A stretch of 64,000 bases of DNA. Source: Mesostigma viride. Lineage: Eukaryota; Streptophyta; Mesostigmatophyceae; Mesostigmatales; Mesostigmataceae. Of the stretch, positions 1-64,000 are shown piece by piece; the first letter of the stretch is position 1, and each line of letters opens with the position of its first letter. The DNA lies in contig RPFO01000127.1 in NCBI GenBank assembly GCA_009746045.1, positions 184,001 to 248,000 on the forward strand, written 5' to 3'. A model generated the notes under the pieces. It searched no databases. It was not told where the DNA came from and saw only the letters and a list, made by a program, of their open reading frames with translations. The position numbers were made by a program, and so were the translations under genes.

Positions 1-475
1 CATTTCGTGCTGCATTGACATTGTATGTATGGCATGGTGGTGGCTGCCTGCATATATGTGTTTATGGCATGCATGGTGCATGACATTGTATGTATGGCAT
101 GGTAGTGGCTGCCTGCATGTCTCGAGAGCTTTAGATAGATAGGATTTTACATCTCATATGATGATGGATGACATTGTATGTATGGTATGGTGGTGGCCGC
201 CTGCATATGTGTTTATGTATGGCATGGTGCATGACAGTGTATGGCATGCCGGTGGTTGCCTGCATGCATGTCTCAAGAGCTTTAGACAGATAGGATTTTA
301 CATCTCATATGATGATGCATGACGTTGTATGTATGGCATGGTCAGGTGGCTGCCTGCATATGTGTTTATGGCATGGTGCATGACAGTGTATGGCATGGTG
401 GTTGCCTGCTGCAATGATGCATGTCTCAAGAACTTTAGATAGATGGGATTTTACATCTCATATGATGATCCATGT
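1..475. repeat. Tandem repeat, unit about 151-153 bp
   Basis: Three to four imperfect copies of a unit containing CTCRAGARCTTTAGA, a TTTTACATCTCATATGATGAT block and a CATTGTATGTATGGCATGG block. The CTCGAG/CTCAAG landmark recurs at about 121, 272 and 425. Units differ by small indels and substitutions. No protein-coding signal is seen; the 63-codon ORF over the end of the array looks fortuitous. Confidence 0.8.
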
Positions 476-602
476 TCATGGCATGGGTGGTGATGCTACC
501 TGCATTTGTTTATTGCCATGTTGGTTTTGGCCTTTTGGGCTTCTGGGTGGAGGAACTGGACCTTCTTGCCGTATGACTTAGCAATTAATTAATGGTTGTC
601 AT

Positions 603-844
603 TAATTAATTAATTAATTAGACTCGTGCTTCCGTTGGGGAGTCACGGAGCATTAACCCCGATGGATGGATGGATGGATGGGTGCAAACATTCCTACCGG
701 TCTAGTCTATCTACATTGGCTACATACTACATCTATCTAACAGCACTCTAACTACAACATCTATCTAGGCAGCCGCACGCTGCCCTAGCTAGGGGGAGCT
801 ATCTGGCGTGCCTCCCGCGGGATTGCACACGCGGGCGCTTCCCC
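603..844 (-). mobile_element. Short 5'-truncated LINE-like insertion (family B)
   Basis: A 242-bp insertion flanked by the 11-bp direct repeat ATGGTTGTCAT (592-602 and 845-855). On the minus strand it reads: the end of a coding region whose last codons resemble the basic C-terminus of LINE ORF2 proteins, a short 3' UTR, a CTCCCCAACGGAAG motif, then a (TAAT)n tail at about 601-620. A related piece lies at about 40364-40590. The short length, tail and TSD fit 5'-truncated target-primed reverse transcription. Confidence 0.7.
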
Positions 845-855
845 ATGGTTGTCAT

Positions 856-1298
856 AATCAAGGAATAATAAAGAACTAGGTCAATTAGCATTAATAAAAT
901 AATGGTTCATCATGGTGGCTGCCTGCAATTGTGTTTAGTAGGGCATGGTGCATGACATCGTATGCATGGAATAAAGATTAGTTCAATTATACAAATGGGT
1001 GAGTATATATCACACTTCATGCAACTATAGACAACCAAGTGAGTGTCAATAGGCTATGACCAGTCTACGTGCATTGCATTGGTATTCATCAAGTTTGAGA
1101 CATAAGCAAGAGTTTTTGAGAGGCACATGGGATAAACACCTTAGAATATTTTATCCTATTTGAAAATCCACTTTTACGGTCAAAAAACCACTTTTTGAGC
1201 TTTTGGCGTATAGTACGCGTATAATACGCGTATAATACGAAATACGCAATACGCCGAGGTTTTGCCGTATTGCCGTATTGCCGTATTGGCTCACACTG
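856..1298. other. Non-coding spacer with small AT-rich repeats
   Basis: No gene is seen. It holds short copies of the left-edge repeat vocabulary (about 903-965) and a run of CGTATAATACG and GCCGTATT units at 1208-1290. Confidence 0.5.
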
Positions 1299-1347
1299 GT
1301 GTCTGCACGCGAGACTTGTTCAGTCTCGCAACGTGAGACGGGCTGAA
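1299..1347. repeat. Dispersed 48-bp repeat, also in LINE-A 5' UTR
   Basis: This block is almost identical to 18201-18247. It contains the inverted repeat GCGAGAC...GTCTCGC (7-bp arms, 7-nt loop). The second copy lies in the 5' UTR of the LINE at 14416-18378, so this one is probably a relic of the same family. Confidence 0.6.
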
Positions 1348-1360
1348 ACTGCTATATTTC

Positions 1361-2850
1361 CTAGACTGGGTTTGCTGAGGTGGCTGGGGGTGCCTGCCAG
1401 GGCTTGTGGTCGACGTGGATGACATCCCCCCTCCAGTATACCGGTTTCCCCCCTGCGCTTTGCCGTATCTGGAGGTAGGTCGGCCATAGATCGCGTCGCC
1501 GTTGTTGCTGGGCCAGGGTCAGGTCGTCGTCCAGCGTGAAGTGAGTCCCCGAGAGCTTCTTGCGGTTTTTAAGAAACAACAGCTTGTCCGCCATGTACTT
1601 AAAGGTGAGGAGCACGGGTGCCGGGCCAGCCTTACCCCGCGCGCGGGGTTGGCGAACAGCCGACATGTGCAGCTCACCAGCAATGTGCATGGGGGCAAAA
1701 ATGATGCGCTTAAATGCCGCAAGAAGAGACGTCGAGTCCTCGTGAACCTGTCACGTCCGTGATCATTTACGTCCGTGCACTCAAGAAGTTACGCGGTTGC
1801 CGTAATCGGAATCGTTACCGACGTTTGGTTGGTTCCGATTCAGTAGGCCGCAGGCTTTGTTCCTTGGGCCGGTGTGGAGCGCTGCGCCGGAAAGTCCTGA
1901 ATTTCTAGAGTGACAGTCTTAGGTGACCTGACTTAGGTTCGGGCGCAAGACTTTGGGGCGCAAAGCCTTGGTGGCTTGCGCAATATTCCGGTGCGTGACA
2001 TTTGGCAGTTACATATGAATATTTTGTATTCGATCCAGACGGAATGATGTTCAGTCCATCTGACAAAGCTAGATACGCAGATCGTAGTGTGCGGTGTGCT
2101 GGCTCGCACGTGGCTGTCGAACAGACTTGCTCTGCATTTTGCTGGCAGTCTAACTGCACGTCAGGCGGCTTGCTGGCAAATGCGACAGCGCATGGATGCC
2201 GGGATTTTTGGAGGTATTTAGGAGCACAGCAGCGGCCATGGTGGTCGTTGTTCGCTCGTTAAAATCCAGTGTGATGCGTGCCATTTCATCCTAGGCTGGT
2301 CATTACCTAAGATGAAATGGCACGCAAACGCGACACACCTGCCGGCTGGTCGAAGTTCTTGACTATGACGTTGTGGCTGCGCTGGGTGCGGTCGGCCTCC
2401 TCGCGGAGGTCGAGGGCTTGTTGTTTAAGCTGTGCTGCGATGGTGGAGGTGGTGGAGGTGGCGTGGTGCTTGAGCAGGTCCGCCCATGTCTGGGTGGGAG
2501 GGGCGTCGCCGCTGGGGCCAGCGGAGGCCGGCTGGGCAGCAATATCCTTCACCGACTGGGCGGTGATGCCGGCGGTGTTCTGCATGCACTCGATTGCGAT
2601 GGCGGTGTCCTGGAGACGCTGGTCGATGGCGAGGAACTGGGCTTTGATGTTGGCGACCGGTGGAGGTGGAGGTGGCAGTGGAGGTGGAGGCGAGGAGGGT
2701 GGAGGTGGAGGTGACGGTGGTGGAAATGTGAGGGAGCTCAGCAGCCAGCGTGCCGCCCATTGCCGCACATCTGTGGCAAGGGGGGTCACGTGCTGCTGGA
2801 AGGCTTCCGTGATGATGGAGCGGTATGTGGCTGCGAGCAAGATGTCCTAC
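1361..2850 (-). pseudogene. Broken ORF1-type retroelement protein (fragments)
   Basis: Read on the minus strand, 2850-2331 encodes the middle of the ORF1-type protein seen at 18950-28086 and 43004-44081: a Pro/Ser/Thr-rich stretch, then a WADLLKHHATST-like segment and a Lys-Asn-Phe-Asp box. The C-terminal third (DDDLTLAQQQRRR, WPTYLQ, HKPWQA motifs) is encoded at about 1745-1361. The two parts are separated by about 570 bp of unrelated DNA (1750-2320). Upstream it is fused to an RT fragment. The copy cannot make a full protein. Confidence 0.75.
1750..2325. other. Unidentified insert inside ORF1 relic, ending in a hairpin
   Basis: This stretch interrupts the ORF1 relic. No homology is recognised. 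At its right end, 2276-2290 and 2311-2325 form a perfect 15-bp inverted repeat around a 20-nt loop. No convincing terminal inverted repeats or target duplication were found, so the class is open. Confidence 0.4.
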
Positions 2851-3187
2851 GAATGCTATCCTACGCTGCCTAAACTCGTCCGTAATGGGAGGCATATTCT
2901 TATACAAAGACTCTAATGTGGAAAACCCTACATTCAGGACCTGTCGAAGCATCCTGTAAACCGTGCCGTCCAGCCGGGCCGGCGGCCAGCGTTTCCGTGA
3001 GCGTCCATGCCTCGGCGCCATAGGTGAGCACCGTGAGGACCAGGACCTTGAGAGCACTCACTTGCGGTCCTCGCCCAGGTCCTTCGATCCAGTGCCAGTA
3101 GGGGTTGAGCGAACGAACGGAGCCTGGCTCAGGCCAGGCCGATGCGGGTGGCCACATGTATCGTCGGCGGTGTCGGGGAGCTAGCAT
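2851..3187 (-). pseudogene. C-terminal RT fragment of LINE-A ORF2
   Basis: Minus-strand translation, in two frames, gives the segments TYGAEAWTLT, DGTVYRMLRQVLNVGF and RQRRIAFVGHLAR. These match the region after the RT domain of the LINE ORF2 at 14556-16205. It is truncated at both ends and joined directly to an ORF1 fragment at about 2850, so it looks like a chimeric or template-switched retrocopy. Confidence 0.75.
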
Positions 3188-3239
3188 GCTCCCCAGCAGT
3201 ACCCTAGCTATTGCCTAGCTAGCCACAATCATCTTCCAC

Positions 3240-3425
3240 CCCATGTCCGCACCTTCGCTGCTGGAATACATGGGCGTGCAGGTGCACCTTTTACACCTTG
3301 AGTAGGTGGCTGTTCACCTCCCCCACCTGCAGGTTGTAGCCCAGAATGTATTTAAAACCATAGGCTCCCGGCCATCTGTTGCGTAGACTCCCAACGGAGT
3401 TATTTTTTAAATTAATTAGTTAATG
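3240..3425 (+). mobile_element. 3' end of an ORF1-type retroelement, with hairpin and tail
   Basis: This is the plus-strand 3' UTR of the ORF1-element family (compare 28400-28654 and, inverted, 42590-42960). It ends in the hairpin ACTCC-CAAC-GGAGT (3387-3400) and then an AT-rich tail containing AATTAATTAGTTAA. No coding part remains. Confidence 0.65.
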
Positions 3426-3944
3426 CAATACCTTCGCATGGGAATGCAATTCCATCGCATGGGAAGCTGCGCGCGGCATGCAAAACTTTCCACTGCTGCG
3501 TGTCTGCTCTGGCACCGAGCAAGTTAACTGTTTCCCAACGTTTTTTTTTTTTCAGAATAAATTTTCCTTCCGTCAATGACGATTGAACAAGCAATATCCG
3601 GTACCAAATGGCTCTGTAGTCTGTAAGATAAAATTTCACGCTACCATAGCCTGCACATTGCAAAATGCACTCAACAGTTACCCCGCGCACCGATTTTCGT
3701 CAATTTCGCTCGGGAATTACAGTGCACACTTTGGTGCGGCTCCGTACTGCTGTGTCATGTAATCGTTGCAAAGGAGACTCACAGCCCAGGCTTCTTGGGG
3801 GCAAAAACGCTTATTATTTACAATGAAGTCCTGCTCCCCATTAACATGGGACCTGTCTCAACCAGTCCACTAATGCTGGCCCTTGCAGGTTCTTACTTGG
3901 GGGTGGTCTCATTTTTCCCTGCGTCAGAAAGAGCTATGCCCCCT

Positions 3945-6145
3945 CTACTTCTTGTCTGCCTGGTAGAAGACGACATCGCCGGTATCTGAGACGAACCTGT
4001 CTGTCTTGAAGCTGTTCAGGAGGTGGCGGAAGAGATGGGTAGGGAACCAGCCCGACTTCTCAGGCTCGCGGTAATACTTGCCCATGACAGGCTTGACAGC
4101 CTCCGTCGCGGCGATCAGGTTGTAGTGGGGGATCTGCGGGAACAGGTGGTGCACCACGTGGGTCCCGATGTCGTGATGGATGTTGTTGAAGACACCGTAG
4201 TCACGGTCGATCGTGGACAGCCCTCCGCGCATGTAGTTCCACTCCTCCCCACGGTACCAGGGCACCTTCTCGTCGTACCCATGATGGTGCAGGTACGTGA
4301 CCACGTCCAGCCATATGACGTTGATCCAGTAGGGCATGAAGTACAGCTTGAACATCATCATGGGTCCCAGGTAGTAGGTGAGCCCACCGAGGATGGCGAG
4401 CATCCCGAAATAGCAGGCGGTGGAAGTGAGCACGTCGGTGCGCTCTGATGGCACGAACAGGTCCGAGCTGGGATCAAAATGGGAGCCCGTCTTGCCCGGG
4501 CTGCGAGACCACAGGTAGAATGGGTACGCGAACATGGCCCACGGCAGCGTGAAGCGTCCGACTTTGCCGAACGAATCCAGCTTCTTGTAATGGGACTCCG
4601 TCAGCTGCATGCACCGCAAAAGAGAAAGGAGTGCAACATAAAGGATCAGGTAGTGTACAAGAGCCAGCACAGAAATGTATTCAAGTATTTAGGTATCCAA
4701 TGTTCCACCGAGGTGAGAGACCAAAAAGAGTGCAGATAGGAGGGACAAGGCTGCTATGAGCCTTGTGATATCGTACATTATTTTAAAGATCTAAAACTCC
4801 CTAAATTTCAGAAACTAGTTTAGATCACTTTCACCTTGCACCCTAGTAAGGCGCTAATTCAAATCATAGATTGCCTTAAACAAAGATACAAACTATGATA
4901 ACTGGAAGAGTAAAACAATATTTAGCACCGTAAACAATACAAATACTCACGATCCGATTTCTGCTTTAGGTACTTCTGTTCTATAAATGGAGTTCTGGTA
5001 ACCATTAATATTAGACTCCAATTAAAGCTTTATTAAAATCCAATGAGCAATTTAAGTGAAAAACGGAACCAAAAGTCTGCGAGAAAAAAATGGAGCAGAC
5101 ATTTGTCGAAAGTATTTTCAGTCATAGCTCAATACTCATAATGCGGGAAGTAAATTTGATATACAGCTTTGAATCAGAAAAAAACATATTGCACAGAAAT
5201 AAAAAATGCAACAAACGCTACGAATAAAAACAACTAAAATATGTTAGCAAGCACAGCAGAAAGAGGTGGACGTACCGGGTGCCATGACTCATCATTCTCC
5301 ACATGGCCGTGGTTTTGGTGATGGGTACGGTGGCTGACTCGCCAGCCGTGGTACGGGACCAGGATGGAGGAGTGCGTGAGATGGCCGACCAGGTCGTTCA
5401 GAAACTTGCTGTTCGAAAAGCTTTGATGACCGCTGCATCGCGTTTACAAACGACGAAATAAAAACAAAGCGATTTGTAAGGATTAGAGAATGCACATTTT
5501 TTAAACTTCTACACTGAAGTCAAAACAATCAAAGGAAGGAAGGGATTCAGACAAACATCGTTTAATACTAATTGAAATGAAGTTTTATGATTCCATCAAA
5601 CAAACTTACCAGTCGTGACCGACCACGAACAGGGCCCAGAACATGGTGCCCTGGGCAAACCAGTAAGCAGGCCACAGCCACCAGGAGTTTACGGAGGCGG
5701 CCACGGCGGCAAGCCCGAAGACAATGGCAACGTCTCTGAATACGTAACTCATCGACTTGAATGTATCTTTTTGCCAGCATTCTGCCGGGATGGCATTGCG
5801 AATGTCCTGGAGAGAGAAAGGGGGCCTTGCTGAAGCGTCGAAAATTTCCTCGAACCTGGCTTGGGATAGCTCGTCATTGCCCGTGTTTTCCTCTTCCATA
5901 GGCGGTGCGGTTGCCACCATTGCTGTCACAGACCTCCCATTGGTTGGGCGCGTCAAAGACAGGGTCGACTTGCTGTCGGAACGAAGGGTGCATGAAGAAG
6001 CACCGAGACCCCGCGAGAAAGAGAGGCTACGAAACCCGGTGCGCGGTGCCGCCTTGGCAATGCCGGACACAGCCGCATTGCGCGACACATTGTAAACACA
6101 GGGTGAGGCAGAGGCTGCGAGTGACGCAACCATCGTGGCCTCCAT
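3945..6145 (-). CDS. FAD7: Chloroplast omega-3 fatty-acid desaturase (FAD7/FAD8 type)
   Basis: Membrane di-iron desaturase that inserts the omega-3 double bond into plastid-lipid 18:2 or 16:2 chains. Three exons: 6145-5610, 5432-5276, 4604-3945, all with GT/AG borders and consistent phases, giving 450 residues (plant FAD7 is about 446). The first ATG of the open frame is 6145. The first 70-80 residues are Ser/Ala/Arg-rich, as expected for a chloroplast transit peptide. All three histidine boxes are present: HDCGH (177-181, split by intron 1), HRTHH (213-217), HVVHH (380-384). The segments [28 protein letters not shown] and [10 protein letters not shown] are hallmarks of omega-3, not omega-6, enzymes. 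No frameshift is seen. Plant orthologues usually have about eight exons. The permease gene to the right is divergently transcribed. Confidence 0.95.
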
Positions 6146-7697
6146 CGTTGCAGCTCTCAATTAAGGGTTGCTGCCAGGCAGCTGCCGCGAAATTGCGGAA
6201 AGGTTGGGAGAATAGGATGGGTACTGGAGGCTGTGGTCTTTAAGCTGCGCCTTCCTGCTGAACACGTGGTCCGTGCTCGCAACGAGGCCGGAGCAAAATT
6301 TGCGCGGCCGAAAGTTGAAAGCGGCCCCTAACCGTAGCGCCGCGCCCAATCGCGACGTGGCATAATGCCTATTCACGGTTATCCATCACAGTTGCGCGCG
6401 TGACACAATGCATGACCAGGCAATTATGTAGCCCAAATCCTGTCAAATCCCAGTAGGCCTAGGGGCCGTGTTCGTGCTGATGTCTGCGTCATGCGACCCC
6501 AAGCAGCAGCCACTGCGGATGTGCCCCACCGCGAGTCCGTTACGACGTTTTTAGGGTTATTTACTGCCCTGTGTCCATGATGCTGACACGTCACAAAAGA
6601 AATCATAAAATAGTAACACCATTGGTGAGTAGTTATTAGTATGCTCCCGACCGTGTGATCTCCATCTCTCGGCCTTCTCAAATCTCTGCTGCCCATGTTC
6701 GGCGTGGGCCACAAGCCCACAACAACAACAACACACTGCCAGTACCATCGATAGGTGCAGCGGGAGCCTCCGAGCTTTCTGGCAAAAGGCTCAACCTGGC
6801 TCAACTGCATGGGCTTTTGGCTACCTATTGAAGACCTAATGGTGGGAAACCAGATAGCCCTGTTCAGCCACCATTTTTTCCTCCTGTTGGTGGCATACCT
6901 GGTTACATGGACATAAGTCACCCATTTCCCCGGAGGGAAAAGGCGCCGGAAGCTCTCGCAGCTGTTGTTGTGTTGACTTGTTGTTGATTCCCACGCCGCA
7001 CATGGGCAGCAGAGATTCTTAGTGGCCGAGGGCCGGATACACAGTATATTTAGTATATCCGGTGATATTTAGTATATCCGATGGTTGTTGTTGTTGCTAG
7101 TAGTAGTAGGTAGTATATCCGATGGTACAACTGTAGTGTCAGTAACTCTGCTGCCCTTGTGCGGCGTGGGACACAACAACAACAACAACACTGTGACATG
7201 TACGGTTGCATCAGTACGGTTGCGCAGTGCAGCATCGCGAATTTTTTCCACATGGCTCCCGTACATCTCTGATCCCTGGATCCGGGAATAATTTCCTGGT
7301 GCTGCTTGCGCTGGAGCAGTTGGCCCCACATTAAGTGCCGGGCCAGACAAGCCCACGCTGGGGACAAGCGTGCTGTGTGCTTGGGAAGAAGGCTGTGGTC
7401 AAACCCTGACAACGCCCGCCATACCGCATTCGCGGTCGTTGGTCACCGAACGAAGACCGGTGTAAAGGACGTTGCGCGAACTTTGTAGTTGTGGGGTGAA
7501 AGGCCATCGGGAACCGCTCAATGCAAAATGGCAGCGCCCAATGCGGTGAATTACGGTCGTTAAGCGTAGATAAAATTTGCGTAATGGTCCAATAACTTGG
7601 GTCTTCCATTGATCCCCGACGGCATCAAGCCTTAGTTAGGCTCATTCTTTTCGGCTTTTGAAAGAAGCGACATTGTCAAGTTCTTGCTTCGTTCAAA
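6146..7697. other. Intergenic region between divergent genes, small repeats
   Basis: This 1.55 kb holds the promoters of the desaturase (minus) and permease (plus). No reliable gene is seen. A block of about 35 bp containing CTCTGCTGCCC, GGCGTGGG and (CAA)n occurs at about 6690-6735 and 7149-7195, and inverted at about 6960-7013. A GTATATCCGATGG/TAGTATATCC motif recurs at 7045-7125. Confidence 0.5.
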
Positions 7698-10600
7698 ATG
7701 ACCGCAAGTGCCAAGCCGCTTTTGGCAGGGAAGGAGGCCCCAGCCCACCCGCACGCGGCAGTGTTGCGCCATCCCGTTAACCACCCGCATCCTGTTCCAG
7801 CCGATGACGGTCGGAAGCTGACTGTGTACAAGCTCGTGGCAATCACGTGCGCCAGCAGCGCGTACGGCCTGGAAGATTGTGTGGGTAAGCCAAGCAACAT
7901 GCGAATTGTTTCTGTTGTCGCACGGAGAGCGGCGTTTTCCAAATGCAGTGGTTGTCTACATCTTTCCGTGCGTTAACTGAAATTCATCCTAATTCTTTTC
8001 TATCCTCTACGATTGCTTCTCACGCTTGTTCTATATTGACAGGCGCGGGAGGCCCTCTGTATGCCTTGATCGGCATCCTAGTGTTTGTGCTATGCTGGTC
8101 AATCCCCACGGCGCTGATGACAGCAGAGATGACTTGCCTCATTCCCGAGAATGGCGGACAAATTCTTTGGGTTGATCGAGCTTTTGGCCAGTTTTGGTCA
8201 TTTACAAATGGATTCATGGCGTTATTCGTGAGTAAGTCCCCCGCCTTTTGCATTCGTCTTTTAGGCTCACGCGTTGCAGAGAGGAATTCAACACGTGTTT
8301 GGTTCCTCTCTTTCCCTGCCCATGCAAATGGTGATTTTATCCTTGTAGCCTGTGCTCCGTGTAGCCTTGTGGTAGCGGTGGCAGCATGAACCAGGATTAG
8401 CATTGCAGTGCAGGGCATCCCAGCAAACATGGCACTGACGTTCAACAGCAAAGCCAATGTCATCCAAAAGTTAGACGTGGCACTGCTTACATCATTTCAA
8501 ATGCAACTGGGGTCTCTTGGTGCATAGGCCTTGGGGCTGGCACTCGCCATCGCAATTGCAGTGTAGGGGTTCACCTATGGGAATCCTAGAGCCACAGATC
8601 CTACCCACGGATTTCATCCATCCGGCCGCCCGCCCGCCCGCCCACCCACCGGCCCGCCCGCCCATCCATTCAGTCATTCGTTCATTTGCATGCATGCGTT
8701 CATGCATTTATGCATTCATTTATTCGTCAGTTTGTTCGTTCATTCATCCATCCGTCCATCCGCCCGCCTGCCTGCCCGTCCCCCGCTTGGCCGCCCTCCC
8801 TCCCTCCCTCCCTCCCTCCCTCCCTCCCTCCCTCCCTCCCTCCCTCCCTCCCTCCCTCCCTCCCTCCCTCCCTCCTCCCTCCCTCCCTCCCTCCCTCCCT
8901 CCCTCCCTCCCTCCCTCCCTCCCTCCCTCCCTCCCTCCCTCCCTCCCTCCCTCCCTCCCTCCCTCCCTCCCTCCCTCCCTCCCTCCCGCCCGCCCTCCCG
9001 CCCTCCCGCCCTCCCGCCCTCCCGCCCTCCCTCCCGCCCTCCCGCCCTGCCCGCCTGCCCGCCCACTCGCCCGCGCATGCGTTCATTCGTTCGTTCGTTC
9101 GTTCGTTCGTTCGTTCGTTCGTTCGTTCGTTCGTTCGTTCGTTCGTTCGTTCGTTCGTTCGTTCGTTCGTTCGTTCGTTCGTTCGTTCGTTCGTTCGTTC
9201 GTTCGTTCGTTCGTTCGTCGTTCGTTCGTTCGTTCGTTCGTTCGTTCGTTCGTTCGTTCGTTCGTTCGTTCGTTCGTTCGTTCGTTCGTTCGTTCGTTCG
9301 TTCGTTCGTTCGTTCGTTCGTTCGTTCGTTCGTTCGTTCGTTCGTTCGTTCGTTCGTTCGTTCGTTCGTTCGTTCGTTCGTTCGTTCGTCCGTCCGTTCG
9401 TCCGTCCGTTCGTTCGTTCGTTCGTTCGTTTGTACATCCATTCATTCGTTTATTCGTGCCCCTCTTTTAGGAGAGGTACCTTTTTCCCCTTTGCGATGCA
9501 CAACGAGGGGCCAGGGAGAGATCCTATCGAGTTTGTTAACGTCAGAGGATTCGTAGTGCGTTTTGCAGCTGCCATCCAGCATGGGCCCATTGTCGGGCTC
9601 TGATGAGAGTTTTTAAATAAGAAATGGCGTCGCTTCTGCGCTTCACCACGAGGGATGTTGTTCAGCGGCACGGTTCAACTCATGGGATAGGTAATTGGTG
9701 CGCTGTCAGGTGGCAGTGACTAGCACGCATGGGGCGATGTCGTGGCCAGGGAGTCATGGGTGGCATGGGTTGGGAGCCTGAAAAGTTTGGCATCCAAACA
9801 TATTCCAAACATATTCCAAACACATTCCAAAGAGGGGAGGAGAATCCGTGCATCAGGGTCGGCATTCGATGTACCTCTGTTGGCTGCTTCCGGTGACCGC
9901 CAGAATGGAGCGGTGTTTGCCTTGCACGATTTCATATGCCTATTTTCGGGGGCCCAGTGACAGTGTGGGGGACCCCATCTTGCGCGCGGCTTCTTTAAAT
10001 CTCACGTGTGGCAGCGGCCAGGCTTGAGGATGACGTCCCTCAGCACGGCAGATGCCATATGATTTGCAATGTGATAGGCAGATGCCGTATGATATGCTAT
10101 GACATCCCGTATGACATGCAGATGCCATATGATATGTTGGTCGCGTTTCGTCCTGAGCCTTTTCCCAACATGCATTCTGGCTCATTCTCATACCCCTGCC
10201 CTCCCATTCTCCGCCTCTGCCCCTTTTTGGCTCCGTCTCTCATCCCTGTGCTGCCGCTTATGCTGGCATCATGTCCCACCCGTGCGCTGCACTTTCGTCG
10301 TTTCCGACGTTGCCTTTGTCTCCATACCCACCGTGTCCGCGGCGGATCGTGCTGGAACCTGTGTTTTGTGACGTCTGCCAGATGTGCTGGACGGCGCAGC
10401 GCTGCCTGTGCTGTTCCTGGACTACCTTTCGCAACTGCTGGGCCTCCACCTCGACCAGTGGACACGTGAGTGTGGCTATAATTAGGAGTCTACTGGGGAT
10501 GTTTTACGTGCATGTATGCCTCTCGATATTTTATGTGCATGTATGCCTAGACGTGGCTATCAATGAAAGGGACGGAAGGCAGCTGTCACATGGTCGTGCT

Positions 10601-12282
10601 CTCTATGCAAGCGCTGCATCTGGTTCCCTGCTCATCCCTTTTTCCCCTCTTTCCCGCTCCGCCTTCTTTCACCTCTCTCCCTGGGGACACCACTGCCTGC
10701 CTGCTTGTTTGACTCCACGCTGTCGTCCATCCGCATCATCGGTTGGATGGCAGGTGCTGTTCCGTTTGTGTCGGGTCTCAATCCCATGTGTTGTTGCAGG
10801 CCTTGACGCCTACTGCTGCTGTCCAAATGCAAGCTTCGTTTGTGACTGACAATCACCAAGGAGCGTTATATGTATTTGTGTGTCTATGCAGGCCGTCGGT
10901 GCCTGTGAAAATCTGTGTTGTTATATCGGTATTGGACCAGCGGCAGCGTCATTGTATATAATACCCCGGTCCTGCACGCTCCTGGGCACCGTTCCACATT
11001 GTTTGACCAGTTCGGGCCGCTGTTGGGTCAGCATATGGGGGTTGTGTCAGCCAGGCAACTTGCCCCGCCTTGGAGAACAATGTCCGCCCCACCGTTCCAT
11101 TTGACACACGTGAGGCCATCAGTACTGTATTTGCATGCACACATGCGTTTGATAAGATAATGAATGCATGTTGGATGGTCTCGGTGCGTCCTTGGCTTCC
11201 CCTGCGCCTGCACGTAGTCGCCCTTGTTGTTTCTAACCCTAGGTCCACCCGCTCTGCGATCGCCCCTCCGTTGCCTCCTCTGCATGCCTCGCCTCTTTTG
11301 TACATGACATGGATGGCATGGCCCGCCCTTGTGCACACTTGGTATTTGTGTATAGCTCTGCGTGTATAGTCTTCGTAGCACATTAATTAATTAATCAATT
11401 TAATTAACACGTGACTGCGTCACGTGGGTGCCAATACAAAGTAAAAAGAACCTTCAACCCCTATACACATTGAGGAGGGAGGGCGCCCTAGCTTCTCTGA
11501 CTGCCGCAAGTGGGCAGGCCACAGAGCGCTCTATCCACATCATGGTGCCGGGGTGCAACACCGTGGGTGCAATACAACCATGCAATACCATAGGTAGGCT
11601 TACGCATAGCTTATGCTATAAAAGGTGAGGTGGGCTCAAGACGCCGGCTAAGGCGCAAGCTGATGGCCACAAGGAGCCAAAGCTTATCTACGGTACTATA
11701 ACGCTGAGGTAATATCCATTCCAAGTGCTGTAATGCCGAAGTATCCTGTTATTGTCAATGTCCTGCATCTAGACATCTAGCTTTAATGCTCTATCCCAGG
11801 GGAGCCCAGGGGGCTTCCACAGTTTGTTGTTGGAATCAGGGCGAGAGGATTGGTGTCCGCAGAATTTGCTGTCGCAGGAGTTGCCGTCGACCTTGCCGAC
11901 AGCAGCTCGATTTGTTTGTTGAGGCTGAGTTTTAGTGCCATGGTCACAATACTGCTTTACAGCCACATCTGATTATACTAGCAGATGCGCATTGAAGAGA
12001 CGCATCAGTTGCAAAGAGACTGACTGAATTTTGGGCTCAGACACAAAAGTTCTGAGCTCCGCAGTCAGCCATGTCTGCGCGAGGCTCGTGGGTTGTTGCT
12101 TCACATAGCCATCATAGCACATAATGGTCCTTAACTTCCACGCCGCGAGTTTCTCAAGTACTCGACTGCGCCCCCCAGTCTCCCCTACGTGTTCTTTCGA
12201 TGTGTGCGCCTCCCCCCCCCCCCCCTCCCTTCTCCCCCTTTTTTGTTCTTTGGCTCTCCCCGCCACTTAATTGCTTCCCCCG

Positions 12283-12326
<44 letters not shown>

Positions 12327-13369
12327 ACCCCCCACCCCCCACCCACCTCTTGGTGCATACTCACTGACCCCTACCCCCCTACCCTTTCTCTTCCCCCCCC
12401 CCCCACACACACACACCAGGCATGATCATCGGCTTCCTCGTGCTGGCCATGATCGTCATAATCAACGTGCTCGGGTCGCATGTCGTGGGCGGCTTTGCCG
12501 TCGTGATCGCGTTCGTGGCTGCGAGCCCCTTTTTGCTCATGATCCTGCTCGGCGCGCCCTCCATCGCGCCCGCTGCCGTGCTGCAACGCCCGGCCTCCTT
12601 CCACGTGGGCCGGTTTGCGTCCATGATGCTCTGGAACTGGGCTGGGTTCGAGGGGCTCGGGTCGTACGCGGGGGAGGTCCGCGACCCCTCGCGCGACGTC
12701 CCCATGGCCCTCATGTGCACCGTGGCCATCGCGGCCACAATGTACACGAGCGTGATCACCGTGGGGGCGTCTGTGTTCCCGGACTATGCCATGTGGGTCG
12801 ACGGCTCGTTCGAGGTCGTCGCCGAGATCGTGGGCGGCCGCCCGCTCGCCACCTGGCTCCAGTTCGGCGCGTCCGTGGGCGTGCTGGGCGAGCTGTGCGG
12901 GCTCCTCATGGTCTCCTCTCACCTGGTCTACGGGATGGGCACCGTGGGCACGCTGCCCAAGATATTCGCGACCAAGAGCGAGCGGTTTGGCACCCCCCTG
13001 ATCGCGATGCTTTTCTCAGCCGTCGTCATGTCGCTCTTCACCTTCCTCCCCTTTGAGGTGCTCGCCGAGGCAGAGATCTTTTTCTACTGCATCAGTGTCG
13101 GGCTGTGCTACGGCGCGCTCCTAAAGTTCCGCTTCGCCAAGCCCGACAAGAAGCGGCCGTTCCGCATCCCGCTGGACACCGTTCCCCTCTGCGCCGTCTG
13201 CGTGCTGCCCGCCGTGGTCGTCCTGGTCGTGCTGACCTCCGCCACGGGCACCACGCTGCTGATCGGGCTCGCCGGGTTTGCAATTTCGACGAGCGCCTAC
13301 TTTGTTGCACGCGTCCTGCTGGGCCACAAGGGGGCCATGATCGACATGGACTCCCTGGAGGACATCTGA
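7698..13369 (+). CDS. APC-superfamily amino-acid/polyamine permease (LAT/PUT type)
   Basis: Predicted multi-pass membrane transporter of the L-type amino acid / plant polyamine-uptake group. Four exons: 7698-7884, 8043-8231, 10382-10465 and 12420-13369. The donors are GT, the acceptors AG, and the phases (1,1,1) join cleanly to give 469 residues, normal for the family. Evidence for the small third exon is the segment DGAALPVLFLDYL, which fits the conserved D-N-A-x-Y-P-V-L-F-L-D-Y-L of plant members; it requires the exon-2 donor GTAAGT at 8232. Other family segments: YGLEDCVGAGGP (helix 1 substrate loop), IPENGG, WNWAGFEGLGSYAGEV, and FGTPLIAMLFS. Start ATG 7698 is the first in frame. Introns 2 and 3 are bloated by microsatellites and retroelement pieces, but the coding sequence is unbroken. 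Substrate specificity is inferred from family only. Confidence 0.88.
8786..9001. repeat. (CTCC)n microsatellite in permease intron 2
   Basis: About 215 bp of nearly pure CTCC tetranucleotide, broken by one single-unit slip at about 8872, then grading into CGCC/CTCC mixtures to about 9060. Reading frames through it (PSLPPSLPP and its complement) are artefacts. Confidence 0.97.
9079..9432. repeat. (TTCG)n microsatellite in permease intron 2
   Basis: About 350 bp of TTCG tetranucleotide, with a one-base slip at about 9219 and a few TCCG variants near 9390-9405. It directly follows the CTCC array. The six long ORFs here (RSFVRSFV, NERTNERT) are repeat artefacts. Confidence 0.97.
11383..11640 (-). 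mobile_element. Retroelement 3' end with 8-bp hairpin (family E)
   Basis: On the minus strand this ends in the perfect hairpin CACGTGAC-GCA-GTCACGTG (11408-11426) and then an AATT-rich tail (about 11382-11407). The body is shared with 59137-59280 (minus) and the terminal part with 44168-44235 (plus). Internal landmarks are CTTTATTGGTACCC-like and GGGCGCCCTAGCTT. No protein is recognised. It lies in intron 3 of the permease. Confidence 0.6.
11790..12112 (-). mobile_element. 5' fragment of an ORF1-type retroelement
   Basis: Minus-strand sequence from about 12112 matches the 5' UTR of the ORF1 elements (ACATGGCTGACTGCGGAGCT; compare 28190-28240, and 32830-32860 in plus orientation). It is followed by an ATG near 11941 opening a frame of about 52 codons (MALKLSLNKQIELLSA...), then a stop. 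Only the 5' end is present. It lies in permease intron 3. Confidence 0.5.
12284..12326. repeat. Homopolymer C run near a splice acceptor
   Basis: A C run of about 43 bases lies in a pyrimidine-rich stretch that ends in the (CA)n-CAG acceptor of permease exon 4 (12419). It probably acts as an oversized polypyrimidine tract. Length is likely unstable and hard to sequence. Confidence 0.9.
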
Positions 13370-14399
13370 GCAGGCGCGCCGCGTGGACACATCCGGCCGG
13401 TTGTCGCATGGATGTTTGACCGGGGGCGACTCGGCGATTCCTGGACTTGGGATGGGGGATCCTGGCGGGTTTGCCCGCACGGGCTGGGTGCCTCTGTCCG
13501 TGGATGCCTCCAGGACTTTAGAAAGGAACCGGCTAAGACAGTTAGTGAACGGGGGTGACCCTCACAAAGCGTCCCACTAGTGCTGGGGACAGAATGCCTC
13601 GTTTTCTTTAGCCCTCAGAGGACAGATGCTTATTTCAGATGTGCCATTAAATTGGTACAACCCGCGCGTGATATGTTATTGGCTGGGCATGGGCCAGGCA
13701 GGCCCATGCCAGGCAGGCCCATGCGCTCCTGCCCTGGTGACGTGCAGATGCTAGCAGAACGTATGTATGGATGCCCAATGTGGGCCGTATAGTCAGCGGC
13801 ACAAAGTGGGCAGTGGAGCACAAGTTTGGATCCTTTGCATCAGGGTCCCTGGCCACGGTGATAGCCTTATAGGGGATGCGATGTAAAGGAAAGGGGCAGC
13901 GGCTGAAACTTGCAGGCTTGTGTAGCTTTTTTGCTCACAGCAAGCAGGTCCTAATGAGTCAGCACACCGCTCATTGGAAGATGTGGTGGATTTGTGGCAT
14001 GGGCGAAAGAGTAGTTTATGCTTTGGCGCGACACGGAACTTCACACAATAATTTCGAGGTGATACCGATGCACTATGTTGTTTTTTACGACGATGGACTG
14101 AGTGGTTACTTGTAGCAGAGTCTGGTGAGAGCTTGTCTTTCTAGTGCAGTGCCTGGATGGCGCTCTCAGGCAGACCCTTACTGAAGCTATCAGGCTTGTC
14201 CATGTTCAATCTCATAGATATCACTACCGGGCCCTGATTGCTTGAACCACCCACTGTAGGGGTGCTAATCTAGACAATAGTTAGTCATTGTTATGGAAAT
14301 TTTATAGAGGTGAAAACATTTTACTAGACTCGAAAAGAGCAGGCTGTGAAGGTGTGTACCTGGCTAAAAAGTAAATAGTGAATAAATGAAAATGAATTC
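13370..14399. other. Downstream of permease, no gene seen
   Basis: A 1.0 kb stretch with short ORFs only. A small direct duplication of GGCAGGCCCATGC lies at 13695-13725. The right end carries one copy of the LINE target-site duplication (14400-14415). Confidence 0.5.
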
Positions 14400-14555
14400 A
14401 TATGTTGGACGTACTGGTGTTAAATTAAATTAAATTAAATTATAACATGCCTCCGTGGGGAGGTCATGTAGCACATATTCCATGATGGATGGGGTGGAGG
14501 AAGCCGCGTGATCGAACTATACTAACGCTAGGCTATCTAGAAAATCCTAACTACA

Positions 14556-17500
14556 CTACTCATCAAAACGCCTCCTCCGCTTGGGGGGAGGTGGCTTGCC
14601 CACAGGGTCGGGCGTGTGCGTCTTGACAATCTTCTTCCACCGCGTCTTGTCCTGCATGACAGTCCAAAGACGGGAGAGAGAGTGTATGCGGTGCTCAAAC
14701 TGGGCTGGGACCACTAGGTCGTCCAGCAACATCTGAACGTAGTTGGTGACAGGTTTCCCTACCCTTTTGGGAATGTCCGCGGGGCCAGGCCAGGTCAGAA
14801 TATGCCGCCCTGGCTGGCCAAGCCGCTGGGGGCCGGCCAGACCAAGGGTGGTGTCGACCTGGCTAGTGCGGGCAAGGTGTCCTACAAATGCTATCCTACG
14901 CTGCCTAATCTCGTCCGAAACACGAGGCATGCCATGATACAAAGACTCTGATGACGGACGCTCGGAAAAACCTACGTTAAGGACCTGCCGGAGCATCCTG
15001 TAAACTGTGCCGTCGAGCCGAGCTGCCAGTTTGGGTGTGAGTGTCCAGGCCTCGGCGCCATACGTGAGCACCGTGAGGACGAGGACCTTGAAGAGCATGC
15101 GTTTGCGGTGCCCGTCCAGGCCCTTCGAGCGCCAGTAAGGTGTGAGCGAACGGAGCTTGGCCCAGGCGAGGGCGATGCGGGTGTCCACATCGTCGTCGGT
15201 GTCAGGAAGCCAGCTCCCCAACAGCTTGAAGCGGTCGCGGAACGGGACCTCCGTCCCGTCGAGCAGGCGCGGCAGCGGTGGTTTACTGGAGGCCCCTATC
15301 ACCATCGCCTCAGTCTTGACACTAATCTCCAACCCCACCGCCCGCGCCTCCAGGCCCAGGCAGTCCAGCCAGGTCTGAATGTGCTCGGGGCGCTCGATGA
15401 GGGTGGTGTCATCCGCATAAATCAGGTCGGCAAGGCGGTACCCCGGTCTAACCCCGCCGTGCTCTTTCACGTTAAGGATGTCCAAGCCTGGCTCGAACCC
15501 CTTAAGAGCAGTAAAGCGCGCACGTGCCCGGCGCATGACGTGATCCACGACAATAATGAACAGGTATGGGGACAGGACACAACCTTGCCACACCCCGTGG
15601 TGAAGGGGGAATGGTGGAGTGGTGCCCTCCGCAGTCCGCACTACTGCCTGTGAGCCCTCATACAGTCGGCGAATGGCAGCAATAAACGCAGGTGGTACCC
15701 GATCCAGAGCTAGGATGGCCCAAAGAGCCTCCCAGAGAACCGTGTCAAAGGCCTTGATATAGTCAACAAAAATGAAGACCAGCGGCAAACTGTCAGGGGG
15801 AAGTCGACGCACCTCCTCCATCAACCGGCGCGCGACAAACACAGCCATGACAGTGTTACGACCACTACGGAAACCCATCTGAGACTCACCCAGGTGTGGG
15901 TCCAGCGCGGCGCGGAGCCTGTGCAGCATCATGCGCATGAAGACCTTCAGCGCGGCGCTCTGGAGGCAGACACCCCGGTAGTTGCCGGGGTCAGCAGCAG
16001 AGCCCTTCTTGTACAGCATGACGCGGATGGCCGTCTGCCACTCAGCAGGCGGAGGCTCGTCAGAGAGCAGGACACGGTTGCAGAACGCCAGCAGAAGATC
16101 CCTAACCGCCAGATCAGGGGTCTTCAGCAGCTCAGCAGAAAGGTGGTCGGCACCGACCGCTGCATCGTACCGCAGGCGAGCAAGGGCGCCGTCCAATTCC
16201 TCCAAAGTGAAGGGGGGACAACGTCGTCAGTGGCAAGGCGGCCCTCCTGCAAGGCGGGGACTTGGTAGTCCGCGGCCGAGGAGGGGGGCGCCGGTGGCGG
16301 CGGGGGTCCGGCGACCCCGAGGCGGGCGGCCGTCTCGGGGTGCAGCGGCGGGGGGGGGGCGCGAGCCCCACCGGTCAAGGAAACATTGTGGGCCAACCAG
16401 CGGTCAAGGCTTACCGGCGCCGTGCCGTCCCCCGTATGCTCCACCGGGGTGCGCTGCCGCCGGCCGCCGAGCCGGTCGAGGTGGTACCACATGTCCTTGC
16501 CCTGGTTGCGGGCCTGGCAGGCCTTGGCATCCGCGATGCACTGGGCCGCCTCCGCGTCCTGAGCGTGCTCGTAGGCCTCCACAAGGGCGGCCTTGAGCAA
16601 TGGTTTCTGCAGCGGGTCCCGGTTACGCTTGAGGCGGTGCCGGGCGGCCAAGACCTTGGGGTCCTGGCGGTAGAGCGGGCCGGGGCGGCGGCGGGGCATG
16701 ACCGGCAGGTGCCGGGCCGCCAGCAACGGGGCACGGGCCGCAAAGCCCGCAAAAATGGCTGCGTTGGGGGCACCATTGTCCAGCTTGTCGACGTCCGCCC
16801 GGGCGTCCAGGGCCGACAGGTACTTCCGTCGGCACCAGTTCCGCTCGTGCTCGGCGTCCGTCCAGTCCTCAGGATCTCCCTTGACCGGACGTAGAGCAGA
16901 CCAGTCAGGGCGGACCACTGGGGCGCGGCGCGCGGGGACGTGGAACCGGAGCCGAAGGGTCGCGCGCACCAACCGGTGGTCAGAGCACACCGTGGGCGTG
17001 TCAAACACTCGGGCGTCCAGAACCGAGGTGCACCTGGGCTGCCGTACCACCACATAGTCCAGACAGGCCTGACGGCCGTTAGGGCCACGAAAAGTGACCA
17101 AGTCCTGTGAGGGACGTTGGAATTGACAGTTGACAGCAACCATCCCGCTATCCCGCAAAAAGGCAGAGAAAAGGGGACTATTGGCGTTAGCTTCCGTGTC
17201 AGCAGGCGCAAAGCGACTGCCAGCAGTGCCCACGGGGAGCGTAGCATTGGCGTCGAGCAGCATAACCAAAAAGTGGCGGGCCGGAGTGACCCTCTCAAGG
17301 TCATGCAAAGATTCGAAGAACTCCTCACGGGCCGAATCAGGTAGACCACTGTGGGGTGCGTAGCCCACCCCCACCGTGAGGTGGTGTTTAGACCGCCCCT
17401 CGACAGAGGTGAAATGTGCTACCATAAGGCGTGGGGTTAGAAACTTAAGCGTGCTGAGGCTAGCAACTGCCAGCGGCGAACACAAAAGACCAACACCACC

Positions 17501-17830
17501 TTGGCCAGACGTACCGCTGCCAGCGAAGTAAAACCGCCAGCCACCCGCCAAGCGAGCAGTGCTCACCAGGCCAAGTGGCACCGTGCGGCGGTGTTCCTGG
17601 ACGCCTAATATAGATACACGATGCTCGATGCAAAATGCGACTAGCTCCTCGATCCGGCAGCTATGGTCGTCATCTAGCAATGTGCGGGTGTTAAAAGTGG
17701 CAAGGGCCAAGGATGCCTGCTGGCCCACCAGGGGAGAACGACGATGGGTGATGGGGGTGGGTGCGGCGGGGAATGGAGGTGGGGGTGGAACGGAGGGGGG
17801 AAGGGAAGCGGTGGAAATAGTGCTTTTCAT
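14556..17830 (-). pseudogene. LINE-A ORF2: APE endonuclease plus reverse transcriptase, one frameshift
   Basis: ATG 17830 opens a 568-codon frame with a Pro-rich start followed by an apurinic-type endonuclease (ATFNTRTLL, GVQEHRR, LLDANATLP, SDHRLVRATLR). The RT follows in another frame (549 codons from about 16205 to 14556). RT landmarks are NYRGVCLQSAALKVF, FIFVDYIKAFDT with the first catalytic Asp, GCVLSPYLF, and YADD (residues 263-266 of that frame). The C-terminal region has RQRRIAFVGHLAR and a basic tail. The frames would join if one base were restored in the C run at about 16213-16218, so the copy is either recently disabled or carries a homopolymer sequencing error. No RNase H or zinc knuckle is seen. 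In life the protein would nick target DNA and prime reverse transcription there. Confidence 0.9.
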
Positions 17831-17911
17831 CGCATTTATTTTGTCCTGCAGGCGTAGGATGCGAGCCTGCCGCCTGCTCTGGGTATTCGGGGTACTGGTG
17901 TTGTCTCCTTG

Positions 17912-18374
17912 ATATTCTGATCAGGCACTCCGCAAAGGTGAAAACCATTTGCGTTCAGTGCCGGGCCGCGGAAAACGCGGAAAAACGCGATCTGCAAATG
18001 AATCCGACCGGAATCGAACTGGGGACCTCTCGCACCAACTTTCGCTGACTATAGGACGGACGTCTCCGGTTACCATGGCATCGCCAACTTACACCTACAG
18101 TCATCCGCAAAAGTTCTCCTGTCCGGGGAATGATGCAAGCCTTTCGGATTTGGTACTAGATAAATCACTCGAGATCTGTGTGTAGGGGTACTACACACGT
18201 GTCTGCACGCGAGGCTTGTTCAGTCTCGCAACGTGAGACGGGCTGAACACGGCTGGATCCTTCTTTTATTAGAAGGGGGCGTAGCCGGTACTATCGACCA
18301 GCCAAGCGTATATTCTGATCAGGCACTCCGCAAAGGTGAAAACCATTTGCGTTCAGTGCCGGGCCGCGGAAAAC
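17912..18374. repeat. Duplicated 5' UTR segment of LINE-A
   Basis: The same 65 bp occur at 17912-17976 and 18310-18374 in direct orientation, 398 bp apart, so the 5' UTR is a partial tandem monomer. Between them lie the 48-bp block shared with 1299-1347 and a B-box-like AGTTCGATTCC (minus strand, about 18018-18028). The minus strand at 17911-17899 reads CAAGGAGACAAC, as does the terminus of the family-D repeat. Confidence 0.75.
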
Positions 18375-20241
18375 CTTGATATGTTGGACGTACTTAACGT
18401 TCGATGTATCCTTGCAGCTAATCGGCGTGATCGATAGACATAGTCTTCTTTAGCTACGTACGGCCCGTGTGCACTAGCTTCAGCTCACATGCATGCATAA
18501 TGGCCATGAATTGAATTGAATTGAATTGTAACATAACTCTGTTGGGAGTATATGTAGCACATAGCCCAGAGAAGGGGCATATGGCCTATCATACATTCTA
18601 AGCTACTTCCTGCAAGGGTGGGAATGTAAACAACACTTGCTCTAGGTGCACTAGGGCACCTGCATCACCCAGAGTTTCAGGCAACACCCAGCTAAGGGGA
18701 GCCTGTCATAGGTGGGGAAGATCAGCGCAGCTATACAAAGGCTAGGGCATGGCTTCTCAGCAGGGAGTGACCCCCTGCATGGGCACGGCATAATTAAATA
18801 AAGCTAGGTATCATCTGGAGGGTGGCTCATCATAGGCACACATGTACATGACTAAAAAGGCTAGCTAGGCCTCAGCTGGTATAGTGCCTGTAGTAGGCGG
18901 GCATGTACAAGGCCACTGTCTAACTATTCTACACTACTGCTGTATTCCCCTAGGCTGGGGCTGGAGTTGCTGGGGCCGCGGTGGTCGAGGGGGTCGCTTG
19001 CCAGGGCTTGTGGCCGACGTAGATGGCCGCCCCCTTCCAGTACACCGGCTGGCCCGCCTTGGTCTGCCGGAGCTGGAGGTAGGTCGGCCATAGCTCCCGT
19101 CGCCGTTGTTGCTGCGCCAGGGTCAAGTCGTCGTCCACGGTGAAGGGAGTGTTCTCGAGCCGCTTGGGGCGTCTGAGAAACGAAATCTTGTCCGCTGGGC
19201 TGTCAAAGATGAGAAGAAGCGGAGGCGCCCCTGCCTTACCCCGCGCGCGGGGGAGGCGGTGGGCGGTCAGCTTAATCTCACCAAGGAGGCCCATGCGTGC
19301 AAGGATTTTGCTCTCAAACGCACGTGCAAGCTTCTCGGAATTCTCACCTTCCACCATGTCGAAGTTCTTGAGTATGGCGTTGAGGCTGCGCTTGGCGAGC
19401 TCGGCCTCCTCGCGGAGGTCAAGCGTCTGCCGCTTGAGCTGGGCTGCGACGGCGGAGGTGGTGGAGGTGGTATGTTGCTTAAGCATGTCCGCCCAGGTCG
19501 ACCTGGATCGTGATGGGAGGAGCATCGCCGGCCAGGCCAGCCGGGGCTGGCTTGGCGGCAATGTCCTTCACTGCCTGGGCGGTGAGGCCTGCTGTGTTCT
19601 GCAAGACCTCGATAGCGATTGCATTATCCTTGAGGCGCTGGTCGATGTCGCGGAGCTGGGCGGCGATGGAGTCGGTGGAGGCGGAGGGGGGGGGGGGTTG
19701 GAGGCGAGGAGGGTGGCGGTGGCGGTGGGGATGGTGGGGAGCTCAGCAGCCAGCGTGCCGCCAAGTGCCGCCACATCTGCGGCAAGAGGGGTCACGTGCT
19801 GCTCGAAAGCTTCCTTGAGGAGGGTGCGGATGGAGGCTTCGGAGGGGAAGGTGGGGGGGGGCGGTTTGGGAGCCCAGATCTCGGATTCGGAGCGTCCAAC
19901 AAGGGAGCAGAGGGCGAAGCGTTGAAGCCTGGGGCGAGGCATGCGTTGAATGATTGGGAGAGCCTCGGCGGGGTCGACAAGCTTGCCGTCACCAGGCCAG
20001 CGGCCACGGTTGTGGGACGTGAGGTACACGCACAGGGCTAGAAGCGAGGCGTGATTGCCGTAAAACACGTCTTCCATGAACCAAGTGGGGCTGCGTTGCC
20101 AGAAGCCGGAGCTGTTGACGTCAAAGGAGGTCTCTTCCCAGGGCGGCTCAGCAGAGCGACTGCACTTAGGTTCAGGCGATGCAGATGGCGAGGCGAGCCC
20201 GGAAGGCTGGGCGGGCACCAGTGCACGACTAGTGTCACCGT

Positions 20242-20763
20242 AGTTAGTGCACTCGTGCAAATGGATGCGAACGTGTGTTGGATTATGCAATGGCTGGCAT
20301 AATATCAACCCATGCAAGCTTGCCAAGCTGGATTGCATGGGCACGTAGGTTAGGGTAACCTAGCTATCCTGCACTAGTGCTAACCAATGAGGTGCTGGCT
20401 CCGTCCAGCTAGATCTACTCCAGCTAGGACTGATACGATGCACGCAGGCAACGACTGCCTAACAGCACTACGTGGACAGTCCTGGACCTCCCCTAGGACC
20501 TCCGTACAGGACTAGCACTGCAACCACCTTGTGGTCTGCATCACAGCTCATAAACCCTACCACGTGAATACCCACGTGCGTGTGCACTGCATATCTCAGT
20601 GCTAATATCTAGCACCCACGTGCCCATCATGGCACGTGCGGATCTAAATCCTAGTAGAGATATGTCCAGTGTACTACACTACCGTCCATGTCCGTATCCC
20701 ACTTGGGAGACGGGGACAACGCCACGTGTACTGATAGTCTAGGCCTGAAGCCCTAGAATAACT
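20242..20763 (-). repeat. 3' LTR (522 bp)
   Basis: It begins AGTTAG and ends ATAACT on the plus strand, so the termini are the inverted pair AGTTA/TAACT instead of the usual TG/CA. It matches 27457-27978 except at 20247. Confidence 0.93.
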
Positions 20764-21138
20764 CCCATTATTACTTTTCTTTGGGGAGTGAGGGGAAGAC
20801 TCTTCCCACAACCCACTCATATGCCAACCACTACTGATAAGCAAGGTTCCCCACAGGGACAACCAGGACACTGAAAGAGATGCATTTATAAAAGCGCCCA
20901 TAGCTCCTCCGTGTTGGATACAACATCCCCACTGGTTGGGTGCCTGTGTTGGGAAAACCATTGTCAGAAAAATATGACCACACGTTTTATTGACAAAGAA
21001 CAAGCCATCAATAAAGGAGGACCCTTCTGACCTCAAGCTTTAATGACGCAAAGAGAGTCTTACGGGTGGGACACTTCAGACCCTGCCACCCCATGACCAC
21101 CCTCCTATCTGGTGCTAATAGCCCTAGGCTGAGGCACT

Positions 21139-23643
21139 TCACCCTCTGCCATTATATGGGTTCATCAGCGTGTATAGGACTCTGTACTGAGGCCCTGCAG
21201 CCTGTGGCACTTTTGTGAGTGCATCTGCTGCATTGTCAGGGTCTCGGATGTGAGTCTTGGACTCCAGATAGGTACACTCCTGCTTGAGGACAATCCAGTC
21301 CAAATCGGTGTGCACAGCCAAGGGGTTGTCCAGGAAAGAGAGAAGGGATTGACTGTCAGTCAGCAGATGGGATTTGACACCAGCATAACTACCAGCCTGA
21401 TGCTGCAACCACACCAGCAGATGGTTCAAGTACCTGGCATGCAACACAGCAGATACCACAGCACGGCATTCAGCTACATTGCTGCTGACTGCCTTGCGCT
21501 TGTGGAGTCTGCTGAACCAGGAAACCAAAGATTGCTTGCCAGTGGGGTTAGACAACATAAAGAGACCTGCCTCTCTGGCTTGTACCTTAGTGACTACCCG
21601 TGACTCCATGGAACTGTCCATCATGCATGTGATGTGGATGGGTTGGAACAGATCCAAGGCATGAAGAATAAGGGGAGGGCCATCATGCAACACCTGTTTA
21701 ATAGCCCTAGACCCTACCTCCATGAGGACATCATCATCCACTCTGCTGACCACTGCCAGATGAGGAGCACAAGTGGCACACAGCCAACCTAGCTTACCCC
21801 TAATAGTGGGACAGAGATCAGGAGTGATGTCAGAGGGAAGAACATCTTTGCAAGACATGACATACTCAGGGGATGCTTTGAGAGAACACACCCACTCCTT
21901 CTGCTCCTTAAACAGGTTCAGAATGATGCCACAGAACTTGACAGGATCTTTCCCCAGCTCCAGCTGCTTGCCTAATTCAAAGCTAGCAGACACTTGAGCA
22001 ATGAAATCCTCCACAGCTGCCCTGGGACCAGTAATGAGCTGATCATCCCCATGCCACACAAACATCATCATACCAGCAGGATGAGGGATGGTGAAGAAAC
22101 AAGGGTCAATATCATCATACTGGGCCCCCAGCTTCAGGAAGACCTCTTGGGCAGACAGCCTAAAAATTTTAGGTGCTGACTGAAGCCCTTCTACCCCCAA
22201 GTTAGGCCTTAGATGAGGTTCCTTGATGTCCCCAGACCAGACTTTGGGAGTGTTTACCACATAGACTTGACCCCTCCACACCTTTTGGGCTATGTCAGGG
22301 TTGCCTTTAAGGAAGGCTCGTTTAATGTCAGTGGCTTTACACACGTAGTCCTTACCAGCATTCAGATGGTGAAGGAAAGTGGCCAACAGGACCTTAAGAG
22401 ACGTCTGCTGAATACCAGGGGTATACAGTTCAGCCTCTGTTAGCTCAGTGGAGCCCCTGAACTCCGTGACACAAGGTCTGGCATGAAAAATGGGAGGTGT
22501 CCCATCTGCCTGGGGTTTATGCTTGCAGACAAACTTCAGTCTGAGCTTTCTGGCCCCTTGTGGCAGTGCCTCAATCGGTGTTACAGGTGGTACCTGGGAC
22601 TTGCTACGTGGATCAGGACAAACCCATTCCTCTCTAGCCCTGTTAAAGGCTTCCATCCATTTCAGAAAACCAATCTGCGTTTGACAGTCTTTGACCACAT
22701 CATCATAGGACAAGGGAGACATGGACGCTATGTCCCATCTACCAAGCCCAAACGCAGAGGGGTGTAGCTTCTGAGAATGAATGAGGGAATCAACACAGGG
22801 TTCCTGACCTGGGAGGTATTTTATGTTGACAGCATTGATGGCTGCTTCCAGGCCATCACTGATCTGTGTTAAAGGAATTTTGAAATGGTCCAGGGTGACC
22901 TGCCCCACCCCAGTCACACTCAACCTCCCAGCTGAGATGACTACTCCAGGGTATGAGACAAATGGTTCCCCCAGCAGTGCATTCCCCTTGTAGCCCTCTA
23001 CTACCTGGAAGGGAGTGGGCACACCCAGAATGGGAATTAGCACTTGGCCTTTGACTGCCATTTTTGTTTTGCCTGAAAAATCTGACACTCTAGCCCAGGG
23101 CGAGCGTTGCAGACTTAGGCCAGATACAGCTTGTGCACTGATGATGCTCACCTGTGCCTGTGTGTCTACTGCCAGAATACTGGGATCCTGGTTAGATTCA
23201 CCCACAGCATTGACTTGTGCTGCACCTGCTGCCATTTGTGCCTTGGCAGTGTGTGCTCTATGTAGAGCTTTTAGAGCCTCAGCAAATTTATTCCTGGGGA
23301 CAACAGGATCTGCTGCTTCTTGTGGCTGTTCCTGAGATGAGGGAGGAGCGACCTGCTGCTCATCCAGTGCACGTTCCTCCTGCCCAGTTGGACCATTGGG
23401 CTGTGGTGGGGCTGCACCACTGAGGAACACAGGAGCGTCTATGGTTGTGTTGCTTGCATCAGCTATGTCCCTGGCCAATTCACTGGGTGAGACCAACCCA
23501 CCAGACTGAGGCTCTGAATCCATGTCCAAGAATTCTACCCCTGACACGTCTGCCAAAGGAGGGTAATAAAGCTTCAGTCTATGCTTGCCAACCATTCGCT
23601 CTCTGTGATGCTGAATAGTCACCGTGTCACCTGTTTCTGACAA
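21139..23643 (-). CDS. Protease-like, reverse transcriptase and RNase H of the LTR element
   Basis: 834-codon frame. Its first 30 residues are the end of an integrase C-terminal module (HRLKLYY). An aspartic-protease-like domain follows, with LAVDTQAQVSII (Asp160) and the flap/closing motif ALLGEPF (222-228). The RT spans about 330-600, with KATDIKRAFLKG (Asp439), EGLQSAPKIF in place of YGLKQAPR, and the catalytic WHGDDQLITG (532-534) in place of the copia YVDD. The RNase H of copia type begins near Asp676 and has AECRAVVSAV, LTDSQSLL and DPDNAADALTK. This frame should be translated as part of a polyprotein, so its ATG is not a true start. The protease lies after integrase, unlike Ty1/copia. 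The frame itself is unbroken. Confidence 0.88.
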   Translation of the reverse strand: MSETGDTVTIQHHRERMVGKHRLKLYYPPLADVSGVEFLDMDSEPQSGGLVSPSELARDIADASNTTIDAPVFLSGAAPPQPNGPTGQEERALDEQQVAPPSSQEQPQEAADPVVPRNKFAEALKALHRAHTAKAQMAAGAAQVNAVGESNQDPSILAVDTQAQVSIISAQAVSGLSLQRSPWARVSDFSGKTKMAVKGQVLIPILGVPTPFQVVEGYKGNALLGEPFVSYPGVVISAGRLSVTGVGQVTLDHFKIPLTQISDGLEAAINAVNIKYLPGQEPCVDSLIHSQKLHPSAFGLGRWDIASMSPLSYDDVVKDCQTQIGFLKWMEAFNRAREEWVCPDPRSKSQVPPVTPIEALPQGARKLRLKFVCKHKPQADGTPPIFHARPCVTEFRGSTELTEAELYTPGIQQTSLKVLLATFLHHLNAGKDYVCKATDIKRAFLKGNPDIAQKVWRGQVYVVNTPKVWSGDIKEPHLRPNLGVEGLQSAPKIFRLSAQEVFLKLGAQYDDIDPCFFTIPHPAGMMMFVWHGDDQLITGPRAAVEDFIAQVSASFELGKQLELGKDPVKFCGIILNLFKEQKEWVCSLKASPEYVMSCKDVLPSDITPDLCPTIRGKLGWLCATCAPHLAVVSRVDDDVLMEVGSRAIKQVLHDGPPLILHALDLFQPIHITCMMDSSMESRVVTKVQAREAGLFMLSNPTGKQSLVSWFSRLHKRKAVSSNVAECRAVVSAVLHARYLNHLLVWLQHQAGSYAGVKSHLLTDSQSLLSFLDNPLAVHTDLDWIVLKQECTYLESKTHIRDPDNAADALTKVPQAAGPQYRVLYTLMNPYNGRG

Positions 23644-24581
23644 CCTGATGATTTCAGCTGGACCATGCCATCTACCAGAGTGGGCTTTGTTCCCTTCCCC
23701 TCCCTATAGTAGAGTACCTGATCCCCCACTTCAAACACAGGCCTGGCATTACTTTTATCCTTTTTTGCCAGCAACTTGGCCAAGTGTTGCCTTTGCGTGT
23801 TGTAGTGGTCTAGTACCTCCTGAGAGTAGCTACCTGATTGCAGGCCAATTGGTGTGATTTCACCAAAAGGAGAAGACATGAGGGGTTTGGTGTTCAGAGT
23901 TCTGCACACCTCAGCTGCCCACGCTGTCCTATCAGCATAGCTCCCAGACTCTGCTGTCCTGGACTCATTTTTCTTTATGAGGTCCCTGATAGCACGCATG
24001 GTACGTTCAATCATCCCCTGGCGTTCATGATCTTGAGCCCCAGCAATGTCTATCTTGGGCAGATCAGGATAATCTTGTATCCACGTGAACTGCTGATCCA
24101 GCATTAATTTTTCCTGAGGATGATACCGTGCTAGTGCAATCAGCAGGGCTCTGTGCAGTTGTTCATTGGCCATGCCTGGCAAGGGTTCTATCACCACAAA
24201 CCTAGACCAGGCATCTTTTAGGACCAAGTAATACACCGTGTCCTTCACCAGGTGTATCACATCCCCTACTAGCTTTCCTCTAGCCAGTGGTGGGGTGGCC
24301 ACATGCCATCTCTTGGGTTTAGGTGCATGCAGTTGGCACGCTTCACAGTGCTTCCTGACATGCCTGCACATCTGTTCCAGGTCACGGCCATCAATTTTAT
24401 TGGCCAGCCTTTCTGCCACTGCCTCATGCCCCATTGCCTTGTGTAGCTGCTGGGCTAACCTGGCATAGGATATAACCTTATCTGCTGCTGCATCTAAGGA
24501 GGCTATAGTGGGATCTTGGGCCACCTGTGCTAACGTCATGTCATAAGCCAGGTCCCAATCCACTTCCTCACTGTCAGGCAA
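23619..24581 (-). CDS. Integrase of the LTR element, GPY/F module shifted in frame
   Basis: DNA-integration enzyme. The N-terminal HHCC zinc motif is at H47, H52, C79, C82. The probable catalytic triad is D107 (GDVIHL), D162 (LMLDQQF) and E192 (GMIERTMRAI), with 29 residues between the last two instead of the usual 35. The C-terminal part has FEVGDQVLYYREGKG. It continues, after a frame change near 23690, as GRWHGPAEIIRL and HRLKLYY in the frame of the downstream ORF. That is a GPY/F-type module, typical of gypsy and retroviral integrases and not of copia. The frame begins with CTG inside a polyprotein, directly after gag zinc-knuckle sequence, with no protease between. Confidence 0.85.
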   Translation of the reverse strand: MPDSEEVDWDLAYDMTLAQVAQDPTIASLDAAADKVISYARLAQQLHKAMGHEAVAERLANKIDGRDLEQMCRHVRKHCEACQLHAPKPKRWHVATPPLARGKLVGDVIHLVKDTVYYLVLKDAWSRFVVIEPLPGMANEQLHRALLIALARYHPQEKLMLDQQFTWIQDYPDLPKIDIAGAQDHERQGMIERTMRAIRDLIKKNESRTAESGSYADRTAWAAEVCRTLNTKPLMSSPFGEITPIGLQSGSYSQEVLDHYNTQRQHLAKLLAKKDKSNARPVFEVGDQVLYYREGKGTKPTLVDGMVQLKSSGCQKQVTR

Positions 24582-24599
24582 TACAGAGCAAATAGAGGT

Positions 24600-26082
24600 A
24601 CACGGCCATTAAGAAACCAGGGTACAGGAGACTTACAGTCGTCCTGAGTGCTGGCTTGTTTTGGGGTGCGCCCCGTCGAGGCTCCCTTCCTGGGCTTGTT
24701 GCAGCGTCCCCCTGCAGGTAACGGGTGGCGGGGCTCCCAGCAACCTGGGCACACATCCACATCAGATCCAAGTTCGGGTTTGCCCTTCCAGCAATCATCC
24801 CTCTCATGCCCCTTGCATGAGCACCTGGTGCAGTACAGGGTGGAGTCGTGAGGCTTACCTTTTGACTAGGCCCCTGAGAGGGCCCTGCCTTACTGCCTGT
24901 GTTCCCCTTTCCCCCCTTGTCTGATTTCCCTGCTGCTTGGATGACCCCCCTGCCTTCTTACCTTGCTGGGGACCCTTGAACACCGCCTTGACCTGAGCTA
25001 CCACCTCCTTGATGAGCTTCTTCCTGCTAGGACCTGCACCGTCCTGACTACCCCCCCCTTGGACTTTGTTAACCTTGGGTTCCTTGACAGTGGAGAAGGG
25101 TTCTAGGCTCTGCTGAATGAACAACATGGCCCCCCTAAAATCATCCCACTTGTCTTTAAGGCCAGCCAGCAGAACTGCATTGGTGTTCTTGTCTAACTCA
25201 GCTTTGGTGAGCCACTGATGGATCAGGTACTTAGAGTTGAGCTTCTTCAACTCCTCGTCCCTGTCTATGTACAGGACATACTGTTTGTTGTCCGTACGTA
25301 GTCAGACTTGTTGACTTTGTATGAAGCCAACCATGTGAACCCCTTGAGAGCCTGCAGGTGTTCCCCCTTGGTCAACAGCCCTTTTAGGTCTGCTATGAAT
25401 TCTGTGAAGATTTGCACCTCATCTGCCCCAGGCGTGCTGCCCTCCTCTCATACATCTGCACCATTTGTTTTATGCTAGGTGCAGATTGGTGGATCGTGTT
25501 AGACACCCTAAGAGCAGGAAACCAATCACGGATATTATCATGGGACCATGAGTGTTCTATCTTGAAAAGAAACTCAAGTGCATCCTCCTGCACAAATCCC
25601 TCAGCTAGACCTGGGAAGGTAATCCTATCTTCCCTACGGGATGCATCAAACCTGGGTCGCTGTGGTACAGCGACAGTCGCTTGTGGTTGAGGTTGCTGCT
25701 GCTGCTGCTGCTGCTGCGGTTGCTGTTGCTGTTGCTGCCGCGGCTGCTGCTGCTGCTGTGGCTGCTGCTGCTGCTGCTGGGTTGTCGCTCCAGCGTTGCT
25801 GCCGCCCGCCATACCCCCGGTGCTTGCTGGTGCCCCTCCCCCTGGTGCTCCCCCGTCCTTCCCCTCGTCACCATCCTCCTCTGGATGCGACCGCTGGGGC
25901 GTAGACGATGGTCCACACCCCTCCTGCCACTTTCCTTGGCGGACCCGCTTGGCGGCCCTCAGCAGTTGCTCGATTGCCTCTGCTGCCCGCGCCCGCTTGG
26001 TCGGGTTGGCCTCCGCTGCGTCCAGCTCCTGGTGGAGTAGTGCAGCGATGCGGTCCAGCTCCAGGTCCGTGTCGGTCTGCAT
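24600..26082 (-). pseudogene. gag of the LTR element, frameshifted
   Basis: Structural capsid/nucleocapsid protein. The likely start is ATG 26082 (MQTDTDLELDRIAALL), just after the stop of the upstream ORF. There follow a helical stretch, a Gly/Gln-rich region with long polyglutamine runs (25680-25785), and a capsid-like segment (ITFPGLAEGFVQEDALEFLF to about 25440). After frame changes near 25440 and 25300 it continues through KKLNSKYLIHQWLTKAELD and Lys-rich sequence, and ends in Cys/His knuckle-like motifs (CSCKGHERDDC, then VCPGCW) at about 24830-24740. At least two frame changes must be crossed, so this copy cannot make intact gag unless they are sequencing errors. Confidence 0.75.
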
Positions 26083-26137
26083 GGTGTGTTTGGGTGTGGG
26101 GGGTGGGGGTGGGGTGTGTCTGCGCCAGCGAACACGC

Positions 26138-27412
26138 TCACGCGCGTTTAACAAGGCCGTTCCTCGCTGGGCCCTTGCTGGCTGTGGGGTACGCATGAAG
26201 TCCATACCGCGTCCTCGGCAGCGGCTCATGTGGCGCCAGACCACGCTCAAACCGGATTGCGTCTCCGAATTCTCCCTGCAGAGCCCAGGTCCTGGCCGCC
26301 TCCTGATACCTGCGCAGAGCCCGCTCCTCCTTGCGCATGCGCCTGTCTAAGGCACGAGCATTCCTCCTGCTCTTCCTTGCCAACCGAGCCTCCTGCTCCC
26401 TCCGCGCCGGGCCCACCATCGTTGCCAGTGTCGCCTCTGACCTCTTCATGGCTGCGTCCAGCCTCGCCTGGTGACGCCGGGTCTTCTCTGCTGCGTCGTG
26501 CGCCTTCGCACGGAGTCGCTTCATCTCCCGATGCTGCGCCTCCCGTGCTGCGCGCTCCCTGGCCAGACTGTTCTCCGCCATGGACCGCACCATTGCCCTC
26601 TTGGCCTTCCGCTGGCAATGCCTGGCGTACTCTATCTTGGCCAGACGCTCTGCCTCCACCATGGCCGGGTCCATCAAAACAAGCTCCTCTCCACGCGCTC
26701 CTGGCTGCATTTCCACCGACGAGTCGGTCTCCTGCAGCACATCTCCAGCCATGCGCCTGAAGGAGCGCGCTGTGCGCCTGTGCGCAAAGGTGTACAGCTC
26801 GTTCTTCTTGCGGAGAACGTATGGGGGCGCCTCTCGCGCGCCTGTCGGCCCCGCGCGCAGCCCCGCCCTCGCCACTCGATCCCTCTCCAGCTGCCGCTCC
26901 GCGAGCTCCCGGGCTATTCTGTCAATCTCAGTCTCCGCCCGCAGCTGAGCCTCGCGCTGAGCCTCCAGCTCGCGCTGCTGCTCCAGCTCCTTGCGAAGCT
27001 GGGCCTCCTGCCGAATGCGCTCTGCCTCTCGGCGGAGCAGCTCCTCGCGTTTCGCCTTGTCCTCCGGCAGCTCGAGGTCCACGAGGTCCTCGTCCTCGTC
27101 GTAGCCGTCTGACGGGATGTCCCCCACTATCGGCACCACCCTCCCCGGCCCCGTAACCAGCTCGGGTGCCGTGGGCTGCCCCTCCGCCGGTGGTGCGTTG
27201 GGACGCCATACATTGTACAGCAGCGGCCTTGCCGCCAACTGATCCAGGAACCGCGGGTCCTCGTCCGAAGACGAGCGACCACTGCCGGCATCGCTGCCAG
27301 CGTGATCATCCCTCCCCTGCCGGCCCCGCACTGCCGCCCGGTAGTCCAAATCCTCGGACGATGGGGACAGGCTTGACTCCGAAGAGCCCTCACGATCAGA
27401 AACGTTCGACAT
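26138..27412 (-). CDS. Accessory ORF upstream of gag, charged coiled-coil protein
   Basis: 424-codon intact frame, ATG 27412, only 45 bp from the end of the 5' LTR, so it is the first ORF on the element's RNA. The first 100 residues are acidic and Ser-rich (SESSLSPSSEDLD, DEDEDLVDLELPEDK). From about 115 to 185 a dense Glu/Arg/Ala heptad-like region (KREELLRREAERIRQEAQ) predicts a coiled coil, and a second charged helical region spans about 250-380. The C-terminus is basic. No retroviral motif is recognised. It overlaps the start of the next frame by about 110 bp. It may be a transduced host gene fragment or an element-specific packaging or nuclear factor. Confidence 0.7.
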   Translation of the reverse strand: MSNVSDREGSSESSLSPSSEDLDYRAAVRGRQGRDDHAGSDAGSGRSSSDEDPRFLDQLAARPLLYNVWRPNAPPAEGQPTAPELVTGPGRVVPIVGDIPSDGYDEDEDLVDLELPEDKAKREELLRREAERIRQEAQLRKELEQQRELEAQREAQLRAETEIDRIARELAERQLERDRVARAGLRAGPTGAREAPPYVLRKKNELYTFAHRRTARSFRRMAGDVLQETDSSVEMQPGARGEELVLMDPAMVEAERLAKIEYARHCQRKAKRAMVRSMAENSLARERAAREAQHREMKRLRAKAHDAAEKTRRHQARLDAAMKRSEATLATMVGPARREQEARLARKSRRNARALDRRMRKEERALRRYQEAARTWALQGEFGDAIRFERGLAPHEPLPRTRYGLHAYPTASKGPARNGLVKRA

Positions 27413-27456
27413 TTTGAATGATAGAGATGAAAAACTGTGAGAGTTTTATAAATGCA

Positions 27457-27978
27457 AGTTAATGCACTCGTGCAAATGGATGCGAACGTGTGTTGGATTA
27501 TGCAATGGCTGGCATAATATCAACCCATGCAAGCTTGCCAAGCTGGATTGCATGGGCACGTAGGTTAGGGTAACCTAGCTATCCTGCACTAGTGCTAACC
27601 AATGAGGTGCTGGCTCCGTCCAGCTAGATCTACTCCAGCTAGGACTGATACGATGCACGCAGGCAACGACTGCCTAACAGCACTACGTGGACAGTCCTGG
27701 ACCTCCCCTAGGACCTCCGTACAGGACTAGCACTGCAACCACCTTGTGGTCTGCATCACAGCTCATAAACCCTACCACGTGAATACCCACGTGCGTGTGC
27801 ACTGCATATCTCAGTGCTAATATCTAGCACCCACGTGCCCATCATGGCACGTGCGGATCTAAATCCTAGTAGAGATATGTCCAGTGTACTACACTACCGT
27901 CCATGTCCGTATCCCACTTGGGAGACGGGGACAACGCCACGTGTACTGATAGTCTAGGCCTGAAGCCCTAGAATAACT
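27457..27978 (-). repeat. 5' LTR (522 bp)
   Basis: Same as 20242-20763 apart from one base. It should hold the promoter for the element's minus-strand transcript. ACCGT follows at 27979-27983. Confidence 0.93.
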
Positions 27979-28289
27979 ACCGTTGCCATCTGGGCCGGTG
28001 GGCGAAGCTGCAGCCGAAGCTGCATGCGGATTTTCATTGCCGAGCGCAGCCGCCAGGCTGCGTTGCGTCGAGAGGCGTTTGCTCATCGTATATTGCGTAA
28101 TAGCTTTGGAAAATTATATCAGCATGTGCGTCTTAGAAAGACGAAGCGATTGTGATATTCACAGCCGAATTCGGTGCTCAAACGTGAAAGTTATGAGCTC
28201 CGCCGTCAGCCATGGCTACCTCGTGGCTCGTGGGTCGAGGGAAACAACGTGATGGCCATGATGCTTTCAGTATTTAGCCGCGCCCAGCC

Positions 28290-28658
28290 TACAATGGGAC
28301 CTCCCATGGATGATGCATTAAGAATTTAGCCATGCGATGCCTATGCAGGGAGTTAATTACTCTCTGCTGAGATGCCATGTGTACACCAGCTACTATAGCC
28401 TAGCCACATACCCTCCACCCCATATGTCATGCAGGCCTTCTAGGCCCTCTCCTCAAGCCCCCCCTGGGTGCCTGTGCTTGTTAAGGAGGCATGAACCATC
28501 ATGGCGGTGCAGGTGCACCTTGTGCACCCAGAGCAGGTGACAGTTGTACATCCTCCACCTGCAGGTTGTAGCCCTGATTGTATTACAAACCCATAGATGC
28601 CCCTTTCTCAGGGCTACAGTATGTGTTACATATGCTCCCAACGGAGCTATGACTTTAA
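28290..28658 (+). mobile_element. 3' end of an ORF1-type retroelement, cut by piggyBac
   Basis: Plus-oriented 3' UTR of the ORF1 family (the inverse of 42600-42960 and 56855-57060). It ends with the hairpin GCTCC-CAAC-GGAGC (28634-28647). The AATT tail begins at 28655 and resumes at 31983 beyond the piggyBac element, so piggyBac entered exactly at the TTAA where hairpin meets tail. Confidence 0.75.
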
Positions 28659-31600
28659 CCCTTAATTTGTACTGAGTCCGTTTTCGTGGCTCCAGTTGAA
28701 GTCCTACCACTCTAACGGACTGAGTTTGTGGCAGAACCAGGCGCCGCGCCAAAAATAATTCAACGGTCAAACCTGGCCCAATCGATAGATCTAGACGTAC
28801 TCTATGCCTGGGTCTATTCAGACCGTACTTTGGACAATTGGCCAGGGAGTTATGATCTGGCAAACCCAGGGGGGTACCCTGGTCCTGGGGTACTTTCGGC
28901 GGGAAAAAAATGCGCGTTTTTTGCCAAAAGACGTGCACGACGACGAAGACGACGTCTGACCTCGGCAGACATGGCGTCGCCTACTGGCCAGCTGCTGGCC
29001 ACATTTCGACTGAAACTTGGATTTAAGGTGGCAGTGCCTCCGGCCTTCTTCGGAGAGCCGTGGGCAGTGCAAGAATATGGTGAGAATCATGCGCATTATC
29101 GCCTAGACGGCCATGTAGCGGAGGTGACACGCGATAAAAAGCAGGGATGGTGCAAATTTGTCGACGATCCATGCAAATATAAGTTGACAAAAGAGCAGAT
29201 TTTTCAGTTCAGGAAGGTAGGAGAGACCTCTAGGCCTGCGGAGGACGAGGTAGAGGAGGAAGGGGATGCAGGCAGCGATGGGCAGGAAGGTGGGAGCGCA
29301 GGTGACGGTCCAGATGCCTCGGAGCCGGCATCGGAGCCGGACAGCGATGACGAGCAGGATAGCGAGGATATTTCCTCCTCCCCGCCCAAGAAACGTGCCA
29401 AGCGTCGTGCAGGCAACCCGAGGAGGACGCCTGCAACCGGCAGAGTGCCAAAAAGGCGTCTGCAGCGGCTGCCCCCTCCGGATCAGCCCGACTCCGAGCC
29501 CAGCGACTCTTCTGATGACGACGACATCGTTCCCGAGCTTGTGGACAGCGATGCTGAGTCGGAAGATGCGGGGGATGATGATCCGGATGGTGGCGACGAT
29601 GGCGGGGATGAGTGGGTGTTCGGCACTGGCAAGCCGGATCCTGCAGAACTGCCCCGAGTGCCGCATGGTGCGCCGTTTGACAGTGAGCGCAAGGCGATGT
29701 ATCAAAACATCCCGGGTGTTCCTTACCGGTTTTCTCCTCTCGACCTGTTCCTGCTGTTCTGGCAGCCTGGCCCTGTGCTGGAGCGCATTGTCAAGGAGAC
29801 AAACCGCTATGCCGAGGAGAAGCAGCGCACGGCATCTGCTGGGGCACGGGAGTGGTCGCCTCTTTCCATGAACGAGCTGGGCAAGTGGCTGGGCATCCTC
29901 TTGACCATGTCACTCGTGAGCATGCCTGCCAGGGGGGATTATTTTTCTGGCCAACCACTTGGTGCTGCTCATGCTGCCAACCTGCAGCACGTGATGCCCC
30001 TGCTGCGCTTCCAGCAGATTACACGCTTCTTGCACTTCCGGGACTCTGCTGAGCGCCCCGCCAACACGCTGACACGCGAGTGGCGACTGTGGCAGTTCTT
30101 GTGGCTGGAGGACATCTTGAACGACGCCTACAAGAAGTACTTCATCCCGGGTAGCGCGGCTGCCATTGACGAGAGGAGCATCGCGTCCAGGCACAAGCTG
30201 TGCCCAATACGGTGCTTCAACCCGAGCAAGCCTGCCCCCTTCCACGTGAAGCAGTATTGCCTGAACGACTGGCCCACCGGCTACCTGTACCATGCCAACA
30301 CGTACGACAAGCTGGCCCAGGTCAACCATACCTTCCACGTGGTGAATGAGCTTGCCAGCACGTTGCCACACGGGGTCCACATGGCCATGGACCGGTTCTA
30401 CACCGGCCGTGAGGTGATTGAGGCGTGCCACCGCATGGGCCACCGCGTGGTGGGCACAGTGCTCCCCAACCGTCGTGGCCTCCCCTTCACCGAGGTCAAG
30501 CGCCTCGTGCCCCGCAGGCCAGCCCAGGGGGACTACGCATGGGCTGTCAAGCGTGATGGGCTGACCTTGGCCGCCTGGCAGGACCGCAAGCTCGTGTGGG
30601 TGCTGGCCAAGGGCATCCCCCTTGAGGAGGAGATGGTCAGCCGCCATGGCGGCCGCGACGAGCGCGTCATGGTCACTGCCCCCTCGCTCATTCCCGCGTA
30701 CTGGAGCTGCTACAAGGCAGTGGACAAGTTTGACCAGCTCGCCAGCAACTACGACCTGCAGAAGGCCCTTGTCTCGCGGGTGTGGTGGCACCGGGTCGCC
30801 ACGGGGCACCTGGCCAACGCGGTCGGCAACGCCTACATCCTGCAGACTCTCACCCGCGCCAACCGCCCTGACTGCCTCTCCCACGTGGGGTTCCTCAGCT
30901 TGCTCTCACAGCAGCTGGTGAACAATCAGTGGCATGGCGCCCGGCTGGACATCGACCGCATCGCGGAGGCCCACCAGCCTGGGCTGGACGGGCGTTTCAG
31001 CGGCACCCACCTCGTGCCCGAGCGCATTCCGTGGACGGAGCAGGCGCAATGCGTGGTATGCGCCACCATCCCCGAGCGCAAGCGCACCAACTTCTGGTGC
31101 AAGGACTGCGACCAGGCACTGTGCTTGGGCGCGTGCTGGAACGTGTTCCACGCAGGGCCTGTCACCGCGCTCGACGATGACGGGCGCCGCCAGCGTGCCA
31201 TGCAGCCCCTGTCAGCCCGCAGCCCGGCTGGCCGCGCGTGGCCTGAGGCCAATGGCCGCACGACCCGCACGCTGGCAGCTGGCACCCAGCTGACAGGACC
31301 TCGTAGGAGGCAGTTTCTGCGCACCCAGAGGCGCAATCCGTAGTTTGGCACATAGCCAGGTAGCCTTGACAGTTAGCTACACCCTTGGCTAGTCATGCGC
31401 TACCGCGCGCGCGCGCTAGTGCCATTTTGGCCCCTTGCGGCATGTTGGCATGTGTTATATGGCATGGTCTCTTGTTTTATCACCTAGGTATGGTGCATTA
31501 TGCCCATTTGGGAATCCCTTGTTGTTTTATGCCAACTGGAATAAAGTTTTGTGTTGTTATGCTACCATTTATACCCCTGCCAACTGGCACCGTTATAACG

Positions 31601-31982
31601 GTGCCAGCTGGCTTCGGCCATTTGGTAGCTAGTGTTCACAGTTTTGTGACATATCATGTTGCCAATGCATTGATGGCATGTCTGTGATTATATTTAACTC
31701 CCCTCAAAAGGCCAGGGCCAACAGATTTGAATAAATGGTCCACAATGCATTATATGTGTCTCGAACCCCGTGTGCATCGTACCCCCCTGAGGGGGGTGCT
31801 ATTTATAGCAGGTGTAGGGCATGGATATGTGACCAACCAAATTTCCTAAACATTATTTGATATAAAAGCATGCTTGGTTCCAAGGGTGGGCCAGAAAATG
31901 TTATTTGGCTAGTTACCGCCACTGCCACAAAGATACCCAAACTCAGTCCGTTCTGGCGGTTCCAGTTGACACAATTGAAGGG
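28659..31982 (+). mobile_element. Intact piggyBac transposon
   Basis: A 3324-bp element flanked by TTAA on both sides (28655-28658, 31983-31986). The terminal inverted repeats are CCCTTAATTTGT (left) and CCCTTCAATTGT (right, read inward), 10 of 12 aligned bases equal. A subterminal 12-bp repeat, AACGGACTGAGT at 28714-28725, recurs inverted as ACTCAGTCCGTT at 31941-31952. The left end also carries ACTGAGTCCGTT at 28671-28682. This asymmetrical TIR plus internal-repeat layout is standard for the family. The transposase is open, so the copy may be autonomous. Confidence 0.95.
28971..31343 (+). CDS. piggyBac transposase
   Basis: 790 residues from ATG 28971; the frame is open upstream to a GTG at 28728, but that region lacks an ATG. 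It catalyses seamless TTAA-specific cut-and-paste transposition. The order is: an N-terminal chromo/Tudor-like segment (FFGEPWAVQEYGENHAHYRL, KFVDDPCKY); a highly acidic Ser/Asp/Glu-rich linker (about 90-225); and the DDE_Tnp_1_7 core. The probable catalytic aspartates are D400 (AAIDER), D474 (MAMDRFYTG) and D585 (AVDKFDQLASNYD). A cysteine-rich C-terminal finger (CVVC, CKDC, CLGAC, FH) spans about 693-730. Basic residues near the end may form a nuclear signal. There are no frameshifts. The N-terminal domain assignment is tentative. Confidence 0.93.
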   Translation: MASPTGQLLATFRLKLGFKVAVPPAFFGEPWAVQEYGENHAHYRLDGHVAEVTRDKKQGWCKFVDDPCKYKLTKEQIFQFRKVGETSRPAEDEVEEEGDAGSDGQEGGSAGDGPDASEPASEPDSDDEQDSEDISSSPPKKRAKRRAGNPRRTPATGRVPKRRLQRLPPPDQPDSEPSDSSDDDDIVPELVDSDAESEDAGDDDPDGGDDGGDEWVFGTGKPDPAELPRVPHGAPFDSERKAMYQNIPGVPYRFSPLDLFLLFWQPGPVLERIVKETNRYAEEKQRTASAGAREWSPLSMNELGKWLGILLTMSLVSMPARGDYFSGQPLGAAHAANLQHVMPLLRFQQITRFLHFRDSAERPANTLTREWRLWQFLWLEDILNDAYKKYFIPGSAAAIDERSIASRHKLCPIRCFNPSKPAPFHVKQYCLNDWPTGYLYHANTYDKLAQVNHTFHVVNELASTLPHGVHMAMDRFYTGREVIEACHRMGHRVVGTVLPNRRGLPFTEVKRLVPRRPAQGDYAWAVKRDGLTLAAWQDRKLVWVLAKGIPLEEEMVSRHGGRDERVMVTAPSLIPAYWSCYKAVDKFDQLASNYDLQKALVSRVWWHRVATGHLANAVGNAYILQTLTRANRPDCLSHVGFLSLLSQQLVNNQWHGARLDIDRIAEAHQPGLDGRFSGTHLVPERIPWTEQAQCVVCATIPERKRTNFWCKDCDQALCLGACWNVFHAGPVTALDDDGRRQRAMQPLSARSPAGRAWPEANGRTTRTLAAGTQLTGPRRRQFLRTQRRNP

Positions 31983-31986
31983 TTAA

Positions 31987-32224
31987 TTAATTAATTAATG
32001 CATGCATGCATGCAGCGGTTATCCCTGATATTGATGCACAACAAGAAGGGAGCAGGTGATGTCCAACACGCCTGGATTGAAACCATGCCACACGCAGGCA
32101 AAGAATGAATGTAGCAATCGCCTAGCTTGGGAAGTCAATCAACAAACAAACTTGACATCATGATAAGTGCGACAGCCAGCTAATTTTTGATAAAACAAAA
32201 ATTTTCAAATTTGTCTTCACAGAT
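31987..32224. other. AATT/ATGC-rich tail and spacer
   Basis: The rest of the AATT tail and an ATGC run (31983-32014), then spacer without coding signal up to the direct repeat at 32225. Confidence 0.5.
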
Positions 32225-32803
32225 ACTAAGGATGGAACATCAAGGAGACAACCAGCGCAGGCCAGAAATCGGGAGAATCCGGACCATGGTAGCTCGAGCC
32301 TGCCGTTATCTTGTCCGCGTTTTCGAGTCGTTCAGGATGATGAAGATGAATGGTGATGGAAATGTGTATCCTTGTGCATTGAAATTATGGCTGGCTTACG
32401 TGGAGAGCGACTAGATGACCTAGACGGTGGGGCCGGAAACAGCATGCTTGATCAGGGCGTGTGTTTCGAGCCTAACTGGCCGGGACTGTGTCTAGTGGTG
32501 AGCACCATTGCTGCGATCGCTCTCCCACCATTTACGAGGAAATACCCGCAAATGGAAAACCACTGAAAAGGTCTAGCTAGTCAGTCATCACGTTAGCCAT
32601 GCCATGATTCCAAACGTCCAAGAACTGCACACGGTGCAAAGGCAAAAAGCCGGAGGACAGCACTTTCAAATGTGCGGCGGGAACCAAAAGCCCGCGGATG
32701 CCAGAAAACATCGTGTTGCGGCAGCGACGCGACGATGTGGACAACGAATCCAGTGCCAAGCTCGGAACGGCCGCAAAGGAGATCTGAACTAAGGATGGAA
32801 CAT
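32225..32803 (+). mobile_element. Family-D insertion flanked by 16-bp direct repeats
   Basis: Sequence 32241-32787 lies between two copies of ACTAAGGATGGAACAT (32225-32240, 32788-32803). It begins CAAGGAGACAACCAGC. The same body occurs inverted at about 58530-59105. The minus strand can encode a segment with CTRCKGKNPDDSSIKRA and ENIVLLQPRDATV, partly conserved in both copies. The TSD suggests retroposition, but there is no A-rich or AATT tail. Identity is unknown. Confidence 0.6.
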
Positions 32804-33032
32804 GCACAGAAAGCGGCCACGAGCGGACATGGCTAACGGCGGAGATCAGAACTTTTGCGTCTGAGCCCCGAATGCAGTCAGATCACTTGCAACCGATGCG
32901 TCTTTTCTAGGCCGGCGCATCTGCTACTATCATCGGTTACAGCTGTAACGCAGTATTGTGACCAGCCTGCAGCTATTACGCAAAGCATATATGACGAGCT
33001 AACGCTCATCTAGGCAACGCAGCCTGGCGGAT

Positions 33033-33583
33033 TGTTGTCTTTTATGGCTCGCAGTCACATTGGTGGGTAACCTATAACAACCTGTGTTGATTGGTGCATT
33101 AACCAACTGGTGGTAATTCATACAAGTTTGTGTTCACCCATCTTGTCTGTGTTGATTGGTGTTGGTATTTGATGAGCTGATGTGGGCTATGTGTTGATAT
33201 GGTATTGTGACTAATCGAGTGGGCGGAAGTCTGTCAGTGATCGGAAGTTGAGTACTTTCGGCTGTGGCCGATGTGTGTGGCGCCACGCCGGTACTTGTGC
33301 AGTTTTACTACTTGCGGTGGTATCGCTCTATTTCTGGGTACTTTGTGGCGTCGCGTTGATATCTTCAGTTCGCGGTATGTGTGTCTTGTGGTTGAGCTGA
33401 TGCGTTGCGGTGATGATCCACAAAGGCAGCCGTCATTACATTTTGGGGCGCAATCACCATGTGAGCGCGCGCACCTACGGGCCTAAGGGCTGCGGGCTAT
33501 GGATCTGAGCACAATACCCACTACCATCATCTTCGAGGATCTTCGCCAACTCCTTAAGCTTGTAATTGATGCTTTATTTAACA
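33033..33583 (+). repeat. Left LTR (551 bp) of non-coding element
   Basis: It has canonical TG...CA ends. A short 71-codon ORF inside both LTRs has no recognised product. Confidence 0.9.
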
Positions 33584-36500
33584 TGTACTAGGTTGGGGTT
33601 CTTGTTTTAGCTGAAAGCGTCAGTTGACCATGGCGGCATTTGTCCAAGAGAAAACGATGCGGAATTTCTAACGGAATTTTACACTTTCTAGCGGTAATGT
33701 AAACGGAAGTGACGAAGGAAATGTCCTCTGCTATCTTGGCGAGCTACTCCTGATTGGCTGCTTGAAGCTGCGACAATTCGATCTGAAACGGAGCTCGGTA
33801 GGCGATGTGCCTGGAATTTCGGGTCGTCTCGACTGACCGACTGAATTGCGCCAGAATCTCTCTCTGTGCGCTTGTCCTTTAAGAATGCTAATGGATTTAT
33901 TATGATAGCCGTGTCGATTGAGTTTGCAATAGATTCCGTAACTGTGCGCTGTGTATCTCAAACGAAATAGACTGAGGTGATCTCTTGTGGGTCATGCTCG
34001 TCATGCTGATTGTCGGAATGCAGTTTTCTTGGGTCGTTACTTGCTGCATGCAGTATGCTAGCTATTTCTCTGCGTCAACTGGGCACTATTGTCTTGTCTC
34101 GAGACGTTGTGGTTGCCTACGGGCAAGACTTTGTGCAGGAAACGTAGGCTCTGTGTGTGTTACAAAAGTCTGTTATTCGACGTTATCTGCGCTTCTTCTG
34201 CGCCGAAATTGCTAGTACTCCAGCAAGTCCATGACGACTTGCAATGTATAATTTGTTCTTTTGATTCGGCTGGTGGCTTCCTTCTCAGCCTGGGTGCTAA
34301 GCGTACTCAAATAAAGTTTATGCAGGTGATGAAAGTTGCATGTACCGAGAAGAGGCTTGCTTCATCTTGTTCCTTGTTTGCAGCACCATGAGCTATGTGC
34401 TACCGGCTTTGGGACGCTTTTGCCAACTGAGGGCCACTGAGTGTGCCTGCTCTTAGTGTTCTGTTCTCCATTTCAGCCATGTCAAGAACAGTGTACTGGC
34501 TGCGCTGTTCGGCGTTCTCCCAGGTAACGGTTGCATTTTATACCACATGCGCATGCGCAGTGTTGGGCTGTGCCCTGCTGAGACAGAGAGTTGGGATACC
34601 AGTGGTGATGATGATTGTGAGAGGCATTTTCAGTAACCCGTGTGTGACTGGGTATGGTGGTCTGGCTGAACCAGCCGTGGTGCATCCTGCCCGCTGGGGC
34701 AATATTGGTGCAGTGGAATCCGAGAACGAAACTGTATCACTGAGTCGAGTGAGCCTTGTATTATCTGGGAGTATGTGTGACGCTCTACTTGAACGTGCCA
34801 TGTGGTGATTATTTGGAATTTGTTAATGAATGAGTGGCTGTCACACTTGTCGCTTGGCGTTCGTTGGATGATGCGTGGTGCCTCGGTGTGGCATGCTAAT
34901 GTTTGTGGCTGCCGGTTATGGTTGGGCAGCTGGGATGAAGGCAGTTGTTTATGAGCGGACAGTGATGAGATGTCCCACGCTGTTTTTCTATGTGTCAATG
35001 ACTGGAGACTTACTTGGACTAAGTGTCTTGTCTTTTATAAACCTGGAAAGGGGGCGTGTTTTCTCTAAAGACTTCCTCCGATGGGTTCTCTCTGTTTTTT
35101 ATCTGTGGTTTTTCATCTGTTTTTGTGGCTAGGGTTGCTCCGTGCTGTCTATGAGTTGATGATAGAGTTTGCCTCTACATCTGACGAAGTTGCAAGGCGG
35201 TGTCTAAGCTGAGATTGCACATTTGAATGGGTTGTGGGATGGTGACCCGCTAAGCAAGGTTGCAGTGGCGTGTGACTTGTGTATGGCGTTTCTTTCAGGC
35301 AGTGCGTATCATGCGGAGGTTCCATTGGGCTTGATGTGGACAGGATGTGCGTTGTTCATTCATGTGATAGCTTACAGGCCTGTTAGATGTGCCTGACAGG
35401 GGCTGGCAGAGCTGGCCTGACAGTGGCATTATCCCGTGTCCTCTTGCTTTGAGCTCTGTCCATGCGCCGACTACTTCTATAGATGTGGGAGGAGGCAACA
35501 GTAGCAGACTAACAGCCCATTTGTGCATAGTCTGGGTCAGGTTGCCTCTACTGGGATTGGAGCGGGAATAGCCTAAAATGCCTTGGTTGTAATTTGTGTG
35601 CCCGAGCTTCCATGGAGTTGAATTCTGATGTGAATGGCCTGTGCTGTGGCATGATGTTGAGTCATTGGCGGCACCTTTTGATTGTGCCAGTGCAGACCTC
35701 TAGAAGGGAACTTGGTGAGTGTGCTCTGGATATGTTTGGGGTTGAAGGTCAGATGGTGCGTGCCGATTTAAGGTCAAGGTGCGTGCCGGTTGATGGCGTT
35801 CACTGCGGACTTGCATGCTCATGTTGAAGGGGGCATGTTAGGTCTGACCCACCGAGACTTAGTCCCTTCTCGGTTGCCCAGGCAGCAGCTCGGTCCATGG
35901 AGAGATCGCTCGCGGGTGTGCACAGAAAGGGGGCATCCCGCTGGAGCTTGCATGTAGGAGGGTCCCGCCTGGGGCAAAGGGAGCTGTGAGCGGGGGAAGC
36001 TACCCTTGGGAACGAGGAAGAAATGGGAGCTTGGAATTGAGTACACTAAAAGGGGGCCCACCACAGACAAAGTTGTCCCACTTAGTATCCGGACGCTTGG
36101 TGGGGCATGGGTGGCAGATTGAGATCGGTGTCTGATTCATCACACAGTACCTCTCTGGGCGTGCAGCTAATCTCTGTGGTATTGTTCCCTAAGGTGCCGG
36201 TGCTGTGAGTGACAACGTTTTGGGTACCAGCGATCAGGTGGGGTTACTAGTGCAGGTACCGATTTGGCGGTGGTAACTGCAGTCAGGTGTTGCTTGTGTG
36301 AACTTGCTGTGTCTCCTCTCCGCCAACGACCTTTTCTTCTAAACCAACCCATCGTGGTGCGTTAGCTCCGTGGCGTGTCACTTCACGCGTCCTTATGCTC
36401 GTGTTGGTCGGTCAAACGCACATTTTACTCCTTAATAAAAGGAAAGCGTTGGGAATTGTACTGTTTTGCGGGCGTAGAAGTACCTCATGAGCGTTTGGTA

Positions 36501-38880
36501 ACAATTCGGGTTTTGGCAGTTGGTATTGTTCTGGAAAGGTAGCTGTGACCATGACACTGGTTTGGGTTGTTCAGAGATGGGAGCTAGCAGACAGATACTT
36601 GGTCTGGTGATGAACGGATCTGCACCCGTGGTGTACATGCCCCGATATATTTATGTTGCCAAGCAGTGGGTCTGTGGTGCGGGACCAATGGGGAGCATGA
36701 GTGGAGTCATGCGCGCGCCCTGGTCGTTGTGTTCAGGCTCAATAATGCTTGACAACAGCAGAGCTGAACGTGTGTGCCTAGCCTGGGAAGTTCAGCTCCA
36801 GCAGCACCATGGGGAGACGGTGGCCCTGACACACTCCCCGCGACAGATGGTGAACAGGACATAGGCTGATGCCTGATGTTGAGGAGGGGGAAACCCTGCT
36901 TGGAAGCTGACTTGGGTGGTGAGAGTAGGACTAGCTACCCTACTTGCCACTTCTGCTGGATGAGGGGTTGCCCAAATCCGGGGGCAGTACGGCTAGAGTA
37001 CCTAGGCATTTCGGGGGTTGCCCCACTTGCTGATGGTAATGCGAGCAGTCTGCGAGGCTCATACTTGCCCGGTATGAAGCGACTGCTGGGGTCTTGCGGA
37101 CCAGAGGTGCTGTGACACCTACTGAAGGCAAGGGAGCGCGGGGTCCGGTAGTGCTCGGGCACTAGCCGATGGCGCTCAATTCGCGGGCTGGTGGTGCAAG
37201 GTGCATCAACCACAGGCGAGGATACACGCTTTGGAGAGACGTGTTGATGATGAGGCGGAAGGAGATGACGCCTGGGATTTTACACCGCGGGCCGGCAGTG
37301 CGTGGTGCATGCCGCAGGCGGGGTATGCTTGTTGTGGGCACTGGATGTGCTTAGATGCACGGGAATGTAGATGTGTCGAGGGTCTTCCGCAGCATGATGG
37401 TTTTATGAGCGAAGCACCTTGTGAGGATGGGTATGTGGGCATAGGATCAGTGTTGCATGATGCATGTGAATTATGCACACAGTTTTGAGTTGTCTCATTC
37501 AGTGATGGTCCTTGTTGCATATGATGTGGTGCTGTGAGCTGTGAGATGATCGTAAATAGTTTTGACATAGGCATCCAAACGTGCAAACGAGTGAATTGGC
37601 TGAAATCACCCAATTGATATGCATCAATATGTGACATTTCCTATAAGAGTGAGGCTATGTGAGCAGGTCTGAGTTTAACGGGAATATGGTGGGCAGTTTG
37701 CCCTAAACTTTTGTGGCCTGAGTAGATGGTGTGGTGTATATTTGGGGGCCGCGATGAATGTTATGTGGACAAAGCATGGATGCTGGTGAGAGCATGTCAT
37801 TGGAGTTGGATGTCCTTGTGAGTGGTGTCTACTTTATGGGAGTGAGGGAATGTGTTCTGTGACCGTATGGCTTGTTGATAGTCAGTGTGAACTACTTGCA
37901 GAGTGTGCCTTGGCGTTGGGGAGGCCGCAGGCAAGGGCATGGGCCAGGAAGGCCTTGGGCGTGTGTGCCGGTAATATCAAGCCTACTGGAATAATGTGGC
38001 ACTGAAAAATCTGATTGCTGAACAGGTCTGAGTACCTGAGTTCTTGATTCATTTCTTGCTTCTCTCTTGATGGTCAGTGTGGTATTGACCCCACGGGTCC
38101 GTGTCAGCTCATGTTCGTTTTATTCGGGTACGTGGGAAGTCGGGTACTTTGGTCCAGGAAGGATCGTCTGGTGGGCAGTGGGCAAATGACTCACCTGGTT
38201 GACCTGGCAAAGCCGCAAAGGTGGCTGTGTGATTCCTAGTGCCTGGCGTAAAGTGATTGAGTGTTGATGAGGTCAGTGGCACAGATGGTCTTGGTGGACC
38301 AGTCTTGTATTCTCGCTTGCTTACATGACTTTCTAGCACATGCTGATAATATGAGCAGGGCATCAATGGGCGCCTGATAACGGGGTTGGCACTCCCCTAG
38401 TACATAATGTTCTGGCTCGTATTATTTTGTGTGGTGTGTGCAGATGATCTGTGCAATGTTGAAGCTGAGTATGCTGATGTGTGGTGGTGGCAGATCCATG
38501 TTGGATAATTGTCAATGCGTATGCATATATGATTTCTGGCCTGCGCTGGTTGTCTCCTTGATACATTTAGTGATGTGTAGTTGACAAGTGATACCGTTAT
38601 AGCCAAGTGATGTTGATTTTGGTTATCTTGGTTGTCTCATTGATTCTCGCTTATTGTCTTTGTTTGGTATGCATGGTTGTGACCAACAGTGTTTATTTGT
38701 GGGTCTTGGTTTTGCTTGAGGAGTTAATGGTGTGTCATGTGACAGTTACATAGTGTTATGTCTAAGAGGTGATGACGAGTAGTTGTTGTGAAATGGCATC
38801 AGTTGTGGGTGCGGACAGGCTAAGTGTGGTTCTGATTGAAAATCACATGGGGATGTGACTGCTCGGGAAAAATGGGCTGG

Positions 38881-39431
38881 TGTTGTCTTTTATGGCTCGC
38901 AGTCACATTGGTGGGTAACCTATAACAACCTGTGTTGATTGGTGCATTAACCAACTGGTGGTAATTCATACAAGTTTGTGTTCACCCATCTTGTCTGTGT
39001 TGATTGGTGTTGGTATTTGATGAGCTGATGTGGGCTATGTGTTGATATGGTATTGTGACTAATCGAGTGGGCGGAAGTCTGTCAGTGATCGGAAGTTGAG
39101 TACTTTCGGCTGTGGCCGATGTGTGTGGCGCCGCGCCGGTACTTGTGCAGTTTTACTACTTGCGGTGGTATCGCTCTATTTCTGGGTACTTTGTGGCGTC
39201 GCGTTGATATCTTCAGTTCGCGGTATGTGTGTCTTGTGGTTGAGCTGATGCGTTGCGGTGATGATCCACAAAGGCAGCCGTCATTACATTTTGGGGCGCA
39301 ATCACCATGTGAGCGCGCGCACCTACGGGCCTAAGGGCTGCGGGCTATGGATCTGAGCACAATACCCACTACCATCATCTTCGAGGATCTTCGCCAACTC
39401 CTTAAGCTTGTAATTGATGCTTTATTTAACA
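38881..39431 (+). repeat. Right LTR (551 bp) of non-coding element
   Basis: Near-identical to 33033-33583, and followed by CGGAT. Confidence 0.9.
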
Positions 39432-40360
39432 CGGATGCGTAAAGCAATGAAAATACGTCTGCAGCTCCGGCTGCAGCTTCGCCCTCAGGTCCGGAGGGCA
39501 GCGGTGACACTAGTCGCGCACTGGTGATCGCCCAGGCTGCCCACCGGGCTTGCCTCGCCATCTGCATCGCCTGAGCCTAAGCGCAGTCGCCCTGCCGAGC
39601 CGCATCGGGACGAGATCGCCTTTGACATCAGTCAACGCACCTGGCTACTGGACTCGCCGCCCAGGAGCCTTCATGGAAGACGTGTTTTTCGGCACGCACG
39701 CCTCGCTTGTACATAGCCCTGTGCTCGCACCTCATTTCCCACAACCGCGGCCGCTGGCCAGGTGGCCAGCCTGCCGACCCCGCCGAGGATCTCGCGAGAG
39801 TTCTCCGCATAAGTTGCCCCAAGCTCCAACGCTTCGCCCTCTGCTCCCTCCTCGGGCGCTCCGACACCGAGATCTGGGCTTCCCCACCGCCCCCCCCCCA
39901 CCTTGCCCACCGAAGCCATCATCCGCACCCTCAGTCCTTAATTAAGGAAGCTTTCGAGCAGCACGTGACCCCCCTTGCCACAGATGTGGCGGCAATGGAC
40001 GGCACGCTGGCCGTGCTGAGCTCCCTCACATTTTCACCACCGTCACCTCCACCTCCTCCACCCTCCTCGCCTCCGTGGACCTCCACTGCCACCTCCACCT
40101 CCACCGCCGCCCTCAAGGCCCAGCTTCTCAACAACGACCAGCGCCTAAAGGACACCGCCATCGCCATCGAGTGCATGCAGAACACCGCCGGCATCACCGC
40201 CCAGGCGGTGAGGGACATCGCCACCAAGCCAGCCCCCGCTGGCCCAGGCGACGACGCCCCTCCCACCCAGACCTGGGCGGACCTGCTCAAGCACCACGCC
40301 ACCTCCATGCACCACCTCCGCCATCGCTGCACAACTTAAGCAGCAAGCCCCACATCAGCT
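39432..40360 (+). pseudogene. ORF1-type protein, copy C fragment
   Basis: Continues the ORF1 begun at 32991 after the LTR insertion. The longest open part (39707-40339) has CSHLISHNRGRWPGG, LQRFALCSLLGRS, EAFEQHVTPLATDVAAMDGTL, a Thr/Ser/Pro linker, AIAIECMQNTAGITAQAVRDIA and TWADLLKHHATS. The frame stops before the C-terminal nucleic-acid-binding part, where a family-B LINE piece begins (about 40364). Frameshifts and stops lie upstream. Confidence 0.7.
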
Positions 40361-40363
40361 AAA

Positions 40364-40590
40364 CAGCATTCTAACTACAACATCTATCTAGACAGCCTCA
40401 CGCTGCCCTAGGGGAGCTGTCTGGCGTGCCTCCCGTGGGTTTGCACACGCGGGCGCTTCCCCACAGGGGGGGGCTCGTTGTCCTCTATGACCTGGGCCCA
40501 CTTGGCCTTGTCCATCATCTTCTTCCAAATCCGACGGAGAGGCCTAGGCCCCCCAGCGCATGTGCGCCCATAATGGCCATGGATGATGCA
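40364..40590 (-). mobile_element. 3' fragment of LINE family B
   Basis: The left 95 bp match 735-846 (the family-B LINE end). Further right, the minus strand encodes an RRIWKKMMDKAKWAQVIED segment followed by a basic tail. This is comparable in layout to the LINE-A ORF2 C-terminus (LWTVMQDKTRWKKIVK), but is a distinct family. Confidence 0.55.
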
Positions 40591-40768
40591 TTCAGTAAGA
40601 ATTTAGCCACGCCCTGCCTATAATGGACCCCCCATGGATGCTGCATTAAGAATTAGCTCAGCCCTGCCTATACAGAGAGTCACTCTCTGATGAGAAGCCA
40701 TGCCTTAGCTTTTGTATAGCCATGTTGATCTTCCCCCACCATGACAGGCTCCCCCTTCGCTGCAGTAT

Positions 40769-42374
40769 TAAAAAAAATTAAAAATTAAATTATAACATGC
40801 CTCCGTTGGGAGATCATGTAGCACATATTCCTTGATGGGTGGTGGTGTGGAGAGAGCCGCGTAATCGGACTAACCTATAACCCTAATCTAGCTAGTCTAG
40901 AAAAATCCTAACTACCCTACTCATCAAAACGCCTCCTCCTCTTGGGGGGAGGTGGCTTGCCCACAGGGTCGGGCGTGTGAGCCTTGACAATCCTCTTCCA
41001 CCGCGTCTTGTTCTGCATGGCAGTCCAAAGAAGGGAGAGAGAGTGGATGCGGTATTCAAACTGGGCTGGGACCAGTAGGTCATCCAGCAACATCTGTACG
41101 TAGTTCGTGACATGTTTCCCTACCCTTTTGGCAATGCCCTTGGGGCCAGGCCAGGTCAGAATGTGCCGCCCTGGCTGGCCAAGCCGCTGGGGGCCTGCCA
41201 GACCAAGGGCGGTGTCGACCTGGCTGGTGCGAGCAAGGTGTCCTACAAATGCTATCCTACGCTGTCTAATCTTGTCCAAAATACGAGGCATGCCCTGATA
41301 CAAAGACTCTGATGACGGGCGCTTGGAAAACCCTACGTTAAGGACCTGTCGGAGCATCCTGTAAACTGTGCCATCTAGCCTAGATGCCAGTGTGGGGGTG
41401 AGTGTCCACGCCTCGGCGCCATACGTGAGCACCGTGAGGACGAGGACCTTTGAAGAGCATGCGCTTGCGGTGCTCGCCCAGCTAGGCCCTTGGAGCGCCA
41501 GTAGGTGTTGAGCGAACGGAGCCTAGCCCAGGCCAGGCCAATGCGGGTGTCCACATTGTCGGCGGTGTCAGGGAGCCAGCTCCCTAACAGTTTGAAGCGA
41601 TCGCGGAACGGGACCGTCGTCCCGTCGAGCAGGCGCGGCGGCGGCGGTGTACTGGAGGCCCCAATCACCATCAACTCAGTTTTGACACTAATCTCCAACC
41701 CCACCGCCCTCGCCTCCAGGCCCAGACAGTCCAGCCAGGTCTCAGTGAATGTGCTCGGGGCGCGCGATGAGGGTGGTGTCACCCGCATAAATCAGGTCGG
41801 CCAGGCGGTAGCCAGGTTCGACCCCGCCGTGCTCTTTCTCGTTAAGGATGTCCAAGCCTGGCTCGAACCCCTTAAGAGCAGTAAAGCGCGCACGTGCTGG
41901 GCGCATGACGTGATCCACGACAATAATGAACAGGTATGGCCGGGGACAGGACACAACCTTGCCACACTGACCCTGTGGTGAAGAGGGAATGGTGGGGTGG
42001 CATGCCTTCCGCAGTCCGCACTTCTGCCTGTGATCGAGCCCTCATACCGGCCGTCGGCGAATGGCAGCAATAAACGCAGGTGGCACTCGATCCAGAGCTA
42101 GGATGGCCCAAAGAGCCTCCCAGAGGACCGTGTCAAAGGCCTTGATATAGTCAACAAAAATGAAGACCAGCGGCAAACTGTCTGAGGGGGAAGGCGACGC
42201 ACCTCCTCCATCAACCGGCGCGCGACAAACACAGCCATGACAGTGTTACGACCACGACGGAAACCCATCTGAGACTCACCCAGGTGTGGGTCCAGCGCGG
42301 TGCGGAGCCTGTGCAGCATCATGCGCATGAAGACCTTCAGCGCGGCGCTCTGGAGGCAGACACCCCGGTACTTA
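40769..42374 (-). mobile_element. 5'-truncated LINE-A copy
   Basis: Flanked by the 11-bp duplication CGCTGCAGTAT (40758-40768 and 42375-42385). It contains the RT half of ORF2 broken into several frames (40917-41432, 41375-41788, 41742-41954, 42098-42400 region), the same 3' UTR, the hairpin TCTCC-CAAC-GGAGG (about 40800-40813) and an AATT/A-rich tail. The 5' truncation point lies within the RT domain. It sits in the 3' UTR of ORF1 element copy C. Confidence 0.88.
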
Positions 42375-42559
42375 CGCTGCAGTATAGCTTGATAGATCAT
42401 GGGGGTGCAGGTGCCCTTGGTGCACCTCGAGCAAGTGTCGTTTACATTCCCACCCTTGCAGGAAGTAGCTTAGAATAGAAGCCATATGCCCCTTCTCTGG
42501 GATATGTGCTACATTTAGTCCCAACGGAGTTATGTTCCTAATTAATTAATTAATACTAA

Positions 42560-44120
42560 TTAATTAATTAATTAATTAAAATCATAGCTCCGTTGGGAGC
42601 ATATGTAACACATACTGTAGCCCTGCATGAGAAAGGGGCATCTATGGGTTTGTAATACAATCAGGGCGACAACCTGCAGGTGTAGGATGTACAACTATCA
42701 CCTGCTCTGGGTGCACTAGGTGCACCTGCACCTCCATGATGGTTCATGCCTCCTAAACAAGCACAGGCACCCAGGGGGGGCTTGAGGAGAGGGCCTAGAA
42801 GGCCTACATGACATATGGGGTGGAAGGTATGTGGCTAGGCTATAGCTAGGGTACACATGGCCTCTCAGCAGGGAGTAACTCCCTGCATGGGCAAAGCATG
42901 ACTCGACATTGCTACGGCTAGTGCAAGGGCGGGTGTGGGCCCATCACGTAGGCATACATGGCCACGTCACTAAGCTTTCTAGTCTACACTACTGCTATAT
43001 TCCCTAGGCTGGGGTGGCTGGGGTGGCTGGGGTTGCAGGGGTCGCCTGCCAGGGCTTGTGGGCGACGTAGATGTCCGCCCCCTTCCAGTAGACCGGCTTC
43101 TGCCCCGCCGTCTGCCGAAGCTGGAGGTAGGTCGGCCATAACTCCCGTCGCCGTTGTTGCTGCGTCAAGGTCAAGTCGTCGTCCAACGTGTAGGCGGTCC
43201 CCCCAAGCCGCTTGCGACACTTGAGGAACTCCATCTTATCCGCCATGGTGTCAAAGGTGAGGAGCAAGGGGGAGGGGCCGGCCTTACCCCGCGAGCGGGG
43301 AAGGCGGGTCACCCCCCGCGGCTTGCCCTTACCAGTGATAGCCACTGATGGGGACAAGGATTTTGTTCTCAAACGCCAGGGCAAGGGTCTCGGAGGTCTC
43401 GTCCTGCAGCGGGTCGAAGTGCTTGACTATGACGTTAAGGCTGCGCTTGGCGAGCTCGGCCTCCTCGCGGAGGTCCAGCGTCTGCTGCTTAAGCTGGGCG
43501 GCGACGGCGGAGATGGTGGAGGTGGCGTGTTGCTTAAGCATGTCCGCCCAGGTCGGGATGGGAGGAGCATCGCCGGCAGGGCCAGCAGGGGCTGGCCGAG
43601 CGGCGATGTCCTTCACCGCCTGAGCAGTGATGCCGGCGGTGTTCTGCAAGCATTCGATGGCTATGGCATTGTCCTGTAGGCGCTTGTCGATGGCGAGAAG
43701 CTGGGCCGTGAGGGCGTCGGTTGTGGTGGAGGTGGAGGCGAGGAGCTTGGAGGTGGCGGTGGTGGTGGAGGAGAGGATGGGAAGCTCGGCAGCCAACGTG
43801 CCGCCCATGGCCGCCACATCTGCGGCCAGGGGTGTCACGTGCTGCTCGATGGCGTTGTTCATGATGGAGCGAATTTCGGAGGTGGAGGGGGGGGCCCAGA
43901 TGTCGGCGACAGAGCGCCCGAGGAGGCAGCAGAGGGCGAGGAGCTGAAGGCGGGGGCGGGAGTAGCTGGACAGATCCGACGGGGAATCCATGCGGGTAGG
44001 CATAATGATGCGGCCTTGGACGTAAAAGTGCTTGCCCAGGGCAAGAAGCGAGGTGCGCGACCCGAAGAACACGGCGTTCATAAACTGGATGGGATTTGCG
44101 CGGCCTTGTGTCCACCATGT
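42560..44120 (-). mobile_element. ORF1-type retroelement copy A, 5'-truncated
   Basis: Minus-oriented: ORF1 (44081-43004), a 3' UTR of about 400 bp, the hairpin GCTCC-CAAC-GGAGC (42587-42600) and an AATT tail (42556-42581) that abuts the tail of copy C. No RT is present. The 5' end stops near 44120, inside ORF1. Confidence 0.72.
43004..44081 (-). pseudogene. ORF1-type protein, copy A
   Basis: The best preserved ORF1. 44081-43329 gives MNAVFFGSRTSLLAL, LLALCCLLGRS, EQHVTPLAADVAAMGGTL, TWADMLKQHATSTISA, EEAELAKRSLNVIVKHFD and ALAFENKIL. A single frame change near 43340 leads into the C-terminal part (MADKMEFLKCRKRL, LDDDLTLTQQQRRRELWPTYLQLR, HKPWQATP) to the stop at 43004. The C-terminal fold is the most conserved part among all copies. 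The N-terminal about 60 residues are missing. Confidence 0.75.
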
Positions 44121-44813
44121 AGCTGATTTGTAAATTAATACTAAGGATTATGCTTAATAGACAATTAAGGTTCCTTTACTCTGTATTGGCACCCACGTGA
44201 CACAGTCACATGCTTATTAATTAATTAATGCATACTCGATCTGAGTAACATGCGTATCTATGCAAGCATATAAGTAATACTGTATTGCCAAACAATATCC
44301 ATGCATCGGACCGCCCAATGAAAAGTTATACACAAGAGTTCATGGGCGTGCATGCATGCCTAGGGGACCAGTGGAATACGGAACAAAGCGACTTGGAAGC
44401 AACGTTTGTATAGTAATACTAATAGCTGCACCATCAAGCATGTTGTTGCAATACCGCCATCTGAGCCGCCCGCAGCCTTTGGACATCCTGCAACTCTGCT
44501 GGCTTCTGGCATGCCTCGCTGACACAAGGGCATGAATGCTTAATGTGTGCACGTCACTAAGGCATAAAATACATTACAAACACTCATTGGAAGAATAACA
44601 TACATTTATAGATCACCTTTGGTTATAAGCTGCCAGTGTCAGAGTGACCTCCAACCATCCAGTTTCACATGTATGTCTGGACCACGTAACACCCATCTGC
44701 CAGCGCATACCACCACACCCACTTCGCTAGTCCAGGCCATCCACGGCCCCCTGATGCAGCCCCTCCCGCCGGCCGCCGTTCCGGCGATCAACTATTTATT
44801 AATCCTAATGCTG
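44121..44813. other. Spacer with a family-E relic
   Basis: 44168-44235 (plus) carries the family-E terminus: CACGTGACACAGTCACATG, then an AATT tail. It has one stem mismatch relative to 11408-11426. Otherwise nothing is recognised. The region is downstream of the phosphatase gene and may hold its 3' UTR. Confidence 0.5.
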
Positions 44814-47800
44814 CTATTGATGGTCCTTGTCCGCCTCATGCGGACCCAAGTACCCAGCCAGCGTCTTATCGAGCAGCAGCCGCGCCGACGTGTCGTTGAC
44901 CTTGACAAGCTCCCACCCCACACGTGGCGCGAATCGGACGACCGTCGCCGAGCACGTGTCGATGTTGACGTGGCGCGTGAACTGCGGGGAGAAGTGAAGC
45001 ATGCCGCGCAGGAGGCATTTGATCGCCATTCCGTGGGAGAACACCAGCACGCGGCGCACCCGGCGTCCGTCTGCGGTGACCTCATACGGCACGGCTGGGA
45101 ACCCGCCGACTTCCTTCAAGCCCTTGGCCGTATCCAGGCCGTCGGTCAGGCTGCTCACGGGTCCGTTTGCCGTGTTGCTGGACGACCCCGGGGCGTGTTT
45201 ATGCGACTCTGGCCGTGGGCAGGCCAGCTTGAGCATCACCTGGTCACGGGGGAGGATGAGACAGGGGGGCCGAGGTGTGGCAAGCGGGGAGGGGAGGAGC
45301 AGACAAAGTCATTCGAGGGAGAAGATACCGCTTTCCAGGGCACGACCCGCGCCAGGATTCTACTTCCTTACCGGCCACAGCGAGCGAGATAAATAGAAGA
45401 AAGTTTGAAGTTAGTCAGAGGAAATCTTGCATCATATCTTCCAGCTTCACACCTGCTGCAATGGCCCCACAGCCATTCCTATTCCCAGGTTCCCGACCAG
45501 GGCGTAATGCCATAACAACTGATGTCCGACATAAGCTCTGCAAGGTATGGAAGGACTATAACCTATATCATCAATATTTCATCATGGCCACACCTCGCCC
45601 GCTATGTGGCAAGTAAGAGGACGACAAGTACCCTACAATGGGGGCACGGGCGCAAAACCATGCCAACCAGCCGGCATTACCACGACCAATGTCCACATTG
45701 ACTGCCCCCTCACCTGCATCATGCCAGCTACATACTGTCGTCAGAAAGCAACAAGCGTGAAAACGCTAGCTGCCAAGCTGAGATTCCGCGGAACACAGAA
45801 AATAAGAAAGCCCAGAAGCTACCAGCAAGGAATCGAACATAGGGCTTTTGGCATGATTTCGCGGCTGTGTGGGTATTCTGATCCAAAGGCATCTCACTTA
45901 ACGTTTCGAAACAGCCCAACTGCGAAAAACCTCTTTACCGGAGAGGGTTGCCAATATGTCCAATATTGTTGAATCTATAGCTACATATAGCCATCACCCG
46001 CTCACCTGCACCATGCCCATAGTACATATAGTGACCATTGCCCCCACTCACCTGCACCATGCCCATAGTACATGTAGTGACCATCCCCCCCTCACCTACA
46101 CCATGCCCATAGTACATTTAGTGACCATCCCCCCTCACCTGCATCATGCGTGTCTCTACGTCGCGCTGCGACTCGCCATCTGGTGCGTGGAAGTCGGGGT
46201 GCTGCACGGCCGCCAGCAGCTGCATGGCTACCGTGTAGTGGGTCGACCGCGCCTCCCCTTCCCACGCGCCCATCGACATCTCCTGCAACGACTCGTCCGT
46301 CTCAATGTGGTCATCGGGCCAGCCCAGCTCCTGGAGAGCATAACAGACGGGGATGGGGATGGGGATGGGGATGGGGATGGGGATGGGGATGGGGATGGGG
46401 ATGGGGATGGGGATGGGGATGGGGATGGGGATGGGGATGGGGATGGGGATGGGGATGGGGATGGGGATGGGGATGGGGATGGGGATGGGGATGGGGATGG
46501 GGATGGGGATGGGGATGGGGATGGGGATGGGGATGGGGATGGGGATGGGGATGGGGATGGGGATGGGGATGGGGATGGGGATGGGGATGGGGATGGGGAT
46601 GGGGATGGGGATGGGGATGGGGATGGGGATGGGGATGGGGACCGGGCACACAATCCGTTAAGGTTACATTCCAAGTGTAAATCCAAGTGAAGGGATGTGG
46701 CCATCGGGCCAGCACAGCTGCTGGGGATACGGGGATGGGCATGCACATATAAAGTGGGTTACTAATGAGTAGTAGTGCGGAGGAGTGCAGCGGCAGGGCT
46801 AGCTGAGTTTCAGGGGAAGAGAGGCGGGTAAGGGCATGCCACAATACTGGATGACGGTAAGGTTCGGGTAGGGAGGGATGCCAGGGTCGGGCCCTTCCAG
46901 CTCGCGTGTCTCATCTAACTTGATATGGCACAGCATGCACGTTGCGTTGGTGGACCGATGCAAGCTCATCTGTGAACAAATGCTGCAGCACATGCACACG
47001 GAATGGTGGCAGGCTGCCACAGGCTCAAGTCGCTGGCGACGTGAGCCGATGCTGCCACAGGAAGCGGACATGCCGCACATGGGGAGACCCACCCCCCTGG
47101 GAACATCACCCAATAGTTTGCCTTGTTTCCCCAGCATTGACTAGACGACAACGACGCCAGCATATCCACCAGCACGTCCACCAGCATGACCAACAGCATG
47201 ACCGCCAGCATCCCCACCAGAAGCCCCGCCAGCCTCAACGCCAGCATCACCGCCAGCATCCCCGCCAGCCTCCCTGCCAGGCTCATCGCCAGCATCACCG
47301 CCAGCATCCCCACCAGCAATAACACCCATAGCTTCCGTCCAACAGCGCAACGCACCTTGCAGACGATCCTTGCGGTGTCGAGCGCCCGAATAAGCGGCGA
47401 GGAGACCACCTGGTGGGGCCGCATGTGCGCAAACCGGGCCAAGAACAGCCCCAGTGCGCGCGCCTCGTCGCGGCCCCTCGCTGTGAGCTGGGCCTCAGGG
47501 CAGCGCCCGCCGACCACGTGTGCATGCTTCTGGTGCTCGCCCTCGCCGTGCCGCAGCAGCCATACCTCCGTTTGGAGCTCCTCGCTCTCTTGCCTGCGCG
47601 GGTCGAGACTTGAAGGGGTCAAAGACAGTAGCCACGCTGAAGGGAAACAGCGTTATCATACATGGGTCGAGAGTTTAAGCTGTTGGACGACAGAGGCTGC
47701 GGTAAAGGAAGGGGTGGGGTGGGTGGGGGGAAGAAATAGCTAGCATGTTCAATTATGATGTTATGAGACGATATGATGACAATGGAGTGGAAGGGTAGCG

Positions 47801-49424
47801 TTAGCACCGACGGAAGTTATGACGGTGAAACAAAAGATGATGGCGATGGTTATAGTGACGGTGGCCCATGATGGCGATGGTAATAGTGACGGTGGCCCAT
47901 GATGGCGATGGTGATAGTGACGGTGGCCCATGATGGCGATGGTAATAGTGACGGTGGCCCATGATGGTGATGGCAAGGGCGATCCCAGCTTGGCATGGAT
48001 GACCCTCCGAACGGATCAGTTCCCACCATGCCAACATGGTGGCAGCCATGGCAACAAACACTGACAGCAACGAGACAAAAACAACAATAATGGCATGTGT
48101 GCTGGTGACTATCTCATCACAAATTTGACTGCTGACACTGCCATTTTCATTACCAACTAAAAGCACGTGCAGCAACCGAGCGGGTTGCGGCCACAAGCCG
48201 CACGATGGGCCCCAAGCGAGCGAGGTCACGGATCAACCCCCCGAAACCTAAGTCGTTGCAGCAATGCAGGCAGACCCATGGGGCGAGGCGTAGGCAAAAT
48301 GGGGCTGAAGTACTATACTAACAGCAATCGTATGCAAAAAAGCACTTCCCCCCCCTCCCCCATACACACAAAATCATCCACCTGCGCGAGAGGTCCCTCC
48401 TAACAACCCCTAGCAGCCGTAAACAAGGTACGCGGCAGCAAAATGATACCTTCAGGTTAATATGTAATACGATTCCTATACGCGGTAGCAATATGATACC
48501 TATAGGGTAATATATAATACGATTCCTATACGCGGTAGCAATATGATACCTATAGGGTAATATGTAATATGATTCCTATACGCGGAAGCAATATGAGATG
48601 TAAGATCTGGCCAAGTGTCTAACCACGCCCACCCACCTGCGCGAGACGTCCCTCATTGCGTCATCCATCGAGGCGTCGCACATCTCCTCCCCGTCCCGCT
48701 CCACCACGTCATTGACCACGCCGCCACCGCTGGCATCTGCCCCCCCCTCCCCCTCCACTGCCAGGGGTGCCCCCCTCGGCCAAGCCGCGGTCACCACGCG
48801 CCCATCCGCCCCCTTCTCCACACCTGCGTTCATGCGCTTAAGGGCGGCCGTCGCCGCGGCCATCGCGTCATCCTGCCCCCGCGCCGCTGCCGCCACCGTG
48901 GCCTGTGCCAGATGTGAGTAGTCGCGGGGGGCAACAGCCGTGTGGTGGGCCTGCTGTCGCGCAAACCATGAAGCCGAGTCGACGGTCCCACTGCTTGCAT
49001 ACGCGACTGGTGTGGCTGTGGTGCCGGGGGTGGGGGTGGGACTGACGGCTGTTAAGGCAGAAATGGGATGATGCAGCGACTGCTGCTGATGGTGATGATC
49101 TGGGGATGATGTCGCAATCGCCCTCGTCGTCGTCGTCGTCGACTCTGATGATTTCTCAACTGCCTGCCCACCCCCACCGGCGTCGCTCGAGGGACGAGAT
49201 GGCTCCGGCTGGTCCGCCCACCCCCCCTGGGCGGACACCTGCAGGGCGTGCGCGAAACGGTCGCGCATCGGCGACCAGGCGGCCTCATGGGCGGATGAAG
49301 GAATAAGAGACGGCGATGGCGACGAGGATGGGTATGCTTGGTGAGGCAAGGACGCATTGGCGGCTTTGGTGACGGATGATGGCGGCTCCTCGTCATCAAT
49401 GTCCACCAGGCTGACAAGAGGCAT
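44814..49424 (-). CDS. Histidine-phosphatase superfamily (phosphoglycerate-mutase-like) protein
   Basis: Four exons: 49424-48637, 47593-47356, 46330-46139, 45239-44814. They have GT/AG borders and compatible phases, giving 547 residues. The first 262 residues are low-complexity (Ser, Ala, His, Thr-rich), starting [15 protein letters not shown], and unlike the family. The phosphatase domain begins [10 protein letters not shown] with the phospho-acceptor His278. It continues with [14 protein letters not shown] (Arg), [12 protein letters not shown] (acid residue) and [14 protein letters not shown] with the second catalytic His475. All core residues are present, so an active phosphohydrolase is likely; the substrate is unknown. 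Introns are rich in satellites. ATG 49424 is chosen because upstream in-frame sequence is Leu-rich and non-conserved looking, but an earlier start is possible. Confidence 0.88.
45820..45950 (-). repeat. tRNA-like dispersed repeat, second copy
   Basis: B-box-like ATGTTCGATTCC on the minus strand at about 45827-45838, with the same downstream block as 54830-54950. It ends with the shared TTTACCGGAGAG. Confidence 0.4.
46350..46641. repeat. (GGGGAT)n hexanucleotide array in phosphatase intron 2
   Basis: About 48 perfect copies, ending 20 bp before the acceptor of exon 3 when read on the gene's strand (CCCCAT repeats). All six frames are open through it, which explains the overlapping IPIPIP, PSPSPS and DGDGDG ORFs. 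Confidence 0.97.
47150..47325. repeat. Minisatellite of CCAGCATCACCGCCAGCATC type
   Basis: Degenerate 9-12-bp units (CCGCCAGCATC, CCCGCCAGCCTC) in intron 2 of the phosphatase gene. Confidence 0.7.
47840..47965. repeat. 31-bp tandem repeat in phosphatase intron 1
   Basis: About four copies of GATGGCGATGGTAATAGTGA followed by CGGTGGCCCAT. Confidence 0.85.
48430..48600. repeat. 57-bp tandem repeat near phosphatase exon 1 donor
   Basis: Three to four units built of GCGGTAGCAATATGATACC, TATAGGGTAATAT and AATACGATTCCTATAC. To its left, 48378-48398 (CACCTGCGCGAGAGGTCCCTC) nearly duplicates the exon 1/intron 1 border at 48634-48654. Confidence 0.8.
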
Positions 49425-49904
49425 CTTCCAGAAGCCGAGTGAGGCCGGCTGAAGGTGATGGGGGCAAGCAAAAGGCAGGAGAATCAGGAGAGGAGCAGCG
49501 GAAAGGAGCAGTTGAAAATGAGGAAGCAAAGAGTGTGATGTGAGGTTATGCAAGGCGAGCAGGTGAGAGGGAGCAGAGAGAGTTAAGCAGAGGAAGAAAG
49601 GGAGCAGGAGCAAGAGACGGCAGATGAGAGGGATCAGAGATAGTGGGCGATGAAGCAACACGGGGGGACGAGCAGAAGAAGAAGGCAGGAAGACGAGAGG
49701 GCCGGTCCGGCCAGATGAAGCACAGGCCCGGCCAGGTCATCGTTCCCATCACTGCCCAGGAGAAGGCTACAGCCGGGCGATCCAACGATCGCATCGCAAC
49801 TTGGTCCCATGGCTGGAAGGCATGCCATGAAGGACGGGGATGACGTGCCACGCCCCCTGCTTGCCCATAACATCTCATTATAACAAACGGGCATATACGT
49901 AAGA

Positions 49905-50125
49905 GCGAGACAGTATACCTAAGAGCGAGACAGTATACCTAAGAGCGAGACAGTATACCTAAGAGCGAGACAGTACACCTAAGAGCTAGACAGTATACCT
50001 AAGAGGGAGACAGTATACCTAAGAGCGAGACAGTACACCTAAGAGCAAGACAGTATACCTAAGAGCGAGACACTATACCTAAGAGGGAGACAGTATACGT
50101 AAGAGGGAGACAGTACACCTCAGAG
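49905..50125. repeat. 20-bp minisatellite upstream of phosphatase gene
   Basis: About ten copies of AAGAGCGAGACAGTATACCT with scattered substitutions. The repeats are contiguous with no spacers, so this is not a CRISPR array. A second short array (GATACAGTGACCCTACT units) follows at 50228-50305. Confidence 0.9.
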
Positions 50126-50367
50126 CGACAACAGCAACCTCCCCCCAACATGCCTCCCCCCGCCTTTACAAGATATCTCTGAGAAAAAGGCAGCAAAACT
50201 CAGGACAAGAGCCGCGCATCTGATACACAGATACAGTGACCCTACTGATGCAGTGACTCTACTGACACAGTAAACCTACTGATACAGTGACCCTACTGAT
50301 ACGAACAAGTCGTAGCCACTCCACGTTGAGAGCCACCTGTGACACAAAAGCGTAGCAGCCACACCAC

Positions 50368-51729
50368 CTAGGAGAGCTTTATCCTGGACTGTCCTACCTC
50401 CTCCTGTGCCTCCTCGGCATGCTGCGACATGGCTTGCTGACCGTCACTTCCCCCCCGGACAGCAGCCGCATGCTCCCCCTCCCGCGACACCTGGCCCGCC
50501 ACCGCAGGCTCCGACACCTGCTCACCGACAGCCGGCGTCGGTAGCGCGTCAACACCACCAACAGCCGGCGCGTCCGCCCCACCCGTGACAGGCACCGCCA
50601 CATGGGCCGGTTCCTTCGGGTAGGCCTCCTTGGATCCTTGGCTGCCTATGTCCCCACAGACGTCACGTGCCGTAGCAGTGGGTACCGTGGCAGTGGAGGG
50701 TGTAGTATCAGATGCTGCAGTGTGGGATGAGCTCGTGGGAGCTGGGCTAGTGGCGGCGTGGTCAGCCGAGGCATCCTGGAGCGCCCCCTCCTGCGACGCA
50801 TGTGGGCCCGTGCTCACAGGGATCTCACAGCTGGCATCCGCCACCAGCGGTGCACTGGCGGGCAGCTCCAGCCCCACCTCGCCCACCGGGTGAGCACCCG
50901 CCATTGCCCCTGGGGCATCTGTGTGTGGGACCGAGAGGGCCGGCGAAGAAGAAGGCTGGACCAAGGGGGAACGGTTCCCAGAAATAGCAGGGGCAGGGCT
51001 AGTGCCAGAAATAGCAGGGGCAGGGCTGGTGGAACTGAAAGTGTGGCTGGTCACGGCACGGAGGTCAGGCGTCTGCGGGGCCGGTGGCTCTGCTGACGCA
51101 TCCGCGACTGGCGCTGGGTGCTTCACACACGAGGCCTGTGTGGGCGTGACAGGCGCTAGTGCGTCCATGTCCTCATTTACCAATGCATGGGAAGGGCCAG
51201 CTGCCAAGGGTGGCAGATGTGCTGTCGCAATTGCCTGTGCCGCAACGTCGGGCTGCGCTGCCACGCCTGCACCCGTGGGTACATCGGCTGCTTCAAACCC
51301 GACGTCGCCGTTGTGTGCCGCCGTAAGCTCGCGCACTGCCGTCGTCGAGGCGCCATCGGCAGCTGACGAGACGCTTTGCGACTCCGACGGAGTCGCCAAC
51401 TTCTGATGCAACTCGTTCGCCTCAGCAGCTAGACTTCCTTCACCGCCGCCTTCTGTAACTGCAGCAATAGCGGGAGGCTCTGCCTCGTGTGAAGCATCGT
51501 CCTGCACTTTCTCATCCGACGTTGCGACGACAACAACGCTACGGCCCTTTTCGGTGGGCGGGCCTCTATCATGTTCACTGGTTGCCGCAGCGTCAACTGG
51601 GCCGCCCCCAGGCGTTTCTACCAGTACGCCAGTGTTGCCCACATCTTCCGCATGGGCTGTTTCGGCGACCCTCTCCTTTTTCTCAATATCCTCGTCCTCG
51701 CTGCTTTCTGACGACTCTGCGGCACCCAT
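50368..51729 (-). CDS. Hypothetical Ala/Ser/Pro-rich acidic protein
   Basis: 453 codons from ATG 51729. It begins MGAAESSESSEDEDIEKKE: Gly2 could be myristoylated and the Ser/Asp/Glu stretch resembles a CK2 substrate. The rest is low-complexity, rich in Ala, Pro, Ser, Thr, Val and Gly, with two direct copies of SPAPAISG (about 265-285). No domain, signal peptide or membrane segment is seen. The uninterrupted frame in GC-rich sequence, with an acidic-to-neutral gradient, favours a real intrinsically disordered protein, but a spurious GC-rich ORF cannot be excluded. It lies head-to-tail upstream of the phosphatase gene on the same strand. Confidence 0.5.
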   Translation of the reverse strand: MGAAESSESSEDEDIEKKERVAETAHAEDVGNTGVLVETPGGGPVDAAATSEHDRGPPTEKGRSVVVVATSDEKVQDDASHEAEPPAIAAVTEGGGEGSLAAEANELHQKLATPSESQSVSSAADGASTTAVRELTAAHNGDVGFEAADVPTGAGVAAQPDVAAQAIATAHLPPLAAGPSHALVNEDMDALAPVTPTQASCVKHPAPVADASAEPPAPQTPDLRAVTSHTFSSTSPAPAISGTSPAPAISGNRSPLVQPSSSPALSVPHTDAPGAMAGAHPVGEVGLELPASAPLVADASCEIPVSTGPHASQEGALQDASADHAATSPAPTSSSHTAASDTTPSTATVPTATARDVCGDIGSQGSKEAYPKEPAHVAVPVTGGADAPAVGGVDALPTPAVGEQVSEPAVAGQVSREGEHAAAVRGGSDGQQAMSQHAEEAQEEVGQSRIKLS

Positions 51730-52904
51730 CGCCCAAGGTCTGGCATCATCACAAAAAAGGAAAACAAGAAAGAAAACGTCCCGTGAATTACACGCATTGA
51801 AAGCATGTTGCCAGCTGTCCCCATTTATGAACAAAGAGCCTAACCAAATGCGAGAGCAAGGGAAAGGACGACCAGTGTCAACAAAACTCGTGTGGCATGA
51901 GAAATGCAACGTACCCTAGGCAAACAAGGCTGCCGAAACCGCGGGACATACAACCGGGACGACGGCGTGCAGCTAGCCGTGCTGCATACCGCTAATATTC
52001 GGTGCGCGGCGTCCCTGTCTTGTGAGAAACTGTATCACCGATGGGCTAGAGGAAGATGGCACTTGACCAGTGCACCAGCTATTTACCTTAGCGTAATTAC
52101 CGCCATATATCCATTTCGCGTCTCGCGGGAGCACTGAGCCTCAACGCTGATCGCCAGGCGGAAGTTGCGCGCCCGTGCCATGGCAGTGGTTGCGTACTAA
52201 GTAGCAGTAGTTCAGGTACAAAGGCATATTTATACTGAATTTTTTGTGTACTTGGACGCATCGTGGTGGCAAGGACCGTGCCATTGACTGCGCTGCCAGC
52301 GCTGAAAAGTGGCAACGTGAGCAAGTTCACGGCCAGCGATGATCGAGACCTTCCGGGCAGCCGCGGCCGGGCCCGGAATGGGGCAGCCCGGTCGTGCCAC
52401 GTGCAGACACTTCTGACAACCCAGGCGCGGGAAAACCATCAACAATGCCCCAAAGCCCCCAAATTCGTCGTTCATACTGACGAAATCGCTGTTTTAATCA
52501 AGTGGAATTACCTGTATATCCCCGTACATTTAGGGTATTGCTTTTCATTTGCAGGCCGTTGAGGGCAGAACATTAGACCTGCAGTGCATAAGCAGAACTC
52601 TGTTACAATAGCAAAGGCTCACACGTCACGCCTCACACTCTTGTTTGTTCGTGAGAATGAACATCTTGTTATTAAAATAGAAACGTATTTTGAGCAGCGT
52701 AGCTGTCAGCTAAATGCTCGGCCAGCTGGCACCCAGGCTAACGGCTGGAAGTTAAGCGTGTGTGCGATGTCGAGCGCGCACAAGTGCGTCCTGGCTTGCC
52801 ACTGACCCATCCAAGAACTGTAGTCTTTTCTTGTTGACCTTGGCAACCAGGATCGTTGCCTGCCATGGGTGGCATGAGCATTCAATAGAAAACCAGTTAC
52901 GGGC
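51730..52904. other. Intergenic, between divergent genes
   Basis: No gene is recognised in this 1.2 kb. It contains the presumptive promoters of the minus-strand 50368-51729 ORF and the plus-strand LisH gene. Confidence 0.45.
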
Positions 52905-53462
52905 ATGGCAGACAAGCCGAAGGAGCCTCCGGCCACGCATACCGGTTGGGAGTCGAAGGGTGCGGGCTATGCCCAAAGCGGAAATCCTGGCGCTGTCGTT
53001 TCGAGGCAGGGGGGTGACCGGGATGACGGACAGGGTGCCGAGCACGGCGCACTTCACACCCGCATCAACGTGGTCGCATGCAGGGATTCCGAGGCCGACG
53101 CCAGCACACCCGATACTTCCCGTGTGCACCCCGGCACTCTCCTCATGCCGAGCGTTTGCAGGGATGCGGCGCTATCGCTCATCCTGGACTATCTTGAGTC
53201 GCTAGGATTAACCAAGACCAGCCAGGCCATGGCCATGGAGCTGGGCCTGCGACAGGTGGTGCCGGGCGTGCCCGCGGTGACGGATGCGCAGCTGCACGCG
53301 TTTGTGGAGGAATACCGGGCAAGTGTGTCGGCACCCCCACCTGATAGGGACCCGGGGAATGTGGGGGGCAAGGGCATCCTGCATCCGCCACATGAACCCG
53401 TCCTCTGCGTACGCATGCCGCGACCTCCTACCGGTCAGCCGCACAGCGTTTCGCCATCATGA
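52905..53462 (+). CDS. LisH-motif protein (probably the first exon or exons)
   Basis: 185 codons from ATG 52905. Residues 86-115 (AALSLILDYLESLGLTKTSQ, then AMAMELGL) fit the LisH dimerisation motif: the Leu-x2-Leu...Tyr-Leu helix, G-x-x-x-T turn, and second helix ending ELG. LisH proteins are commonly adaptor, centrosomal or WD40 proteins. The first 80 residues are polar and disordered. After about residue 150 the frame becomes Pro/His-rich and less convincing, so a splice donor may lie near 53320 and further exons may follow; none was identified. A minisatellite begins about 160 bp downstream. Confidence 0.6.
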   Translation: MADKPKEPPATHTGWESKGAGYAQSGNPGAVVSRQGGDRDDGQGAEHGALHTRINVVACRDSEADASTPDTSRVHPGTLLMPSVCRDAALSLILDYLESLGLTKTSQAMAMELGLRQVVPGVPAVTDAQLHAFVEEYRASVSAPPPDRDPGNVGGKGILHPPHEPVLCVRMPRPPTGQPHSVSPS

Positions 53463-53622
53463 TGGCAGTGACGTCAACGGTACAACCCACACGCTTCCTC
53501 CCCGAGACGGTTCCATCCTTGATGGCATAAATGTCCCGCTGCGCGATCTCCTTGCATAAGATGGTGTCGTACAGGACCAGGTGGCGCAGCACTGCTCCAC
53601 CTGCGCATGCCTCCTCCGTCAC
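53428..53622 (-). other. Possible minus-strand exon, unassigned
   Basis: The minus frame reads HLVLYDTILCKEIAQRDIY, then a DGTVSGRKRVGCTVDVTAIM segment. It looks more protein-like than the overlapping plus frame but has no recognised family, neighbours or clear splice sites. It overlaps the end of the LisH ORF, so at most one of the two is coding here. Confidence 0.25.
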
Positions 53623-53624
53623 GG

Positions 53625-53812
53625 CCTAGGCCGCAACCCAAGGCAAGTGAGGGATGGGCCACAACCCAAGGCAAGGCATGCATCTGCCGCAACCCAAGGC
53701 AAGGGAGTGACGGGCCGAACCCAGGGCAAGGGATCCATGGGCCGCAATTCAAGGCAAGGGATGCATGGGCGGCAACCCAAGGCAAGGGATGGGCCGCAAC
53801 CCAAGTGTAAAG
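53625..53812. repeat. Minisatellite of GGGCCGCAACCCAAGGCAAG units
   Basis: About eight degenerate copies of a 22-26-bp unit. All frames are open through it. Confidence 0.85.
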
Positions 53813-54829
53813 AATTGGCGGCCGTGGCACCTCCATCGAATGTGCCTAGGAGCACACGTTGGTTGGCTGTAAACTTTCCTAGAACTGGTGGGCAAGTTTC
53901 ATACTGTACCCGTGCGTGCGTGTTGCCAACGCCTGCGACATCTATCGGCCACATGCGCGACGTGTGCGTTTCCGGCAACTCTCCCTTTTTCACACTCTAG
54001 CTCACGACCTGCGATTGTTCGTCAGTGGCCATGCACACTGCCCGGGAGCAGTAGTAGATGACCCGACACCTGGCGCATACGTTCTTCGCCCGTTCATTGC
54101 AGGTAGCGCTGTGGCAAAAACGGTACCCTTTGCTCATGGCGGAGACGTCAATCAACGCCTAGTTACCCACGCTCCTCGTCAACTTGCGCATTATGTTTGG
54201 AACCACGGGATTCAGTTGTTAGCACTCGTAAACTGCCCACCACCATATTGCGCACGTTACAATTAAGTGGCTTTGAAGCACCTAACTGCTGTGATCATGT
54301 ACTCTCTATGACCTCGAGATAGGGCTGCTAACACAGGGTGCTAGCTGCTGTAGTAAAAAATCATTCGCGCCTCTGAAACCTGTGACCATGAGCGTAGAAG
54401 CCAAGCATTTGTTAGCTAAGTAGGCAGTTGGTGGCAGCGCAATGCACAAATTGGGTGCATGCTGGACTGCATCCATGAACTCAAGCTCGTCATGCAGGTT
54501 CCAATATTTCGGAAAATTTGTTTGGCGAAGCTAACGTTTGGCTAAGAGGTAAGCAAACAGACAAAATCCATGTTTGTTTTGGACTGTGTTTCTACTTGGG
54601 AGAATGGGATTGCAGCCCATGGAGCTCCATTTACCGTAAGCTTAGGGCTGCGTTGATTTGTCTGAGTGAATGGACCCTGTGTTTGGTGTGTGCAGTGTGG
54701 CCTGCCATCTGGCACGGGTACGTCGTTCCTTTGGCCCGTTGCACGTGGCAGCACTGACAGCGCAAGCACTAAGAAAATAGTTGATGCTAGCGGAAGTAAG
54801 GCCGCACGCGCAGTGAAATAGCTTTTGGT
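53813..54829. other. Spacer, nothing recognised
   Basis: Short ORFs only; no repeat or motif stood out. Confidence 0.4.
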
Positions 54830-54950
54830 ACCATACCAGATTCGAACACAGGACCTCTTGCATGATTTCGCGGCTATAGGGGTCTCCTGATCCGAAGGCA
54901 TCCCAAGCGATAGCCTAACTGCGAAAAAGCTCTTTACCGGAGAGCGGCAC
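54830..54950 (-). repeat. tRNA-like dispersed repeat (SINE-like)
   Basis: The minus strand has a B-box-like GTGTTCGAATC and an upstream A-box-like TTAGGCTATCG. An arm between them has loop TCGGATC, as an anticodon arm would. A related copy lies at about 45820-45950 (minus), sharing CGCGGCT, TGATCC, AAAGGCAT/GAAGGCAT and CTCTTTACCGGAGAG on the plus strand. The acceptor stem does not pair well, so these are tRNA-derived repeats or pseudogenes, not functional tRNAs. Confidence 0.4.
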
Positions 54951-55254
54951 CTGCAAACTTGTGCGTTCAAAATTCTCCAATATGAATCAGGTGATCGAAT
55001 TGAATGTGTACACTGTAGTGTACACTGTACAGTGTGTCTCATGTCTGATCGAAGCCGCATGCACGTGATCGATGCCCACGGCGCCCAGCCAGACGGCCAA
55101 AGCTATTGAACCCTGCACTACATCTTACCGGCGTGGGATTTCACTGACTGACTGACGTCTTACACAAGCTAGGTAATTGCTTACTTTAGCGGCTACGTTT
55201 CACGAGGGTGACCCCATTCCCCTCCCGCTTGGCGCGTGTGCTGTCGGCCCTCTC

Positions 55255-55365
55255 TCGGCCCGCGTGTGGGCCGTGGGGGGTCGTGGGGGTCGTGGGCGGG
55301 CCGTGGGGTTCGTGGGGGTCGTGGAGGGCCGTGGGGGCCGTGGGGGTCGTGGGGGGCTGTGTGTG
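55255..55365. repeat. G-rich 9-bp repeat (CGTGGGGGT)
   Basis: Degenerate CGTGGGGGT/CCGTGGGGG units on the plus strand. The dense G runs could form quadruplexes. Confidence 0.8.
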
Positions 55366-55429
55366 GCAAAAGAGTCCTTTCACTTAGGGAAAAAAAGAAA
55401 CAAAAAAGCAAAAGGTGTTGGGGTTCGAA

Positions 55430-55555
55430 CCCGCGTTTCTGTCATCTTCCCAGCTAAGGGTAGCGACTCCGCGCCGGTCCGTTCCCGTTAGCTGCTTGCC
55501 TCGAGTCCGCGTTTCTGTCATCTTCCCAGTCAAGGGTAGCGACTCCGCGCGATCC
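55430..55555. repeat. Tandem 45-bp duplication with B-box-like edge
   Basis: CGCGTTTCTGTCATCTTCCC, then AG(CT/TC)AAGGGTAGCGACTCCG, occurs at about 55432 and 55508. GGTTCGAACCC adjoins the first copy, but spacing excludes a tRNA. Confidence 0.6.
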
Positions 55556-55624
55556 CTCCGCCCGCAGGCGATGGTAATCTTTCGCGTTTTGTTCCTTATA
55601 AGCGTGTTTTTTCTGGGCGCGGGT

Positions 55625-55890
55625 CGCGTCAGTGGGTCAGTGGGTCAGTGGGTCAGTGGGTCAGTGGGGCTATTGGGGCTATTGGGGCTATTGGGGCTAT
55701 TGGGGCTATTGGGGCTATTGGGGCTATTGGGGCTATTGGGGCTATTGGGGTTATTGGGGTGATTGGGGTGGGTTTATTGGGGTGATTGGGGCTATTGGGG
55801 TTATTGGGGTGATTGGGGTGATCGGGGTTATTGGGGCTATTGGGACTATTGGGGCTATTGGGGCTATTGGGGCTATATTGGGGCTATTGG
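55625..55890. repeat. (TATTGGGGC)n nonanucleotide array
   Basis: About 27 units of TATTGGGGC with variants GATTGGGGT and TATTGGGGT, preceded by four GTGGGTCA units. The G runs are regularly spaced. Confidence 0.92.
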
Positions 55891-55984
55891 GTTGGCGGTG
55901 GCGAGTGAGAGATTACTTACAGTACCGGTACGTACCGTAGCTGCTCCGCGCTCAGTTTAGGTTAGCAGCGTGATATTGTTGTGT

Positions 55985-56300
55985 GAATTAATTAATTAAT
56001 TAATTAGGAACATAACTCCGTTGGGAGTATATGTAGCACATAGCCCAGAGAAGGGGCATATGGCCTATCATACATTCTAAGCTACTTCCTGCAAGGGTGG
56101 GAATGTAAACGACCCTTGCTCTAGGTGCACCAGGGCACTTGCAGCCCCATGATCTTCAAGCTATGCCCAGCTAAGGGGGAGCCTGTCATGGGGGGGAAGA
56201 TCAGCATAGCTATACAAGAGCTAGGGCATGGCGTCTCAGCAGAAAGTTACTAGTCCCTGCAGGGGCACGGCATAATTAAATAAAGCTAGGCATCGTCTGG
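55985..56300 (-). mobile_element. 3' UTR of an ORF1-type retroelement
   Basis: Minus-oriented: an AATT tail (55987-56006), the hairpin ACTCC-CAAC-GGAGT (56015-56028), then about 270 bp of 3' UTR closely matching 18550-18830. No coding part is retained. Confidence 0.75.
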
Positions 56301-56817
56301 CAGTTGTGTGAACTTGCCCACACGATTGCAGTTTCTGGCTTGGCACCTTGCACGCCGCGCCTGTACCGTAATTATGGTTGTCCTGGGCACCTTCTACCCG
56401 CTGGTTGCGCCGTGGTCTTGCAGCCAAATTTGTACGTTTCACAATAGGATGGGCACCACCACGCACGATTAAGGAGTCAAGACCCTTGCAGAGTGGTTGT
56501 TTATGTCGAACTCCTTGCCGTGCCCTTTATTCCGCCGTTGATAACACCCTGGAAGTTTTTTGCGAGCACTGTTCGGAAAATTAAAGACCTTGCCGATGTG
56601 GCGCCAGCAATTGATCCCGCCGATCTTGATCGGCTGCTCCCGCAATGCCCAAGACCGCCACAACGCTGCCTCTATGGATGCGCACGGTGCAAGCTAGATC
56701 CTTTCGAAAGACCCCTGAACTCTCCTTTGATGGTGGGGGCAACACAAAAGCGCACACGGTGGGCTCAGCAGGCTGCAGCCCAGCTAAGGTCAGTTTTGCT
56801 GTCGATCGCTGTGCACA

Positions 56818-57065
56818 TTAATTAGTTAATTAAAATCATAGCTCCGTGGGGAGCATATGTAACACATAGCCCTGAGAAAGGGGCATCTATGGGTTTGTAA
56901 TACAATCAGGGCGACAACCTGCAGGTGTAGGATGTACAACTATCACCTGCTCTGGGTGCACTAGGTGCACCTGCACCGCCATGATGGTTCATGCCTCCTA
57001 AACAAGCACAGGCACCCGGGGGGGGCTTGAGGAGAGGGCCTAGAAGGCCTGCATGACATATGTTG
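56818..57065 (-). mobile_element. 3' UTR of an ORF1-type retroelement
   Basis: Minus-oriented: a short tail (AATTAGTTAATTAAAAT), the hairpin GCTCC-CCAC-GGAGC (56841-56854), then sequence matching 42601-42830. No coding part. Confidence 0.75.
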
Positions 57066-58419
57066 TGCACATGGACTAGGCCACTGTATGCAGGCAGCTA
57101 TAGCTGTGTGTGTTGAACGTGGCTGGCTATGTTGAGTGCTGACATGGACGATCCGGTTGTGCATTGCGCGGGAGCGGTGCCCAGCCGTGTCTACATTGAC
57201 CTGCTAATTGCTATAGACCCGTGTCAACTGACCCCCATGCATGTAAAGCCTGGCATGTTATTCTTAGACTTAAATCTCAAATTAAGAAGAATACCAAAAG
57301 AAGCCCATGTCCAATAAGACACCTTAAAAATATCGTATACACCCCTCGCCGTTTTTAAGGCGCCTTCTCTAGCCATTAGTACAGGGTCTCCTTGCCGCCA
57401 TAGGCTCATATCCCAGATCAAACAGAACTGAATTGGTGAATTCTGTGCTCCGTGGTCCCCCAACGGGGACACGAGACCATTCAAACAGAAGCCTAGATCC
57501 AACCTCCCAGCGCCTTCTACCCACACCTGACCCCACTGGCCCGTCCCACCGTCACAACCATACGAAGCTCACGTACTTCCCTCCACTGACCGCTGGCCAC
57601 TGTCTGCCACTGTCCATCTGCCAAGCTTCCTCCCCATTTGCTCCCCGCCTAGTGTCCCGCTTCATGTCTGCGCGACTACCACCACTAGACCCCCATCACG
57701 CACGTACGTACTACCTCTCACAAACGAGGGGCGGCACTCGCGAAGTCTTGTGAGAAATGCGAACCCATGATGTGTCATGCTTGGAGCTGGAAACGTTGGT
57801 CGATAGCTTCTGCAAGGTTACAGACGCAGGCATCAACTTTGATCCTGGGCTTTATTTCGCTGCCAGGGCTGGCCTCAGACAGCGCAGTGTCAGCTGGATC
57901 GAGGTTCGCAAGAGCCTAGATACAGGGAGTTGCGGGTGGACATCTGTTTGAACCAACATGCATCTCATGGCCCGGCCGCTGCGGTGCCTGCTGAAGATAT
58001 ACTGCATGTATGGTGGTCCGTGGTACCAATGTACCTTGAACGTGAGCATGCAAGAGCTAATGATAATGCATTCATGGGAAAGTGGTGCGCGTACAGCATG
58101 TTTTAATGAATCCTACTTTCCTGGGTCCATGCAAGTGTTTGATTGACAAAGAAATCGTGTTAAAGGTAAAAGCTTGGTTTTCCCATCGTAATCGGCCCCA
58201 TGCAATCAAACACAATGACAAAAGATTATGGCAGTAGTTAGCTATAGGTACGTCTGCAAGTAAACGGGCGGACATCGCGGGCTGGTAGCGAGATCATGCA
58301 AATGGCGGACCCCCTGGCCCGGCACAGACGTGCGTGCATGATGCCCAGGCATGTGCTATGTGCCTAGCCGGGCCGGCTAGCTAGAAGACTGGGAAAATCT
58401 GAGTGCTCAGCTGACCATC
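57066..58419. other. Spacer, nothing recognised
   Basis: Several short ORFs without recognisable motifs. No repeat stood out. Confidence 0.4.
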
Positions 58420-59110
58420 AATTGCAATGTCACCCACATCTGTTCGGTGCTGCCCCTTGGCACAAGCTCTACAAACAGGTCGTGGACCGGCTGGATCGCG
58501 TAGTATCTCCGCACATCTGAACCCTGTGATATGCCAGATCTCCTTTGCGGCCGTTCCGAGCTTGGCACTGGATTCGTTGTCAACACCGTCGCGTCGCGTG
58601 GCTGCAGCAACACGATGTTTTCTGGCATACGCGGGCTTTTGGTTCCCGACGCACGTTTGATACTGCTGTCATCCGGATTTTTGCCTTTGCACCGTGTGCA
58701 GTTCTTGGACGATTGGAAACATGGCATGGCTAACGTAATGACTGACTCAGCTAGACCTTTTCAGTGGTTTGTGGGTATTTCCTCGTAAATGGTGGGAGAG
58801 CCATCGCAATGGTGCTCACCACTAGACACTCCCGACCAGTTAGGCTCGAAACACACGCCCTGATCAAGCAAGCTGTTTTCGGCCCCACCGTCTAGGTCAT
58901 CTAGTCGCTCTACATGTAAGCCAGCCATAATTTCAATGCACAAGGCTACACATTTCCATCTCCATTCATATGCAATTTCCATATCCATTCATCTTCAATT
59001 CATTATCCTGAACGACTCGAACACACGGACATGAGATAATGGCAGGCTCGAGCTACCATGGTCCGGATTCTCCCGATTTCTGGCCTGCGCTGGTTGTCTC
59101 CTTGATAAAT
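58420..59110 (-). mobile_element. Family-D repeat, second copy
   Basis: The inverse complement of 32241-32787 over about 58530-59105, with extra sequence at 58420-58530. The minus strand keeps a frame (58727-58407) with CTRCKGKNPDDSSIKRA, NIVLLQPRDATVLTT and RRYYAIQPVHDLFVELVPRG. It may therefore be a captured gene fragment or a decayed element ORF. It begins, as the other copies do, with ATCAAGGAGACAACC at its right end. Confidence 0.55.
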
Positions 59111-59136
59111 TGCCTCCCAATTTCTCCCTGGCCATT

Positions 59137-59280
59137 ATCACGTAGACTGCGTCACGTGGGTACCAATAAAGGAACCTTTAATCCCTATGCAGTATGCACA
59201 ATGATGAGGGGGGGCGCCCTAGCTTCCCTCACTGCCCTAGCTAAATGGGAAGGCCACAGCCTCCCTGGCCATACCGTAAA
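59137..59280 (-). mobile_element. Family-E retroelement relic
   Basis: Matches 11408-11530: ACTGCGTCACGTGGGTACCA, AGGAACCTTTAATCCC and GGGCGCCCTAGCTTC. One hairpin arm is altered (CACGTAGAC) and there is no AATT tail. Confidence 0.55.
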
Positions 59281-59640
59281 GTAAATAAGTACTTGCGTGT
59301 CGTGCGTACAGGCATACCACGGAGTATACTATGGTAATCTCAGTAGGACATAATTTCTGGCCTGCGCTGGTTGTCTCCTCAAGTGATAATAACTCAAAAG
59401 TTAAACAAACAGACAAAGATCGTCTGCATCATGCCCCAACTCTATCGTACTATATGGGGATATCATCATCCCTGGCCATGAGCAGTAACTTTGTATGCGT
59501 GAGTTCTGCATGCATGGATTTCGTGCTCGCTGGGCACCCTAGCTGCATTGCGACTTGCGCAACATGCACCGTGCACGTGGCCATGCACTCACTGTAATTG
59601 CCATATGGATATGGGCCGACGCCCATACCAAGTTGATCAA

Positions 59641-62600
59641 TTACTTATCTACCATGGGTGCCAACAGCTTTACAACGTCCTCCACCGAGGCATCTTGCCC
59701 AGCCACCGTCGCATTTGTCCAGTGCGCCAATATCGCTGAGACCTGCGGCAGGCAGAAGCAATGAGCAAAGTTGGGAGCAATCACAAACCATGACAACCGC
59801 ATGACAGAGCGCATATCAGAGAGGTTGACTCCTGAGAATGCACATTCAAGGAGTATTGAAATTTTGGGCCTAATGGAACATAGCAATATGGCTGTTCTCC
59901 ATAACAGTAGTTTGCACAAATGCAAATTCACTCCCGGCTATGATGCAAATGAGGACGCAAGGCCACAATCTCAACGAGAAAACACGCCTCTCACCACTAG
60001 CAATGAGACACATCTAATTGCTCTCGCCTCACCCCTGGGCACTCCCCCCATAATAACCCACCAACCCACCTCATTTGATAGCCCTAAACAGGGCATAGTA
60101 ACCCACCAACCCACCTTATTTGATGGCCCTAAACAGGGCAGTCTTCAGAAGGTACTAACTACAAATCGCCAAATAACGCCAGCAATTTCTAGCCCCTAGG
60201 GTTCACACATCTGTTGATCTGCAGGGTTGGCTCTCCCGGGACCAGAACCAGCGGCATTCTACTGCACTGATAAGGGTCACGCGCTACCTGCACCGGTACC
60301 GAAGGGGCACAAATGGGAACCTAACCGACCTTACCCGTTTAGCTTTACTAGTCACGCTACGCGGCACAGCCTCCTTGATCAGAACACAAAAAGGTTGTGC
60401 TGGCTGCCTTGCGGAGTTCATGTCTACAACGTCACACCTTGCCCTCACGCCCCATCTCATACACCGTGTCTCCCGTAAAAGTGAGCTCGGGCGCCAGAGG
60501 TGGGGCCCCACCCCCCGCCTTCTTCGCTGCTCTCGAACCAGCCTCCGTCCTGAAGCCTGCGCCCTTCCCTTTGGCCGCCTTCCGGGTCGAAGGTCGGTCC
60601 CCTTGGCCCGCTTGCTCTTGCGGCAGCGGGGGGGGTAGTGCCGCATCGGCAGAGGCCGATGGCGTAGCTGGGGGGGAAATGGCCGGCAACGAGACAGTCA
60701 CCGTCCAGCTGGTATGCACCCAGCGGGTATCTGGGAGCGGCCAGGGACGGTAACAGTTGAGACATCATGAACATGCCAGGAGGAGAGGGAGAGGGAGAGG
60801 CATATATCTAGCCAGTCAGTAACGCGGCGTGGTGCTATAGAGAGGCGGGGGGTACGAGACGATGGTGACATGGATCCTAACGCGGCGTGGTGCTATAGAG
60901 AGGCTTTACGACTATACAGGCGTGGGGTACGAGATGATGGTGACATGGATCCGCGCGACGTCAAGCCTGTGCTGATCGCCACTTTATAGCAGCTGATATC
61001 AAGAAGGGGCTCATGGAATAAGGGGAGGAGAGTGGAGCAGATGCCCATGAACATGTGGAACCATGCAACATTTTCGTAATCCAACCCCCCTTTGTACAAA
61101 CGGGGTTGCCTCGCGAAGCCGTAGTGCTTCCAGTGTCTAAGGGGGAAACCATGCACCTAGAGGGATGCTTGTGAGAGACAGCATCCCGCTCTAGCCAGGC
61201 CTTGCACGGGCTACCCCCCACATTTTCAAGAAATTATAGCACTAAATTTTTTATGGTCCAGTGTGCCTGGCAGTTGCCCATTGGTAGCTTCACACGGCTC
61301 ACTTGACACGGCTCACGTCACACAGCTCACTTGACAGGGCTCACTTGACACGGCTCACCTCACACAGCAAACTCAACGTGATGGATGACACGATGGTTGC
61401 ATCCACAGGGATGGGCAGCACGCCAGCACGTCCAACATTCTCACCATGCCACCCCATGAGATGGACATGGAACGCCCATGTATCCGGCTGTAGCTAGTAC
61501 TCGTGGAGCATCATGACTGCCACGGAGCTGTAAGACCGGCTCAAATAGCCAGACTGCACACGTGCTCATGAAGAGGCCAGTGAATGCTATGGTGGGTGAA
61601 TGCTATGGTTGCCCTGCATTCACCCTGCTGGTAAGCAAGGTTGCCAGCTCATCGCGCGCTCAAGGTTAGACAAGCCGACTGCGTGGCAGCAAGCATCAGC
61701 CGGGATGCTGAGACATGGCGGACTCCCAGTACGTGGGTGCTTCGTGGCATCAGCCCCCTCCCAGTTATACATCAACAAGTCCAGGCCTTATGTCTTTTGA
61801 GCAATATCAACATCAACGCCAGGCTATTTCTATCGAGCTCTAAATCAAGTTCAGTGGGTAATCTCGCTACGAACACCAAGGAGACACCTGATGTGACGTT
61901 GGCAGCACGCAGCGGTGTTGAGAGACAAAACAATGATCAATTACTGAGTCATGGTAATGGTATACTCATGACCACAACTGCCACCTATGCCCCCATACGG
62001 ACACACCTGGGAATGCCACCTGGCGGGTGTAGTAAATGGTGTCCAGGTCCATGCGTGCGCCAGCAGCGCCCAGCGCCGCGAGATATTGCTGGTAGCTGCC
62101 ACGCCGCACAGGGAGCCGCCGAGCGATGGGTGCCGAGACAAGGTGGGAACCACAGGCGGAGCGGGGAATGGTTGCCACCACAGAGAGGGAAAGGGGCGTA
62201 GCGGATCTCATGAGGAGAACAGGTATCCTCTAGAATACATCACTCTGTCAATCCGGACAAGCTACCGCTAAGCAGCAGCCGGTGGCCATCTAAGCAAAAC
62301 TCCCCAAACTAGCTAGCTAGTACCCGGAATCTGGTGTTTGGTGTTGCATCCCCTACACCATACACGGCCATAAGCACATAACAGAAGCCGCCAGATGCAT
62401 GCCACATTGTGTGGGCTGCACGTTGCATGCTATCTTTCACCATGCTGTTTATCAAGGTAAAGGAATACAACGCTTGCCACCCAGAAATCTGCCTTGAAAA
62501 CGGATTTTGTGCGTCTGATAACGAATGGCTAGACCATCGTCCCCATCATCCCTTCAAAATTGTTTGTTTGTGAGCGATTGATCAGCGATCTGGCGGGCAT

Positions 62601-64000
62601 TACCTCGCCGCTGATGTCAGCGATACGAGCGGGTCCTGATACTTGACATCATCGCGGAACAACCCGAGCTTGAAGACATCCACATCGTCGCCGCCCGCCG
62701 ACACGTGCAGGGGCCCTGGCAAGCTGTCCTTGAGCGAGTACAGCAGGCGCTCGACGTCCTCTCGGAAGCGGACCTCTGCCGCCGGCAAACGTTGGCAAGT
62801 GTGAGGGAGTGGTGGAACAGGCGATGAGGGAATTACATACGACAGGAAAGGAAACAACGAATAGGAGGTCAGGTGAAGCCATAATGCCCAGCGATGATGT
62901 TATCACAAAAGCATGTCAGGAGCAGGATCACCCACAGCCGCAGTCGTCAGAAGTTTGACATCCCAAGTCAGGGTTCACTTTCATCCCTGTCACGTGCTGC
63001 TGTTGTTAAGTTGCTCAGTTCTTCAACTAGCAGTCACAAGCATAAAAAGTTACTTGTAAACAGACTGGACATCAAAGCAAGTGGTAGCAACTAGCAAGGT
63101 GGCGCGCCCATGGGTGATCGCCATGGAGGGCAGCATGGGGGTGGCTTGCACTCGCATTATGGGGGGTAGGGAGACCTTACCTCATTCTCGCGATCTATGG
63201 ATCCAAAGATGCAAGCTACCGAACACACAATATGAGGTATCCGGCCTCTGGGACCCATGCGCATCCAAAGGAAAACTAACCAAGGTGCACATGCATGGGG
63301 CCCAGGTTGCTTGCACACCAGACATTATTACGAATCGGATTCATGTATCCATACATAAGGCGCACCATCACGCGCATGCATATACAATAGTATGGGTGCC
63401 TGGTGAACCACCCTAGGGTTAGTTAGCACCCGCTGGTACCCCCTTGCGAACGACGGACGCAGGGTTGTATCACGAACGAAAAGGTACGTGCGCAACTCGA
63501 ATTCTATTACCGACCATGCATCACTATTCAAAACATAACCATTCATGCATCACTATGAACTTGTCTTACTACACCACTACGCAAGCATGACTAAAGTCAA
63601 GCGCCGCGATCAGCGTGCGTCACTACAGGTGTGTGTTTCCATCACACATCAGTTGCCCGTCGCGGGCATGGCATCCAAGGCTAGCTCGCCGCCACGTGTC
63701 CACTTCCACGGTGCAGCCAACCCACACCTTTGCATGTGCAATGGGGGCTGCCACCAGCATGGGCATGGGCTAACAACAGACCCGCCCCCCCCCCAAAAAA
63801 AACAACTGTTGCCTAAAACCAGGCGATCTGACCCCTCCAATCCGTCCCTTTGCAAAACCTAGCTGAGAGCGAGGAAACCGACCTGCTTCGGGGAGTGGCG
63901 GCGGTGGCACCACCTCCAGAATGTCGTCGTCCTCCTCGATGCGCTCCTGGGGAAGTGGTTGGGTTCCCACAATACAGGGCACAACAGGAACAGGGACGGT
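59641..64000 (-). CDS. Unidentified multi-exon gene, 5' part outside window
   Basis: A series of minus-strand exons whose splice borders and phases fit. (1) >64000-63883, a Pro/acidic segment with QERIEEDDDILEVV. (2) 62775-62604 (FREDVERLLYSLKDS, DDVDVFKLGLFRDD). (3) 62095-62020 (YQQYLAALGAAGARMDLDTI). (4) 60730-60438, a Ser/Pro then Lys/Ala-rich linker ending ELTFTGDTVYEMGREGK. (5) The last exon 59742-59641 (VSAILAHWTNATVAGQD... ending MVDK, stop). Exons 1-2-3 join at phases 1 and 2, and exons 4-5 at phase 0. Exon 3 ends in phase 0 but exon 4 needs one base before it, so at least one exon between 61000 and 62000 was not found. The family is not recognised. Confidence 0.5.

Follow-up and report, generated by a model that had tools for sequence, protein, structure and literature searches.

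An ORF1-only, HAL1-like retrotransposon in the streptophyte alga Mesostigma viride, probably mobilised by an autonomous LINE that carries its own ORF1

We analyzed a 64,000-nt stretch of Mesostigma viride contig RPFO01000127.1 (the window), which contains copies of two kinds of LINE-related element, one coding for APE and RT domains and the other for ORF1 only (Table 1). The original prediction was that these are the two transposition units of a single, stably divided LINE.

Table 1. Features of the window (TSD, target site duplication; counts of random pairs give the chance control for TSD length)
Feature	Position	Strand	Content
Copy A, rearranged	1348..3436	.	ORF1 fragments and RT fragment on same strand, then inverted 3' UTR
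TSD of RT copy	14400..14415, repeat at 18379-18394	.	16-bp perfect repeat
RT copy, body of autonomous LINE	14416..17892	-	tail, hairpin, 3' UTR, RT and APE domains
RT copy, 3'-terminal hairpin region	14431..14484	-	
RT copy, foreign 5' end	17893..18378	-	occupies place of the family's ORF1
TSD of copy B	18500-18509 / 28252-28261		10 bp
Copy B, 3' part	18510..20241	-	frame-broken ORF1, then 3' UTR, hairpin and (AATTC)n tail
LTR element nested in copy B	20242..27984	-	Pfam RVT_2; weak rve
Copy B, 5' UTR and ORF1 start (ATG 28086)	27985..28251	-	tblastn, P0110 residues 1-41
TSD of copy C	32788-32796 / 44140-44148		ACTAAGGAT, 9 bp; equalled by 23/2000 random pairs
Copy C, 5' part	32797..33032	+	
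Copy C, ORF1 and part of 3' UTR	39432..40768	+	C-terminal part of ORF1 lost
RT2, 5'-truncated copy of the RT copy's LINE family	40769..42374	-	inserted in C; TSD CGCTGCAGTAT, 11 bp (4/3000 random pairs as long)
Copy C, 3' end	42386..42551	+	hairpin
Copy D, 5'-truncated ORF1-only	42560..44132	-	sits at tail of C; TSD AATTAATACTAA, 12 bp (1/2000 random pairs)
Copy F, 5'-truncated ORF1-only	55988..56302	-	TSD GTTGTGTGAA, 10 bp (5/3000 random pairs)
Copy G, 5'-truncated ORF1-only	56819..57063	-	TSD TGTGCACAT, 9 bp (11/3000 random pairs)

The RT copy is enclosed by a perfect TSD, as predicted, and a repeat of equal length occurred in 0 of 3000 random pairs. Its APE and RT domains correspond to Pfam Exo_endo_phos and RVT_1, and the ORF2 frame is interrupted between them. 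Genomic searches with the body of the copy gave 40 scored matches at 98-100% identity, the window copy included. The relatives align solely inward from position 17892, and the sequence 5' of this position is foreign. This 5' end includes a direct repeat of 65 nt without mismatch (17912-17976 / 18310-18374), and pieces of it were found again at 87-97% identity in loci L020 and L021. A tRNA scan for a B-box-like stretch within 17977-18309 called no tRNA. The predicted absence of ORF1 thus holds for the window copy and fails for the element type, which this copy does not represent, since 13 of 20 fetched relatives continue into ORF1. The RT copy would be an insertion of the autonomous LINE in which the 5' part, including ORF1, was swapped for foreign sequence; the simplest cause would be a template switch in the course of reverse transcription. 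After such a replacement, the gene content of a LINE read off one genomic copy misleads.

In the 13 relatives ORF1 is the family's own and lies upstream of APE-RT; eight of them span all 391 residues, with some frame breaks. Likewise, 10 of 10 further copies of this ORF1 (of 40 scored) continue into APE-RT, two of them with internal deletions. We therefore conclude that the autonomous LINE is a ~5.1-kb element with ORF1 and APE-RT. In a phylogeny with two clade references, its RT fell in a 17-row group that includes BovB and excludes human L1 (support 92/97, below the 95 mark). The missing ORF1 of the window copy and this grouping of its RT with BovB had suggested an RTE element without ORF1; only some RTE clades are described as being without ORF1 in the part of the literature consulted (PMC4120745), and the ORF1 of the fuller copies, 391 aa rather than absent or tiny, showed this reading to be wrong for them. 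Ka/Ks for pairs of the autonomous ORF1 was 0.68 (0.42-1.16) and 1.21 (0.48-4.87), not distinguishable from 1.

Copy B bore out the predicted ORF1 element, with 5' UTR, ORF1, 3' UTR and tail and without RT. Its TSD, reached in length by 3 of 3000 random pairs, and the nested LTR element, whose LTRs (20242-20769 / 27457-27984) are 99.4% identical, were likewise as described. Copies A and C had been said to repeat the plan of copy B. Copy C is a second 5'-complete ORF1-only copy (32797-42551) with a TSD and two nested insertions, one of them RT2 (90% identical to the first RT copy). Copy A is rearranged, includes an RT fragment, and gave no candidate TSD longer than 7 bp.

Genome-wide, the ORF1-only element forms a young and abundant family and is a discrete, TSD-bounded unit of ~2.0 kb, with a short 5' UTR, one ORF1p of ~470 aa, a 3' UTR of ~0.4 kb, the hairpin and an AATT-rich tail. 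The 440-Mb genome contains 24,748 first-look candidates, and among the best 90, which were scored, 85 ORF1 matches are free of stops. Inside the element, none of 10 whole units and none of 20 downstream stretches contained RT or APE; this check covered 30 of the 90 scored copies, one of them (L062) only as far as the 3' UTR. Candidate TSDs of 8-13 bp flank nine of ten genomic copies, the other being ambiguous. Divergent types, 55% (P0130 type) and 35% identical to P0110 and each represented by one copy (L011 and L016), have the same plan. Ka/Ks indicated purifying selection on ORF1 between subfamilies, with values blurred by ORF1 mosaicism; the closest subfamilies gave 0.70 (0.43-1.13) and 0.67 (0.41-1.17), not distinguishable from 1. 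Codon-position substitutions in the window copies showed a weak third-position excess only.

Pfam and PDB-profile searches with the ORF1-only ORF1p detected no LINE-1 ORF1p homology, and its hhalign comparison with human L1 ORF1p scored 18.6, with 4 of 100 shuffles higher. A first full-length structure model was poor (pLDDT 47.7) and was kept out of the fold searches. With a model of moderate quality (m379afecc6d68; pLDDT 71.0, pTM 0.51), all nine PDB matches at E <= 0.001 were human LINE-1 ORF1p, with low whole-chain TM-scores by query (0.36-0.45). On this model, the protein is predicted to be a LINE-1-type (Type II) ORF1p with coiled coil, RRM and CTD.

The ORF1-only family is homologous to the autonomous LINE in ORF1 and at both ends. 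The 3'-terminal ~70 nt are common to the two and include a covarying hairpin, in agreement with the prediction that both kinds end in the same hairpin: 92.2% of cells are paired and seven are double-changed, neither value being reached in 500 shuffles. Two other measures were not unusual, namely how many pairs show a double change (150 of 500 shuffles) and how many further pair types occur (172 of 500). The tail, predicted to be of the same AATT-rich kind, differs in its repeat unit: the window-type LINE has (AATTT)n, and the ORF1-only subfamilies have (AATTC)n or (AATTA)n. The 5' match is weak, and the ORF1s are 27-30% identical over ~130-150 aa. The ORF1-only lineage is best read as deeply diverged from the LINE that probably serves as its helper.

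We consider it probable that the ORF1-only element is a non-LTR retrotransposon which, like HAL1, is non-autonomous and obtains RT and endonuclease in trans, here from the autonomous LINE. The TSDs, 5' truncation and 3' tails point to insertion by target-primed reverse transcription, and the common 3' hairpin suggests the ~5.1-kb LINE as the source of the enzymes; the ORF1-only ORF1p would act mainly on its own RNA. Since the probable helper keeps both genes, the element looks like a long-lived freeloader and not like half of a split element. Stable division of one LINE into ORF1-only and RT-only units would be consistent with window copies that each have their own TSD and one ORF set, and with an RT nearer BovB than L1, given the RTE clades without ORF1 (PMC4120745, in part). 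The genome search, however, found abundant elements with both ORFs, contrary to the predicted RT element: relatives of the RT copy hold ORF1 and APE-RT together in the numbers given above, and a second, P0005-type LINE family has an ORF1-like frame upstream of ORF2 in two of three stretches read (in the third, L069, no more than ~110 nt upstream of ORF2 are shared). We therefore rejected the division, which is now hardly credible. The further suggestion that the LINE perhaps needs the protein of the ORF1-only element also loses force, because a helper with its own ORF1 need not depend on it.

The homologous ends and ORF1, together with the HAL1 precedent (PMC5322556, in part), would also fit recent deletion derivatives of the present-day autonomous LINE, without lasting identity. 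We regard this as unlikely, given the low ORF1 identity, the common plan of types as far as 35% from P0110, and the purifying selection; divergent types with one plan and selection between subfamilies make the plan look old and inherited. A close full-length parent was not found among the best 90 of 24,748 candidates scored, 30 of which were examined, and a rare autonomous element with exactly this type of ORF1 plus RT may exist. The helper role assigned to the window-type LINE might instead belong to the P0005-type LINE, or to both, a variant compatible with trans-mobilisation that we rate as quite possible, short of an even chance. The P0005-type LINE is numerous (24,581 first-look candidates; 125 scored, 96-100%), also has a 3' hairpin, and has the (AATTA)n tail of ORF1-only subfamily b, but the surroundings of the hairpin (TATGTGCTACAT...ATGTT) fit the window-type LINE better. 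A tentative and rather doubtful extension of the freeloader reading is that these are ancient ORF1-specialised parasites, polymerase-free through several subfamily divergences, whose ORF1p would serve as a capture device, loading its own RNA onto foreign APE-RT in competition with the LINE's ORF1p.

Our literature searches found no published description of the ORF1-only element from Mesostigma. In the genome paper (PMC6947507), LINE is among the repeat classes of the figure 3 legend, and section 8 describes no LINE families. If the trans-mobilisation reading is right, ORF1-only LINE parasitism reaches an early-branching streptophyte alga, beyond mammals and flies, and near-identical copies of parasite and candidate helper in one unicellular genome would be experimentally useful. 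It could then be asked whether a passenger requires ORF1p in cis when its helper already has one. Caution is also due in annotation, as ORF1s of the ORF1-only element make up many of the predicted genes of Mesostigma.

Mammalian HAL1 elements are likewise ORF1-only, TSD-bounded LINE derivatives that code for no RT or endonuclease and depend on those of full-length LINEs (PMC5322556, in part). Unlike HAL1, the Mesostigma element has an ORF1 deeply diverged from that of its likely helper, a plan shared by divergent types, a helper RT apparently nearer RTE than L1, and a hairpin and AT-rich tail in place of poly(A). HeT-A, TART and TAHRE of Drosophila telomeres also pair an abundant ORF1-only element with the RT of another element (PMC4700185, in part), whereas the Mesostigma element occurs as dispersed TSD insertions, not telomere additions, and its ORF1p has a predicted LINE-1 fold. 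Common 3'-terminal sequence is also found in RTE-derived SINEs and in SINE/LINE pairs (RTESINE1, Bov-A2, TS/RTE), and pairs of the stringent type are known to have stem-loops (PMC3747384, in part); unlike these, the Mesostigma passenger is ~2 kb long and codes for a protein under selection. The autonomous LINE resembles RTE-clade LINEs (RTE-1, SR3, BovB) in having a short 3' UTR with short AT-rich repeats at its end (PMC1291365, in part), and its APE-RT may be closer to theirs, as the tree, with support below the 95 mark, put it with BovB. According to the same source, the upstream ORF of RTE-1 and SR2 may be short only, and SR3 has one main ORF; in contrast to these, the ORF1 of the Mesostigma LINE is 391 aa long and is a homologue of the ORF1p with the predicted LINE-1 fold.

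The original prediction that the ORF1-only element forms a transposition unit of its own was borne out by the ten copies that we fetched whole from the M. viride assembly (439.9 Mb, 2243 contigs, the window occupying 184001-248000 of one of them; the published NIES-296 assembly is given as 442 Mb with 66% repeats, PMC6947507). All ten were ~2.0-kb units with common ends and 99.5-100% identity within a subfamily, and nine carried candidate TSDs of 8-13 bp (at least 10 bp in seven). Their flanks were unrelated, except in the fetched stretches L031 and L032, which represent one duplicated insertion; the TSD of L035 is ambiguous because this copy sits in an older tail. In a control pairing flanks across different copies (L035 left out), 10 bp was reached in 0/70 pairs and 8 bp in 2/70.

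These copies came from a genome search with P0110, an ORF1-only type protein, which gave 24,748 first-look candidates; such candidate counts, here and below, are not copy numbers, and scored lists hold the best-scoring matches only. Among the best 90 scored, 85 were without stops and many had open frames of 478, 481 or 485 codons. Thirty of the 90 were examined, the ten whole units and 20 read downstream. Within 900 nt past ORF1 in these 20, RT or APE matches were found only beyond the 3' end of the element (L062 being followed to its 3' UTR). A scan detected the terminal hairpin in 17 of the 20 downstream stretches. In L060 the hairpin is altered, and the element's tail is followed by a LINE fragment separate from it; in L065 the hairpin contains a fragment of second-LINE type, and in L062 another ORF1-type sequence adjoins downstream. 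When the ORF1 profile was compared with the protein database (best 7,996 candidates scored, those with most words in common), at least 89 clusters with 219 member sequences matched; 88 of the 89 are named as Mesostigma gene models and one is from a 960-base contig, and an RT or endonuclease Pfam domain is listed for none of them. Eleven predicted Mesostigma proteins (P0116, P0128, P0130, P0131, P0135, P0136, P0143, P0149, P0157, P0158 and P0196) join ORF1 to unrelated Pfam domains, which probably comes from errors in the gene models or from copies inserted into genes.

The companion claim, an RT-only transposition unit, did not hold. In database comparisons the RT protein came closest to gene models of M. 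viride, the top match covering 58% of the query at 97% identity. A genome search with the APE region gave 1568 first-look candidates, the best 40 scored (window included) being 98-100% identical, and 20 of the 39 matches other than the window were fetched. In 15 of these relatives the match to the window RT copy extends to 17892, and the sequence beyond is common to them; in the other five it stops further inside. The common upstream stretch encodes a 391-aa ORF1, kept at least partly in 13/20 relatives and spanned whole in eight, some with frame breaks. A reverse search with this ORF1 DNA gave 534 candidates (best 40 scored at 95-100%), and all ten copies fetched from the 40 continue into APE-RT, two with internal deletions. 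Several of the 20 relatives have candidate TSDs around whole units of up to ~5.1 kb: L011 (10 bp), L012 (11 bp), L018 (11 bp) and L028 (12 bp). In the window copy (16124-16226), as in L011 and L012 (near 5865), the ORF2 frame of the autonomous LINE breaks off in the same linker region between APE and RT; decay common to the copies, an error of assembly or a signal for frameshifting may account for this.

Because the relatives match no further than 17892, most of them carry ORF1 beyond it, and the ORF1 copies fetched lead into APE-RT, positions 17893-18378 of the window RT copy are a 5' end of foreign sequence, segments of which are also present in L020 and L021, with 87-97% identity. One 16-bp TSD encloses the RT copy together with this end, so that the simplest account would be a switch of template in the course of one insertion event.

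Features of the window, with their target site duplications
Feature	Position	Strand	TSD and remarks
Copy A, rearranged	1348-3436		
RT copy	14416-18378	-	perfect 16 bp, 14400-14415 / 18379-18394
Foreign 5' end of RT copy	17893-18378		
Exact 65-nt direct repeat in foreign 5' end	17912-17976, 18310-18374		around a 333-nt stretch with tRNA B-box-like sequence, judged by eye
Copy B	18510-28251	-	10 bp, 18500-18509 / 28252-28261
875-codon ORF	28716-31343		piggyBac-type transposase domain (DDE_Tnp_1_7, E 4e-48)
Nested retroelements	32788-44148		LTR element and truncated LINE within C, copy D at C's tail
Copy C, ORF1-only, 5'-complete	32797-33032, 39432-40768, 42386-42551	+	9 bp
RT2, 5'-truncated	40769..42374	-	11 bp

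The TSDs claimed for the RT copy and copy B are real, being matched by 0/3000 and 3/3000 random window pairs, respectively; the length of that of copy C was reached by 23/2000. Within copy B sits an LTR element with LTRs 99.4% identical, and copy C contains a second LTR element besides RT2. Copies D, F and G are ORF1-only and 5'-truncated, with TSDs of 12, 10 and 9 bp, so that ORF1-only insertions are more numerous here than was noticed at first. In copy A, an RT fragment and ORF1 fragments are joined on one strand and the 3' UTR is inverted; no TSD above 7 bp was found for this copy, and template switching or twin priming could have produced it.

The ORF1-only and LINE elements have their last ~70 nt in common (76%, E 1.6e-9), with a weaker 5' similarity (66% over 116 nt, E 1.6e-6) and a third match of 51 nt (E 3e-5) that is not colinear. 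Exact 46-nt 3' ends numbered 1,338 for one ORF1-only subfamily, 1,043 for the LINE and zero in controls. In the terminal hairpin of nine window copies, 92.2% of cells are paired; its seven double-changed cells and its covariation score were reached by no shuffle of 500. Two other measures were ordinary, 150 of the 500 shuffles reaching the number of pairs with a double change and 172 that of additional pair types. The pair resembles SINE/LINE partners, for which common 3' ends have been described and, where the pairs are of the stringent type, stem-loops as well (PMC3747384). We infer that the ORF1-only element would move with the LINE's help, and the same applies to the role of its ORF1p. The helper could be the family of the RT copy, a second LINE family, or both, because the second family also ends in a hairpin, and its (AATTA)n tail is that of ORF1-only subfamily b. 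This family gave 24,581 first-look candidates (best 125 scored at 96-100%); two of three stretches read have an ORF1-like frame upstream of ORF2 (425 and 473 codons), and the third, L069, has only ~110 nt in common there.

Exchange of ORF1 between lineages has been described (PMC4120745) and seems to take place in Mesostigma too, because the two ORFs of one autonomous LINE copy (L009, 2410-7587) differ in identity and Ks is uneven along the ORF1-only protein. In L009, ORF2 shares 99.7% identity with the window copy but ORF1 only 70% (aa) with that of L011, which points to an ORF1 module swap. Between L030 and L036, Ks is 0.55 in N-terminal codons 70-175 and 0.14 and 0.07 in the flanking codons, and the ORF1-only proteins look like mosaics.

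Among systems described in the cited accounts, the closest relative of the ORF1-only element is HAL1 of mammals (PMC5322556), followed by HeT-A with TART (PMC4700185). The Mesostigma element is a variant: unlike these, it has diverged from its likely helper, its 3' end is structured, the RT of the LINE is placed nearer RTE than L1 in the tree, and ORF1-only types 35% (L016) and 55% (L011) identical to P0110, one copy each, keep the plan. The deeply diverged L016 element (1500-3700, minus strand) has its 35% identity over 328 aa.
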